From an uncultured Sulfuricurvum sp. (GTDB lineage: Bacteria > Campylobacterota > Campylobacteria > Campylobacterales > Sulfurimonadaceae): DNA of 48,024 nt. Shown piece after piece: positions 1 through 48,024 of this stretch (positions are counted from its first letter, which is position 1; the number at the start of each line of letters is the position of its first letter). The position numbers and the translations under genes are program-made. The notes beneath the pieces were generated by a model. The model did no database searches. It was not told where the DNA came from and saw only the letters and a program-made list of their open reading frames with translations. The DNA is taken from assembly GCA_903844635.1 (NCBI GenBank), contig CAIMUF010000016.1:1-48024 (forward strand). Reading direction: 5' to 3'.

Positions 1-49
1 CGCGGGAATGACGGGAGGACTGTCATTCCCGCGAAGGCGGGAATCCAGC
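1..49. repeat. Palindromic REP-like element, composite of two inverted copies
   Basis: Bases 25-44 form a perfect 8-bp stem (ATTCCCGC/GCGGGAAT) with a GAAG loop. Bases 1-12 and 22-33 form a second, perfect 12-bp inverted repeat, so a second copy is arranged head to head and cut by the window edge. The unit at 20-49 recurs inverted at 21841-21870 with only two differences in 30. ATTCCC-N8-GGGAAT palindromes of this kind are widely scattered in proteobacterial genomes. Here the element lies inside the priA reading frame. Confidence 0.8.
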
Positions 50-336
50 TTTTCAAACGGTACAAACAAATTCAATGCTTCCCCAACTGAACACCCATAA
101 TACTCTGCCATAAACTGCGCTATCTTGATTTGAGATTCAGAATAAACGAACGGGAGAATTTCCAAAATAGAGTTGGTTTTAAACTCAGGTTTTTCTACTT
201 CTGAGAGGACAACACCATCTGTTTCTCGATTAGTAAGTTTGAGTGAAACTTTAATACCAATGGAGAGTGGAAGGTCTGAATAATAAGTAAGAGGTTCAAG
301 CGGAGAGCCCAAAAGGGCTAGGGAGTAAAAATGCAC
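1..336 (-). CDS. priA: Primosomal protein N' (PriA) replication-restart helicase, N-terminal fragment
   Basis: This is a 112-codon open frame that leaves the window at base 1. The N-terminus (HFYSLALLGSPLEPLTY) and the stretch IAQFMAEYYGCSVGEALNLF match, from memory, the 3'-DNA-end-binding domain of PriA, the helicase that reloads the replisome at stalled forks. The start used is GTG at 336; a TTG at 342 directly after the upstream stop is the alternative, and neither has a strong ribosome site. It follows three pseudopilin genes. After the PriA-like residues ending VPFEK, the frame reads through the palindromic repeat as LDSRLRGND and stays open, which is unusual: either a tolerated in-frame insertion or a gene interrupted just beyond the edge. 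Confidence 0.72.
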   Translation of the reverse strand, partial: MHFYSLALLGSPLEPLTYYSDLPLSIGIKVSLKLTNRETDGVVLSEVEKPEFKTNSILEILPFVYSESQIKIAQFMAEYYGCSVGEALNLFVPFEKLDSRLRGNDSPPVIPA

Positions 337-342
337 TTGCAA

Positions 343-804
343 TTAATTCGTTAAATCAGCACAATACGTTCCATTTGTACAACTAAATGTTCCATTGGCA
401 GGATTATACGTAAATGTATTATCAGCATTCATCACTCTATAAACATAAGTCCAATTTGTCCCTGAAGCTGTAGCCGAATCATCCCAATGTCCATTGGTCT
501 CATTCTGTGTCACAATCCCGTACTGTAATAATACACTAGTGGCTGTACCATTATTATCAAACAAAACATCCGTCGCATGATGTAACTTAGAAATATAATT
601 CGACTGCCCCTGCATCAACCGCCCTTGACGCTCACTCACAATAGCTGCACGAATTGCTGCCACATCACTGCGCCCTTTGGCTATTTGTGCATCATCACGT
701 GTGGCAGCAAATTTTGGAATCGCAATCGCGGCTAAAATTCCTAGTACTACTATAACAAATACTAACTCAATCATAGTAAAAGCTTTTCGTTTATAAAACA
801 GCAT
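343..804 (-). CDS. Type II secretion/type IV pilus pseudopilin (153 aa)
   Basis: The protein has a class III prepilin N-terminus: a short basic leader (MLFYKRKA), then FTMIEL with the conserved Glu at +5 and a roughly 20-residue hydrophobic helix, then IPKFAATRDDA. The variable C-terminal part contains a Cys pair (CTNGTYC). Pseudopilins are cleaved and N-methylated by a PilD-type peptidase and build the short pilus of type II secretion or DNA-uptake machines in the inner membrane and periplasm. The residue before the cleavage point is Ala rather than the usual Gly. The start overlaps the upstream pseudopilin by 14 bases, with GAGGG as ribosome site. It is the last pseudopilin before priA. Which machine it belongs to cannot be told from the window. 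Confidence 0.85.
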   Translation of the reverse strand: MLFYKRKAFTMIELVFVIVVLGILAAIAIPKFAATRDDAQIAKGRSDVAAIRAAIVSERQGRLMQGQSNYISKLHHATDVLFDNNGTATSVLLQYGIVTQNETNGHWDDSATASGTNWTYVYRVMNADNTFTYNPANGTFSCTNGTYCADLTN

Positions 805-1234
805 TTGTCCCTCGTATAACCATAGGATAGGTAGATGTATCGATCAACTTCTGTAAATTTATGCATTGAGGATCAGAGCTTGAGCTGGTGCTAATCGTCA
901 ACATATCGGTTGTAGCATTTGTATCTATTGCGACAACGACGCATGCAGCATCAGCACCACGTGTCACTGTCACACTTTTACTACCAGACACACCAACACC
1001 TGTATCAACCAGCGTTTTCATCCCATTTGACATGAGCGTCAAATCGTCTAATACCTCACCGTGTGACGTAGTGTAAGCCGCTATCTCACCTGCCCCGCCA
1101 ACTATATTTTGAGCAAGACCGGAATTTACAGCATCATCACGCGTTGCAGCCAACCTCGGCATTGCTACAGCAGCCAAAATTCCTAAAATCACAATAACAA
1201 AAACAAGCTCTATCATAGTAAATGCAGCTCTCAT
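791..1234 (-). CDS. Type II secretion/type IV pilus pseudopilin (147 aa)
   Basis: The leader MRAA is followed by FTMIELVFVIVILGILAAVA and MPRLAATRDDA, the prepilin cleavage/methylation signature with Glu at +5. As in the next gene, Ala replaces Gly at -1. The C-terminal half is Ser/Thr-rich with two Cys residues (Ala-Ala-Cys-Val and Pro-Gln-Cys-Ile) that could form a disulfide. GAGG lies 6 nt before the ATG. The gene is second of three tandem pseudopilin genes that differ strongly after the helix, which suggests different subunits of one pseudopilus rather than recent duplicates. An overlapping antisense frame (888-1076) is a shadow. Confidence 0.85.
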   Translation of the reverse strand: MRAAFTMIELVFVIVILGILAAVAMPRLAATRDDAVNSGLAQNIVGGAGEIAAYTTSHGEVLDDLTLMSNGMKTLVDTGVGVSGSKSVTVTRGADAACVVVAIDTNATTDMLTISTSSSSDPQCINLQKLIDTSTYPMVIRGTNAVL

Positions 1235-1309
1235 TTATGGCCTCAGGGATACAAAGATATGCTTTTTATAAAATTTTATAAAAAATACTCTAAAAAACAA
1301 ATATTGATC

Positions 1310-1329
1310 AAATGGGCAAAAGCCCACTT
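1310..1329 (-). terminator. Hairpin after the first pseudopilin gene
   Basis: On the minus strand an 8-bp stem (AAGTGGGC/GCCCATTT, one G-U pair) closes a TTTT loop about 20 bases past the stop of the 1346-1729 gene. A broken T-rich stretch follows rather than a clean T-run. It is probably an intrinsic or partial terminator that lowers expression of the two downstream pseudopilins relative to the first. Confidence 0.5.
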
Positions 1330-1345
1330 GTAATTGATGTAGAAC

Positions 1346-1729
1346 TTAGTAAGTTACACCTGATCCACCAAAACTTTTAGAACCAATATTCCCTGCTTTT
1401 GCAGCAATCGAATATGCCGCTACACAAGGAGCAGAACTTGTGGATGAACCACTTGAAGCAATACTCAAACTAGCACCACTTGCAGAAATAGTAGGCGTAA
1501 AACAACCATCTTGAGTTAAATCTACTGTCGAATCTGAAGAAGTTGCAACACCTTTAGCCGTATACGCTGCACCAATATCACTGATATATGTTGCTAAGTT
1601 GGTCGCAGCTTTGGATGCTTTTGCATCATCACGAGTTGCTGCTAATTTTGGAATAGCTACTGCTGCCAAAATACCTAAAATAACGATAACGAAGATTAAC
1701 TCGATCATAGTAAAACCTGAACGTTTCAT
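1346..1729 (-). CDS. Type II secretion/type IV pilus pseudopilin (127 aa), canonical Gly(-1)
   Basis: This is the first gene of the pseudopilin trio. Its leader MKRSG ends in the canonical Gly before FTMIEL, followed by the hydrophobic helix and IPKLAATRDDA. The mature part is Ser/Ala-rich with two Cys residues, typical of small pseudopilins. AAAGGAG seven bases before the ATG is a very strong ribosome site. With its own hairpin terminator at 1310-1329, it is probably made in greater amount than the other two and may be the major pseudopilin (inference). The 145-base AT-rich gap upstream (1730-1874) should hold its promoter; TTGTCA at about 1831-1836 on the minus strand is a possible -35. Confidence 0.87.
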   Translation of the reverse strand: MKRSGFTMIELIFVIVILGILAAVAIPKLAATRDDAKASKAATNLATYISDIGAAYTAKGVATSSDSTVDLTQDGCFTPTISASGASLSIASSGSSTSSAPCVAAYSIAAKAGNIGSKSFGGSGVTY

Positions 1730-1874
1730 GGCTTACTCCTTTAAAATTTAAAATACAGATTACACTTGCAACCTTAATAAGTATTATCGAGCAATATATA
1801 TTAAAATATTATTAATTGATAATACTACTATATTGACAATATCATAGAAAACTCATATCATCATCTTGAATTTC

Positions 1875-3728
1875 TCATGATTTTGGAATATCTATCTGAT
1901 ACAAATAGATTGTCCAAAAGGTATTTTTATCTTCAAATTTATTTAAAAAAATCAAATTTTTCATCTGTGACTGCTCGATTTTATGTGCTGATAAAAGATA
2001 ACGTCCGCCTAGCTCATAAAAAGCGTTCATGTCCATTTGCAATTTTTTGATAGTTACGTTGCTATGAATAAAGAGTGATGATTCATTACCGTCAAATAGA
2101 TAACATTTACTCCCCCATCCGACAAATAACTCTCGACTCTCTTTATTTTCTGATAATGATTTCTGAATTATTTTTTGAAACTGATGCTTGTAATCTAGTG
2201 GATAACTGGTTATATAGCCATCAATCGTATAAAATCCATTATAGATTGCTACTGCTGGTTCTAAAGAGAGAGATCCAACACGATACGTGGACACATCAGC
2301 CCCTATATACAATTTAATTTTTGCGAATAAATCCTCCGCATAATATGATTTATAACTCAAGGGGGACTTTGAAATACCAAATTCTCTCGCTGAAAGCCCC
2401 ATCGCTATCTGAAAAATAATCATTCCTATAAAAACTAAAGGTGAAAAACGCAATATTTTAGAAACAATAAGCATCCCATAGACAGTGATAATAGCCCACC
2501 ATAGTGGCAGAAGCATACCGATTCTGGCAAAATTAAACTCTTTTAGAATCGGAATATATTCAGCCAATGCCCCCGTACCCTGATAAAACCACAGTGCATA
2601 CCAATAAACAAAAAATATTTGAAGCAACACAAATGCATAAAATATTCTATATTCTTTTTTAATCACAAACAAAACGATGCTAATTACCACTAAAATTGGC
2701 ATTGCATATTTATTACCAGTCACCTGCTGCAAAATTCCCATATTATAAACTAATGTAAAAAATAACATAATTGTTAGTATTGAGAGATACCATGAAAGTC
2801 GTTTTTTCACCAACGTCAACATAAGACTCAAAAGCATAAACGGCAATACAATAGCTGAAGCTCTGGTATCCATATCGACTGATCCATTTAAAAAATCGCC
2901 ATGCGCTGCTTTATACGTTTCCCATAATGTATGATTTTGCAATATCGAAAATTCGGTCCGCTGAGAAACAAACAAATGTCCCACAAACATATCGTAAAAC
3001 ATACGATATTCCACAACAATAAAAGTAAATGACATCACAAAAAGTGCCCAAAAAAGATGGATATTAAATTTTCGATTTTGATAACTATCCAATAAGAGCA
3101 GTCCCATCATTACCAAAAGAAAAAAGAAATAAACTAAAATTAAACTACTATAAAATGGTATGAGTATAATAATCAACCAATCTACCCATTTTGAGTGACC
3201 ATTTTTTATATTTAAAAATCCATACAATGCCAGTGGAACTAATGGGACGCTTAGTCCTGCTCCTGTATAAAAAGGCAAAATTGCGAACATTAGTGAAACT
3301 AAATAAATCATCAATACCCGATATCGATGATCCTTAGGAACAAAATAACGGCTCAGTAAAATAATCATACTAAATAATGCAAATCCATGCATCAATGTTT
3401 CATTAATAGTAAAGGCAACAAGGGGAGGAAAATAGTAAAAAAGCCAAACATAACCGTTTAACTCAGTTCCATACACTAATCGAGGGAGCCCACCCATGAT
3501 GTTTGGTATAATCGTATCCGATGGTGCGAATATCATACCACTGGAAGTCAATACTTTTAAAATAGGAAATACAATATCCAAATTATCATATACTTGAAGC
3601 CTACAATCTTCACCAAAATAATAAAGCGGGAATAAATACAACAACAAAATCGTGACTGAAAAAAGTATAAGCACTCTTGTATTGTTAAAAATTTGCTGAT
3701 ATAAAAAGCGATTAAAGTTTTTAATCAA
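1875..3728 (-). CDS. Polytopic membrane protein, DUF6044-like, last gene of the glycan cluster
   Basis: The protein has about 617 residues and 11-13 hydrophobic segments, with a soluble C-terminal tail from about residue 480. After the first helix comes an acidic loop (GEDCRLQVYDNLDIV) and the stretch NIMGGLPRLVYG, which recall the DUF6044/YfhO-like membrane proteins and, more broadly, GT-C glycosyltransferases with catalytic acids in the first periplasmic loop. This is from memory and not certain. The longer reading starts at a TTG at 3749, but AAGGAG at 3739-3745 places the start at TTG 3728, overlapping the gtrB stop by 8 bases. Coupling to gtrB suggests it uses the polyprenyl-phosphate sugar made there to decorate a surface glycan. 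Confidence 0.6.
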   Translation of the reverse strand: MIKNFNRFLYQQIFNNTRVLILFSVTILLLYLFPLYYFGEDCRLQVYDNLDIVFPILKVLTSSGMIFAPSDTIIPNIMGGLPRLVYGTELNGYVWLFYYFPPLVAFTINETLMHGFALFSMIILLSRYFVPKDHRYRVLMIYLVSLMFAILPFYTGAGLSVPLVPLALYGFLNIKNGHSKWVDWLIIILIPFYSSLILVYFFFLLVMMGLLLLDSYQNRKFNIHLFWALFVMSFTFIVVEYRMFYDMFVGHLFVSQRTEFSILQNHTLWETYKAAHGDFLNGSVDMDTRASAIVLPFMLLSLMLTLVKKRLSWYLSILTIMLFFTLVYNMGILQQVTGNKYAMPILVVISIVLFVIKKEYRIFYAFVLLQIFFVYWYALWFYQGTGALAEYIPILKEFNFARIGMLLPLWWAIITVYGMLIVSKILRFSPLVFIGMIIFQIAMGLSAREFGISKSPLSYKSYYAEDLFAKIKLYIGADVSTYRVGSLSLEPAVAIYNGFYTIDGYITSYPLDYKHQFQKIIQKSLSENKESRELFVGWGSKCYLFDGNESSLFIHSNVTIKKLQMDMNAFYELGGRYLLSAHKIEQSQMKNLIFLNKFEDKNTFWTIYLYQIDIPKS

Positions 3729-4656
3729 AATTAATTCTCTCCTTTTCAAAAACTAGTGGACGATTAAGAACCTGTGTATAAATCATGCCGATATATTCCC
3801 CTATAATCCCTATGAAAAAAAGTAACACTGAGAAAGAAAAGGATGCCCCAATGAGTAACGGTGCTACCCCAAGTGACATAGTATCCCAATAAATTAGCTT
3901 TGCAATCAAATAGCCAAACCCCGTTACAATACTCAACAATGCAATAATCACACTCGAAAATATTGCGAGACGTAACGGAATTTTAGAATAGTTCATTATC
4001 CCCAATATACCCATATCATAAAGAGTATAAAAATTATTTTTCGTTATACCGTGCAATCGTACCGGTTGATCATACTCAATCGTATCCACTGTATATCCTA
4101 CCTCGCTAATCATCCCTCGTAAAAATGGATAAGGATCGTCAATCGATTTAAGTGCATAAACAACTTTACGATCATACAATCCAAATCCGGTAAAATTTTT
4201 ATATATTTTAATTTCGGATAACTTTTGCAAGAGGGTATAGTATAACTCGCGCACTTTATACATCACAAGATTTTCTTGTGAGCTTTTACGTATTGCCAAA
4301 ACCATATCTGCCCCTGCTTCCCATTTTCGGATCAATTCGGGGATTAGTTCTGGTGGATCTTGTAAATCTGAAACCATTACTATAACCGCATCGCCACTGG
4401 CTTGAAAAAGTCCGTAAGCAGGCGATTTAATATGCCCAAAGTTTCTAGAATTTACAATGATTTTTATCCGTATATCTTCTAATGCCAGCTCTTTTAATAT
4501 TTTTACCGTATCGTCTGTTGATGCATTATCAATCAATATATGCTCATACTGATAATAATCAAATTGTTCCTCCATCACCTTACGAATACGTGAAATCAAT
4601 TCACGAACATTCCCCTCTTCATTGAAACACGGTGTCATAATACTAATCAGTTTCAT
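3721..4656 (-). CDS. gtrB: GtrB-type polyprenyl-phosphate glycosyltransferase (GT2, DPM1-like)
   Basis: This is a family 2 glycosyltransferase with nucleotide-binding start TPCFNEEGN, DNASTDDT, and the metal/substrate motif DLQDPPE, followed by the GtrB/ArnC-type C-terminal pair of membrane helices (about residues 230-295). Such enzymes move a sugar from a nucleotide donor to undecaprenyl phosphate on the cytoplasmic face; the lipid-linked sugar is then flipped and used outside. ATG 4656 is preferred because AAGG lies 6 nt upstream; ATG 4662 abuts the ribosome site. It overlaps the preceding membrane protein gene and is followed by another one. With gtrA upstream, the set has the composition of phage-type serotype-conversion (gtrABC) cassettes. 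Confidence 0.85.
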   Translation of the reverse strand: MKLISIMTPCFNEEGNVRELISRIRKVMEEQFDYYQYEHILIDNASTDDTVKILKELALEDIRIKIIVNSRNFGHIKSPAYGLFQASGDAVIVMVSDLQDPPELIPELIRKWEAGADMVLAIRKSSQENLVMYKVRELYYTLLQKLSEIKIYKNFTGFGLYDRKVVYALKSIDDPYPFLRGMISEVGYTVDTIEYDQPVRLHGITKNNFYTLYDMGILGIMNYSKIPLRLAIFSSVIIALLSIVTGFGYLIAKLIYWDTMSLGVAPLLIGASFSFSVLLFFIGIIGEYIGMIYTQVLNRPLVFEKERINFD

Positions 4657-7018
4657 TTTCATCCTTCTTTTTATAGACTGAGATTAAAGCTCCTTGCTCA
4701 ACTAAATCATACTGCTTTTCCACATCCCTAAAAATACTGTATAAAAGCTCTAAACGCCCTGCTCGCCAAATGGCTTCTCCATGATGATACATATAATCTA
4801 TTGACATGGGCAAATTTTTACTCATAACCTCTTGACCTCTATCACGATCCAATGCTGTATCTACAAAAAGATACTTGGGCCCTCGAGTCCAAAGAAGCTC
4901 CTTACACTCTTCCAATTCTTTTGGTGTCATGAGATACCATTTTAAATCAAAAAATGGCATATTACTGTATCTATGCGCTAAGAAAGGCAAAAAATTATCA
5001 TACTCAGAAATAATATATATACCCTCATCTACTCTACTGTACTTTTGAATTAAACTTATACTATTTTTAAAATATCTAGGGTCCATTGTTGAGACGATTT
5101 GAGCACGATCCAAATCCCAATCATAGATTTTATGCCGTTTAAAAATCATTTCATAGTTACTTTGACCCTTTATTACAAAAACAACACTATCAACATAAAC
5201 AATGCCAATGATAGAAAAAATCACAACGGTAAAACGTTTTTTAAAATTATCTGAAAATACTCTTCGATAATGCAAAAGCAATAATGCCACGGTAAGAACA
5301 TATATAAAAGCACGTGATCTCAATCCATCACTATTAAAATGCCAAATTATATATACAATTAATTCTTGTGAATAAATAAATAAAAAGATAATAAAAAGAT
5401 AATTGAAGGATAGACGATCTTTCACAATTTTCCATAATAACATATACCCAATTGCTATAATAAATAAAATTATGAACATTTGCCAAAAATTAATCGAAAA
5501 TCCAATAACCCCATCCAGATAGTATTGCGTCAACGAGCTAATACTTGACGTAACAATAAAAGTAATTACAGTGATTACCAGAGCAAATAATGTTGTTATG
5601 GTGATTGTCTTCGTACGATCTTTTTCTCGATAAGCCAAAAATAATCCCGATAAAGCTGTCGCCATGAAAATCATTATTCCTATTTGCGGATTAATGACTG
5701 TAGCAATAATGCTTAATGTCAAAGCAAGCAAGTAATAGCTTAACTTCTTTGTTTCTCCATATAAAAACAAACTATAAACTACTACAATATCTAAACAATG
5801 TCGCCATGGGCTTTCCCCTGGAGAGAGTAGTAAAAAATCATATCCACGATTATTCACCAATGCAATCGATAGTAAAAAAATTGCCGCTGTCCATACCCAG
5901 CTTCTCGTAATCATAAAAACAATAAAAATATATAATCCAAAATAAATATAATAAAATACATAACTAACTTTCAACCAACCATCCAATGAAACATCTCCGA
6001 TCTGAGAAAAAAACTTTGAAAACAACCATGCACTTCCTAGCCCATATTGTGCATTAATTTTTCCAATTTCATGGGAATGCAGAAATTGATCTATCGGAAT
6101 AAACATAAAACTGTTATGATGAATCATATAGCGACTTAATATCTGCCAATGAGCCTCAAAAGCATTGCTTTGATACCATTCTTTGGTTAAATTTGTATCA
6201 AAAGCTACCTGCATATATTGGTTTTTTTTGGGACTATTGAATCTATCGAAATATTCACTATTATTAATTTGTTTTCCATCAGCCAAAATCGTAGTTTCGG
6301 GAACATTCATATATTCATTTATAATTTTCGGATGGTTAATAATCGGGTCATAAAAAATAGTGATTAATTGAATATACCCTATAACAATGATACTAATATA
6401 AAAAAACTTTTTTTTGAAGAGACAATTTTGAAACTTTACACAATACAATATATAAATATCAATTTTATTCCATAAATAGGTGTTCACTTCTTGGCATTTA
6501 TGCCACAATCGAATCCCAAGCAACAATATTTTTTTCCAACGATTCACAACTTCTTGTTTGTATCTAACCATATAGTCAAACCACGGCAATAACACAAGTA
6601 TAAAAAAATTAGTTAACTGTAAACTTGCTTTATCCAAGAAAGATATATTCAATCCATAAATGATTAGGGGAGACAAATAAGAAAAAAAGAATGAAATTAA
6701 AAATAATTTTTTATCTGAAGCTTTTATCATAGCCGATATCGTTATCGAAGCATAACGTTTCATTTTGGAATCGATTTTATGATCTATAATAACAACGCTG
6801 ATAAAAAATAATCCTAAAGAAATAATAGAAATGAGATAGGTTAAAAGTTCAATTCGTTTGCTTGGATTAAAATAAATTGCAACACTTTTAAAAATAGTAT
6901 ATTCTGGCAAAGGTATTACTAATGATTTAGTAATATAGTAGGCCAAAAAAATAATTTCTACAGAAAGGATAAAAGTGTACCATTCCGCAGAGTTTTTACG
7001 GCTTGACTTCAATATCAA
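4643..7018 (-). CDS. Large polytopic membrane protein, candidate GtrC-like glycosyltransferase (791 aa)
   Basis: No family is recognised with confidence. The protein has four N-terminal helices, a long extracytoplasmic-type segment (about residues 235-335) rich in Tyr/Asn, then about ten further helices and a roughly 150-residue C-terminal soluble domain. This architecture, and the position between gtrA and gtrB, fits a GT-C sugar transferase that takes lipid-linked sugar on the periplasmic side (inference). The start is TTG 7018: AGGGAG is 5 nt upstream and the codon forms a TTGA overlap with the gtrA stop. The gene is markedly AT-rich, with Ile/Phe/Tyr-heavy composition compared with rfbH or rfbG, which may mark separate acquisition. 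Confidence 0.6.
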   Translation of the reverse strand: MILKSSRKNSAEWYTFILSVEIIFLAYYITKSLVIPLPEYTIFKSVAIYFNPSKRIELLTYLISIISLGLFFISVVIIDHKIDSKMKRYASITISAMIKASDKKLFLISFFFSYLSPLIIYGLNISFLDKASLQLTNFFILVLLPWFDYMVRYKQEVVNRWKKILLLGIRLWHKCQEVNTYLWNKIDIYILYCVKFQNCLFKKKFFYISIIVIGYIQLITIFYDPIINHPKIINEYMNVPETTILADGKQINNSEYFDRFNSPKKNQYMQVAFDTNLTKEWYQSNAFEAHWQILSRYMIHHNSFMFIPIDQFLHSHEIGKINAQYGLGSAWLFSKFFSQIGDVSLDGWLKVSYVFYYIYFGLYIFIVFMITRSWVWTAAIFLLSIALVNNRGYDFLLLSPGESPWRHCLDIVVVYSLFLYGETKKLSYYLLALTLSIIATVINPQIGIMIFMATALSGLFLAYREKDRTKTITITTLFALVITVITFIVTSSISSLTQYYLDGVIGFSINFWQMFIILFIIAIGYMLLWKIVKDRLSFNYLFIIFLFIYSQELIVYIIWHFNSDGLRSRAFIYVLTVALLLLHYRRVFSDNFKKRFTVVIFSIIGIVYVDSVVFVIKGQSNYEMIFKRHKIYDWDLDRAQIVSTMDPRYFKNSISLIQKYSRVDEGIYIISEYDNFLPFLAHRYSNMPFFDLKWYLMTPKELEECKELLWTRGPKYLFVDTALDRDRGQEVMSKNLPMSIDYMYHHGEAIWRAGRLELLYSIFRDVEKQYDLVEQGALISVYKKKDENETD

Positions 7019-7380
7019 TTACGCTCCCTAAAAACATATTTTTTATTAAGACCAAACGACACCAATGCCATTGGCAATATTAAAATCGCTCCTGCAACAT
7101 ATATATCAACTGAGATTTGTTTCAAAAAATAGAGTCCAATAATATTCAGTAGATAAATAATCCCATACACAGCAAAAAATTTCCAAATCAATCTATTGTC
7201 ATGCGAATCAAAAACCAGCTTTCCTGTTGTTTTAAAATTAAATAGAACACCGATGATCGTTCCTATCAAAACAGCTATAGTATAATGCAATCCAATAGAG
7301 ATCAACACAGCAAATACCGCATATCCAAACAGTGTATTGAGCCCACCTACCGCTAAAAATTTAATAAGTCGTTTATCCAT
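7015..7380 (-). CDS. gtrA: GtrA-family membrane protein, probable flippase for polyprenyl-linked sugar
   Basis: The protein has 121 residues and four predicted membrane helices, with the GtrA hallmarks FLAVGGLNTLFGYAVF near the start and FNFKTTGKLVF after helix 2, ending in a basic tail (NKKYVFRERN). GtrA proteins are thought to flip undecaprenyl-phosphate-linked sugars made by GtrB. It overlaps the rfbH stop by 8 bases, has no clear ribosome site of its own, and overlaps the next gene by 4, so it is translationally coupled on both sides. Length and topology are normal for the family. Confidence 0.88.
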   Translation of the reverse strand: MDKRLIKFLAVGGLNTLFGYAVFAVLISIGLHYTIAVLIGTIIGVLFNFKTTGKLVFDSHDNRLIWKFFAVYGIIYLLNIIGLYFLKQISVDIYVAGAILILPMALVSFGLNKKYVFRERN

Positions 7381-8713
7381 GAAACGAAATAAACTCTTTT
7401 ATTTTTTGAATCATATAGGCTATTGCCTCATCACCCATCCCTGGATACAATCCGATCCAGAAACTGTCATTCATGATCTTATCGGTATTGGGGAGATCAC
7501 CAATGACACGATAATCGCTGTCTCGTACCATGCTGTCAAACATCGGATGACGAAGCATATTTCCGGCGAAAAGATTACGGGTTTGTATATTAGCATTTTC
7601 GAGATGTTCTACGAGTTCATTACGGCTAAATTGTACGCCGTCTTTTAGGGTGATCATAAAGCCAAACCAGCTTGGATCACTGTTTGGTGTAGCAGCATTC
7701 AGGATGAGAGCATCTACACCTGTTAGTCCATTGTAAAGTTTTGTGAAGTTCTCTTTACGCTTTTCGACAAAAGTGGGGAATTTTTCAAGCTGTGCTACAC
7801 CGATTGCCGCTTGCATATCGGAGACTTTGAGATTGAATCCGAAGTGACTGTAGACGTATTTGTGATCATACCCCTTTGGCAAAGTTCCAAAACTTTGAGA
7901 GAATCGGCATCCGCACGTGTTATCCATACCGCTTTCACACCAGCAGTCGCGTCCCCAGTCGCGCATAGAGAGCATGATCTTTTTTAGGAGAGGATTGTCC
8001 GTATAGGTCGCTCCCCCTTCTCCCATGGTCATATGGTGAGGAGGGTAAAAACTGGATGTTCCGATATCTCCCCATGTCCCTGTCGGTTTCCCCTCGTAGG
8101 TAGATCCTAACGCATCGCAGTTGTCCTCGATAAGCCAGAGGTTATGTTTGTCGCAAAACTCTTTGACCGCACGGAGGTTAAAAGGGTTACCCAGCGTATG
8201 GGCGATCATGACCGCCTTGGTTTTTGGGCTAAGGGCCTTTTCGAGTTGTGTTACATCGATGTTAAAATGGGTCAGTTCCATATCAACAAAAACCGGAACG
8301 GCGCCGTATTGCACGATCGGAGCAACTGTGGTCGGGAAACCTGCCGCAACGGTGATTACTTCATCTCCACGCTTGACTTGACGATCACCGTGCAATGGGG
8401 ACGTAAGAGTATAAAATGCGAGCAAGTTAGCCGAGCTGCCGCTATTGACCAAAAATGTCCATCGTACTCCAAGATAGTCGGCGAGTTTCTTTTCAAATGT
8501 TTTAGAATAGCTTCCGTAGGTGAGCCAAAAATCCAGAGAGCTGTCGACGAGGTTAATCATCTCTTTTTCATCAAATACGCGTCCTGCATAGTTGACACGG
8601 CTTTTACCCGCTACAAATTCTTTCTCTTGTGTCGGCTTATGAACCAATTCATAATATTCTTTGGTCTTGGCCAAAATTTCGTTTTTTAGTATTTCTTGTT
8701 TCGTCATGCTCAT
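7373..8713 (-). CDS. rfbH: CDP-4-dehydro-6-deoxyglucose 3-dehydratase (E1), PMP and 2Fe-2S dependent
   Basis: The protein belongs to the DegT/DnrJ/EryC1 aminotransferase fold but carries the E1 hallmarks. The PLP-lysine position is replaced by His (SSFYPPHHMTMGEGG), so the enzyme uses free PMP, and a Cys cluster DCWC...NTCGC (about residues 245-262) can bind the [2Fe-2S] centre. It removes the C3 hydroxyl of CDP-4-keto-6-deoxyglucose on the route to 3,6-dideoxyhexoses, together with an electron-donating reductase (E3/RfbI/AscD) that is not in this window. The length, about 446 aa, is normal. Possible starts are GTG 8722, ATG 8713 (ATGA overlap with the upstream stop; chosen) and ATG 8707 (best spaced from GGAAAG). 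The large antisense frame at 8144-8689 is a shadow. Confidence 0.92.
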   Translation of the reverse strand: MSMTKQEILKNEILAKTKEYYELVHKPTQEKEFVAGKSRVNYAGRVFDEKEMINLVDSSLDFWLTYGSYSKTFEKKLADYLGVRWTFLVNSGSSANLLAFYTLTSPLHGDRQVKRGDEVITVAAGFPTTVAPIVQYGAVPVFVDMELTHFNIDVTQLEKALSPKTKAVMIAHTLGNPFNLRAVKEFCDKHNLWLIEDNCDALGSTYEGKPTGTWGDIGTSSFYPPHHMTMGEGGATYTDNPLLKKIMLSMRDWGRDCWCESGMDNTCGCRFSQSFGTLPKGYDHKYVYSHFGFNLKVSDMQAAIGVAQLEKFPTFVEKRKENFTKLYNGLTGVDALILNAATPNSDPSWFGFMITLKDGVQFSRNELVEHLENANIQTRNLFAGNMLRHPMFDSMVRDSDYRVIGDLPNTDKIMNDSFWIGLYPGMGDEAIAYMIQKIKEFISFHG

Positions 8714-9627
8714 TCTTTCCACATAGTATCAATTACTTTTAAATACCGATCTTCTTTTATTACTTCTGCGTCTAATTTATCCAAATTGTGCTTGAAATAG
8801 TCTCTCATCTTTATAATTGCATTTTTATGGGAAGTAAACTCAAAATTACCCATTTCACTCAAGATTCTTTCATTATTGGATGTATACTCATTATTTAGAC
8901 CCTCATGTAATAGTCGGATTTCAGATTTAAAATCACTTACTTCATTGATAATATTTGACAGTGCAATCAAATCGATTCTTTGACCCGTTGAGAGATTGTA
9001 AATTTTATCTTTTGCTTCATTTTGTATGAAAAAATCAATCATTTTTAGTAAGTCATCAATATAAATATAATCAAAAAAGACATTTTTATTAATCGTTATG
9101 GGTAAATGTAAAAGATTTTTAACAATGGCATTAGAAATAAATTTATATCGATAGTTTTCATACTCCCCATACGCGCCGAAAATTCTAAGCTGAACTATTC
9201 GATCTGTTTTTTCAATATAATGAGATGTTATCGCTTTATAAAAACCATATTCATCCAAGGGTAAAGTCGCAAGATAATCATCTTCTTTGGCATCAACAAT
9301 TGGCTTATGTTTTCCATATTCGGCACCGCTACCAAAACTGATAATCTTTTGAACATTCTTTTCATGCTTAGCAATGTTAAAAAACAGTCGTAAGTTGTAT
9401 TCCGTACTATTTTTCATATCAACTGTATCGCGACCACCACCACGATTTGCTGTATGGATGATAATATCGATTTTATTGCCTAAAATATAATTATCAACTT
9501 CTTTTTCATTGTATAAATCCAGCTCTGATCTTGAAGGACAAAACAAAGTATAACTATATTCATGTTGAAAATATTCTTTCAGATGAGAGCTAATAAAACC
9601 ATTAGCTCCAGTAATAAAAATATTCAT
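8710..9627 (-). CDS. NAD(P)-dependent sugar epimerase/reductase (extended SDR)
   Basis: The protein has 305 residues with an N-terminal Rossmann motif (ITGANGFISSHL), the Ser of the triad in SFGSGAEYG and the YxxxK pair in YGFYK, all as in extended short-chain dehydrogenases acting on nucleotide sugars. Lying between FkbM and rfbH, it could be the 4-ketoreductase (abequose/paratose-type) or, next to a YerE-like enzyme, the YerF-type reductase acting on the added two-carbon branch. Sequence alone does not decide. It is AT-rich compared with rfbH. It starts 9 bases after the FkbM gene stop and overlaps rfbH through ATGA. Confidence 0.78.
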   Translation of the reverse strand: MNIFITGANGFISSHLKEYFQHEYSYTLFCPSRSELDLYNEKEVDNYILGNKIDIIIHTANRGGGRDTVDMKNSTEYNLRLFFNIAKHEKNVQKIISFGSGAEYGKHKPIVDAKEDDYLATLPLDEYGFYKAITSHYIEKTDRIVQLRIFGAYGEYENYRYKFISNAIVKNLLHLPITINKNVFFDYIYIDDLLKMIDFFIQNEAKDKIYNLSTGQRIDLIALSNIINEVSDFKSEIRLLHEGLNNEYTSNNERILSEMGNFEFTSHKNAIIKMRDYFKHNLDKLDAEVIKEDRYLKVIDTMWKE

Positions 9628-9636
9628 AACATACAG

Positions 9637-10728
9637 CTAAAAAATATATAATACAAATTCAAATCCATAATGCCCATGATATCTAATATAAAAGTTATCA
9701 TATTGCATACAAGACAATATCAAGTCCAAATCTTCTGTGCACCCTAATGAATAGTCTTTGATATTCTTTCGAGAGAGAGAGAGAGGAATATTAATAAAAT
9801 CTAATGGTAAATGATAAATTGAAATGGCCAAAATAGGTTTATTCTTTAATATTAACTTTTTCATACCTTCTAATGCTTGATTTTCAAAACCTTCAATATC
9901 CATTTTTACAAAATCTACTTTTGCCATAATAGTACTATCAACCTTTGAAACCATTATTTTATGCTCTGAATTTTCATCAATATTACAACCCGTTCCAGAT
10001 CCTGAATTAAATCCAATCAATCCATCAAAGTCTCCTGCACCCATTGGAAATACGCATGCATCCAAATTATTGGCATAAATTTTATTCTGTAACTTTATAA
10101 GATTAGCACTGTCTGGTTCAAAAGCATAATAGTTGTCAATTTTTATATTCTTACCATTGAAAACATCTATTAAATCACCATGACAAGCACCTAAATCCAA
10201 TACATTCATAGTCTCCTTGTTCTTTACTTCTTCTAATATTACATCGGGCAGATACATATTTCTATCATAAAAATCATTGATCAACTCGTATCTAAATGTC
10301 TTTCTAAAATTCATTATTGCATTAAATATATTCTTAGATAATTCATCTGACAAGAGGTTTCTCACCTTATCTATATCAATATTTTTTAAATCTTTTTGTA
10401 TAGAATTAGGATGTCTTAAAAATAAATGTTCAAAGTCATATAAATCAAATTTTTCTATTGATTCAAATATTGTATAAACTTTTTCAAATCCAAGTTTAAT
10501 TAAATATTCTTTTACTTCATAAATATTTACATATTCATTTAAAATTGTTATAATAACTGAAATGTTTTTTATTCTAATAGATTTTGGATCTACAATTTCC
10601 ACTTCGTTATAAGACTGTCCAGACTTCCCTTTATCTAAAATTGAAATTACCTTAAAATTTTTATTTTCAATATAATGATAAAATTTTTTTCCTAATCCAC
10701 CAAAACCATATAACATTATTTCATTCAT
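9637..10728 (-). CDS. FkbM-family methyltransferase with N-terminal Rossmann-like domain
   Basis: There appear to be two parts. Residues 1-90 begin MLYGFGGLGKKFYHYIE, a glycine-rich nucleotide-binding turn as in PglD-like or CoA/NAD-binding domains, without catalytic residues that I recognise. Residues about 165-340 are an FkbM-type SAM methyltransferase: VLDLGACHGD (motif I), an acidic FEPD, and DFVKMDIEGFE. FkbM enzymes usually O-methylate sugars. AAGGATAGG precedes the ATG. It is very AT-rich and Lys/Asn/Ile-heavy compared with rfbF/rfbG, suggesting a later addition to the cluster. It is probably a glycan O-methyltransferase; acceptor unknown. Confidence 0.75.
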   Translation of the reverse strand: MNEIMLYGFGGLGKKFYHYIENKNFKVISILDKGKSGQSYNEVEIVDPKSIRIKNISVIITILNEYVNIYEVKEYLIKLGFEKVYTIFESIEKFDLYDFEHLFLRHPNSIQKDLKNIDIDKVRNLLSDELSKNIFNAIMNFRKTFRYELINDFYDRNMYLPDVILEEVKNKETMNVLDLGACHGDLIDVFNGKNIKIDNYYAFEPDSANLIKLQNKIYANNLDACVFPMGAGDFDGLIGFNSGSGTGCNIDENSEHKIMVSKVDSTIMAKVDFVKMDIEGFENQALEGMKKLILKNKPILAISIYHLPLDFINIPLSLSRKNIKDYSLGCTEDLDLILSCMQYDNFYIRYHGHYGFEFVLYIF

Positions 10729-10796
10729 TTTCCTATCCTTTTTTCTATATCTAAAATTCTTTATTTATCTTCTTCTTTTCTTTTTGAGTAAAATCT

Positions 10797-11582
10797 TCAT
10801 CTTAACTCCAATAATTTATTTACAGCCTCAGTAAGTGATCTAACTTCATAATCATGATGGAAATGTAGCTCCCGCTCGTCATTCAATAATGTAGCATTAT
10901 TATTTATAATTTGTGAATAAGCTATACCGCATTTTCTTGCCATTGCAACATCGCTTTCATATGTATCGCCAATAATATATAATTCATCAGTATTTAAATT
11001 CCAATCATTCATCAATTGCGCTATCATGTTGATTTCTGGTTTACCAATAATGATGTCAGGCTGTCGCTTAGAAGCACCGACAATAGCTCCAACCATGGCT
11101 CCACAACCCGGTTTTAAGATATTATTTTCTATCAAATAATTTGAATCAGTATTGCATGCAACAAATAAAGCACCATTTTCTAAAGCTGTTAGTGCATCAT
11201 ATATTTTATCATACGTAATATCAAAGTCCATTCCGATTAAAATACATTCACACTCTGATGGACTACTTAATTCTAAACCAACGGAGATAATTTCATTTTC
11301 TAAATTTTTACTACCTATAACATAAATCTTTTTTAAACTGCGATCTAATAAAAACTGTACTGATGCCGATGCAGAACAATATACCTTATCCGAAGAAGCA
11401 GGTATACCCAATGAAATCAATTTTTGAGCCATCTCTTCACGTGATTTTGTCGAATTATTTGTAATATAAAAAATATCAATTTGATTTTTGCGTAATATTT
11501 CCAAAACATCCTGTGCATCATGCGCTAACTTATTGCCATAATAAAGCGTTCCGTCAAGATCAAATATAACACCTTTAATCAT
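10797..11582 (-). CDS. HAD-IIA family sugar-phosphate phosphatase (NagD-like)
   Basis: The nucleophile motif FDLDGTLYYG lies at the N-terminus, motif II at ITNNST, and motifs III/IV at IIGKPE and YIIGDTYESDVAMA, the pattern of NagD/HAD-IIA phosphatases. An open frame extends to a TTG at 11597, but GAAGGAGGATAAA just before ATG 11582 is a near-perfect ribosome site, so the protein is 261 aa starting MIKGVIFDLDG. It follows the thiamine-diphosphate enzyme with a 1-base gap, so the two are co-translated. A role in removing phosphate from a sugar-phosphate intermediate is likely but not proven. Confidence 0.82.
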   Translation of the reverse strand: MIKGVIFDLDGTLYYGNKLAHDAQDVLEILRKNQIDIFYITNNSTKSREEMAQKLISLGIPASSDKVYCSASASVQFLLDRSLKKIYVIGSKNLENEIISVGLELSSPSECECILIGMDFDITYDKIYDALTALENGALFVACNTDSNYLIENNILKPGCGAMVGAIVGASKRQPDIIIGKPEINMIAQLMNDWNLNTDELYIIGDTYESDVAMARKCGIAYSQIINNNATLLNDERELHFHHDYEVRSLTEAVNKLLELR

Positions 11583-11583
11583 T

Positions 11584-13389
11584 TTATCCTCCTTCAATCG
11601 GTTTGATAATCATATTACTTAAAAACTCATTCCTGTCTAAAAAGGGATAAAGATCTTCAAGAGGCTTTGAGATTATCGAGCCATCATCTTTTTTATACGA
11701 CGAGATTTTAGGATATAGAACTTCGCTAGGGTCAAGTACTACTTCACAAAATACTGGACCTTCTATGGAAAGAATCGTATTTAAATTCATTTCCATTTCT
11801 TTATGATTACTAAGTATATAGGTTTCAAATCCATAAACTTTAGTCAATGCAATCATATCTGGAATTGTTACTCCGCTTTTCGGACCTTCCCCGATAAAAT
11901 GCCCATCAAAAAAATTGTTTTGAGTGGTGCGTATAGAGAGGTATCCATTATTATTAAACATAAAAATTTTAATTGGTAGTTTATAATGGATTATCGTTTG
12001 CAATTCTTGTAAGTTCATTTGAATACTGCCATCACCAGTTAAACAAATTATATCCTTACAATTATTTGCCAAACATGCGCCTATTGCTGCAGGTAAATCA
12101 TAACCCATTGATGCACATGCTACATTAGAGAATAAACGCTGACCATCTTTTACAGGAAATGCTTGAAATGCAGACGTATAAGCCGTGCCGTTACCCGTAA
12201 TGGTAATACTATTTGAAGAAAGTAATGTTCCTAATTTTTCAGCAAAGACATGTGAATTTACATATTTATTGTATTCATAGTATTCCTTTGGAACAATCGG
12301 ATAATACTCTTTGATTCGCTGACAATAGTCTAACCAATCATCGTATACAGTATTGAATGAAACTTTTTTAAACTCTTTAATCATTACATTTATAAAAAAA
12401 TTTATATCTGACACTATTTTAAGATTAATATTTAACGTATGTTTATTTAACTCTGCAGGATCGATATCAACCATAATTTTTATAGCTTCCCTACCAAAAT
12501 ATTCCCAACTATAGCTAATAATACGCAAATTCATACGTGTACCTAAAATAATTATTAAGTCACTATTTTGCATAATAAAGTTCGCAGCACGTTCACCTAG
12601 TATTCCTGGACGACCAAAAAAGAACTTGTGGTCTGACGCAATTAAATCTACGCCTGAAATAGCTGTCAAAACAGGAACTCGTGTCATATCGACTAATTGG
12701 ATAAAGGATGGCAGTGCATCAGCGAGCCTTATACCATTTCCAGCAATAATCACAGGTCTTTGTGCATTTTTAAGTAACTCAATAACTTCATCAATTTTGG
12801 TGTCATAGTTTTGTGCTTCAGGAGGGGTAAATTCTATTAAAGTCGCTTCATCTACCATCGATCCTTGAATATCCAGTGGGATATCGAGCCACACTGGCCC
12901 AGGGCGACCATTTTTGGCTTCATACACTGCTCTTTGAAGATGATAGCGAATACTATTTTTATCGGTAATCATTACAGCATATTTTGTAATAGGCTTTACC
13001 ATTGCGATAATATTACACTCTTGATCACCAAGTTGTCGTAAATTTAATTCTGGTTGAGATGCAATCGTTGTTTCAAATTTTACTTGTCCTGAAATAGTAA
13101 GAGTCGGAATCGAGTCAACCCACGCACTGTATACACCTGTAATAGCATTTGTCCCCCCAGGTCCTGTGGTCACATAAGCAATACCGATTTTATTGGTTAC
13201 CCTAGCAAATCCTTCTGCTGCAAATGTACATGCTTGCTCATGATGATTGCACACATACTTTAATTTTTCATGTCGTCCCAACGAATCAATAAGGTGCATA
13301 TTTCCACCACCTGATACCATAAATACTGTTTTTGCAGTATCATTATGCTCCGCTAAAAAATTGGCGACATAATCACTTACTTTTATCAT
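11584..13389 (-). CDS. Thiamine-diphosphate enzyme, acetolactate-synthase/YerE-like
   Basis: The 601-residue protein has the three-domain ThDP fold: an N-terminal PYR domain with the catalytic Glu in HHEQAC, a central domain (IIAGNGIRL, DIDPAEL), and a C-terminal PP domain with the ThDP signature GDGSIQMN...NNNGY. Family members join a two-carbon unit from pyruvate to an acceptor. Between rfbG and rfbH the closest functional model is YerE of Yersinia, a ThDP/FAD enzyme that adds a two-carbon branch to CDP-3,6-dideoxy-4-ketoglucose. No regulatory ilvN-type gene or other ilv gene is nearby, so a branched-chain amino-acid role is unlikely. ATG 13389 overlaps the rfbG stop (ATGA). Confidence 0.78.
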   Translation of the reverse strand: MIKVSDYVANFLAEHNDTAKTVFMVSGGGNMHLIDSLGRHEKLKYVCNHHEQACTFAAEGFARVTNKIGIAYVTTGPGGTNAITGVYSAWVDSIPTLTISGQVKFETTIASQPELNLRQLGDQECNIIAMVKPITKYAVMITDKNSIRYHLQRAVYEAKNGRPGPVWLDIPLDIQGSMVDEATLIEFTPPEAQNYDTKIDEVIELLKNAQRPVIIAGNGIRLADALPSFIQLVDMTRVPVLTAISGVDLIASDHKFFFGRPGILGERAANFIMQNSDLIIILGTRMNLRIISYSWEYFGREAIKIMVDIDPAELNKHTLNINLKIVSDINFFINVMIKEFKKVSFNTVYDDWLDYCQRIKEYYPIVPKEYYEYNKYVNSHVFAEKLGTLLSSNSITITGNGTAYTSAFQAFPVKDGQRLFSNVACASMGYDLPAAIGACLANNCKDIICLTGDGSIQMNLQELQTIIHYKLPIKIFMFNNNGYLSIRTTQNNFFDGHFIGEGPKSGVTIPDMIALTKVYGFETYILSNHKEMEMNLNTILSIEGPVFCEVVLDPSEVLYPKISSYKKDDGSIISKPLEDLYPFLDRNEFLSNMIIKPIEGG

Positions 13390-14483
13390 ACTTTACTCCA
13401 ACACATATTTTTCTTTTTAGCATCTGCAACATAGTGATTCAAATCATCAATTGTACCAACTGTATTGTTCTCATAAAAATTCTTATACCACACTACCGTT
13501 TTCTCAAAAGTCGTTTTGCTATCCCAAACATCTTTCCATTTTAAACGAATATGGGCTTTTGAACAATCGAGTTTTAATAAATTCGCTTCATGAAATTGAT
13601 AAAGATCTCGATTGATCTCATAATCGATTTTATCCCAGTGTTTTTTTACATGATGTAAGGCCTCTTCAACGGTAATACTCCCCTCATCACTGGGACCAAA
13701 GTTCCATGCTTCTCCAAATTCGACTTTTTCTTCCAAAAGTTTTTGTCCGATAGCAAGATATCCACTGAGAGGTTCAAGAACATGCTGCCATGGGCGAGTA
13801 GCATTGGGATTTCGGATACTGACCTTTTTTCCTTTTGAAACGGATAACATAATATCGGTCATCAGGCGGTCTTTCGCCCAGTCTCCGCCACCAATCACGT
13901 TACCCGCGCGACACGATGCTAAAAGAGTATTATGCGATTTTTTGTAATCGACAGGATTGAAATATGAGTTTCGGTAAGAATTAGCGAGCAAATCGGCACA
14001 CCCTTTAGACGAGCTGTAAGGATCATATCCTCCCATAGGATCGTTTTCACGATATCCCCATACCCATTCACGGTTTTCATACGCTTTGTCGCTGGTGATG
14101 TTGACGATTGCTTTCACACCGTTTGCGCGGCATGCTTCAAAGACTTTAAGTGTTCCCATCACATTGGTCTCATACGTTTCGATAGGTTTTTCATAGGAGA
14201 GGTACACAAGCGGTTGAGCGGCAAGATGAAATACTATATCGGGCTTGTAGGTTGCAAAAGTAGTATTTAATGCGTCCAAATCTCGAATATCTCCGATGAT
14301 AGAGATAATATCAAGATTTAGAAGCAAAATATGGTTAGGCTCTGTGGAGGCAGGAAGTGAATATCCGATTACTTTGGCTCCCATCTGATGTAACCATAAT
14401 GCCAGCCATGATCCTTTGAATCCTGTATGCCCTGTTAATAAAACCGTTTTATTTTTGTAAACGCCACCAAAAAGATTATCCAT
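13386..14483 (-). CDS. rfbG: CDP-glucose 4,6-dehydratase
   Basis: This is an extended SDR beginning VLLTGHTGFKGSWLALWL, typical of RfbG, with VFHLAAQPLV, the Ser/Asp/Lys stretch ITSDKAYEN and the active Tyr-Lys pair YSSSKGCAD. It converts CDP-glucose to CDP-4-keto-6-deoxyglucose. A frame runs to ATG 14498, but ATG 14483 gives the usual short N-terminus (MDNLFGG) and overlaps the rfbF stop as TAATG; about 365 aa, as expected. It is less AT-rich than the FkbM and HAD genes. It is the second gene of the CDP-sugar operon. Confidence 0.94.
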   Translation of the reverse strand: MDNLFGGVYKNKTVLLTGHTGFKGSWLALWLHQMGAKVIGYSLPASTEPNHILLLNLDIISIIGDIRDLDALNTTFATYKPDIVFHLAAQPLVYLSYEKPIETYETNVMGTLKVFEACRANGVKAIVNITSDKAYENREWVWGYRENDPMGGYDPYSSSKGCADLLANSYRNSYFNPVDYKKSHNTLLASCRAGNVIGGGDWAKDRLMTDIMLSVSKGKKVSIRNPNATRPWQHVLEPLSGYLAIGQKLLEEKVEFGEAWNFGPSDEGSITVEEALHHVKKHWDKIDYEINRDLYQFHEANLLKLDCSKAHIRLKWKDVWDSKTTFEKTVVWYKNFYENNTVGTIDDLNHYVADAKKKNMCWSKV

Positions 14484-15256
14484 TACCAGTTTTTCCATTT
14501 GGCTTTATTATCATGCCACAGTTGGTTCAGCTTTTGGTTATCTCGAAGCGTATCCATACACTGCCAAAAACCATGATGTTTATAAGCAAAAAGCTCACCC
14601 TCTTTTGCAATCGCTTGCAAGGCAGTTTGCTCAAAAACACATGCTTCATTTTCAGTTAAATACTTAAATATTGTTGATTCACATACAAAAAATCCGCCAT
14701 TAATCCAGCCACCCTCATCAAGCGGCTTTTCAACAAAACTTTTAATATTCATATCTTCAGAAATATCCAAATTTCCAAATCGTGCTTCGGGTTGGACAGC
14801 GGTCATCGTTAATGTCTTGCCATTTTTTTTGTGAAAGGCTACCGTATCTGTAATATTAACATCACAAACCCCGTCGCCGTAGGTAAGCAAAAAAGGCTCA
14901 TTTCCAATATACTTTTCAGCTCTTTTGATCCGTCCACCTGTCATTGTATCACGTCCCGTATCGACTAAAGTAACCTTCCATGGCTCACTGGTATTATTAT
15001 GAACTTCCATTTGACCCGTCTGAATATCAAAAGTAATATCACTTTGATGCAAAAAATAATTAGCAAAATATTCTTTGATGTAATAGCTTTTATATCCCAG
15101 CAAAATAACAAAATCATTAAAACCGTGAGCAGAATACATTTTCATAATATGCCAAAGAATCGGTTTTCCTCCAATTTCTACCATCGGCTTTGGTTTTAAC
15201 TCTGTCTCTTCAGATATACGGGTTCCATACCCACCTGCTAAAATCACTACTTTCAT
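14483..15256 (-). CDS. rfbF: Glucose-1-phosphate cytidylyltransferase
   Basis: The nucleotidyltransferase start KVVILAGGYGTRISEET is followed by KPKPMVEIGGKPILWHIM, LLTYGDGVCDVN and FVEKP, all characteristic of RfbF, which makes CDP-glucose from CTP and glucose-1-phosphate. The start is set at ATG 15256, giving the family-typical MKVVILAGG; ATG 15265 is three codons upstream. It is the first gene of the eleven-gene cluster and is divergent from pckA. Two TATAAT-like -10 boxes lie in the 170-base gap upstream. Confidence 0.94.
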   Translation of the reverse strand: MKVVILAGGYGTRISEETELKPKPMVEIGGKPILWHIMKMYSAHGFNDFVILLGYKSYYIKEYFANYFLHQSDITFDIQTGQMEVHNNTSEPWKVTLVDTGRDTMTGGRIKRAEKYIGNEPFLLTYGDGVCDVNITDTVAFHKKNGKTLTMTAVQPEARFGNLDISEDMNIKSFVEKPLDEGGWINGGFFVCESTIFKYLTENEACVFEQTALQAIAKEGELFAYKHHGFWQCMDTLRDNQKLNQLWHDNKAKWKNW

Positions 15257-15306
15257 TCTGTCCATTCTTGCATTATTTATAATAACTCAACACTTTTCTG
15301 GTTTTT

Positions 15307-15312
15307 ATTATA
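15307..15312 (-). promoter_or_regulatory. Candidate -10 box of the CDP-sugar operon
   Basis: The minus strand reads TATAAT here, about 50 bases before the rfbF start. No good -35 is visible 17 bases upstream (TGATGA), which is common in campylobacterotan vegetative promoters. A second AT-rich candidate lies nearer the gene at about 15275-15285. Confidence 0.45.
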
Positions 15313-15373
15313 TCAATATTTTGTGTTAATCATCATACTTTCACTCTTTAATTCCGATTAAACATTGTAGGCG

Positions 15374-15379
15374 TATAAT
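15374..15379 (+). promoter_or_regulatory. Candidate -10 box of pckA
   Basis: GCGTATAAT lies 50 bases before the pckA ATG, with a perfect TATAAT hexamer and no recognisable -35. The predicted leader is about 45 bases and ends in the ribosome site AAAAGGTGA. Confidence 0.55.
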
Positions 15380-15428
15380 TCGGCTAACAATGTTGCTCGT
15401 TATTCGGGCTTAAAAGGTGAAATAGATC

Positions 15429-17015
15429 ATGAATACTGCAGAGATTGATACATTAGGGATAAAAAATTCCCAAAATATTTTTCATAATTTAACTTTTGAT
15501 GAATTAATAGAGCATGAACTTCGTAACGGTGAATGCACCATGACCAGCAGCGGTGCAACCACTGTTGATACAGGGATCTTTACCGGTCGAAGTCCTAAAG
15601 ACAAATATTTTGTCAACAGCGACCCATCCAATCAATACATCGCATGGGGAGATGTCAATAAAAAAATTGATAAAGCCGTTTTTGATGAGCTCTTGATCGT
15701 TGCACGTGAACAACTTTCTAATAAAGATTTGTATATCACTGATGTCTTTTGTGGCTCCAGTACTTCGAGTAAACGTTCTATTCGTTTTGTTTCAGAAATC
15801 GCATGGCAGTCTCATTTTGTCAAAAATATGTTTATTCGCCCTACATCCGAAGAACTCAATGATTTTAAACCTCAATTTACCGTTCTCAATGCGTGTAAAG
15901 CGGTTAATAGCCAATGGGAAAATCATGGATTGAACTCGGAAGTGTTTGTCCTTTTTGATATCGAGGCCAATCTTTGTATTATTGGTGGTACGTGGTACGG
16001 TGGTGAAATGAAAAAAGGAATTTTTTCAATGATGAATTACTGGCTTCCGCTTGAGGGGAAACTGGCGATGCATTGTTCTGCTAACGTGGGACCTGCAGGC
16101 GATACTTGTCTCTTTTTCGGTCTTAGCGGAACAGGTAAGACCACCCTTTCAACCGATCCTCAACGTGCACTCATCGGTGATGACGAACACGGCTGGGATG
16201 ATGAAGGTGTCTTTAACTTCGAGGGTGGATGTTACGCAAAAGTGATCAATCTTGATCCTAAAAGTGAACCTGAAATCTACGCTGCTATCCGTAAAGGGGC
16301 ACTGCTCGAAAATGTCGTCTATGACGAAGATGGTTTAGTCAACTACGAAGACGGCTCGAAAACGGAAAACACTCGGGTATCGTATCCTATTGAACACATC
16401 GACAATCATCAGCCTTCTCTTCAAGCTGCCCATCCTCAAAATATTATTTTTCTCTCTGCTGATGCCTTTGGTGTACTTCCTCCGGTTAGTAAACTTACTA
16501 AAGAACAAGCAATGTATTATTTCCTCAGCGGCTATACTGCAAAAGTTGCGGGAACCGAACGCGGTATTACGGAACCTGTTGCAACATTCAGCTCATGTTT
16601 CGGAGAAGCGTTTTTACCTCTTCATCCGACCGTTTATGCAAAACTTTTAGGTGAAAAAATCGATATGCATCATGTTAATGTCTATCTCGTGAATACAGGA
16701 TGGACAGGTGGTGCTTACGGCGTCGGAAAACGAATGAGCATTAAAGATACTCGTGCATGTATCAATGCTATTCTAGACGGTTCAATCAATGAGTCTGAAT
16801 TTGATACTACCAATACTTTTGGATTTCATATACCAAAAACACTCGGATCGATCGATCCTGTAATCCTTAATCCTCGTAATGCTTGGGCGGATCGTGATGC
16901 GTATCTTGTTCAACGTGATAATTTGGCTAAACTCTTTATACAAAACTTCAAAAAATATACGGATGGAACAAGTGGATTTGATTATTCTGCTGCAGGTCCG
17001 AAAGTTATCGACTAA
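15429..17015 (+). CDS. pckA: Phosphoenolpyruvate carboxykinase (ATP)
   Basis: The 528-residue cytoplasmic enzyme interconverts oxaloacetate + ATP and PEP + CO2 + ADP. It shows the N-terminal TGRSPKDKY substrate loop (residues about 52-60), the kinase P-loop [11 protein letters not shown] near 230, the metal site DDEHGWDD, and the nucleotide-binding region [15 protein letters not shown]. Length is normal. In an autotroph that fixes carbon by the reductive TCA cycle it would draw PEP from oxaloacetate (inference). It stands alone, divergent from rfbF and convergent with glnA, with palindromic repeats between. Confidence 0.96.
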
Positions 17016-17030
17016 ACTCTTCCTCTCATT

Positions 17031-17050
17031 ATTCCTGCTTTTGCGGGAAT
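17031..17050. repeat. ATTCC(C/T)GC palindrome, pckA side
   Basis: ATTCCTGC-TTTT-GCGGGAAT forms an 8-bp stem with one G-U pair, 15 bases after the pckA stop. It belongs to the same palindrome family as the elements at 25-44 and 21847-21864 and may also end pckA transcription. Confidence 0.65.
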
Positions 17051-17076
17051 CTACATTTGATATTACACTTATGTTC

Positions 17077-17182
17077 ATCTAACACAATTTTCTTGAGAAT
17101 TCAACTCTAAATTGTATTTATGCTTTTACTTTGCTTCATTAAGCACGTGTATTTTTGAATTCACAAGAAAATTGTGTTAGAT
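17077..17182. repeat. 28-bp inverted repeat with 50-base spacer between pckA and glnA
   Basis: The arm at 17077-17104 (ATCTAACACAATTTTCTTG...) is matched in reverse complement by 17155-17182 with a single mismatch in 28. Similarity continues weakly for about 8 more bases outward. The 50-base spacer has no open frame. The whole is bracketed by two CCCGC palindromes (17031-17050 and 17207-17232), giving a nested structure. It could be a remnant of a small non-autonomous element or a two-way terminator for the convergent genes. Confidence 0.75.
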
Positions 17183-17206
17183 AAATATGATTAGTCAAAG
17201 GAGGTT

Positions 17207-17232
17207 ACTATTCCCGCATAAACGGGAACAGT
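17207..17232. repeat. TTCCCG palindrome, glnA side
   Basis: TTCCCG-CATAAA-CGGGAA with flanking ACT/AGT gives 9 of 10 paired bases, 8 bases from the glnA stop. It is a member of the same palindrome family and a plausible transcription stop for glnA on the minus strand. Confidence 0.6.
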
Positions 17233-17240
17233 AGAAAAGG

Positions 17241-18671
17241 TTAGCAAGAATAAGTAGTTTTAAACTCATAAGCAGTTGGACGACCTTCATCTGGCCATAC
17301 ATCACGCTCAAAGCGGTAATGTCGGTATGCTTCTAAGAATTCATCCGTAAAGACAGGTTTTAAGAAGTCATTATCACGAACAAGTGACTCTAAAGAACCA
17401 CGAAGCGTGTGAGGCATTTGAGGGATACCCTTTTCACGAATTTCGTCTAAAGAAAGTTCATATAAATCTTCATCCATTGGACCGATTGGAATCTCTTTGT
17501 TGATAATACCATCAAGACCAGCCATCATCATCGTTGCAAATGCAAGATATGGACATGCAGTAGAGTCAGGGAAACGCATTTCGATACGAGTCGCTTTTTC
17601 ACCCGCACCATAAGGGATACGGCAAGATGCTGAACGATTTTGTGAAGAATACGTTAGTACACTTGGTGCTTCAAAGCCTGGAAGTAATCTTTTGTATGAG
17701 TTTGTTGTTGGATTCGTAAATGCAGCAACTGCGCGAGCATGTTTAAAGATACCGCCAACATAGTTAAGACCCATTTCTGAGATATTAGCGTAGTTACCTT
17801 CTTTATAGAAAAGGTTTTTACCATCTTTCCATAGTGATTGGTGAACGTGCATACCGTTACCGTTGTCACCAAACATTGGTTTAGGCATAAATGTAACTGT
17901 TTTACCGTTAAGGTGAGCTACCATTTTGACAACATACTTGTATTTTTGAACATTGTCAGCTGCACCGATGATGTCAGAGAATACGATACCGATCTCGTGT
18001 TGCCCTTGAGCAACTTCGTGGTGACCCAAGATAACTTCAAGACCCACTTGCTCTAATACTTGCATCATTTCAGCACGAATATCTACTGCAGAGTCTGTTG
18101 GTGCTACTGGGAAGTAACCGCCTTTAGTGCCTGGTCTGTGACCTGTATTGTAATTGTCCGGGTATGCATTGTTTGAATTCCAGCCACCCTCTTCGGTATC
18201 GATTTTATAACCCGCTTCATTGATATTGTCAACAAAAGTTACAGAGTCAAACATAAAAAATTCATTTTCAGGACCAAAGTAAGCAGCATCAGCAATACCT
18301 AAAGACTCAGCATGTTTAAGTGCTGCTTTTGCGATTGAACGTGGACATCTCTCATACGCTTGTTTTTTGTAAATGTCATAAACATCACAGAAAACGATAA
18401 TGGTTGGATCAGCAGTAAAAGGATCCATGAATGCAGAACCAGCATCAGGGATAAGTAACATATCTGATTTATTGATTGGCTGCCATGCATCAATCGATGA
18501 ACCATCAAATGGTAAGCCGCCTTCGAATTGACCGGCGTTAACTGCACTGTAACGGTAAGTAACGTGGTGCCAAGTCCCTTTAATATCAGTAAAACGGAAA
18601 TCTACGAATTGAACATCGTTCTCTTTAGAAAAAGTAAAAAACTCTTCTACACTGTTTACAAATTTACCCAT
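17241..18671 (-). CDS. glnA: Glutamine synthetase, type I
   Basis: The enzyme condenses glutamate, ammonia and ATP to glutamine. The order of motifs is that of [19 protein letters not shown], the metal-binding [20 protein letters not shown], the ATP-binding [17 protein letters not shown] and [11 protein letters not shown] Tyr in DLYELS sits in the loop where GSI-beta enzymes are adenylylated. The frame opens at GTG 18680, but ATG 18671 is preferred because GAGGTG lies 6-7 bases upstream and the family begins MGKFV; 476 aa, normal length. It is monocistronic with its own promoter and has repeats downstream. Confidence 0.96.
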
Positions 18672-18701
18672 ACATTTCACCTCAAAAATAAAATTGTAAA
18701 C

Positions 18702-18729
18702 AGTATAGCAAATTAATATTAATTGTAAA
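18702..18729 (-). promoter_or_regulatory. Candidate glnA promoter
   Basis: On the minus strand TTTACA (18729-18724) is followed after 16 bases by TATACT (18707-18702), preceded by TGC as in extended -10 promoters. The ATG is about 30 bases beyond. No sigma-54-type GG/GC element was found here, so nitrogen control through RpoN is not supported by this region. Confidence 0.5.
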
Positions 18730-18741
18730 AAAATAAATTGC

Positions 18742-19521
18742 CTAAAATTTAATCATCTCCCTATCTCTGTTGCAATAAGTGGCACACTCGCTGTATCCAA
18801 AAGATCGTGCCAATGCTTCACTTTCATCCGTAAATAACCCCACTTGGTCAGGACGATGAGCATCTGAGCTAAAGGTAATCGGTATATCCAACATGGCTAT
18901 GGATTCGAGCAATAATGGAGACGGATACGCTTCAGCTACTGGTTTTCGAAGACCTGAGACGTTAATTTCAATGACCATATTGGCTTTTTTGATCGCTTTT
19001 AGTGCATTTTTTGCCAAAATTCGAATGTCTGTTTTTGGGAAAAACTTAAAGACTTTGAGTAAATCCAAATGACCTGCAATGTCAAATTTTCCACTCATCG
19101 CCATATCTTCAACCAGTTGAAAATAACGGGTATAAAGGGCATCCATATCCAGACCGTCATAGCGATGAATGTACTCCGGATTGTCAAATCCCCATTCATC
19201 AATAAAATGGATGCTTCCAATCAAATAATCACAAGGTCGTTTCAGAACTCTTTCATCCATAAATCCGGGAAGATAATCTACCTCATAGCCTAGTAATACG
19301 TTGATCTTACCTTGATAACGCTCTTTGGCCTCTTGAATCCATTGCTCATACAAATCCATTTGTGAGAATTCCATTCGATACTGTGGATCAAATTTCATCG
19401 GAGCATGATCTGAAAAACCAAAATATTTTGTCCCTTGCACTATGGCAGCTTCTACATACTCATTTACAGTGCCTGTTGCATGATTGCACAACACGGTATG
19501 ATTGTGGAGGTCAACTTTCAT
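18742..19521 (-). CDS. PHP-family phosphatase, histidinol-phosphatase HisJ-like
   Basis: The 259-residue protein has all PHP metal-site motifs in order: DLHNH at the N-terminus, [29 protein letters not shown], and FSSDAHRP near the end. The arrangement is that of HisJ-type histidinol-phosphate phosphatases, which perform the penultimate step of histidine synthesis in organisms lacking the HAD-type HisB domain. No other his gene is nearby, so a different phosphoester substrate is possible. AGGA lies 6 bases before the ATG. It is divergent from cheZ across 66 bases. Confidence 0.82.
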
Positions 19522-19587
19522 CGTATTTCCTATTGAAAATAATCATTTTAATGATATTATAGTGCAATTTTTTATGAGGTAGCCATT

Positions 19588-20283
19588 ATGACGCAAGAAG
19601 AACTTGATGCTCTTATGAACGAAGATTTAGAGATGGATGAAATCACTGAGTCTGAAGAAAGCGTTGATACTCCTGAAGAGATCGACCATGTATTTAACGA
19701 CATTGAAAATCCACATGCGTATCGTGTTTCAGCCATGCAAAGCTGGCCACCGCCTCCACCGACGGATGATAATAAAATGGTTCATCAGCTCGATGATGTA
19801 ACGAAAGAAAGTGAAGCAAAAGCTTCTGAGATTTTTGATCTCATCGAAATTATAAGCAACGACTTGGGTGATGGTGAAAAGCATATCAAAAATGTAAAAG
19901 CAATTATTGATTCTAATCTTGCTCTTTTTACGACCTTACACGCTAAGTTTCCTCACGTTGAAGCATTTGATACACAGCTAGCCCAAAATACGCAAGCTAA
20001 AGAAAAACTTGATTCAGTAGAGCAAATCCTTCAAGACGGAGGAGATGCTATTATGAATGTAATGGATATTATGCAATACCAAGATATTCATCGTCAAAAA
20101 ATCGAGCGAGTTATCAACGTTATGCGTGCCTTGTCTACGTATATGAATCACCTATTTTCAGGAAAAATCGATGATTCTAAACGGGTTACCTCAGCAGTAC
20201 ATATCCACGGAGATACGGACACAGATGACATTGTTAGCAGTGATGACATTGAAGCCTTACTTGCTTCGTTTGGACAAAAATAA
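19588..20283 (+). CDS. cheZ: CheY-phosphate phosphatase CheZ, epsilon type
   Basis: The 231-residue soluble protein has a long helical core (about residues 70-190) containing DIMQYQDIHRQKIERV. The Gln in Q-D-x-x-x-Q is placed as in the catalytic helix of E. coli CheZ (F-Q-D-L-T-G-Q). The C-terminus SDDIEALLASFG resembles the CheY-binding tail of CheZ (DDLLDSLGF). The N-terminus TQEELDALMNED is similar and also recalls the FliM CheY-binding peptide (SQAEIDALLNGD). The segment between is acidic and Pro-rich. It would end the motor-switching signal by dephosphorylating CheY-P. It is followed by a U32 gene, a pairing I recall from Helicobacter. Confidence 0.8.
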   Translation: MTQEELDALMNEDLEMDEITESEESVDTPEEIDHVFNDIENPHAYRVSAMQSWPPPPPTDDNKMVHQLDDVTKESEAKASEIFDLIEIISNDLGDGEKHIKNVKAIIDSNLALFTTLHAKFPHVEAFDTQLAQNTQAKEKLDSVEQILQDGGDAIMNVMDIMQYQDIHRQKIERVINVMRALSTYMNHLFSGKIDDSKRVTSAVHIHGDTDTDDIVSSDDIEALLASFGQK

Positions 20284-20292
20284 CATTACTAT

Positions 20293-20316
20293 ACTTTTCT
20301 TTTTCATAAGAAAAGT
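20293..20316 (+). terminator. Hairpin after cheZ
   Basis: ACTTTTCTT/AAGAAAAGT makes a perfect 9-bp stem with a 6-base loop, starting 10 bases after the cheZ stop. No T-run follows, so it may be the edge of the repeat next to it rather than a standard terminator. Confidence 0.45.
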
Positions 20317-20330
20317 ACCAAAAGAAAATC

Positions 20331-20406
20331 GCCTCAACAACAAATCACTAATCGGTACGCTTGCGCACTACTGCACGCGACCTCGTTCTTTGTATGTTGT
20401 TGAGGC
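20331..20406. repeat. Inverted repeat GCCTCAACAACA with structured 52-base centre
   Basis: The arms 20331-20342 and 20395-20406 are perfect 12-bp inverted copies. The centre is GC-rich for this genome and contains TGCGCACTACTGCACGCG, itself partly self-complementary. The composition differs from both flanks. It looks like a dispersed intergenic element. The frame running through it (20171-20410) is a shadow. Confidence 0.6.
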
Positions 20407-20497
20407 ATAATCAAGAGCTAACTTACTGCTTTCAAACAATCAACACCTTTTTTTCGCTAAAATTCTTCTAAATTACTAAAAACGAGAATCTATCATT

Positions 20498-21790
20498 TTG
20501 AAAAAAGTTGAGCTCCTCTCCCCTGCGGGAAATTTAGAAAAACTCAAAATTGCCATCGACTATGGCGCGGATGCTGTGTATGGTGGAGTTAGTCATTTCT
20601 CACTTCGTATCCGATCGGGTAAAGAGTTTGATTTAGAGAGCTTTAAAGAGGGCATTGATTATGCTCATGAACGTGGCCGAAAAGTCTATGTTACGATCAA
20701 TGGCTTTCCTTTTAACTCACAGCTCAAACTTTTAAAAGAACATATTGCTACTATGGCATCACTCGAGCCGGATGCGTTTATCGTAGCCACGCCAGGCGTT
20801 CTTAAACTCGCGCATCAAATTGCTCCCCAAATTCCACTGCATCTCTCTACGCAAGCCAATGTGATGAATGTATTGGATGCGCAAGTCTATTACGATATGG
20901 GAGCACGCCGTATCATCGCGGCACGAGAAATTTCTCTCAAAGACCTCATCCAAATCAAAGCAGAACTCCCTGATTTGGAAATCGAAGTATTTGTCCATGG
21001 TTCTATGTGTTTTGCCTATAGTGGACGCTGTCTCATCTCTACACTCCAAAGCGGTCGTGTCCCAAACCGTGGAAGCTGTGCCAATGATTGCCGTTTTCCC
21101 TATGAGATGTACGCTGCAAATCCTGAGACAGGAACACTATTCAAACTCGAAGAGCATGAGGGAATCGGGACCTATATCATGAATTCCAAAGATCTTAACC
21201 TCGCATCTCATATGAGTGAAATTTTGCAAAGTGGTGCGATCGATTCGGTCAAAGTAGAAGGGCGGACCAAAGCTCCCTATTATGCTGCGATTACAGCTAA
21301 AACCTATCGACGTGCGATCGATGATTATTATGAGGGGAAATTTGATGATGCGGCATATCAAAAAGAATTGAACACGATGCAAAATCGCGGGTTTACCGAT
21401 GCCTATCTCATCAATCGTCCTTTCGAGAAGCATGATACGCAAAATCTCGACTTTACTATGATGATGGGAACGCATCAAGTTGCAGGAATGGTCGATGAAT
21501 CAGGAGAGTTTTTTGAATGCAAATACAAAACGTTCCCCAATGATATCATGGAAATCGTAGCTCCATCCGATGCATTAATCGAAGCGTGTGACAATGAAAT
21601 CGGAACAGTAGAAAATCGAGACGGGCAATGGATCATTATCTTTAAACAGCTCGTCGCTGAAAATGGAAAGGTGTGGGATCAGGTTCACAGCGGGAATCTG
21701 AATCGATTTAAACTACCTTGTCCGCTTCCTCACTTTACCTTTTTTCGTATTCCTGCGACGAAAGATATGGGGATTGGAACGAGATGTTAA
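20498..21790 (+). CDS. U32-family protein (TrhP/YegQ-like tRNA hydroxylation enzyme)
   Basis: The 430-residue protein begins VELLSPAGNLEKLKIAIDYGADAVYGG, typical of the U32 TIM-barrel. The family signature spans about residues 165-205 (EVFVHGSMCFAYSGRC, then NRGSCANDCRFPY) with four Cys residues able to bind an Fe-S cluster. Once annotated as collagenase-like peptidases, U32 proteins such as TrhP/YegQ act with prephenate in 5-hydroxyuridine formation in tRNA. The single-domain length fits TrhP rather than the longer RlhA. Translation starts at TTG 20498 (MKKVELLSPAGN). A peptidase role is not supported by any visible catalytic motif. Confidence 0.82.
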   Translation: MKKVELLSPAGNLEKLKIAIDYGADAVYGGVSHFSLRIRSGKEFDLESFKEGIDYAHERGRKVYVTINGFPFNSQLKLLKEHIATMASLEPDAFIVATPGVLKLAHQIAPQIPLHLSTQANVMNVLDAQVYYDMGARRIIAAREISLKDLIQIKAELPDLEIEVFVHGSMCFAYSGRCLISTLQSGRVPNRGSCANDCRFPYEMYAANPETGTLFKLEEHEGIGTYIMNSKDLNLASHMSEILQSGAIDSVKVEGRTKAPYYAAITAKTYRRAIDDYYEGKFDDAAYQKELNTMQNRGFTDAYLINRPFEKHDTQNLDFTMMMGTHQVAGMVDESGEFFECKYKTFPNDIMEIVAPSDALIEACDNEIGTVENRDGQWIIIFKQLVAENGKVWDQVHSGNLNRFKLPCPLPHFTFFRIPATKDMGIGTRC

Positions 21791-21798
21791 TACACACT

Positions 21799-21870
21799 CG
21801 TCATCCTCGGGCTTGACCCGGGGATCCATCTTTAAAAATAGCTGGTTTCCCGCCTTCGCGGGAATGACGG
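21799..21870. repeat. Two adjacent palindromic repeats upstream of purE
   Basis: The first unit (about 21799-21828) is a CCTCGGG...CCCGGGG hairpin ending GGATCCA. The second (21847-21864) is TTCCCGC-CTTC-GCGGGAA ending TGACGG. In reverse complement, 21841-21870 matches 20-49 at 28 of 30 bases. The pair fills most of the 104-base gap between the U32 gene and purE, without disturbing the AAGGAG site before purE. Confidence 0.8.
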
Positions 21871-21894
21871 CATTCAAAAACACAAGGAGAAATA

Positions 21895-22389
21895 ATGAAA
21901 TTTGTATCTATTATTATGGGAAGTAAAAGCGATTTTGATGTGATGAAATCGTGCTCACAAACGTTCGAAGAGTTCGGTGTTGCGTATGAACTTATCATCT
22001 CTTCGGCTCACCGCTCTCCTGAGCGCACTAAAGATTATATTATTGCAGCGGAAGCTAAAGGGGCACAGGTCTTTATCGCAGCTGCTGGTATGGCTGCCCA
22101 TTTAGCCGGTGTTCTTGCCTCTAAAACGATCAAACCTGTTATCGGTGTACCGATGAGCGCATCGGCACTTAGCGGTATCGATGCTCTTCTCTCTACCGTT
22201 CAAATGCCAGCAGGAATGCCGGTTGCAACAGTAGCTATCGGTAAAGCAGGAGCTATCAATTCAGCTTATCTTGCTATGCAGATTTTGGCACTCGAAAATG
22301 AAGAACTTCGAATGAAACTTCAAGAAGACCGTATTTCCAAAGCAAAAAAAGTTGAAATGGATTCCATGGAAATTGAAACTATTTTATAA
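21895..22389 (+). CDS. purE: N5-carboxyaminoimidazole ribonucleotide mutase
   Basis: The 164-residue class I PurE moves the carboxyl group of N5-CAIR to C4 in purine synthesis. Recognised motifs are the phosphate-binding IIMGSKSD, ISSAHRSP with the catalytic His, the AAGMAAHLAG loop and GVPMSASALSGIDALLS. AAGGAGAAATA lies before the ATG, an excellent ribosome site. No purK is adjacent. The next gene starts 48 bases on, suggesting an operon with the three following genes. Confidence 0.96.
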   Translation: MKFVSIIMGSKSDFDVMKSCSQTFEEFGVAYELIISSAHRSPERTKDYIIAAEAKGAQVFIAAAGMAAHLAGVLASKTIKPVIGVPMSASALSGIDALLSTVQMPAGMPVATVAIGKAGAINSAYLAMQILALENEELRMKLQEDRISKAKKVEMDSMEIETIL

Positions 22390-22437
22390 TAGGTACACCT
22401 TTTGCTTTAAACTTTTAACTAATACGAAGGTAGCGAC

Positions 22438-22914
22438 ATGCACGAACATTGGATGAGCATTCACGAATATGCCGATTTGACGCAAATGGATCCTGAAGAA
22501 GTAGAAGCATTGATCGTTCGCGGTAAATTGGCAACTTTTGTGGAAGAAGGAGTAATCCTCATTGATCCATCTCAAGCGATGGGAGGAATAATTCCTGCAT
22601 CGATAACCGAATTGAGCACGTCTCATGCAGATATTACGATCGGGGCGAGTTTCGTCGAAAAAACCATCGGTACTATTATCAACCTTCACGAAAAAGTCCT
22701 CATTGCTAAAGAAGAGACCATTGAGTCGATTAAAAATGAAAATGCATTCCTAAAAGAAGCGCTTGGATCTCTCCAAGAACTCTACGATGAAGACCGTAAA
22801 ACCATCGCTATCCTTACAGAGCAACTCAAACTTTCGGCTCAAGAAGTAGAATTTATGCGTCGAAAATACAAGCTCATGTGGGGAAAAGTAATCGATGAGC
22901 ACGCGGCTCAATGA
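22438..22914 (+). CDS. Conserved hypothetical protein, helix-turn-helix-like start and coiled-coil end (DUF3972-like)
   Basis: The 158-residue soluble protein starts with an HTH/excisionase-like stretch (SIHEYADLTQMDPEEVEALIVRGKL), has a short middle segment, and a long heptad-patterned helix from about residue 85 to 150 (KEETIESIKNENAFLKEAL...). It resembles the campylobacterotan DUF3972 group from memory; function unknown. Its ATGA overlap with the next gene shows translational coupling to the DUF89 protein. GAAGG lies 7 bases before the ATG. Confidence 0.68.
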   Translation: MHEHWMSIHEYADLTQMDPEEVEALIVRGKLATFVEEGVILIDPSQAMGGIIPASITELSTSHADITIGASFVEKTIGTIINLHEKVLIAKEETIESIKNENAFLKEALGSLQELYDEDRKTIAILTEQLKLSAQEVEFMRRKYKLMWGKVIDEHAAQ

Positions 22915-23768
22915 CCATTCAAAATGAATGTATCGGGTGCATCCTTGCACAAAGTCAACGTGTTTGTGACGCGATTGAGGCAAATGAAGCTTTAACTCAA
23001 ACGATTGTCTCTTTTGTCGAGGACTCTCTTTCAACTGCCGATTTTACACTCTCTCCGCCTGTCATAGCTGCACCGCTGTATGAACAAATGGCGCTTTTTG
23101 CCAAAAAAATCGATCTCTATGATACGCAAAAATCCCACGCAACTGCACAAGCTCAACACTATATGCCGTTTTTACGTGAAACAATAGAACAAAGTAATAA
23201 TCCCTTTATGGCGCTACTCAAAACAGCAGTGGTGGGAAATGTTATCGATTTGGCGGCAGAAGTTGCGTTTGATTTACATGGTGCGATTACCTCTGTCTTT
23301 GACACTCCATTTGCACATGATGACTCGATAAAGCTCGCTGAGCAACTCCAAAAATCAAAAACACTGCTCTACATCGGTGACAATACGGGCGAGCATCTTT
23401 TCGATGCATTAGCCATCGAACATCTAAAAATACTTTACCCTGATTTAGATATCACCTACATGGTTCGAGGTAATTTTATCATCAACGATGTCACCCTGAA
23501 AGAGGCACAAGAAGCCAAAATAGATCAAATTTGCGCCCTCATGGATAGCGGTGTTAATACTCCCGGGTTTGTCTATGAACGTGCATCCGAAGAATCCAAA
23601 AACCTCTTTGATAACGCCGATATTATCATCGCCAAAGGAATGGGAAATTACGAATGTATGACCCCATTCACACGCAAAAATATCTGTTTTTTACTCAAGA
23701 TAAAATGTTCTGTCGTCTCACGCTCGCTGGGACACGAGATAGGCTCTATAATCTGTAAGTTGGACTGA
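22911..23768 (+). CDS. DUF89/ARMT1-like metal-dependent phosphatase
   Basis: The 285-residue protein has features of DUF89 damage-control phosphatases: an N-terminal CIGC pair, the metal/phosphate site IGDNTGEHLFD, VRGNFIINDVT, and KGMGNYE. The family hydrolyses off-pathway sugar phosphates or phosphometabolites with Mn, Ni or Co. The subfamily with an N-terminal CxxC is common in anaerobes and archaea; its substrate is not known to me. It overlaps the upstream gene by 4 bases. Length is normal. Confidence 0.8.
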   Translation: MTIQNECIGCILAQSQRVCDAIEANEALTQTIVSFVEDSLSTADFTLSPPVIAAPLYEQMALFAKKIDLYDTQKSHATAQAQHYMPFLRETIEQSNNPFMALLKTAVVGNVIDLAAEVAFDLHGAITSVFDTPFAHDDSIKLAEQLQKSKTLLYIGDNTGEHLFDALAIEHLKILYPDLDITYMVRGNFIINDVTLKEAQEAKIDQICALMDSGVNTPGFVYERASEESKNLFDNADIIIAKGMGNYECMTPFTRKNICFLLKIKCSVVSRSLGHEIGSIICKLD

Positions 23769-23770
23769 GT

Positions 23771-23776
23771 TATAAT
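23771..23776 (+). promoter_or_regulatory. Candidate -10 box of glyQ
   Basis: A perfect TATAAT lies 28 bases before the glyQ ATG, straight after the DUF89 stop. No convincing -35 is visible. ACGGAGAA follows as ribosome site. Confidence 0.42.
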
Positions 23777-23803
23777 CCCATCACTATTTAACGGAGAATT
23801 TTT

Positions 23804-24685
23804 ATGATAACTTTTGGCGATATGCTATTAAAACTTCAACAATTTTGGAATGACCAAGGGTGCGCGATTGTCCAGCCTTATGATATACCTGCGGGTGCTG
23901 GGACGTTTCACCCTGCTACTTTTTTACGATCACTGGATTCTCAACCGTGGTCAGTAGCGTATGTTGCTCCAAGTCGCCGTCCGACTGATGGACGGTATGG
24001 CGAAAATCCAAACCGTTTGGGAAGCTACTATCAGTTTCAAGCTCTTATCAAACCAAGCCCTGAAAATATCCAAGAGCTTTACCTCAAAAGTCTCGAATAT
24101 CTGGGGCTCAACCTCAAAGAACATGACATCCGTTTTGTGGAAGACAACTGGGAATCTCCGACACTGGGTGCGTGGGGTCTGGGTTGGGAAGTGTGGCTTA
24201 ATGGGATGGAAGTAACGCAGTTTACCTATTTTCAGCAAGTGGGAGGGATCGCGTGCGATCCTGTTGCGGTTGAGATTACCTACGGAACCGAGCGTCTGGC
24301 AATGTATCTCCAAGGCGTTGATACCGTGTTTGATATCGTGTGGAGCGAAAACAAGTATGGTAAAACGCTCTACCGTGATATCCACAAAGAGGGCGAAATC
24401 GAGTTTAGTAAATACAATTTCGAAATCGCCGATACTGCCATGCTTTTTGCTGAATTTGAGTCTAAATCAGCCGAGTGCAAACGATGTCTCGATGCAGAAC
24501 TTCCTCTCCCTGCATACGATTTATGCATGATGGCATCCCATACGTTTAACACTCTCGATGCACGGAAAGCGATTTCTGTAACGGAGCGCGCTAACTACAT
24601 TCTAAAAATTCGCGAACTTTCAAAGGGATGTGCCGAACTGTATAAATCTCAAGAAGAAGCAAGAATCGCACGAGTTAAAGCCTAA
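23804..24685 (+). CDS. glyQ: Glycine--tRNA ligase alpha subunit
   Basis: The 293-residue catalytic alpha subunit of the bacterial alpha2beta2 glycyl-tRNA synthetase charges tRNA-Gly. Class II signatures are present: [63 protein letters not shown] (abridged) and [15 protein letters not shown]. The beta subunit gene (glyS) is not in the window, so the two are separated as in other Campylobacterota. Length is close to the 300 or so of the family. Confidence 0.96.
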
Positions 24686-24751
24686 AAGATTAAAAATATG
24701 TCTATGAGCCACATAAATTTATTATTTTTACAATAACGCTACAATCTTTCC

Positions 24752-26992
24752 ATGAAAACACTCATCGGTCAAATCGATAAAATCATCTATGAAAACGGCG
24801 GTTTTTTTATCGCTGCACTCAAAAGTGGTGAAAAAATCAGTGCTCATTACCATGAGAGTGATGTAGAAAATCTCAAAGATGCCGCTATCACTCTCAAGGG
24901 TGAATGGGAAGTTCATAAAAACTACGGCAAAACCTTCAATGCGCAATCCCTCACCGTCAATCAAAACGAACTCTTCTTTTTTCTCAACCGTGTGGTCAAA
25001 GGATTTACCAAAAAACTCACTGCCGAGCTGATCGAAAAATATAGTCAAGAAGGACTGGTTGAGATTTTAGAAAATAATATCGAACAACTTTTGGAAATCA
25101 AAGGGATGAATGAAAAGCGGCTGGAGCGGTTGGCAAACGGCTGGAAACAGTTTCGCTCCATGCGTCTTTTGGGAGAGTTTTTAGCTCCATTTGGCGTTAC
25201 TCCTATCCTCCTGCGTCTCATAGCAACCGCTATGAAAGAAGTCAAAAATCCCATCGAGGCCATCCAAAAAAATCCATATGCTCTTATGCGAATACACGGT
25301 ATCGGGTTTAAAAAGGCGGATGAGATTGCGCTCAACATGAAACTCCATCATCATGATCCCAGACGTATACAAGCGGCGATGGAATTTACCCTCAGTGAAT
25401 ATTGTGATCAAGAGGGACACAGCTGTATCGAAAAAAATATCCTCTTTACGAAGCTCGACGGATTGTTGAATTTAGGAAATAACGGTGTCTATGAAGAGGC
25501 TTTACTGGACAGAATCAACGAGGGAAGTATCGTTGTTTTATCCAGCGGAAAACTCGCGCTCGATCGTATTTATGAAGCAGAAAAGTTTTTAGTGGACAAT
25601 TTCAAAAAACGGACAAAAATAACAAACCAAAGTCTCACCGGTGATTTGGAATCCTTTTTAAGCGAACATTCTCTGACTCTGGGTGAGCAACAAAAAAGTG
25701 CCTTGGAGCGGATCAATCTAGGATGTAAATTACTGCTTCTCGTAGGCTATGCCGGAACGGGGAAAAGTACCACAGCCAAAGCCCTTTTGGATTTACTGAA
25801 CACGCGCTACACAAGAGAAACAATTATAACCTGTGCTCTAAGCGGTATCGCATCTCAACGGATTAAAGAGCGAAGCGGATATGAGAGTGCCACCATCCAA
25901 AGTCTCTTGGTCAAATTTGAGAGTCAGGATAAGATGCCGTACAATGTCGTCCTTATCGATGAAGCATCTATGATTAATTCACTTCTGTTTGCACGGCTTG
26001 TTTCTAAAATCGACTCCGACGCCACCATCATCATCGTGGGTGATGACGCACAACTTCCCCCTATCGGTGCTGGAAGTCCATTGAGTGACTTTATTGCTCT
26101 AGGTATCGCTCCGACGGTTACCCTTACGCACATCTATCGCCAACGCTCCGATCAGGCTATCGCCCTCATCGCTAATGACGTACGTCAAGGAGTTATTCCT
26201 GCCTATGGCGATGTTTATGATGATTTTACTTTTACCCCTGTTGATATTTCCAACCGATACGCTCTCAAACAAAATCTAAGCGGCAGCGAATTTGACGAAG
26301 TTGTGCAAACTAATACTCAAAATATTCTCGCTTCCATTGCTCAAACTGCTCTCTCTCATCTTAGCGTTTCGCGCACCTATCTAGAAACTAAAAAAATCAA
26401 AGAGTACCTAAACCATTTCCAAGTCATCTCTCCCATGCGTGGGCATGCGCTTGGGGTTGATAATCTCAATATACTGCTACAAGAATATTTTAATCCCAAT
26501 CCAAAAAAAAAGATAAAAACCCATAAAGGAGAATTTCGTCTCTTTGACAAAGTGGTTCATATTCGTAATGAAAATATGCCTACCCATACGACGGATGAGT
26601 TCAAAGAGCAAAGCGATCCTCTGGAGCGACGGATTTTTAACGGTATGTGCGGATTGCTTTTTAAAATCGATGAGGAAGAGGAACTGTGCAGTGTTTATTA
26701 TCCAAATGAGGAGCTGATTGTTCACTATACCTATGAGAAAGTACGTGATTTACTCAGTCTCTCGTATGCACTAAGTGTCCATAAAGTTCAAGGGATGGAG
26801 TATGAAAATATCGTGATGGTAATGAGCTTCTCACACCTCATTATGCTGAATACCAAACTCCTCTATACGGCTATCACAAGAGCAAAAAAACACTGTACCA
26901 TCATCGGTGAATCCGCAGCATTTGAAGTCGCATGTAAACGGCTTGAAAACACCAAACGTCAAACAGTAATGCAAGAACTGGAAAGATTCTAG
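24752..26992 (+). CDS. recD2: RecD2-type SF1B DNA helicase
   Basis: The 746-residue helicase is without RecB/RecC partners. The N-terminal region (1-300) contains helix-hairpin-helix-like repeats (LLEIKGMNEKRLERL, LMRIHGIGFKKADEIA) typical of RecD2. The motor follows: Walker A GYAGTGKSTTAK near 332, Walker B LIDEASM near 402, GDDAQLPPIGAGSP, and the C-terminal motifs ALSVHKVQGMEYENIVMVM and YTAITRAK. It is a 5'-3' helicase likely used in DNA repair. No strong ribosome site; TACAAT 12 bases upstream may be a -10 for a very short leader. Confidence 0.9.
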   Translation: MKTLIGQIDKIIYENGGFFIAALKSGEKISAHYHESDVENLKDAAITLKGEWEVHKNYGKTFNAQSLTVNQNELFFFLNRVVKGFTKKLTAELIEKYSQEGLVEILENNIEQLLEIKGMNEKRLERLANGWKQFRSMRLLGEFLAPFGVTPILLRLIATAMKEVKNPIEAIQKNPYALMRIHGIGFKKADEIALNMKLHHHDPRRIQAAMEFTLSEYCDQEGHSCIEKNILFTKLDGLLNLGNNGVYEEALLDRINEGSIVVLSSGKLALDRIYEAEKFLVDNFKKRTKITNQSLTGDLESFLSEHSLTLGEQQKSALERINLGCKLLLLVGYAGTGKSTTAKALLDLLNTRYTRETIITCALSGIASQRIKERSGYESATIQSLLVKFESQDKMPYNVVLIDEASMINSLLFARLVSKIDSDATIIIVGDDAQLPPIGAGSPLSDFIALGIAPTVTLTHIYRQRSDQAIALIANDVRQGVIPAYGDVYDDFTFTPVDISNRYALKQNLSGSEFDEVVQTNTQNILASIAQTALSHLSVSRTYLETKKIKEYLNHFQVISPMRGHALGVDNLNILLQEYFNPNPKKKIKTHKGEFRLFDKVVHIRNENMPTHTTDEFKEQSDPLERRIFNGMCGLLFKIDEEEELCSVYYPNEELIVHYTYEKVRDLLSLSYALSVHKVQGMEYENIVMVMSFSHLIMLNTKLLYTAITRAKKHCTIIGESAAFEVACKRLENTKRQTVMQELERF

Positions 26993-27010
26993 AGGAAAAT
27001 AATTCTCCAT

Positions 27011-27030
27011 TTGTTAAAATATGCTACAAT
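27011..27030 (+). promoter_or_regulatory. Candidate promoter of the di-haem peroxidase gene
   Basis: TTGTTA at 27011-27016 is followed by the extended -10 TGCTACAAT at 27022-27030. The spacing is too short for a normal -35/-10 pair, so the extended -10 probably suffices. AAGGAGAG and ATG 27062 follow. Confidence 0.42.
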
Positions 27031-27061
27031 GTATAACTATTTTAATTATAAGGAGAGTCTC

Positions 27062-28081
27062 ATGAAAAGCTTATTACTTAGCGCTCTTGTAGCAACAGCG
27101 GTTATGGGTGCTTCATTAGCCGATGAAGTCAAAACAGCGGGGTTGAAACCAATCCCTTCTAATGCAAAAGCACTTGAAAAGCTCACTTCAAATCCTAAAA
27201 ATCCTACAACAGCAGCAAAAATTGAGCTAGGGAAAATGCTTTATTTTGAGCCTCGCCTCTCTAAAAGCGGTCTTATCAGCTGTAACACCTGTCATAACTT
27301 GGCCATCGGTGGTGTTGACGGTATGAGTGCCGCAATCGGGCACAAATGGACGGCTAACCCACATCATTTGAGCTCTCCTACTGTTTACAATGCAGTATTT
27401 TACAGCCAGCAATTTTGGGATGGACGAAGCCCTCACCTCGAAGATCAAGCACAGGGTCCTATGCAAGCAGGTCCTGAGATGGCAGCACCAAAAGACCATG
27501 TAGCCGGTGTGGTTACGTCTATGCCGCAATACATTAGCATGTTCCAAAAAGCATATGGCAAAGATGTCAAAATTACCTTTGAAAAAATCGCGGACACTAT
27601 CGCTGTATATGAGCGTACATTGGTCACTCCATCACGTTACGATGCGTTCTTAACCGGTAACAAAAAAGCACTGACTGCACCTGAGCAAAAAGGGCTTAAA
27701 ACGTTTATCGACAAAGGATGTGCAACGTGTCATAACGACATCGCATTGGGCGGAACAATGAACGCATTCAACGTGACGGCTCAGTACAAACATATGAATG
27801 TCGGCGATTTCAAAGGCGATGCAAATGGAATGGTACGTGTACCAACACTTCGTAATATCACCGAAACAGCCCCATACTTTCATAACGGTCAAATTGCAAC
27901 CCTTAGCGAAGCGATTAAAGAGATGGGACGTATTCAATTGGGCGTTGATCTAAATAATAACGAAACAGCTGAGATTGAAACTTTCCTAAAATCACTCGAA
28001 GGCAAAAAACCAACGGTTATCTATCCAATGCTTCCGGCATCTACGGCTAAGACTCCTAAAGTGGATGTCGTTAACAACTAA
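27062..28081 (+). CDS. Periplasmic di-haem cytochrome c peroxidase (MauG/CcpA family)
   Basis: The frame opens at 27011, but AAGGAGAG before ATG 27062 and the signal peptide MKSLLLSALVATAVMGASLA fix the start; 339 aa. Two haem-binding motifs, CNTCH (residues about 76-80) and CATCH (about 221-225), define the two cytochrome c domains of bacterial peroxidases. The enzyme reduces H2O2 to water in the periplasm using electrons from small c-type cytochromes, of which one lies at 38587-38880. Length and order of domains are normal. Confidence 0.93.
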   Translation: MKSLLLSALVATAVMGASLADEVKTAGLKPIPSNAKALEKLTSNPKNPTTAAKIELGKMLYFEPRLSKSGLISCNTCHNLAIGGVDGMSAAIGHKWTANPHHLSSPTVYNAVFYSQQFWDGRSPHLEDQAQGPMQAGPEMAAPKDHVAGVVTSMPQYISMFQKAYGKDVKITFEKIADTIAVYERTLVTPSRYDAFLTGNKKALTAPEQKGLKTFIDKGCATCHNDIALGGTMNAFNVTAQYKHMNVGDFKGDANGMVRVPTLRNITETAPYFHNGQIATLSEAIKEMGRIQLGVDLNNNETAEIETFLKSLEGKKPTVIYPMLPASTAKTPKVDVVNN

Positions 28082-28095
28082 CTACATCTTTTTAG

Positions 28096-28116
28096 ATTGC
28101 GGATCACGTCCGCAAT
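28096..28116. repeat. Palindrome ATTGCGGA-TCACG-TCCGCAAT at a convergent junction
   Basis: A perfect 8-bp stem with 5-base loop lies 15 bases past the peroxidase stop and 6 bases before the stop of the converging gene, followed by GACG as in the other palindromes of this genome. It probably ends transcription from both sides. Confidence 0.6.
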
Positions 28117-28121
28117 GACGC

Positions 28122-28799
28122 TCACTGACACTCTATCCCCACAAACTCTTTTTGATATTCTTTACAATCACGCTTTGGAATCTGTAATAATTTTGGCTTT
28201 TTAGTCGGATCAAGCCAACGCAATATCTCAATCAGCGGTTTTTTATCCATTGCAGTACATCCTGCTGTTGGACGATAATCAGGACGATTCAGATGAAAAA
28301 AGATGCACGATCCTCGCCCTTTTTCACCCAGTCGATTGTACTCGATAACAGCACCATAGCGATAAAGCTCGTCATTTCGATGCATATTTTCAAAACTTTT
28401 TGGAGGATTTAATGGATTTAAAAGAGTCATTTTATTGTAAAAGCGATCATCGGCATCATCTACGCAAATCAGCGATTCATCGGCATAAAAATAAGGCATT
28501 GAAAAATTCGTCTCAAGCGCATACCCAAACGTTGAACCAATATCGAACACCCCTGCAGGCGATCGGCCGTCTCCTTCATTTTTTTGTGGTTGACGCAAGC
28601 TTGAATAACCCAAGCCGCTTCGTCCAAGTATTACAGGAACAACCTCTCCCACTTTATGCCAATTACCCTCATTTTCATACCTCTGAAGTTCGCCGCTGGT
28701 TGAATTTAGTTCGGAAGCAATCACAACAATAAGCTGTTGTGATCCCCATAAAGGGGATATTATTAGGAAAATAAAAAAAAGTGAGATTGTTTTAGACAT
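28122..28799 (-). CDS. Secreted L,D-transpeptidase-like (YkuD fold) protein
   Basis: A signal peptide (MSKTISLFFIFLIISPLWG) precedes a 205-residue domain. Features of YkuD-type catalytic proteins are GDGRSPAGVFDIG, a His in FFHLNRP and the nucleophile in AGCTAMD (the S/T-x-G-C-x pattern). Such proteins form 3-3 or lipoprotein cross-links in peptidoglycan, or trim stem peptides; the Helicobacter/Campylobacter relatives Csd6/Pgp2 act in cell shape. It is shorter than those and lacks an obvious extra domain. It is convergent with the peroxidase gene. No clear ribosome site. Confidence 0.75.
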   Translation of the reverse strand: MSKTISLFFIFLIISPLWGSQQLIVVIASELNSTSGELQRYENEGNWHKVGEVVPVILGRSGLGYSSLRQPQKNEGDGRSPAGVFDIGSTFGYALETNFSMPYFYADESLICVDDADDRFYNKMTLLNPLNPPKSFENMHRNDELYRYGAVIEYNRLGEKGRGSCIFFHLNRPDYRPTAGCTAMDKKPLIEILRWLDPTKKPKLLQIPKRDCKEYQKEFVGIECQ

Positions 28800-28847
28800 A
28801 TTTTCAACTTGAACTTAGTTTGTTTTAAAGTTAGGTAGTATAGCATA

Positions 28848-29495
28848 ATGAAAATCATGGGGGTACAGAGGATGAGCATAACCATTCGAAAAGCCGAAGA
28901 AGCAGACGCGTCATTTATAGCAGAAGCATTATTGGAAAGCTCTCGTTCTGGAAAAAAAGTGGGAATATTTGATTATATCTTTAATACAAATGACGAAAAG
29001 AAGCTTTTGGAATATCTCCAAAAATTTACCCTCACTACTACCAAAAGCTATTGTCACTTTTCAAATTTTATGATTGCCCTGTCTGATGGTGTAAAAGCAG
29101 GTACGATCTGCGGATATGAGCCTCGTATTGCTACTCATGATATTTTTGCCCGTGCACTCGAAGAAGTCGGTGTCGATGAAACGTATCATGAACGAATAGC
29201 AGGTTATTTACTGTGCGAACCTGAGATTGACAATAAAACATGGGTCTGTGATTTCATGATGGTCAAGCCAGAGTTCAAAAGTCTGGGTATCCTCAAAGAG
29301 ATGGTAGGCAAAAGCATGCTCACGGCACGTCTTAAAGGATATCGAAAAGTTCAGACTATGATCGAAATAGGCTCTGCCGAAACGGAGCTGATTTATAAAA
29401 AACTAGGCTTCAGCGTCATTGATGAAAAAAGAAGTGATTACTACGAAGAACAATTTGGACGGGCAGGCTTAATGCGATTGCAAATAATACTATAG
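28848..29495 (+). CDS. GNAT-family acetyltransferase
   Basis: The 215-residue protein begins ITIRKAEEADASFIAEAL, a typical GNAT start, and has a C-terminal acetyl-CoA-binding region: MVKPEFKSLGILKEMVGKSML, then EIGSAETELIYKKLGFSVIDEKRSDYYE. The substrate cannot be told. Three in-frame ATGs (28848, 28857, 28872) compete; AGAGG abuts the last, so the N-terminus is uncertain. The stop overlaps the GTG start of the permease gene as TAGTG, so the two are co-expressed. Confidence 0.72.
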   Translation: MKIMGVQRMSITIRKAEEADASFIAEALLESSRSGKKVGIFDYIFNTNDEKKLLEYLQKFTLTTTKSYCHFSNFMIALSDGVKAGTICGYEPRIATHDIFARALEEVGVDETYHERIAGYLLCEPEIDNKTWVCDFMMVKPEFKSLGILKEMVGKSMLTARLKGYRKVQTMIEIGSAETELIYKKLGFSVIDEKRSDYYEEQFGRAGLMRLQIIL

Positions 29496-30901
29496 TGAGC
29501 GAAAAGCCTCAACCTTCGCTACTTCAAGTCCTTGGAGTTGGAACCGCCATTCTTCTCGTTGCCGGAAATATGATCGGCTCAGGAGTCTTTAAAAAAATCA
29601 CTCCTATGTCTGCTGAGCTCATGGATGGGAATCTCATCCTGTGGGCATGGGTTGTTGCGGGACTTATCACGATGTTGGGAGCATTCAGCTTTGCATCGCT
29701 GGCTACGACCACGAAAGAGGCAGGTGGGCAATTCCAATATTTCAAAAACGTTTTTGGAGGATTTTTCGGATTTATCTACGGATGGAGTTTTTTTGCTGTT
29801 ATCAGCACTGCTTCCATCGCTTCCATCGCCTATGTTTTTGCTGAATCACTAAGCAGCCTCTTTGGCATACCTCCTATTCTAGAAGCCTACACGACTATCA
29901 ATATCGCAGGTGTAATATTTCCGTTTCAAAATGCTTCCGTCAAACTTATTGCTATTTTGGCTCTCGTCTTTTTGACCCTCTTCAATATTCGTGGTGTTGA
30001 GGGCGGAGGATGGCTCAGTAATATTGTTACCAGTGCTAAAATTTTGGGTATTTTGCTCCTCATAGGCTTAGGACTTAGCTACAGTGGAGATGGGTCAATT
30101 TCCCAAGCACCAATCCATGCTCCACATAGCGGACAAATGGAGGATGTTCTTCGGATCAGCGCCTTTTTCACGGCTATGCTTGGAGCTTTTTGGGCATATG
30201 ATGGATGGGTCAATATCACCAATATGGCCAGTGAATTTAAAAATCCTACCAAAAATATTCCAAGAGCCATTATTATCGGAACAGCGATTACGATGTTACT
30301 CTATGTCTTAGTCAACTATGCCTATTTGCAAGTTTTAACTCCAGCCGATTTTGCACGTCTAAGTACACAAGAAGGAAGTATTGCCGCCGTAGAAGTAGCA
30401 GGAATCGTTATGGGTTCTTTTGGAATGACTGTCATCTCCATACTCATAATGATTTCAACGTTTGGTGCAACACAAGCAAGCACCATGTCAGCTGCACGAG
30501 TTTACTATCAAATGTCCAAAGAGGGGTATTTTTTTAAACCTTTTTCCAATGTTCATAAACGTTATCGTACCCCGCATTTCTCCTTGTATGGACAAATGAC
30601 ATGGGCATCTTTACTTATCCTCAGCGGTACATTCGATCAGCTTACTGATATGCTAATTTTTGCCGCTTTCATTTTTTACGGCCTCGGAGCAATCGCCGTG
30701 ATCCGCTTGAAAATGCAAGGAAAATTGACCCTAACCTACGGCTATCCGCTAGTTCCTATTTTATTTTTGCTCTGCTGTGCCGTTATCGTCGTCAATGCTA
30801 TCTATACCAGACCGCTTGAATCACTGACAGGGCTTGGGCTTATTTTACTTGGGATACCGTTTTATCTTTATTTTCGTTCCAAAACTGCGCTAAACCGCTA
30901 A
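29495..30901 (+). CDS. APC-superfamily amino-acid permease
   Basis: The 468-residue membrane protein has about 12 helices. The first carries the APC signature GNMIGSGVFKKI, helix 3 region contains EAGGQFQYFKNVFGGFFGF, and helix 6 region AFWAYDGWVNITNMASEFKNP, as in LAT-type exchangers and related transporters of the family. It starts at GTG 29495. The substrate is not deducible; exchange of amino acids is likeliest. The stop codon overlaps the first half-site of the direct repeat that controls the next gene. Confidence 0.87.
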   Translation: MSEKPQPSLLQVLGVGTAILLVAGNMIGSGVFKKITPMSAELMDGNLILWAWVVAGLITMLGAFSFASLATTTKEAGGQFQYFKNVFGGFFGFIYGWSFFAVISTASIASIAYVFAESLSSLFGIPPILEAYTTINIAGVIFPFQNASVKLIAILALVFLTLFNIRGVEGGGWLSNIVTSAKILGILLLIGLGLSYSGDGSISQAPIHAPHSGQMEDVLRISAFFTAMLGAFWAYDGWVNITNMASEFKNPTKNIPRAIIIGTAITMLLYVLVNYAYLQVLTPADFARLSTQEGSIAAVEVAGIVMGSFGMTVISILIMISTFGATQASTMSAARVYYQMSKEGYFFKPFSNVHKRYRTPHFSLYGQMTWASLLILSGTFDQLTDMLIFAAFIFYGLGAIAVIRLKMQGKLTLTYGYPLVPILFLLCCAVIVVNAIYTRPLESLTGLGLILLGIPFYLYFRSKTALNR

Positions 30902-30929
30902 TCTTTCACTAATGCTTGTGTGCGATACT
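30898..30929 (+). promoter_or_regulatory. Direct-repeat operator and -10, site A
   Basis: CTAAT (30898-30902), six bases, then CTAAT (30909-30913): an 11-bp period. The -10 candidate GATACT (30924-30929) begins 11 bases after the second half-site. No -35 is present, so the repeat lies where an activator would replace it. Sites B (31650) and C (34615) have identical spacing. It controls the secreted-protein gene at 30957. Confidence 0.68.
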
Positions 30930-30956
30930 AACGCTATCAAAACACAAGGAAATACC

Positions 30957-31256
30957 ATGAAAACTTTAACTTTAGTTGCTCTTTTGAGCTTCGCTACTTT
31001 TTCGGCAATGGCGGAGGAAACTCCTCTTATGACACAGACTCAAAATCAAGCTGAATCAACAAAAATTCAACAACAAGAAGAGCGTCAAACGATGCAATCC
31101 AATATGTATGGTAAGAAATTAGAGGTAGGAAATGGTACAGGTGTAAAAACCCAAACCCAAACACGTACTCGTACACAATTGCAAGACGGAAGCGGTGGCG
31201 GACAAAATATGAATGGTGGTATGCAAGGCGGCGGAATGAAGCGTGGTGGAAGATAA
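30957..31256 (+). CDS. Small secreted Gln/Thr- and Gly/Met-rich protein (99 aa)
   Basis: No family is recognised. ATG 30957 is preceded by AAGGA and begins a clear signal peptide (MKTLTLVALLSFATFSAMA), so the frame opening at 30912 is too long. The mature 80-residue part is low complexity: Gln-rich (TQTQNQAESTKIQQQEE), then alternating QTQTRTRTQLQ, and a tail of Gly and Met (GGGQNMNGGMQGGGMKRGG). It lacks Cys. It is probably periplasmic. It is first in a two-gene operon under operator site A. The Met-rich tail might bind copper or another soft metal, but that is speculation. Confidence 0.7.
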   Translation: MKTLTLVALLSFATFSAMAEETPLMTQTQNQAESTKIQQQEERQTMQSNMYGKKLEVGNGTGVKTQTQTRTRTQLQDGSGGGQNMNGGMQGGGMKRGGR

Positions 31257-31261
31257 TTTGT

Positions 31262-31597
31262 ATGAAAGCCTTTCATTTTATTACCCTTTTGAGTGTAGTT
31301 ACTCTTAATTGCTTGGCGGTAGATTTTCGCTCTATGTCCATGGAAGAACTGCAAGCTCTTCGTGGACATATTGCAAAAGAGGATCGTGCCGCTTTTCAGA
31401 CTGAAATGCAAAACAGAGTTCAAGCTATGACCCAAGAAGAACAACAAGTATTTCAAGTAAACATGAAACAAAATAGAGTAGAAAATGAAGATCCCATAAG
31501 CGTACCAATGCAAACACGCCTGCAAATGCAACTTCAATCACAACATGAGTTGCAAACTCCCCTAAAGACTCGTCTTACTAATACTCCTGTACGCTAA
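31262..31597 (+). CDS. Small secreted helical protein, DUF1104-like (111 aa)
   Basis: Signal peptide MKAFHFITLLSVVTLNCLA, then about 50 residues of amphipathic helix (MSMEELQALRGHIAKEDRA...EMQNRVQAMTQEEQQVFQ) that recall the campylobacterotan DUF1104 group and, loosely, Spy/CpxP stress chaperones with their LTxxQ repeats. The tail is again Gln/Met/Thr-rich (MQTRLQMQLQSQHELQ), as in the gene 5 bases upstream. It is co-transcribed with that gene. A role as periplasmic chaperone or ligand sensor for the adjacent kinases is inference. Confidence 0.68.
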   Translation: MKAFHFITLLSVVTLNCLAVDFRSMSMEELQALRGHIAKEDRAAFQTEMQNRVQAMTQEEQQVFQVNMKQNRVENEDPISVPMQTRLQMQLQSQHELQTPLKTRLTNTPVR

Positions 31598-31649
31598 AAA
31601 AGTGGGGAGTATCTCTCACCCTCACCTACTTTTCTCGTTGATTAACACG

Positions 31650-31681
31650 CTAATACTTCACTAACTCTTCTGTATTACAAT
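31650..31681 (+). promoter_or_regulatory. Direct-repeat operator and -10, site B
   Basis: CTAAT (31650-31654), six bases, CTAAC (31661-31665), again an 11-bp period. TACAAT (31676-31681) begins 11 bases after the second half-site. The gene start at 31713 is 47 bases beyond the site, close to the 42-43 bases of sites A and C. Confidence 0.68.
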
Positions 31682-31712
31682 GGCTGAATCTAAAAATAAT
31701 GAGGAAAAAGTT

Positions 31713-32915
31713 ATGAAATTTTCAAAAAGTATAGCGTCACTATCGCTTGCAGTATCCGTTGCAGTTTGGTTAACAGGATGTGGCGGAGGCGATGATGCGA
31801 CGAGTACCGTCACAGCAACCGATGCAACAACAACTCTAAGCGGAACCGTTGCGGATGGGTATCTTGTCGGAGCAAAAGTATGTATCGATAAAAACTTCAA
31901 TGATGTATGTGACGCGGATGAACCATTTGCTATTACTGATAATGGCGGGCACTATACATTAGCACTTTCATCGACAGAAGCAACTGGCTTTCCACTGATC
32001 GTTGAAGCGGACGAGAATACCATCGATTTGGATACGAATACTAAGATTGGTGAAAAATGGCACTTTAAAGCAGTAGCCGGAAATAGCAACTTTATCTCTC
32101 CTTTGAGTACCTTGGTCGCACAAGAGATGGAATTAAATATATCATTGACACTTGAACAAGCGATGCTTAATCTGCAAACAGAACTGGGAATTGATATTAA
32201 TACTACCGTAGATTATGTTGCTGCCAATAATACCAAAGCGCACAATGCAGCTAAAATTATTGCTAAATCATTAGCAAATACAGAAATAAGTTTAAGTGCG
32301 CTAGCCCCTGATGTCCAACCGCGTCTTATTCGTTTGTTAGCTTCTAAACAAATTCGTTCTCAAACCGATGCAATCAAAGTGGCTGCTGATGCCAACGATA
32401 CCACTTTTCTTACAGTCGTCAACACTACAGATGTAACGGCACAAATTAGTGAATTAAGTGCATCACTGGAAGCATTATTACCGCAAGAGATGAAAGAGGG
32501 TCTCCTTTTTATGTATCAAGAAGAAAAAGTAGCACGTGATGTTTACAACGTGTTAGGTCAAAAATACCCGACAGCCAAAACGTTTGCGAATATTCAGCTT
32601 TCAGAACAAAAGCATATTGATGCCGTTGAAAGTTTATGTATAAAATATGGTGTTGATATTTCAAATGTCAATGAAACTACTGTCGGTGAATTTATTTTAC
32701 CAGAATTACAAGCATTATACGATGCTCTCATTCTACAAGGCAGCATATCGCTCACAGAGGCCTATAAAGTAGGCCAAGCTATCGAGATCAAAGACATAAA
32801 AGATATAGATGATCGATTAAGTGCTACTGATCTGCCATCTGATATTCGAACGGTCTATGAAAATTTACGTGCAGGAAGTGAAAATCATCTTGCTGCATTT
32901 AACAAGCAACTCTAA
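31713..32915 (+). CDS. Lipoprotein with carboxypeptidase-regulatory-like N-domain and ferritin-like (DUF2202-type) C-domain
   Basis: ATG 31713 has GAGGA 8 bases upstream; the frame opening at 31680 lacks this. The signal ends in lipobox LTGC, then GGGDD, so it is a lipoprotein. Residues about 35-110 (LSGTVADGYLVGAKVCIDKNFNDVCDADEP, split here in use) resemble the Ig-like repeats of surface proteins. Residues about 265-400 match the DUF2202 helical bundle: FMYQEEKVARDVY, SEQKHIDA and a final SENHLAAF supply Glu/ExxH residues able to bind two iron atoms. It probably binds or oxidises metal at the envelope. It is monocistronic under operator site B and directly precedes a two-component system. 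Confidence 0.75.
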   Translation: MKFSKSIASLSLAVSVAVWLTGCGGGDDATSTVTATDATTTLSGTVADGYLVGAKVCIDKNFNDVCDADEPFAITDNGGHYTLALSSTEATGFPLIVEADENTIDLDTNTKIGEKWHFKAVAGNSNFISPLSTLVAQEMELNISLTLEQAMLNLQTELGIDINTTVDYVAANNTKAHNAAKIIAKSLANTEISLSALAPDVQPRLIRLLASKQIRSQTDAIKVAADANDTTFLTVVNTTDVTAQISELSASLEALLPQEMKEGLLFMYQEEKVARDVYNVLGQKYPTAKTFANIQLSEQKHIDAVESLCIKYGVDISNVNETTVGEFILPELQALYDALILQGSISLTEAYKVGQAIEIKDIKDIDDRLSATDLPSDIRTVYENLRAGSENHLAAFNKQL

Positions 32916-32957
32916 GAGTATTTACTATAATATCTCAACCAACATAAGGAGGATCAT

Positions 32958-33590
32958 TTGAAAATTTTATTACTTGAAGATGATCTTATCCTTGGCGAAA
33001 CCCTCGAAGAGATGCTCCAAGAGGCACATTACGATGTACTTTGGGTCAAAGATGGTGAAGAGGCTGCAGAGGCAACCTTCGATACGATTTATGATCTTTA
33101 TATTTTAGACATCAACGTTCCCAAAATCAATGGACTCAAACTGCTGGAAGAGCTTCGCAGTGCGGGAGACAATACCCGCGTCATTTTTATCAGTGCTCTG
33201 AGTGATATGGGATCAATTTCCAAAGGATTCAGTCTAGGGGCGGAAGATTATCTCAAAAAACCCTTTTTTCCTGAAGAGTTACTCGTACGTATCGATGCAA
33301 AATTTACTCAATTTCAAAAAGTCATTCAACACGGAGAGATTACGTTTAATCCTCAAAACAATGAAGTTCATAAAGAAGGGCGACTTATCACGCTCGGAGA
33401 TGTTCAGCTTCCGATGTTACGGATTTTTATTCAGAATATAGGTAGGACTCTTACAAAAGAGAGTTTATTTGATCTCATGGAGCACCCCAGCGATAGTGCC
33501 CTGCGTGTCGCCATCAATAAGCTTAAAACTACGACGAATTGGGAAATTCAAAATATACGGGGAGTGGGGTATCGTCTTGAAACACGCTGA
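32958..33590 (+). CDS. OmpR/PhoB-family response regulator
   Basis: The 210-residue protein has a receiver domain with acidic pocket E7/D8/D9, phospho-acceptor D51 (ILDINVP), S79 and K101 (LKKPF). The C-terminal winged helix (about 125-208) ends TKESLFDLMEHPSDSALRVAINKLK...GVGYRLE. Translation starts at TTG 32958 with AAGGAGG 7 bases before. The kinase gene overlaps its end. OmpR-type regulators bind tandem half-sites about 11 bp apart, so this protein or the one at 35844 is the natural candidate to bind sites A-C. Confidence 0.93.
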   Translation: MKILLLEDDLILGETLEEMLQEAHYDVLWVKDGEEAAEATFDTIYDLYILDINVPKINGLKLLEELRSAGDNTRVIFISALSDMGSISKGFSLGAEDYLKKPFFPEELLVRIDAKFTQFQKVIQHGEITFNPQNNEVHKEGRLITLGDVQLPMLRIFIQNIGRTLTKESLFDLMEHPSDSALRVAINKLKTTTNWEIQNIRGVGYRLETR

Positions 33591-34629
33591 AGCAGAGTCG
33601 TTTATCAAAAGTTTTTTGGTTTTTTTTGTCTCTTTATCTCTGTTGAGCGGTTTAGTTTTTTGGTATGAATACACGCAAGAAAGACATTCTCTCGAAGAAG
33701 CCGTTTTCAATGACATGAAAGTGTGCAGTTTTGATCTCAAATGCCAACAATTTACTCTGGACTTTGCACCCTTGCAAGCGGCAACACTGTATACCCTCAA
33801 AAAAGATGAGACAGGATATTACGCCCTGTTTTCTATACCAAGCGGTAAGTATGCCCTTAAGCTCCATCTCTCACAGGAGCGTTTTGATGTCATGCTGCAT
33901 CAGACACGAGATCCGCTTATTCAAGCTTTTTTGATCACACTTCTTATTTTAGGGATTATTTCTGCCCTTTTTTCTCTGTATTCACTCCATCCATTGAGAA
34001 AAGCACTTCATTTAACCCAAGAGTTTAGCCGTGATATACTTCATGATTTTAATACGCCCCTTTCGAGCCTAAGACTGAATGTAAGCCTCTTGAATGTCTC
34101 CGAGAGCGAAACCAAAAAGATTCAGCGCATCGAACGAAGCATTGAGACCATGATTTCATTGGGAAACAATTTACGCAGTTATCTCGAAGGGCATCCCTTG
34201 CAAAAAGAGCATATTGATTTGCATACGTTACTCGAAGATCGTATCGCCACGATTCAGAAGCTTTATCCTTCTGTCTCTTTTATTCTTGACAGTGCCACGC
34301 TCTCAATCAATGCTAATCCAGATGCCATAACCCGAATACTGGACAATCTTTTGAGTAATGCGTGTAAATACAACAAAGAAAACGGCTCCGTATGGATCTC
34401 TATCAATTCTACGACTAAAACACTTCATATCGATGATAACGGCAAAGGAATTGAACATCCTGAAAAAGTATTTGACCGTTTTTATAAAGAGCATGAAAGA
34501 GGCTTGGGACTTGGATTGCACATCGTTAAAAAACTGTGTGACGAACTCAAGATTCCCATTCATGTTAAAAGCGTTTTACATCAAGGGACAGGATTTACCC
34601 TCGATTTACACGCACTAATACAGCACTAA
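33577..34629 (+). CDS. Sensor histidine kinase with small periplasmic domain
   Basis: The kinase has two membrane helices (about residues 10-30 and 116-136) around an 85-residue periplasmic domain with two Cys (C50 and C56). The DHp helix carries the phospho-acceptor His156 in LHDFNTPLSSLR. The ATPase domain shows the N-box DNLLSNACKYN, IDDNGKGI and GLGLGLHIV. The long frame opens at 33469 inside the regulator gene, but TTG 33577 after GGGAGTGGGG is the likely start (350 aa), a 14-base overlap with the regulator. The HxFNTP H-box is shared in form with the kinase at 36475 (HELNTP), suggesting related origin. The sensed signal is unknown; the Cys pair could respond to redox or metals. Confidence 0.9.
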   Translation: MKHAEAESFIKSFLVFFVSLSLLSGLVFWYEYTQERHSLEEAVFNDMKVCSFDLKCQQFTLDFAPLQAATLYTLKKDETGYYALFSIPSGKYALKLHLSQERFDVMLHQTRDPLIQAFLITLLILGIISALFSLYSLHPLRKALHLTQEFSRDILHDFNTPLSSLRLNVSLLNVSESETKKIQRIERSIETMISLGNNLRSYLEGHPLQKEHIDLHTLLEDRIATIQKLYPSVSFILDSATLSINANPDAITRILDNLLSNACKYNKENGSVWISINSTTKTLHIDDNGKGIEHPEKVFDRFYKEHERGLGLGLHIVKKLCDELKIPIHVKSVLHQGTGFTLDLHALIQH

Positions 34630-34646
34630 TCTTTATCGGTTATCAT
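34615..34646 (+). promoter_or_regulatory. Direct-repeat operator and -10, site C
   Basis: CTAAT (34615-34619), six bases, CTAAT (34626-34630), with GCA before both copies (GCACTAAT twice). TATCAT (34641-34646) begins 11 bases after the second half-site and the ATG lies 42 bases beyond. The second half-site contains the stop codon of the kinase gene. It drives the 34673/35008 operon. Confidence 0.7.
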
Positions 34647-34672
34647 AACGATTTAAATACAAAGGAACATCT

Positions 34673-35005
34673 ATGAAATTTTTTCCCTTTTTCTGTGCCA
34701 TGATTATTTTGGTATCGGTTGCACAAGGTGAGAGCACTATTGATACACAAATTGATCAAATCATGAAAGCTCCTGCAAATGAGCGATATGAGCTGATGAA
34801 TCAACTCAAAACAAACATTGCAACAATGAATGAAACCCAAAGAAATGAAGCACTGCAAAAACTTCAAGGCGGTATGGGCAAGGGAATGGGTAAAAGTTCA
34901 CAAAATAATTTCTCCGGTATGCCGATGCAACAGATGAATCGAAGCGGCTCAGTACAACGTCAGATGAATACCAATACTCAGCCTAATTTTCAAAATAGAC
35001 GCTAA
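34673..35005 (+). CDS. Small secreted helical, Gln/Met-rich protein (110 aa)
   Basis: Signal peptide MKFFPFFCAMIILVSVAQG, then a helical segment (DTQIDQIMKAPANERYELMNQLKTNIATMNETQRNEALQKLQ, residues about 24-65) reminiscent of Spy/CpxP-like proteins, and a Gly/Met/Asn/Gln-rich tail ending NFQNRR. Its layout repeats that of the genes at 30957 and 31262, with which it shares an operator type. It ends 2 bases before the outer-membrane-type gene at 35008. Function unknown; a periplasmic stress protein is the best guess. Confidence 0.68.
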   Translation: MKFFPFFCAMIILVSVAQGESTIDTQIDQIMKAPANERYELMNQLKTNIATMNETQRNEALQKLQGGMGKGMGKSSQNNFSGMPMQQMNRSGSVQRQMNTNTQPNFQNRR

Positions 35006-35007
35006 GA

Positions 35008-35829
35008 ATGAAAAATAGAACATCATTTTTTTACCTCATACTACTGGTTGCTTTTCATGTATATGGGGTAGAAGATGCTGATTTTGATGGAGTGGATGAC
35101 GCGATAGATAAGTGTCCCAATACCCCTTTTAGTGATCTCGCTGATGCGTATGGGTGTACAACATCATCGCTTTACACCCCAACTTCTTACGATATTATCA
35201 TGGGGCTTAATCTCTCTAGTATGAATGCTAATACCCTGGAGAATACGAAAACATCCAACGCTACTTTGCAAGCGGATATCTACCATGGCAACTTTTCAGC
35301 TCAATTCCTCACTTCTTATTTCAAATCACAGGACAGTACCTACAGCGACAGCGGATGGAATGACTCACAGATCAACCTCTTTTATCTTTTTAAACCAACC
35401 AAAGAATTGATGATTCAAGCAGGAGTTGGAATTATTGCACCTACTTATGCTACGGGATACAACAATGAAGCAGCCGATTATATGGCCTCCCTTTCTCTTC
35501 AATATTCTCTTGATAAAAATATTAATCTCTTTGGCGGATATAGCTATACAATGGTAAATGATAACGATGTTGGAAATCTTCTTAACTATCAAAATACGAA
35601 TGCATTCTACGCGGGTATTAGGTATATCGGGAGTAAAAATAAATCGGTCAGCGCATCTTATAGCAATTCTCAAAGCATCTACTCAGGCGTTAACCCCATT
35701 GAAACGCTTTCGTTTGGAGTTATGCTTCCTCTCGATTCTCATTGGTTTTTTTTGGGAGATTATCGATACGGGATAAGTGACAGCGCCAGCGATCACGAAG
35801 TGGCTGTGCGTATAGGTTATGCTTTTTAG
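35008..35829 (+). CDS. Outer-membrane beta-barrel protein with calcium-binding thrombospondin type-3-like start
   Basis: Signal peptide, then ADFDGVDDAIDKCPNTPFSDLADAYGC, one thrombospondin type-3/OmpA-linker-like repeat with Asp residues for calcium and a Cys pair. From about residue 50 the protein alternates polar and hydrophobic residues in strands (for example LSLQYSLDKNINLFGGYSYTM, shortened) and ends GYAF with a terminal aromatic, the usual barrel signal. About 220 residues would make 8-12 strands. It resembles transporter/porin-type DUF3187-like barrels only loosely. Co-transcribed with the secreted protein before it and followed by a regulator gene 14 bases on. Confidence 0.7.
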   Translation: MKNRTSFFYLILLVAFHVYGVEDADFDGVDDAIDKCPNTPFSDLADAYGCTTSSLYTPTSYDIIMGLNLSSMNANTLENTKTSNATLQADIYHGNFSAQFLTSYFKSQDSTYSDSGWNDSQINLFYLFKPTKELMIQAGVGIIAPTYATGYNNEAADYMASLSLQYSLDKNINLFGGYSYTMVNDNDVGNLLNYQNTNAFYAGIRYIGSKNKSVSASYSNSQSIYSGVNPIETLSFGVMLPLDSHWFFLGDYRYGISDSASDHEVAVRIGYAF

Positions 35830-35843
35830 GGTAAACTATCATT

Positions 35844-36512
35844 ATGATAAAAGCCAAACTCCTCCTTCTCGAAGACGACCCGAATCTCTCGGAAAGTGTA
35901 AGTGAATATTTAAACGAACAAGGTTATGAAGTCGTTTGCGTCTATGATGCCTCCAGCGCTGAGGATATCTTGTATGAACAAAAATTTGATCTTCTTCTTC
36001 TCGATGTAAACGTCCCCAATGGTAATGGTTTCTCACTGCTAAAAAACTCTCGCCGTGAGGGGAACAGTACTCCTGCTATTTTTCTCACCTCACGCAATGC
36101 CATGGACGATGTTGAAGAGGGATTCGCAAGTGGTGCAGATGATTATTTGCGTAAACCATTCGCTCTCAAAGAACTGCTGCTGCGCATCCAAACCATCCTA
36201 AAACGCAGTTTTTATCATCCCATCAGCGAATCCATTGATTTAGGAGACGGTATCACTTATGATACGATCAACCAAGTCTTAAAAATAAAGGGTGTAGAAC
36301 AAAACCTTCAACTTAAAGAGCATAAACTTCTCAAACTCTTTTTACAGCATAAAGGAGAGCTTCTAATTCACGAAGTCATCATGGAACATTTGTGGGATTT
36401 TGATGAGACCCCCAGTGACGGAAGCCTGCGCACCTACATCAAAACACTTCGTAAATTACTAGGAGGTGAGCGTATTGTCAGCCACAAACGCCTCGGGTAT
36501 CAATTCCGCTAA
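35844..36512 (+). CDS. OmpR/PhoB-family response regulator (second system)
   Basis: The 222-residue protein has a receiver domain with E10/D11/D12, phospho-acceptor D54 (LLLDVNVP), T82 and K104 (LRKPF), and a C-terminal winged helix ending in KTLRKLLGGERIVSHKRLGYQF. It is clearly related to the regulator at 32958, so the block probably arose by duplication of a regulator-kinase pair. The kinase start lies inside its last codons. ATG 35844 has no strong ribosome site. Confidence 0.92.
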   Translation: MIKAKLLLLEDDPNLSESVSEYLNEQGYEVVCVYDASSAEDILYEQKFDLLLLDVNVPNGNGFSLLKNSRREGNSTPAIFLTSRNAMDDVEEGFASGADDYLRKPFALKELLLRIQTILKRSFYHPISESIDLGDGITYDTINQVLKIKGVEQNLQLKEHKLLKLFLQHKGELLIHEVIMEHLWDFDETPSDGSLRTYIKTLRKLLGGERIVSHKRLGYQFR

Positions 36513-37662
36513 GTACCGTACCTTAAAACGCTTTTTAACGCTATATGGAGTGATGAGTGTATTGATTTTAACCCTTATCGGGACTCTTTACTATCAGTTT
36601 CAGCAAGATCAAATGCTCTCTTCTCATCGTCTTGCTATGCAGCTTCAAAGTGAAACGTATATTCCTCGCGTCAAAAAATGGCTTGAAAATGGGCACGATT
36701 TAAAAATATTCCCAATCGATTTAGCATACAAAACTGCACTATATGGCTACGACAAAGATTTACTTGTAGGTAACATCCGACAACACGCCATTGATTTTAA
36801 TCAAAATATCTATCTTGATTCCAAAACCATTCACCTCGTTCTACCCCTCGCACCTTATGGCTTGGGAGAATACTACCTCGTCTTTGAAACACCAGATGAT
36901 GAGCTATGGAAAAGTCAAACCGTAAAATATTTTCTCATTTTCGGTTCACTTCTTTTCCTAATACTTTCCCTAGTTGGCTTTGGACTTTCACGCCTTCTTT
37001 TAAGCCCCATGAACGAAGCAATCGCACTGCTCGATGATTTTATCAAAGATACTACCCATGAACTTAATACCCCTGTCAGCGCTATCATCACCAACATCGA
37101 ATCACTAAATGAAAGTGACCTTCCTGAAATGGTACAAAAAAAACTAAAACGAATCGAAATCGCCTCGCGAACCATCTCAACACTCTACGATGATCTTACC
37201 TACCTCATCCTCAATCATGATCTAGCCACACTAAACACAAAACTCAATCTGAGCGATTTACTCCTTGAACGCCTTGAGTATTTTCGCCATCGAATCGAGC
37301 AAAAAAAGATTGATTTAGAAGTCCATATCGATACTGAAATCATTATCACTATCGATGCAACTAAAGCAACTCGAGTCATTGACAATCTCCTCTCGAATGC
37401 GATTAAGTACAATAGAATGGGTGGAAAGATTATTGTGATTTTAAATCGTGTGGGGATATGCATCGAAGACAATGGTATTGGTATACCAGAAGAAATGATC
37501 GAAAGGGTATTTGAACGCTATACCCGCGCCGATAAAAGCGTCGGAGGATTTGGAATCGGCTTGCACATCGTTGCCATGATTGCAAAAGAGTATAACTTTA
37601 AGATTTCAATCGAATCAAAAATACAAAAAGGGACAAAAATTTGTATCGAGTGGAACGATTAA
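36475..37662 (+). CDS. Sensor histidine kinase (second system)
   Basis: The 395-residue kinase has membrane helices at about 22-44 and 150-172 around a roughly 100-residue periplasmic domain without Cys. The H-box is TTHELNTPVSAI, the N-box DNLLSNAIKYN, then EDNGIGIPEEM and GGFGIGLHIV. The frame opens at GTG 36466, but AGGAGG (36461-36466) sits 8 bases before TTG 36475, which is therefore the better start; the ribosome site is built from codons of the regulator gene and the two genes overlap by 38 bases. Partner of the 35844 regulator. Confidence 0.9.
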   Translation: MSATNASGINSAKYRTLKRFLTLYGVMSVLILTLIGTLYYQFQQDQMLSSHRLAMQLQSETYIPRVKKWLENGHDLKIFPIDLAYKTALYGYDKDLLVGNIRQHAIDFNQNIYLDSKTIHLVLPLAPYGLGEYYLVFETPDDELWKSQTVKYFLIFGSLLFLILSLVGFGLSRLLLSPMNEAIALLDDFIKDTTHELNTPVSAIITNIESLNESDLPEMVQKKLKRIEIASRTISTLYDDLTYLILNHDLATLNTKLNLSDLLLERLEYFRHRIEQKKIDLEVHIDTEIIITIDATKATRVIDNLLSNAIKYNRMGGKIIVILNRVGICIEDNGIGIPEEMIERVFERYTRADKSVGGFGIGLHIVAMIAKEYNFKISIESKIQKGTKICIEWND

Positions 37663-37671
37663 TTTTATCTA

Positions 37672-37971
37672 TTAATCGCGATCACCATGATGTTCATTAT
37701 GATGCTTGTGATGCCCCTTGTGGTAACCACGGTCGTCGTTATAGTAGGTTGTTCTATTATTCGACCCTTGATTACTTCCTATAGCTGCACCAATTGCACC
37801 ACCTGCACCGCCACCAATAATAGCTCCTGATTTTCCTCCGCTGGCTGACCCAATCGCGGATCCAGCTGCCGCACCTAATGCACTACCAAGTACTGCACCT
37901 CCATCTATTTGACCAGCATGTATTGATACACTGCTAATAAAAGCTATCGCTATAAAAACTATTTTTTTCAT
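37672..37971 (-). CDS. Glycine-zipper membrane/envelope protein with His-rich tail (99 aa)
   Basis: Signal peptide MKKIVFIAIAFISSVSIHA, then a Gly/Ala zipper (GSALGAAAGSAIGSASGG...GGAGGAIGAAIGSNQG), as in glycine-zipper 2TM proteins of the SlyB/OsmB kind, and a C-terminal tail with eight His (HKGHHKHHNEHH) that could bind Ni, Cu or Zn. It converges on the second kinase gene with only 9 bases between stops. TATAAT at about 38005-38010 on the minus strand is a likely -10. The His-rich tail fits a metal-related theme for the block, but this is inference. Confidence 0.75.
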   Translation of the reverse strand: MKKIVFIAIAFISSVSIHAGQIDGGAVLGSALGAAAGSAIGSASGGKSGAIIGGGAGGAIGAAIGSNQGSNNRTTYYNDDRGYHKGHHKHHNEHHGDRD

Positions 37972-38105
37972 TTTACTTCCTAATATTGTATTCTTGAAAT
38001 TATACCCCCTGTGTGTTAATGAATAAGCTCCATAATAAGAGTAACCATACTTGAAGAAAAATTTCAGATTTGCCGATTATAATAAGTATAAAAATAGGAA
38101 AAAGT

Positions 38106-38537
38106 ATGGATAAGATCACTGTCGTATGTCCTCACTGCTTGAAGACCAATGCGTTACCAAAAAAAGAAAGTTATACAAAAGCCAATTGTGGACATTGTAA
38201 AAAATCACTTCTGGATACCCACCCAATCGAACTTAACGCAAGTAATTTTGATCATTTTATTGCCAATAATGATATTCCAATTGTTGTCGATTTTTGGGCA
38301 CCTTGGTGTGGACCCTGTAAGATGATGGCACCAACCTTTACTTCTGTTGCAGCGCAATTTCCGCTGAAAGCACGATTTGTCAAAGTCAATACAGAGAATG
38401 AACTAATGTTAGGAGCAAAATTTAGCATACGAAGTATTCCAACCCTTATGGTCTTTAAAAATAACAAAGAGATTGACAGAATTTCGGGAGCACTTGATGC
38501 TAATTCATTGAGAAATTGGGTGAGTAAGAATTTATAG
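38106..38537 (+). CDS. trxC: Thioredoxin 2 (TrxC-type, N-terminal zinc ribbon)
   Basis: The 143-residue thioredoxin has an N-terminal CPHC...CGHC zinc-ribbon (residues 8-36) and the active site WCGPC in FWAPWCGPCKMMAP. The cis-Pro loop is SIPTLMVF. TrxC-type proteins reduce cytoplasmic disulfides and are often induced by oxidative stress. The frame opens at 38070, but ATG 38106 has AGGAAAAA upstream and begins MDKITVVCPHC, normal for TrxC. Confidence 0.92.
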   Translation: MDKITVVCPHCLKTNALPKKESYTKANCGHCKKSLLDTHPIELNASNFDHFIANNDIPIVVDFWAPWCGPCKMMAPTFTSVAAQFPLKARFVKVNTENELMLGAKFSIRSIPTLMVFKNNKEIDRISGALDANSLRNWVSKNL

Positions 38538-38546
38538 CAGTTTGTT

Positions 38547-38566
38547 GTGTGAGCCAAAGCTCACAC
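38547..38566. terminator. Two-way hairpin between trxC and the cytochrome gene
   Basis: GTGTGAGC-CAAA-GCTCACAC is a perfect 8-bp stem, 10 bases after the trxC stop and 20 bases before the stop of the converging cytochrome gene. It is placed to end both transcripts. Confidence 0.65.
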
Positions 38567-38586
38567 TGTCTCTAGGTAGAGAAAGA

Positions 38587-38880
38587 TTATTTCAATCCAG
38601 CAACATAATCTGCAATCATTTTCATATCGCTATCCGATAACGCTGCTGTTTGCCCTTTCATCAAAGCTCCCATCCCTTTGGTATTACGCGTTCCGGCTTT
38701 GTATCCTTTAAGTGCGTCGAGAGTTTTATCGCTTTTCCATCCGGCAATCACTTCAGATTTCCCCAAAGCTGATTTTTCAGCTTTTTGACCGTGACACGCA
38801 GCACATTTTTGAAACAATGCCGAACCGTCTGCAGCGTTCAACATAAGAGTAAGACCTAATAGTGCAAGTAGAGTTTTCAT
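38587..38880 (-). CDS. Small periplasmic class I cytochrome c (97 aa)
   Basis: Signal peptide MKTLLALLGLTLMLNA, one haem motif CAACH near residue 31 and the axial Met in the C-terminal half (GMGALMKG). Length is that of cytochrome c553-type electron carriers, which feed periplasmic peroxidases and oxidases. A possible donor to the di-haem peroxidase at 27062 (inference). AAGGAT lies 6 bases before the ATG. A gap of 122 bases upstream holds a CCGTCGG hairpin at about 38911-38932 but no gene. Confidence 0.92.
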   Translation of the reverse strand: MKTLLALLGLTLMLNAADGSALFQKCAACHGQKAEKSALGKSEVIAGWKSDKTLDALKGYKAGTRNTKGMGALMKGQTAALSDSDMKMIADYVAGLK

Positions 38881-39002
38881 TGTTTATCCTTTTTTATTCA
38901 TTCAAACGCCATCGGAATACATCCCGACGGCTACGCTAACGCTAAGTTCTCTTCAGCAGAGAGCTCACGCACATTTCTGCTTCTTTTTTCAATGTATTTT
39001 CA

Positions 39003-39332
39003 TTAACCACAACTCGGAACATTGCCCGAATCACTGCCGTATTCTTTGGCAAAATCACCTACATCTTGGAGCTTATCCGCCATATCAGGATTTGTCAAAA
39101 TTGGTACCGCTTTTGGAAATTTGTCTCCATACTCTTTGATAAATCCTTTTGCTCCATCGGCAAAAAGATCTTCCCATTCAGCTACAGTATGATCCGCCGC
39201 AAACTTCGTTCCGTTCATTCCAAATGACGCTTTAAACGATTTTAGATACGTTTTTTGACCACTTTTCGCATCAGCATGTGCCATTGAGGCAACCAAAGCC
39301 ATAAAGGCAACTAAAAGTAAAAACTTGTTCAT
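39003..39332 (-). CDS. Secreted cytochrome-c-like protein lacking a haem motif (109 aa)
   Basis: Signal peptide (MNKFLLLVAFMALVASMAHA), then SGQKTYLKSFKASFGMNGTKFAADHTVAEWEDLF, which follows the pattern of small campylobacterotan cytochromes c but where CxxCH would be expected the sequence is FKASFG. The only Cys is at the extreme C-terminus (PSCG). Either a haem-free descendant of a cytochrome or an unrelated fold. ATG 39332 is preferred over 39335 because AGGAG lies 6 bases before it. It stands upstream of the true cytochrome gene on the same strand. Confidence 0.7.
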   Translation of the reverse strand: MNKFLLLVAFMALVASMAHADAKSGQKTYLKSFKASFGMNGTKFAADHTVAEWEDLFADGAKGFIKEYGDKFPKAVPILTNPDMADKLQDVGDFAKEYGSDSGNVPSCG

Positions 39333-39424
39333 CATAAACTCCTATTTTTAAAAGAGCCTCTTAAAGAGATTCTTTTTAGATATGAGCAGTATAAAAAAAG
39401 ATTGTGGAGGGATTGTGAAGTGAA

Positions 39425-39640
39425 TTAACGGTTTGGAAATTTATCAATTAAGCTAGAAATCTGTTTCTCTTGCTCATACAACGCAAAATTTTGACGAACA
39501 TAAGCATGAAGAAGTGTTTTGAGATCATTATTCCCATCAATATGGAAATCTTCTCTCATTTTAGTGTTGAGAAAACGAGCAAAATCTTCCTCCACATCAA
39601 TATCATATCGCTTGGCATTGAGAGTAAGAGAGACGTTCAC
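39425..39640 (-). CDS. Small hypothetical protein (71 aa)
   Basis: No family recognised. The protein is acidic and helical, MNVSLTLNAKRYDIDVEEDFARFL at the start with a central DLKTLLHAYVRQNF. The N-terminal strand-like segment followed by helices recalls ZapA-type cell-division proteins, and the coiled-coil gene upstream recalls ZapB, but the similarity is weak. GTG start 2 bases after the upstream stop, with GGGAT as ribosome site, so the two are co-translated. Confidence 0.6.
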   Translation of the reverse strand: MNVSLTLNAKRYDIDVEEDFARFLNTKMREDFHIDGNNDLKTLLHAYVRQNFALYEQEKQISSLIDKFPNR

Positions 39641-39642
39641 GA

Positions 39643-39873
39643 TTATCCCAACAAGCTTTCAATTTTAGAAACAATAGCCTCGATTTCAATATCTTTTTCG
39701 AGTAGTTCGTTCTCAAGTTTAGCAATCTCATCGTCTTTGCCCTTGAGGCCTGCTTGAAGCATTGCAATTTCTTCTTGAAGAACCTTAAGCTCATCATTTT
39801 CAGCAGCATGTTTTTCAATTAATTGAGTAGTCAGAGTAGTAAGACGTTCTAGAGGAGTGGGATTAAAAAGCAT
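39643..39873 (-). CDS. Small coiled-coil protein (76 aa)
   Basis: Beyond the first 10 residues it is one heptad-patterned acidic helix (LTTQLIEKHAAENDELKVLQEEIAML..., ending IVSKIESLLG) with no Cys or membrane segment. TTG 39879 opens the frame, but ATG 39873 has AAGG 6-7 bases upstream. It is coupled to the 71-aa gene downstream. A ZapB-like or structural division role is possible but unproven. Confidence 0.62.
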   Translation of the reverse strand: MLFNPTPLERLTTLTTQLIEKHAAENDELKVLQEEIAMLQAGLKGKDDEIAKLENELLEKDIEIEAIVSKIESLLG

Positions 39874-39953
39874 GATCAACCTTGAATATGAATGTGTTAT
39901 TTATGATTTTAGCATATTTCCCATTACGAATGGGATTCGTTAGAAACTTTGTA

Positions 39954-40208
39954 TCAATTGTTCTCTAGTTTATCAAAATCATACCAATTTTTTTTGTTTT
40001 CTGAATTTACATCATCTTGACTTGTACGATCCAACAAACGCTTCATAACTTGTGCATTTTCTAGCCATTTATTAACCGGTAAAGATGATTTATTGCTATC
40101 AGGCTTAAATTTTTCATTTGAACCTATTGATTCTATAGGAATCCATTTTTTTTCTGCATATGCATTTGTTATAAATGTAAAGCACATTATAACTAGAACA
40201 ATTTTCAT
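39954..40208 (-). CDS. Small secreted hypothetical protein (84 aa)
   Basis: ATG 40208 after GGAAG begins a signal peptide MKIVLVIMCFTFITNAYA; the frame extends to 40244 but gives a poor signal. The mature 66 residues are polar with Trp/Lys-rich ends (EKKWIPIESIG...NKKNWYDFDKLENN) and no Cys. No family recognised. It lies 14 bases after the stop of the large GGDEF-EAL gene on the same strand and may be its operon partner. Confidence 0.5.
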   Translation of the reverse strand: MKIVLVIMCFTFITNAYAEKKWIPIESIGSNEKFKPDSNKSSLPVNKWLENAQVMKRLLDRTSQDDVNSENKKNWYDFDKLENN

Positions 40209-40258
40209 CATCTCTTCCAATAAATATTTATTAACTGCCATCATAGCAAGATTTATGA

Positions 40259-43200
40259 TTAGACTTCTCTATTCAACACAAATTGCTCAAACTCAGCTGC
40301 GGGAAGCGGTTTACTGAAATAATATCCTTGTATCTCCTTACAACCGCTTTCACGTAGAATCTCGAGCTGATCAACAGTCTCTACCCCTTCAGCTATGGTT
40401 ATCATACTAAGGCTATGCGCCATACTAATAATCGTATTAACGATGGATCTATCTTCAGAATTTTCAGTGATGTCACAAATGAAGGACTGATCGATTTTGA
40501 GTTTATACACTCGAAATTTTTTCAGGTAGTTGAGTGATGAATACCCCGTTCCAAAATCATCAATAGACATACGTATTCCATGGCCATATAATTCATTCAT
40601 AATTTCAATAGCATGAAGCGGATTTTCCATAGCAATCCCTTCTGTGAGTTCAAGTTCAAGATACTCTGCAGGGAGCTGTAATTCACTAAGAATACTCAAA
40701 ATTAGAGACACCAATTGCGGGTGTCGGAATTGGATTGCTGAGAGATTTACTGCCATGATAAAAGGATTTAATCCTCCCTCCATCCACATCTTCAATTGTC
40801 CAAGTGCACACCGAAGAACCCACTCTCCAATCCCAATGATTTGTCCGCTCTCTTCAGCTATAGGGATGAATTCTGCAGGAGATACCATTCCCATTGTTGG
40901 ATGATGCCAGTGTAAAAGAGCTTCTGCCCCGATGATGAGACCTGTGTCTACTGAGATCTGCGGCTGATAGTAAACTTCGAGTTCATTACGACTAAGAGCA
41001 TACCTAAGTGCATTTTCAATTTCAAGATTTCGTACAGAATGGGCTTGCATTTCAGGAGTAACAAAACGATAGCAATTGCGACCATCATGTTTTGCTCGAT
41101 ACATTGCAGCGTCGGCCGATTGTAACAGCGCTTCAAAATCATTTCCGTCAATTGGATAAAGAGCAATCCCGATCGAAGGTGTAATGGTAAGTTCATGATA
41201 CTGGAGAGAGTAAGGCTTTGAGATAGCATCAATCAGTTTTTCAGCAACGTGAGCAGCTCCATCTGCATCGGTACCGGGAAGAACGATAACGAATTCATCT
41301 CCCCCCTGCCGAGAAAGTGTATCCTCTTCACGAACTACGGAGTGCATACGTTTCGCTACATGAACAAGTAAATCGTCTCCAATAGTATGCCCCAAAGAGT
41401 CATTGATATTTTTAAAATGGTCTAAATCCAGGAATAATAATGCTATCGATTCTTTTGAACGATGGGCAATACTTATTGCATATTTGACACGATCGTTAAG
41501 CAAAATACGGTTTGGCAATTCGGTAAGAGCATCAAAATGGGCAAGCCACTGTACTTTTTCTTCGGCTATTTTTTGAGTAGTAATATCTTGAACAGAGCCA
41601 TGGATATGGACTACCTTATTCTCTTCCATAACAGGCGAAGCAATAAGCCGAACCCATTTTTGGGTCCCTTTTTTGGTTCTCATGTGGAGTTCAAGATCAA
41701 TAGAAATACCTAATTTCAGCATCTCATCCAGTGCAGCTTCTACTTTTTTGAGCCATTCCCCTTCAAAAACACTGAATCCTATTGCCATCGTTACTGTCTC
41801 AGTTAAATCCATCTCATAGATGAGTGCCGCTTCTTTCGTCCAAACTCCCGTTTTAGTACGCATATCAATATCCCATCCACCGATATGCGCAGCAGAACTC
41901 ATTTCTTCGAGAAGTTTTTCAGTTTGTATTAAAGATGCTTCCGATGCTTTTCGTTTCGTTTCGCGATCAAAATTATCCATAGCAAAGCTGATATCCATTG
42001 CCATCTCTATCAGTAAATTCTGGCTTAACGAATCAAACGCATTGATCTTATGTGCATAGACAGTGAAAGCCCCAATCACTTCACCGTATTGATGAATCGG
42101 CAAGGAAGCGGATGCTTTCCATCCCATCATGCTGCCTCGTTCGTGCCAAGCTTCCGTAGCTGGATCGCTCATAAAATCCTGACACCAATAGGGACGGTTT
42201 TCTCGGATGGCCGTACCCGTAGGGCCTTGTCCAGTGATGCTATCAGCAAGAGTAGAAATTTTTATCCCATTGAGGTACTGATTAGTATCTCCATTCGAGG
42301 CAACTGGATACACAAGATGGCTCCATGGATCGACAAGACCAATCCAGGACATAGCAATAATATTTTCTGAAACTACCCCTTTGCACACTTCCACAAAGAG
42401 TTCTTCAGGAGTTGCAGAGTGAACAATAGCTTTATTGCAATTACTAAGAGCTGCATAAAGATGAGAAAGCTGCTGAATATGGCTTTCACTCTCATGACGC
42501 TGTGTAATATCCCGTGCTATTCCCAATACACCGATTAAGCGGCCATTATCATCGAACATAGGTGTTTTAATCGTTTCAAGCAAAGCACTATGGCCATCAT
42601 CGGCAAAAGTAACCCACTCTTCATTTATACTTAGACCATTGGTTTCCATTGCTAAACGGTCTTTTTCACGAAAAAGATCTGCCATTTCCTTGTCAACAAA
42701 ATCATAATCGCTCTTACCGACAATTTTTTCTTCTTTGGCACCAAAAAAACGTTCAAACATCGGGTTACAAAGCAGATAAACACCCTCGTTATTTTTAAGC
42801 CATATTAAATCGGGGATAGTATCAAGCAGTGTATGTAGCTGATTTTGCGTCTCTAAAATTTCAATACTGCGCTTGTGCACAAGTCTTTCAAGAGAAAATC
42901 GATAGCTTCTTAATTCTACATACTGTTTTATACTGTATCCCACAAGAATACTGAATAAAAAAGCGATTATTCCTTCAATCGCTAAAAGCCCCTGATTTGT
43001 CCATCCATCAGCAGGGGCAATCCGGAGTATCCATTCTGCATTAGGAATATCGAGCCTTTCTTCTACAGGATGCACCAATTCTCTACTGCCTGAATAAGCA
43101 ATAATCTCTTCATTTTTACTTACAGGATGAATGCGGGAAAGAGTATATTGATACCCATCTTGCTTAAGTAAACCAAGAGCTGTTGTGTTAATAATATCAG

Positions 43201-43639
43201 GAAATCGAATTACAATCAGTACAAATCCCCAAAACTTTTCTTTTATAAAAACTGGAAATCGCCCGACAAGTCCATCTCCACCCTGAACAAGATGTAACGG
43301 TCCGGCAAGAGTTAATTTTTTATTTTCAAGAGCCCACAAAGCTTCAGCTTTCTGTGCAGGACTAGTCAAAAGATTAAAACCAATGGCTTTTTCATTACCC
43401 GAAAGGGGAACAACTTGCTTGATAACACCATTAGGAGCAAGAGCTATTTCGGAAATATTGGGATAAAAAGTAATAAGTTTTTTTCCGATTGATTCAAAAT
43501 TATTGATAGTTCCGCTTTGTTCAATTATTCCGGCCAATGGATAAGCTAATGCTAATTTTTGATTAATACTTTTATGTATATTATTGGCATTTTCTTTAGC
43601 AATGTTTTCGATTTTAACTTGTAAATTATTTATTCGCAT
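40259..43639 (-). CDS. CHASE-PAS-GAF-PAS-GGDEF-EAL cyclic-di-GMP signalling protein, main frame
   Basis: The 1126-residue frame holds, in order: a CHASE-type periplasmic sensor (about 15-200), a membrane helix (about 217-237), PAS (255-385), GAF (395-560), PAS (575-700), GGDEF (705-860) and EAL (870-1120). The GGDEF motif is intact and preceded at the right distance by REED, an RxxD inhibitory site. The EAL domain has EALLHW and DDFGTGYSS, so both cyclase and phosphodiesterase may work. As it stands the frame lacks the first membrane helix a CHASE protein needs; that helix is in frame upstream but without a start codon, and is reached from ATG 43764 only by a -1 shift (see next entry). GAAGAG abuts ATG 43639, a poor site. 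Confidence 0.85.
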   Translation of the reverse strand: MRINNLQVKIENIAKENANNIHKSINQKLALAYPLAGIIEQSGTINNFESIGKKLITFYPNISEIALAPNGVIKQVVPLSGNEKAIGFNLLTSPAQKAEALWALENKKLTLAGPLHLVQGGDGLVGRFPVFIKEKFWGFVLIVIRFPDIINTTALGLLKQDGYQYTLSRIHPVSKNEEIIAYSGSRELVHPVEERLDIPNAEWILRIAPADGWTNQGLLAIEGIIAFLFSILVGYSIKQYVELRSYRFSLERLVHKRSIEILETQNQLHTLLDTIPDLIWLKNNEGVYLLCNPMFERFFGAKEEKIVGKSDYDFVDKEMADLFREKDRLAMETNGLSINEEWVTFADDGHSALLETIKTPMFDDNGRLIGVLGIARDITQRHESESHIQQLSHLYAALSNCNKAIVHSATPEELFVEVCKGVVSENIIAMSWIGLVDPWSHLVYPVASNGDTNQYLNGIKISTLADSITGQGPTGTAIRENRPYWCQDFMSDPATEAWHERGSMMGWKASASLPIHQYGEVIGAFTVYAHKINAFDSLSQNLLIEMAMDISFAMDNFDRETKRKASEASLIQTEKLLEEMSSAAHIGGWDIDMRTKTGVWTKEAALIYEMDLTETVTMAIGFSVFEGEWLKKVEAALDEMLKLGISIDLELHMRTKKGTQKWVRLIASPVMEENKVVHIHGSVQDITTQKIAEEKVQWLAHFDALTELPNRILLNDRVKYAISIAHRSKESIALLFLDLDHFKNINDSLGHTIGDDLLVHVAKRMHSVVREEDTLSRQGGDEFVIVLPGTDADGAAHVAEKLIDAISKPYSLQYHELTITPSIGIALYPIDGNDFEALLQSADAAMYRAKHDGRNCYRFVTPEMQAHSVRNLEIENALRYALSRNELEVYYQPQISVDTGLIIGAEALLHWHHPTMGMVSPAEFIPIAEESGQIIGIGEWVLRCALGQLKMWMEGGLNPFIMAVNLSAIQFRHPQLVSLILSILSELQLPAEYLELELTEGIAMENPLHAIEIMNELYGHGIRMSIDDFGTGYSSLNYLKKFRVYKLKIDQSFICDITENSEDRSIVNTIISMAHSLSMITIAEGVETVDQLEILRESGCKEIQGYYFSKPLPAAEFEQFVLNREV

Positions 43640-43656
43640 CTCTTCAAAATGCCAGA

Positions 43657-43764
43657 CTATCGTTCCTGATAGTACAACAGCAATAAAAAAGCCAATATTC
43701 CGGCCATCAATCCTTGTGTTGATGTATCATGACGTTCATTGAAAAAGGATGTAAAATTAGGCAT
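43657..43764 (-). other. N-terminal ORF of the GGDEF-EAL gene, separated by a -1 frameshift at T TTT TTA
   Basis: ATG 43764 opens a 35-codon frame whose product ends ...QGLMAGILAFLLLLYYQER and stops at 43657. At 43690-43684 the minus strand reads T-TTT-TTA in phase, a classic -1 slippery heptamer. After one slip the next codons read IAVVLSGTIVWHFEE straight into MRINN of the main frame, giving a 1168-residue protein with a continuous membrane helix. A 6-bp stem (ACTATC/GATAGT) starts 10 bases after the heptamer. One extra T in the T6 run would also restore the frame, so a mutation, phase variation or assembly error is equally possible. Confidence 0.65.
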
Positions 43765-43964
43765 AACAACTCATTTCTTTCTCACAATCAAATTATTTTA
43801 ATTCTACCATATATTGCATTATGCATACAAACCATTTTTATTTTGAATATCAAATATACATAAAATTTCATTAGCCTATTGTCAGTTATTTAGCTAATAC
43901 TCGTTTTTCTATTGAAACCTTTTTCAAAAAGAAATTTTACTTTTTTATCATGCCTCACATCTCA

Positions 43965-43993
43965 TTTAAAGTATTTAAAGTATATACTTTAAA
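43965..43993. promoter_or_regulatory. Operator-like repeats before parA
   Basis: TTTAAAGTA occurs twice in direct tandem (43965-43973 and 43974-43982), and 43974-43993 is a perfect 20-bp palindrome. The array ends 25 bases before the parA start. It is a likely self-regulation or centromere-like site for the ParA/partner pair. The rest of the gap (43765-43964) is AT-rich with no gene seen. Confidence 0.58.
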
Positions 43994-44018
43994 TATTCTA
44001 TAGATATTTAAGGCATAT

Positions 44019-44660
44019 ATGATAATCACTCTCTCACATCAAAAAGGCGGCGTTGGAAAATCAACCGTTGCCTGGAATCTTGCTGTTAATTTTTCAAAAA
44101 TAATCGATACGCGTATTATCGATCTCGATACCCAACGATCACTGACCGTTACCAATGCACTTCGCCAACAGCATAAAATGAATCCTATCCAAATGCTTCA
44201 TTTTAATACCGCTGAGGAACTGGCTCATTATGCGCAAAATGATTTGGATAATACTCTGACTATTATCGATTCAGGCGGATTTGACAGTGCCTATAATCGT
44301 GTAGCGATTATGGCATCTGATCTTCTTATTACACCCGTAAGTGATAAGCCCTTTGATTTAATGGGTCTGCAAAAGTATGAAGAGATACTCAAAAGCCTTT
44401 CTGAAATTCAAGGTGAGACCATTAAGACGAATATTTTATTCAATAACATCAATCCTGCCATGAAGAGATTCGGTGACCTCATCGAGTTTGTTTGTGCCTC
44501 CGATTACTTTGATCTTTTGATATCTATTTTACGTCAAAGAGTAGATTTTGCAAACTCCGTCGGAGAAGGTAAAAGCATAAAAGAATATCGAATATTTAGC
44601 AAAGCGGATCAAGAAATGGATAATTTATTTGAAGAAATAAAAAGTCTTTTAAATATTTAA
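44019..44660 (+). CDS. ParA-family partition ATPase
   Basis: The 213-residue protein has the deviant Walker A KGGVGKST at the N-terminus, Walker A' DLDTQRSLT (residues about 38-46) and Walker B LTIIDSGG. It lacks the N-terminal DNA-binding region of longer ParA proteins, so it is of the small ParA/ParF/MipZ type used by plasmids, integrated elements and chromosomal orphans. With the small downstream gene and the repeats upstream it forms a ParF/ParG-like set. The start is ATG 44019 after AAGG. Confidence 0.85.
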   Translation: MIITLSHQKGGVGKSTVAWNLAVNFSKIIDTRIIDLDTQRSLTVTNALRQQHKMNPIQMLHFNTAEELAHYAQNDLDNTLTIIDSGGFDSAYNRVAIMASDLLITPVSDKPFDLMGLQKYEEILKSLSEIQGETIKTNILFNNINPAMKRFGDLIEFVCASDYFDLLISILRQRVDFANSVGEGKSIKEYRIFSKADQEMDNLFEEIKSLLNI

Positions 44661-44692
44661 AACATATAAAAAACATATATAAAGGATATAGT

Positions 44693-44914
44693 ATGGCTAA
44701 AAAAAGTTTTTTACAAAATATTGAAAAAGTAAAAGATTCAGCTGCTATGAGTGAACGTCAGGATGTTGTTAAAAGCGATAAAGCTAAAATGAAAAAGCTT
44801 ATTACGATGCCCGTTGAATGGGAAGCTAAAATACGTGATTTTCATGGGGGAACAGTAAGCGCTTATATTCTTATCGCGTTGCAAGAGCGAATGCAAAAAG
44901 ACGGGTTGCTTTAA
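44693..44914 (+). CDS. Small ParA partner, probable ribbon-helix-helix protein (73 aa)
   Basis: Basic, disordered N-terminal 30 residues (MAKKSFLQNIEKVKDSAAMS...) are followed by KKLITMPVEWEAKIRDF, a likely beta strand and first helix, and SAYILIALQERMQ, a second helix: the pattern of ParG-type ribbon-helix-helix proteins. It starts 32 bases after parA with AAAGG; the gap holds two ACATATA-type repeats. It would bind the AT-rich repeats and stimulate the ATPase (inference). Confidence 0.65.
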   Translation: MAKKSFLQNIEKVKDSAAMSERQDVVKSDKAKMKKLITMPVEWEAKIRDFHGGTVSAYILIALQERMQKDGLL

Positions 44915-44954
44915 CATTCCACTTAATGGCGTTTTGATCAAAATAAATTCATCG

Positions 44955-46019
44955 CTACTTGAAATTAATTTTCGCCACACACTCATCAATATTTGAAGAC
45001 AAAGATCGATTGAATTTTTGCAGTTCAGCCTTATCTTTTATCCGATAATTATCATTTTTCATCTCTTGCAGCATCCATGTATTGATCCGTTGATGGTAAT
45101 GCAGGAGGTCTTTATAATTATCAAGATTACACGTAACCTCTTTGGATACTTGAAAATCGTATATTTTTACGTTTGGATAGTGAGCCAACTGAGTAAATAA
45201 ATGTTGCTTGAATTGTTCTACTGTGCTCAACCATCCCTTATTCTCCATATCTTTGAACGCAAGTATCGAGTAAGGTGGATAAAAAAAGTAAAATGTTGTC
45301 TCAGGATGATTTTGAATAAGAGGGATCAGATTAATATCAATATTTACCTTCATTGCTTTAAGCGAATAGTCACTTTTAGTGTAATCCGGATTAAATCCAT
45401 ACTTCTCATTCCACTCAGAAATACGATCTGCTCCATTAAAATCATCTTCGCTTGCCTTATGCTGCCACTGATACATACGGTTAAAATCAAACATTACTTC
45501 TGGTTTCGATAGTACAAAAGAATCTACAAAAAATTTAAACGTATCGAAACTCACAAGATAGCGATAATCATTTAATCGATTATTATCATACAGATAAAAA
45601 GGAAATGAGCCCTCACCTTGAAATAGGCGTGTTGTATTTCCTGTAAATGAAAAGAGATCCACTCCATAGACGACCATATCAATTTTACGATGTTGATAGG
45701 CGTAATCTAATAGTGTTTTTATCTCATACGCAGTTGCTCCAGACATACAAAACTTAATTGGTTTATTAAATCCTAAAATATCTTTGGCATCCGAAAGTAG
45801 AAAATTTTCGGTCATAGACGATCCAATAATCACCTGATTATAATCATACGTTTTCGCTAATCCAGGGTTTAAATAGCGCTCGTTATCATAGATAGGTTTA
45901 TAAAAATTGGCTTTTCTGTATTGTTGGAACGGATCTAAAAGAAAATTTATAACACCCACAGTCAACAGAGTAAGTATTGATAATAAAAGAAACTTTATTA
46001 TCCAAGGAATTGGTTTCAT
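44955..46019 (-). CDS. Membrane-anchored SGNH-like O-acetyltransferase partner (AlgJ/DltD/PatB-like)
   Basis: One N-terminal membrane helix (about residues 9-29) is followed by an extracytoplasmic domain containing IIGSSMTENF, the Ser of an SGNH-type site, and near the C-terminus DLLHYHQRIN with the Asp-x-x-His pair. This is the usual partner of MBOAT acetyl-carriers: the MBOAT passes acetyl groups across the membrane and this protein transfers them to polysaccharide or peptidoglycan. It ends the operon 8 bases after the MBOAT gene. Confidence 0.75.
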   Translation of the reverse strand: MKPIPWIIKFLLLSILTLLTVGVINFLLDPFQQYRKANFYKPIYDNERYLNPGLAKTYDYNQVIIGSSMTENFLLSDAKDILGFNKPIKFCMSGATAYEIKTLLDYAYQHRKIDMVVYGVDLFSFTGNTTRLFQGEGSFPFYLYDNNRLNDYRYLVSFDTFKFFVDSFVLSKPEVMFDFNRMYQWQHKASEDDFNGADRISEWNEKYGFNPDYTKSDYSLKAMKVNIDINLIPLIQNHPETTFYFFYPPYSILAFKDMENKGWLSTVEQFKQHLFTQLAHYPNVKIYDFQVSKEVTCNLDNYKDLLHYHQRINTWMLQEMKNDNYRIKDKAELQKFNRSLSSNIDECVAKINFK

Positions 46020-46027
46020 GGATCAGC

Positions 46028-47458
46028 CTAAAAGTTAAAATAGAGAAAAGTTGAAATTTTATTCAGCTGCAATATTCCAATACACATCAAAAAGACACCA
46101 AGCAACATACTTCTGTTTGTTAAATGCAGGGAACTAACCATTTGATTGGAATTTTTCGTGAAAAAAGAACTTATGCCTATGACAAAAACAATCATCATTA
46201 TGAATAAATCTATCGTTGATAACGTACCAAACTCGAGCAAGTCAGAGAATTTTTCAATCCCGTTTAATCCAAACATACCGGACAAAACATTAACCGCATC
46301 GTCCCACTCTTTTGCTCTAAAGAAAATCCACGTGATATTGATAAAGTTAAAAGTGATAAACCACGCCAAAAGAGCATTCATTTTAAACCCCATCTGCTGC
46401 CATAGTCGATGAGCTACAATGGCTATCCCATGCAATGCACCCCAAATAACAAACATCCATGAAGCTCCATGCCATAATCCACCGACTAAAAAGACAGTAA
46501 AAAGATTGCTATAGGTACGAAATTCACCATGACGGTTTCCGCCAAGCGGAATATAGATGTAATCACGTAGAAAACGCGACAGTGTCATATGCCAGCGTCT
46601 CCAAAAATCTTGGATATTTAAGGCTTTATACGGACTGTTAAAATTGATAGGGAGCTTGATATTAAAGAGCAACGCAACCGCCAGAGCCATATCGGTATAA
46701 CCGCTAAAATCAAAATAGAGCTGAAACGTATAAGCAAGCGAGGTAGCCCAAGCGCTCATCAACGACAAAGAGGCGGTATCGCCGTAACCACAGGATGCCC
46801 AAACGGCAAAAGTATCGGCAATAACCACTTTTTTAAAGAGCCCTATGGCAAACAGATACATTCCGGCAGTAATATTTTTGGTATGTAATACTTTGTTACG
46901 GACATCATCAAACTGCGGCATCATCTCTTTATGATGCAAAATAGGTCCTGCCAGTAAATGAGGGAAAAAAGTGACAAAAAGAGTATAGTTGAGATAATCC
47001 ATCTCTTTGACTTCATTACGATACGCATCAACCAGATAAGCGATCTGAGTAAATGTGAAAAAGCTGATTCCTAAAGGAAGAACAATGTGCATCAGATCTG
47101 CATGAGACCCTGTAATCATGTTGGCATTAGTAATGAAAAAATCCATGTACTTGAAATAACCCAGCAAAAGGACATTGGCAATGATACCAAACATTAATAT
47201 TGTCTTAGAAGAGAGCCTCTTCTTCGAAAGATGGGTAGTGTTAATATGGGTAATGCTGGAACCTATCGTAAAGTTAAAGAGGATGGAACCCAAAATTAGC
47301 GGAAGATAAATAACATTCCACCATGAATAAAAAAACAATGAGGCAAATACCATCCATGCTTTTGAGGCTGACGTCAGACGTTTTTTATTAAGCCAAAAGT
47401 AGATACCAAAGGTGATTGGTAAAAAGAAAAAGATGAATTCGTAGCTATTAAAGAGCAT
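46028..47458 (-). CDS. MBOAT-family membrane O-acyltransferase (AlgI/PatA-like)
   Basis: The 476-residue polytopic protein begins MLFNSYEFIFFFLPITFGIYF, typical of AlgI-type MBOATs. It carries the family region FWRRWHMTLSRFLRDYIYIPLGGNR (shortened in use) and the catalytic His in GGLWHGASWMFVIWG. It exports acetyl groups for O-acetylation of an exopolysaccharide or peptidoglycan. No alginate genes are near, so the acceptor is unknown; the surface glycan of region 2 or peptidoglycan are candidates. Confidence 0.9.
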   Translation of the reverse strand: MLFNSYEFIFFFLPITFGIYFWLNKKRLTSASKAWMVFASLFFYSWWNVIYLPLILGSILFNFTIGSSITHINTTHLSKKRLSSKTILMFGIIANVLLLGYFKYMDFFITNANMITGSHADLMHIVLPLGISFFTFTQIAYLVDAYRNEVKEMDYLNYTLFVTFFPHLLAGPILHHKEMMPQFDDVRNKVLHTKNITAGMYLFAIGLFKKVVIADTFAVWASCGYGDTASLSLMSAWATSLAYTFQLYFDFSGYTDMALAVALLFNIKLPINFNSPYKALNIQDFWRRWHMTLSRFLRDYIYIPLGGNRHGEFRTYSNLFTVFLVGGLWHGASWMFVIWGALHGIAIVAHRLWQQMGFKMNALLAWFITFNFINITWIFFRAKEWDDAVNVLSGMFGLNGIEKFSDLLEFGTLSTIDLFIMMIVFVIGISSFFTKNSNQMVSSLHLTNRSMLLGVFLMCIGILQLNKISTFLYFNF

Positions 47459-47731
47459 TGTTATCGACTGCTTATGTTATTTTTTGAAAATTGTATTGTA
47501 ATCATACTGATAAATATGATGTTTACCCTATTGGAACACGATTTTGTGCACTAATAGGTGCTCTAGTATCAAAAAAGGCCAATTAGACGTATATATTTCA
47601 CACTATGTGAAGCTAAGTGAGGCAAATAAGGTATCAGGAGTTGAGAGAACTTTGGCACAGTTTTTAAGTATAAGTCGTATACTATAGTGTAAACGATTAT
47701 ACGATTAACAAATCCAAATAAAGGGGATATT
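47459..47731. promoter_or_regulatory. 273-base gap with promoter of the Lys-rich gene
   Basis: Most of the gap shows no coding or repeat signal. At 47683-47697 CGTATACTATAG contains a TATACT -10-like box, and CGTATA...TATACG form short inverted copies around it (about 47678-47705). Both precede the Lys-rich gene by 30-50 bases. Confidence 0.35.
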
Positions 47732-47827
47732 ATGGCAAAAGGTCAAGATTCAAAAAAAGCAGTTAAAAAAGCACCGACAAAAACTTTAAAAGAAAAACGT
47801 ACTGACAAAAATACAAAAAAAAGTTAG
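47732..47827 (+). CDS. Very small Lys-rich basic protein (31 aa)
   Basis: Too short for most gene finders. AAAGGGGATATT gives a strong ribosome site before ATG 47732. The product is MAKGQDSKKAVKKAPTKTLK followed by EKRTDKNTKKS: 11 or more Lys in 31 residues, no hydrophobic core. Similar tiny Lys-rich proteins starting MAKGQ and containing KTLKEKR are, from memory, widespread in proteobacteria. Probably disordered and nucleic-acid binding; function unknown. Confidence 0.65.
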   Translation: MAKGQDSKKAVKKAPTKTLKEKRTDKNTKKS

Positions 47828-47901
47828 ATTTTAGAGCCTCTTGAAAATCTTCAAATCCATCTTCTAGTTTAAGGTTTAAAAAGTGGCGTAATGAAAAATT
47901 C

Positions 47902-48024
47902 GGGTTGCTGAAAACCTTAGAAAACTACGCTACTATCGAGGTTTTTAAAAGGTTTTTTAAAATGGATTGTAAAAAAGCGCTAAGAAGTGTCCAAAGTGTA
48001 AAAGTTTAGAGGTCAAGAAGAACG
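47902..48024 (+). mobile_element. Probable left end of an insertion sequence with transposase zinc-ribbon start
   Basis: From 47979 one frame reads AKKCPKCKSLEVKKN and leaves the window, the CPxC zinc-ribbon start typical of IS1/IS1595-type transposases. A TAA at 47970-47972 closes the frame upstream and no start codon follows it, whereas ATG 47962 lies in another frame (MDCKKALRS), so the gene is frameshifted, uses an unusual start, or is decayed. GGGTTGCTGAAAACC near 47902 may be the terminal inverted repeat; the other end is not in the window. Confidence 0.5.

Follow-up and report, generated by a model that had tools for sequence, protein, structure and literature searches.

Analysis of the window, the whole stretch of 48,024 nucleotides that forms contig C16 of a 2.67-Mb, 86-contig genome (G000), revealed that the frame break near the start of a c-di-GMP sensor gene is best explained by a one-base contraction of an ordinary gene, either real or present in the consensus only, and not by programmed recoding, a reading to which we assign a probability of about 0.9. 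As suggested by the sequences compared, the contraction from seven to six T residues is in the best reading private to this copy.

The sensor gene lies on the minus strand. Its 5' fragment in the ORF listing (43657..43764) is a frame of 35 codons that runs from ATG 43764 to a frame-shifted TAG at 43657 and has the product MPNFTSFFNERHDTSTQGLMAGILAFLLLLYYQER. Sequence comparison identified ATG 43764 as the true start, the orthologues in genomes G002 and G028 beginning at the equivalent ATG. The remainder of the gene, 1126 codons from ATG 43639 to the stop at 40259 (40259..43639, minus strand), encodes CHASE, PAS, GAF, PAS, GGDEF and EAL domains, with GGDEF and EAL motifs both intact, a second membrane helix at residues 219-237 and no other stop or frameshift. 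Upstream of this ATG the large frame continues free of stops through 43640..43726 (minus strand), which encodes the second half of helix 1, and the search of 43640-43726 for an alternative start of the large frame found no ATG, GTG or TTG. The two frames are offset by one base and meet at GCT TTT TTA, where the T6 run (43690-43685) is followed by A43684, so that the resulting T TTT TTA (43684..43690, minus strand) stands in the -1 slippery phase. All coordinates given for the two frames and the heptamer in an earlier reading of the sequence alone, referred to here as the sequence-only reading, were confirmed.

Several small features were recorded around the start of the gene. A five-codon frame (MSCYA; 43758-43776, minus strand) overlaps the start ATG of the sensor; G002 shares it, and G028 has a version that reads MSSYV. 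An AT-rich inverted repeat (43950-44016), detected as an opposite-strand self-match, separates the sensor gene from a divergent ParA-like gene (44019-44660), and the ParA-like gene is followed by a small protein of 73 residues (44693-44914) with no Pfam match. The ParA-like gene and the 73-residue protein look like a ParA-type partition pair, accompanied by a repeat of operator-like appearance.

In the nearest relative, G002, the sensor is a 97% identical protein encoded in a single 1170-codon frame, and T7 followed by A stands at the position of the window's T6 (GGCTTTTTTTATTG). Two hydrophobic helices flank the CHASE region of the G002 protein (16-34 and 261-279), the first of which is missing from the window's 1126-residue frame, and the G002 stretch matching the break encodes a hydrophobic helix in one frame. 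No homologue was found to start at the equivalent of ATG 43639 without an upstream helix; the helix is present, and in the same frame. The gene is best read as that of a single-frame, membrane-bound c-di-GMP sensor consisting of helix 1, a periplasmic CHASE domain, helix 2 and a PAS-GAF-PAS-GGDEF-EAL series. The remaining orthologues read here, from the genus and from other genera, are open through the site with codons such as TTT TTC ATC, TTC CTC ATT or TTC CTG ATG. Across orthologues there is no conservation of the heptamer, of a long T run or of the combination of frame break and slippery site. The sensor shows what is expected of a recently inactivated gene, namely a disabling lesion in this copy and an orthologue that is intact in a close relative. 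Several Sulfuricurvum genomes are among the named relatives of the protein, which makes a Sulfuricurvum-type member of the Campylobacterota the most likely source organism; a scan of the named genome collection for relatives returned no same-species record.

Frame breaks were also seen elsewhere in this family. The orthologue from another species of the genus (G029, L109:3900-4020) has its own break at a different site, at about residue 1040 near the C-terminus, which points to sporadic breakage of this gene and not to one preferred site. A frame jump near residue 94-100 was observed in a distant homologue from a Rhodoferax relative (L026, about 3279-3300).

A T7-to-T6 change breaking the gene, which the sequence-only reading had named as its alternative, fits the single frame and T7 of G002. 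Most likely, slipped-strand mispairing during DNA replication would have dropped one T from the T7 run within the codons of helix 1; a consensus error is the less likely origin of the T6. Translation from ATG 43764 would then halt after 35 residues and leave the product off, with at most a residual protein lacking helix 1 made through weak re-initiation at ATG 43639. A real deletion would mean that this lineage is without, or on the way to losing, one c-di-GMP sensor out of many, and the lesion-free rest of the gene implies that such a loss would be recent or partial. The one-base homopolymer break is of an ordinary kind, and Antonov et al. put unclustered frame transitions down to sequencing error or recent indels (PMC3711429).

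The possibility that the cell carries T7 and an intact gene, and that the T6 is a consensus or assembly error, is a sub-case of the one-base contraction as far as recoding is concerned and the most credible of the alternatives, though we hold it only as a minority view. It would agree with the intact state of the rest of the gene and with the expectation of Antonov et al. that breaks confined to one genome with intact relatives will more often be sequencing errors than true indels (PMC3711429). Against it stands our survey of sampled stretches, in which 128 kb of this genome were aligned with G002. The T run of the sensor was the only one among 318 aligned coding runs of at least 6 bases to differ by an indel, compared with 6 of 37 non-coding runs, and the sensor gene was the only one of 121 ORFs tested (109.9 kb) to be broken inside its body. 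The other flagged ORFs, judged from gap and stop positions, were explained by an antisense ORF, C-terminal end differences or start-codon choice. Many similar single-base breaks, which would betray a faulty assembly, were not encountered, and frequencies of 1/318 coding runs and 1/121 ORFs show that this assembly is not prone to homopolymer errors. The window also contains a strain-variable block: its left third, positions 1-15346, has no high-identity counterpart in the compared stretch G002:C25, and positions 15346-47834 are mostly 94-97% identical to it.

The substitutions that separate the two sensor genes (dN 0.0145, dS 0.079) also bear on the question of error. When changes were polarised with outgroups, which at about 70% identity are distant, the G000 branch carried 22 nonsynonymous to 19 synonymous changes and the G002 branch 10 to 28 (Fisher p = 0.021, uncorrected like the other p values below). 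Two further polarised tests pointed the same way with modest strength: the earliest, which used other outgroups, gave 23:17 versus 11:25 (p = 0.022), and one with fewer outgroups gave 15:24 versus 6:15. Two sensor controls were symmetrical between branches (48:84 and 41:81); the sensor control G000:C25 was excluded, since the G002 sequence set against it proved not to be orthologous (68% identity). Comparison of the sensor gene with the sensor controls alone gave p = 0.068, and comparison with 59 other genes, in which both branches have a ratio of nonsynonymous to synonymous changes of about 0.26-0.29, gave p = 0.015. Hence, the excess of amino-acid change on this lineage mildly favours a real inactivation over a consensus error, as far as such sequence comparisons can suggest.

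Reversible phase variation, in which slipped-strand mispairing at T7/T6 would make the sensor alternate between on and off states within the population, appears unlikely. The difference between T7 and T6 is exactly one repeat unit of the homopolymer, and E. coli genes avoid UUUUUUU, for which slippage or indel mutation may be the reason (PMC4066793). However, a tract of seven is short and routine in this genome, where 68 A7/T7 runs were found in the aligned coding sequence and no other one was altered; T7 runs are therefore not visibly hypermutable, and the tract is no visible hotspot. The T run is absent from orthologues other than G002, no long hypervariable tract is conserved at the locus, and the sampled stretches contained no further homopolymer-tract variation of coding genes.

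Slightly more doubtful is a split gene, in which the 1126-residue frame would have a translation of its own, re-initiated at ATG 43639, and yield a sensor without helix 1. This ATG lies 17 bases past the stop of the 35-codon frame, but it has no well-spaced ribosome-binding site, as GAAGAG abuts the ATG, and in orthologues the equivalent position belongs to a single longer frame and does not invariably carry Met. The wider idea that T6 is a regulated allele of low output, with slippage of the ribosome or RNA polymerase supplying a small, fixed amount of full-length product, or that T6 and T7 toggle in the population, seems to us about equally improbable.

Transcriptional slippage at the T run might be supposed to restore the frame in a useful share of messages, since single-base transcript insertions happen in A/T runs and increase with run length; we consider this very improbable, as slippage would seldom occur in a run of only six U's, and the genome-wide study in question found no case of slippage restoring a broken frame (PMC5574713).

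The sequence-only reading had preferred programmed -1 frameshifting at U UUU UUA, which would produce a defined amount of full-length sensor, and had pointed to the fit between the two frames, which do overlap, to the in-phase heptamer and to a hairpin downstream. The heptamer is indeed in the right phase, but it is an automatic result of the deletion: GCT TTT TTT ATT minus one T reads GCT TTT TTA TTG, so that the heptamer, a by-product of T loss from an in-frame T7-A, is not independent evidence for frameshifting. Whenever a T7A-like run in the right frame drops one base, a slippery heptamer can be expected to stand in phase at the resulting break, and it is no evidence of recoding unless relatives retain it. 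Such motifs are also frequent in this AT-rich sequence: the window contains 67 copies of TTTTTTA against 39.7 expected, 8 of them in the slippery phase within the examined ORFs, and 84 in-phase X_XXY_YYZ heptamers were counted in 41 kb of coding sequence. A weak hairpin is present in the region proposed as stimulator (43630..43684, minus strand; sequence and folding), as had been noted. RNA folding of the region varied with the cut, z being -0.14 and -1.16 in 101-nt windows and -1.92 for the most favourable cut of 55 nt, which on balance puts the hairpin close to chance; the stretch reads alike in G002, whose gene requires no shift. Among motifs with U in the A-site codon, those that are efficient in E. 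coli have a pyrimidine in the last position (H_HH.U_UU.Y), and U_UUU_UUA is not one of them (PMC4066793). With orthologues that read straight through without any shift and a tract that is not conserved, programmed frameshifting is the least probable of the explanations considered. As a separate observation, a terminator-like weak hairpin leads into the T run (43705-43690, minus strand; 1 found, 0.3 expected by shuffling).

The window's copy can finally be placed beside known systems. With the orthologous CHASE-PAS-GAF-PAS-GGDEF-EAL sensors of G002 (97% protein identity) and other genomes it shares the start and the helix 1 region, and it differs from them in that their frame is continuous, with either T7 (G002) or other sequence (other species) at the run. 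Its in-phase X_XXY_YYZ heptamer resembles the sites of programmed -1 frameshifting in dnaX and the IS3/IS911 transposases; unlike those systems, the site here is not conserved, the stimulator is not convincing and the orthologues are unshifted. Homopolymer phase variation through slipped-strand mispairing likewise involves one-unit length changes near the start of a gene, whereas the tract in the window is short and not conserved, and its length variation is known here between genomes, one per species. There is also a likeness to the unclustered frameshifted genes (singletons) of the GeneTack survey (PMC3711429), in which a single-base frame break occurs in one genome and the relatives are intact, and from which nothing notable distinguishes this sensor gene.
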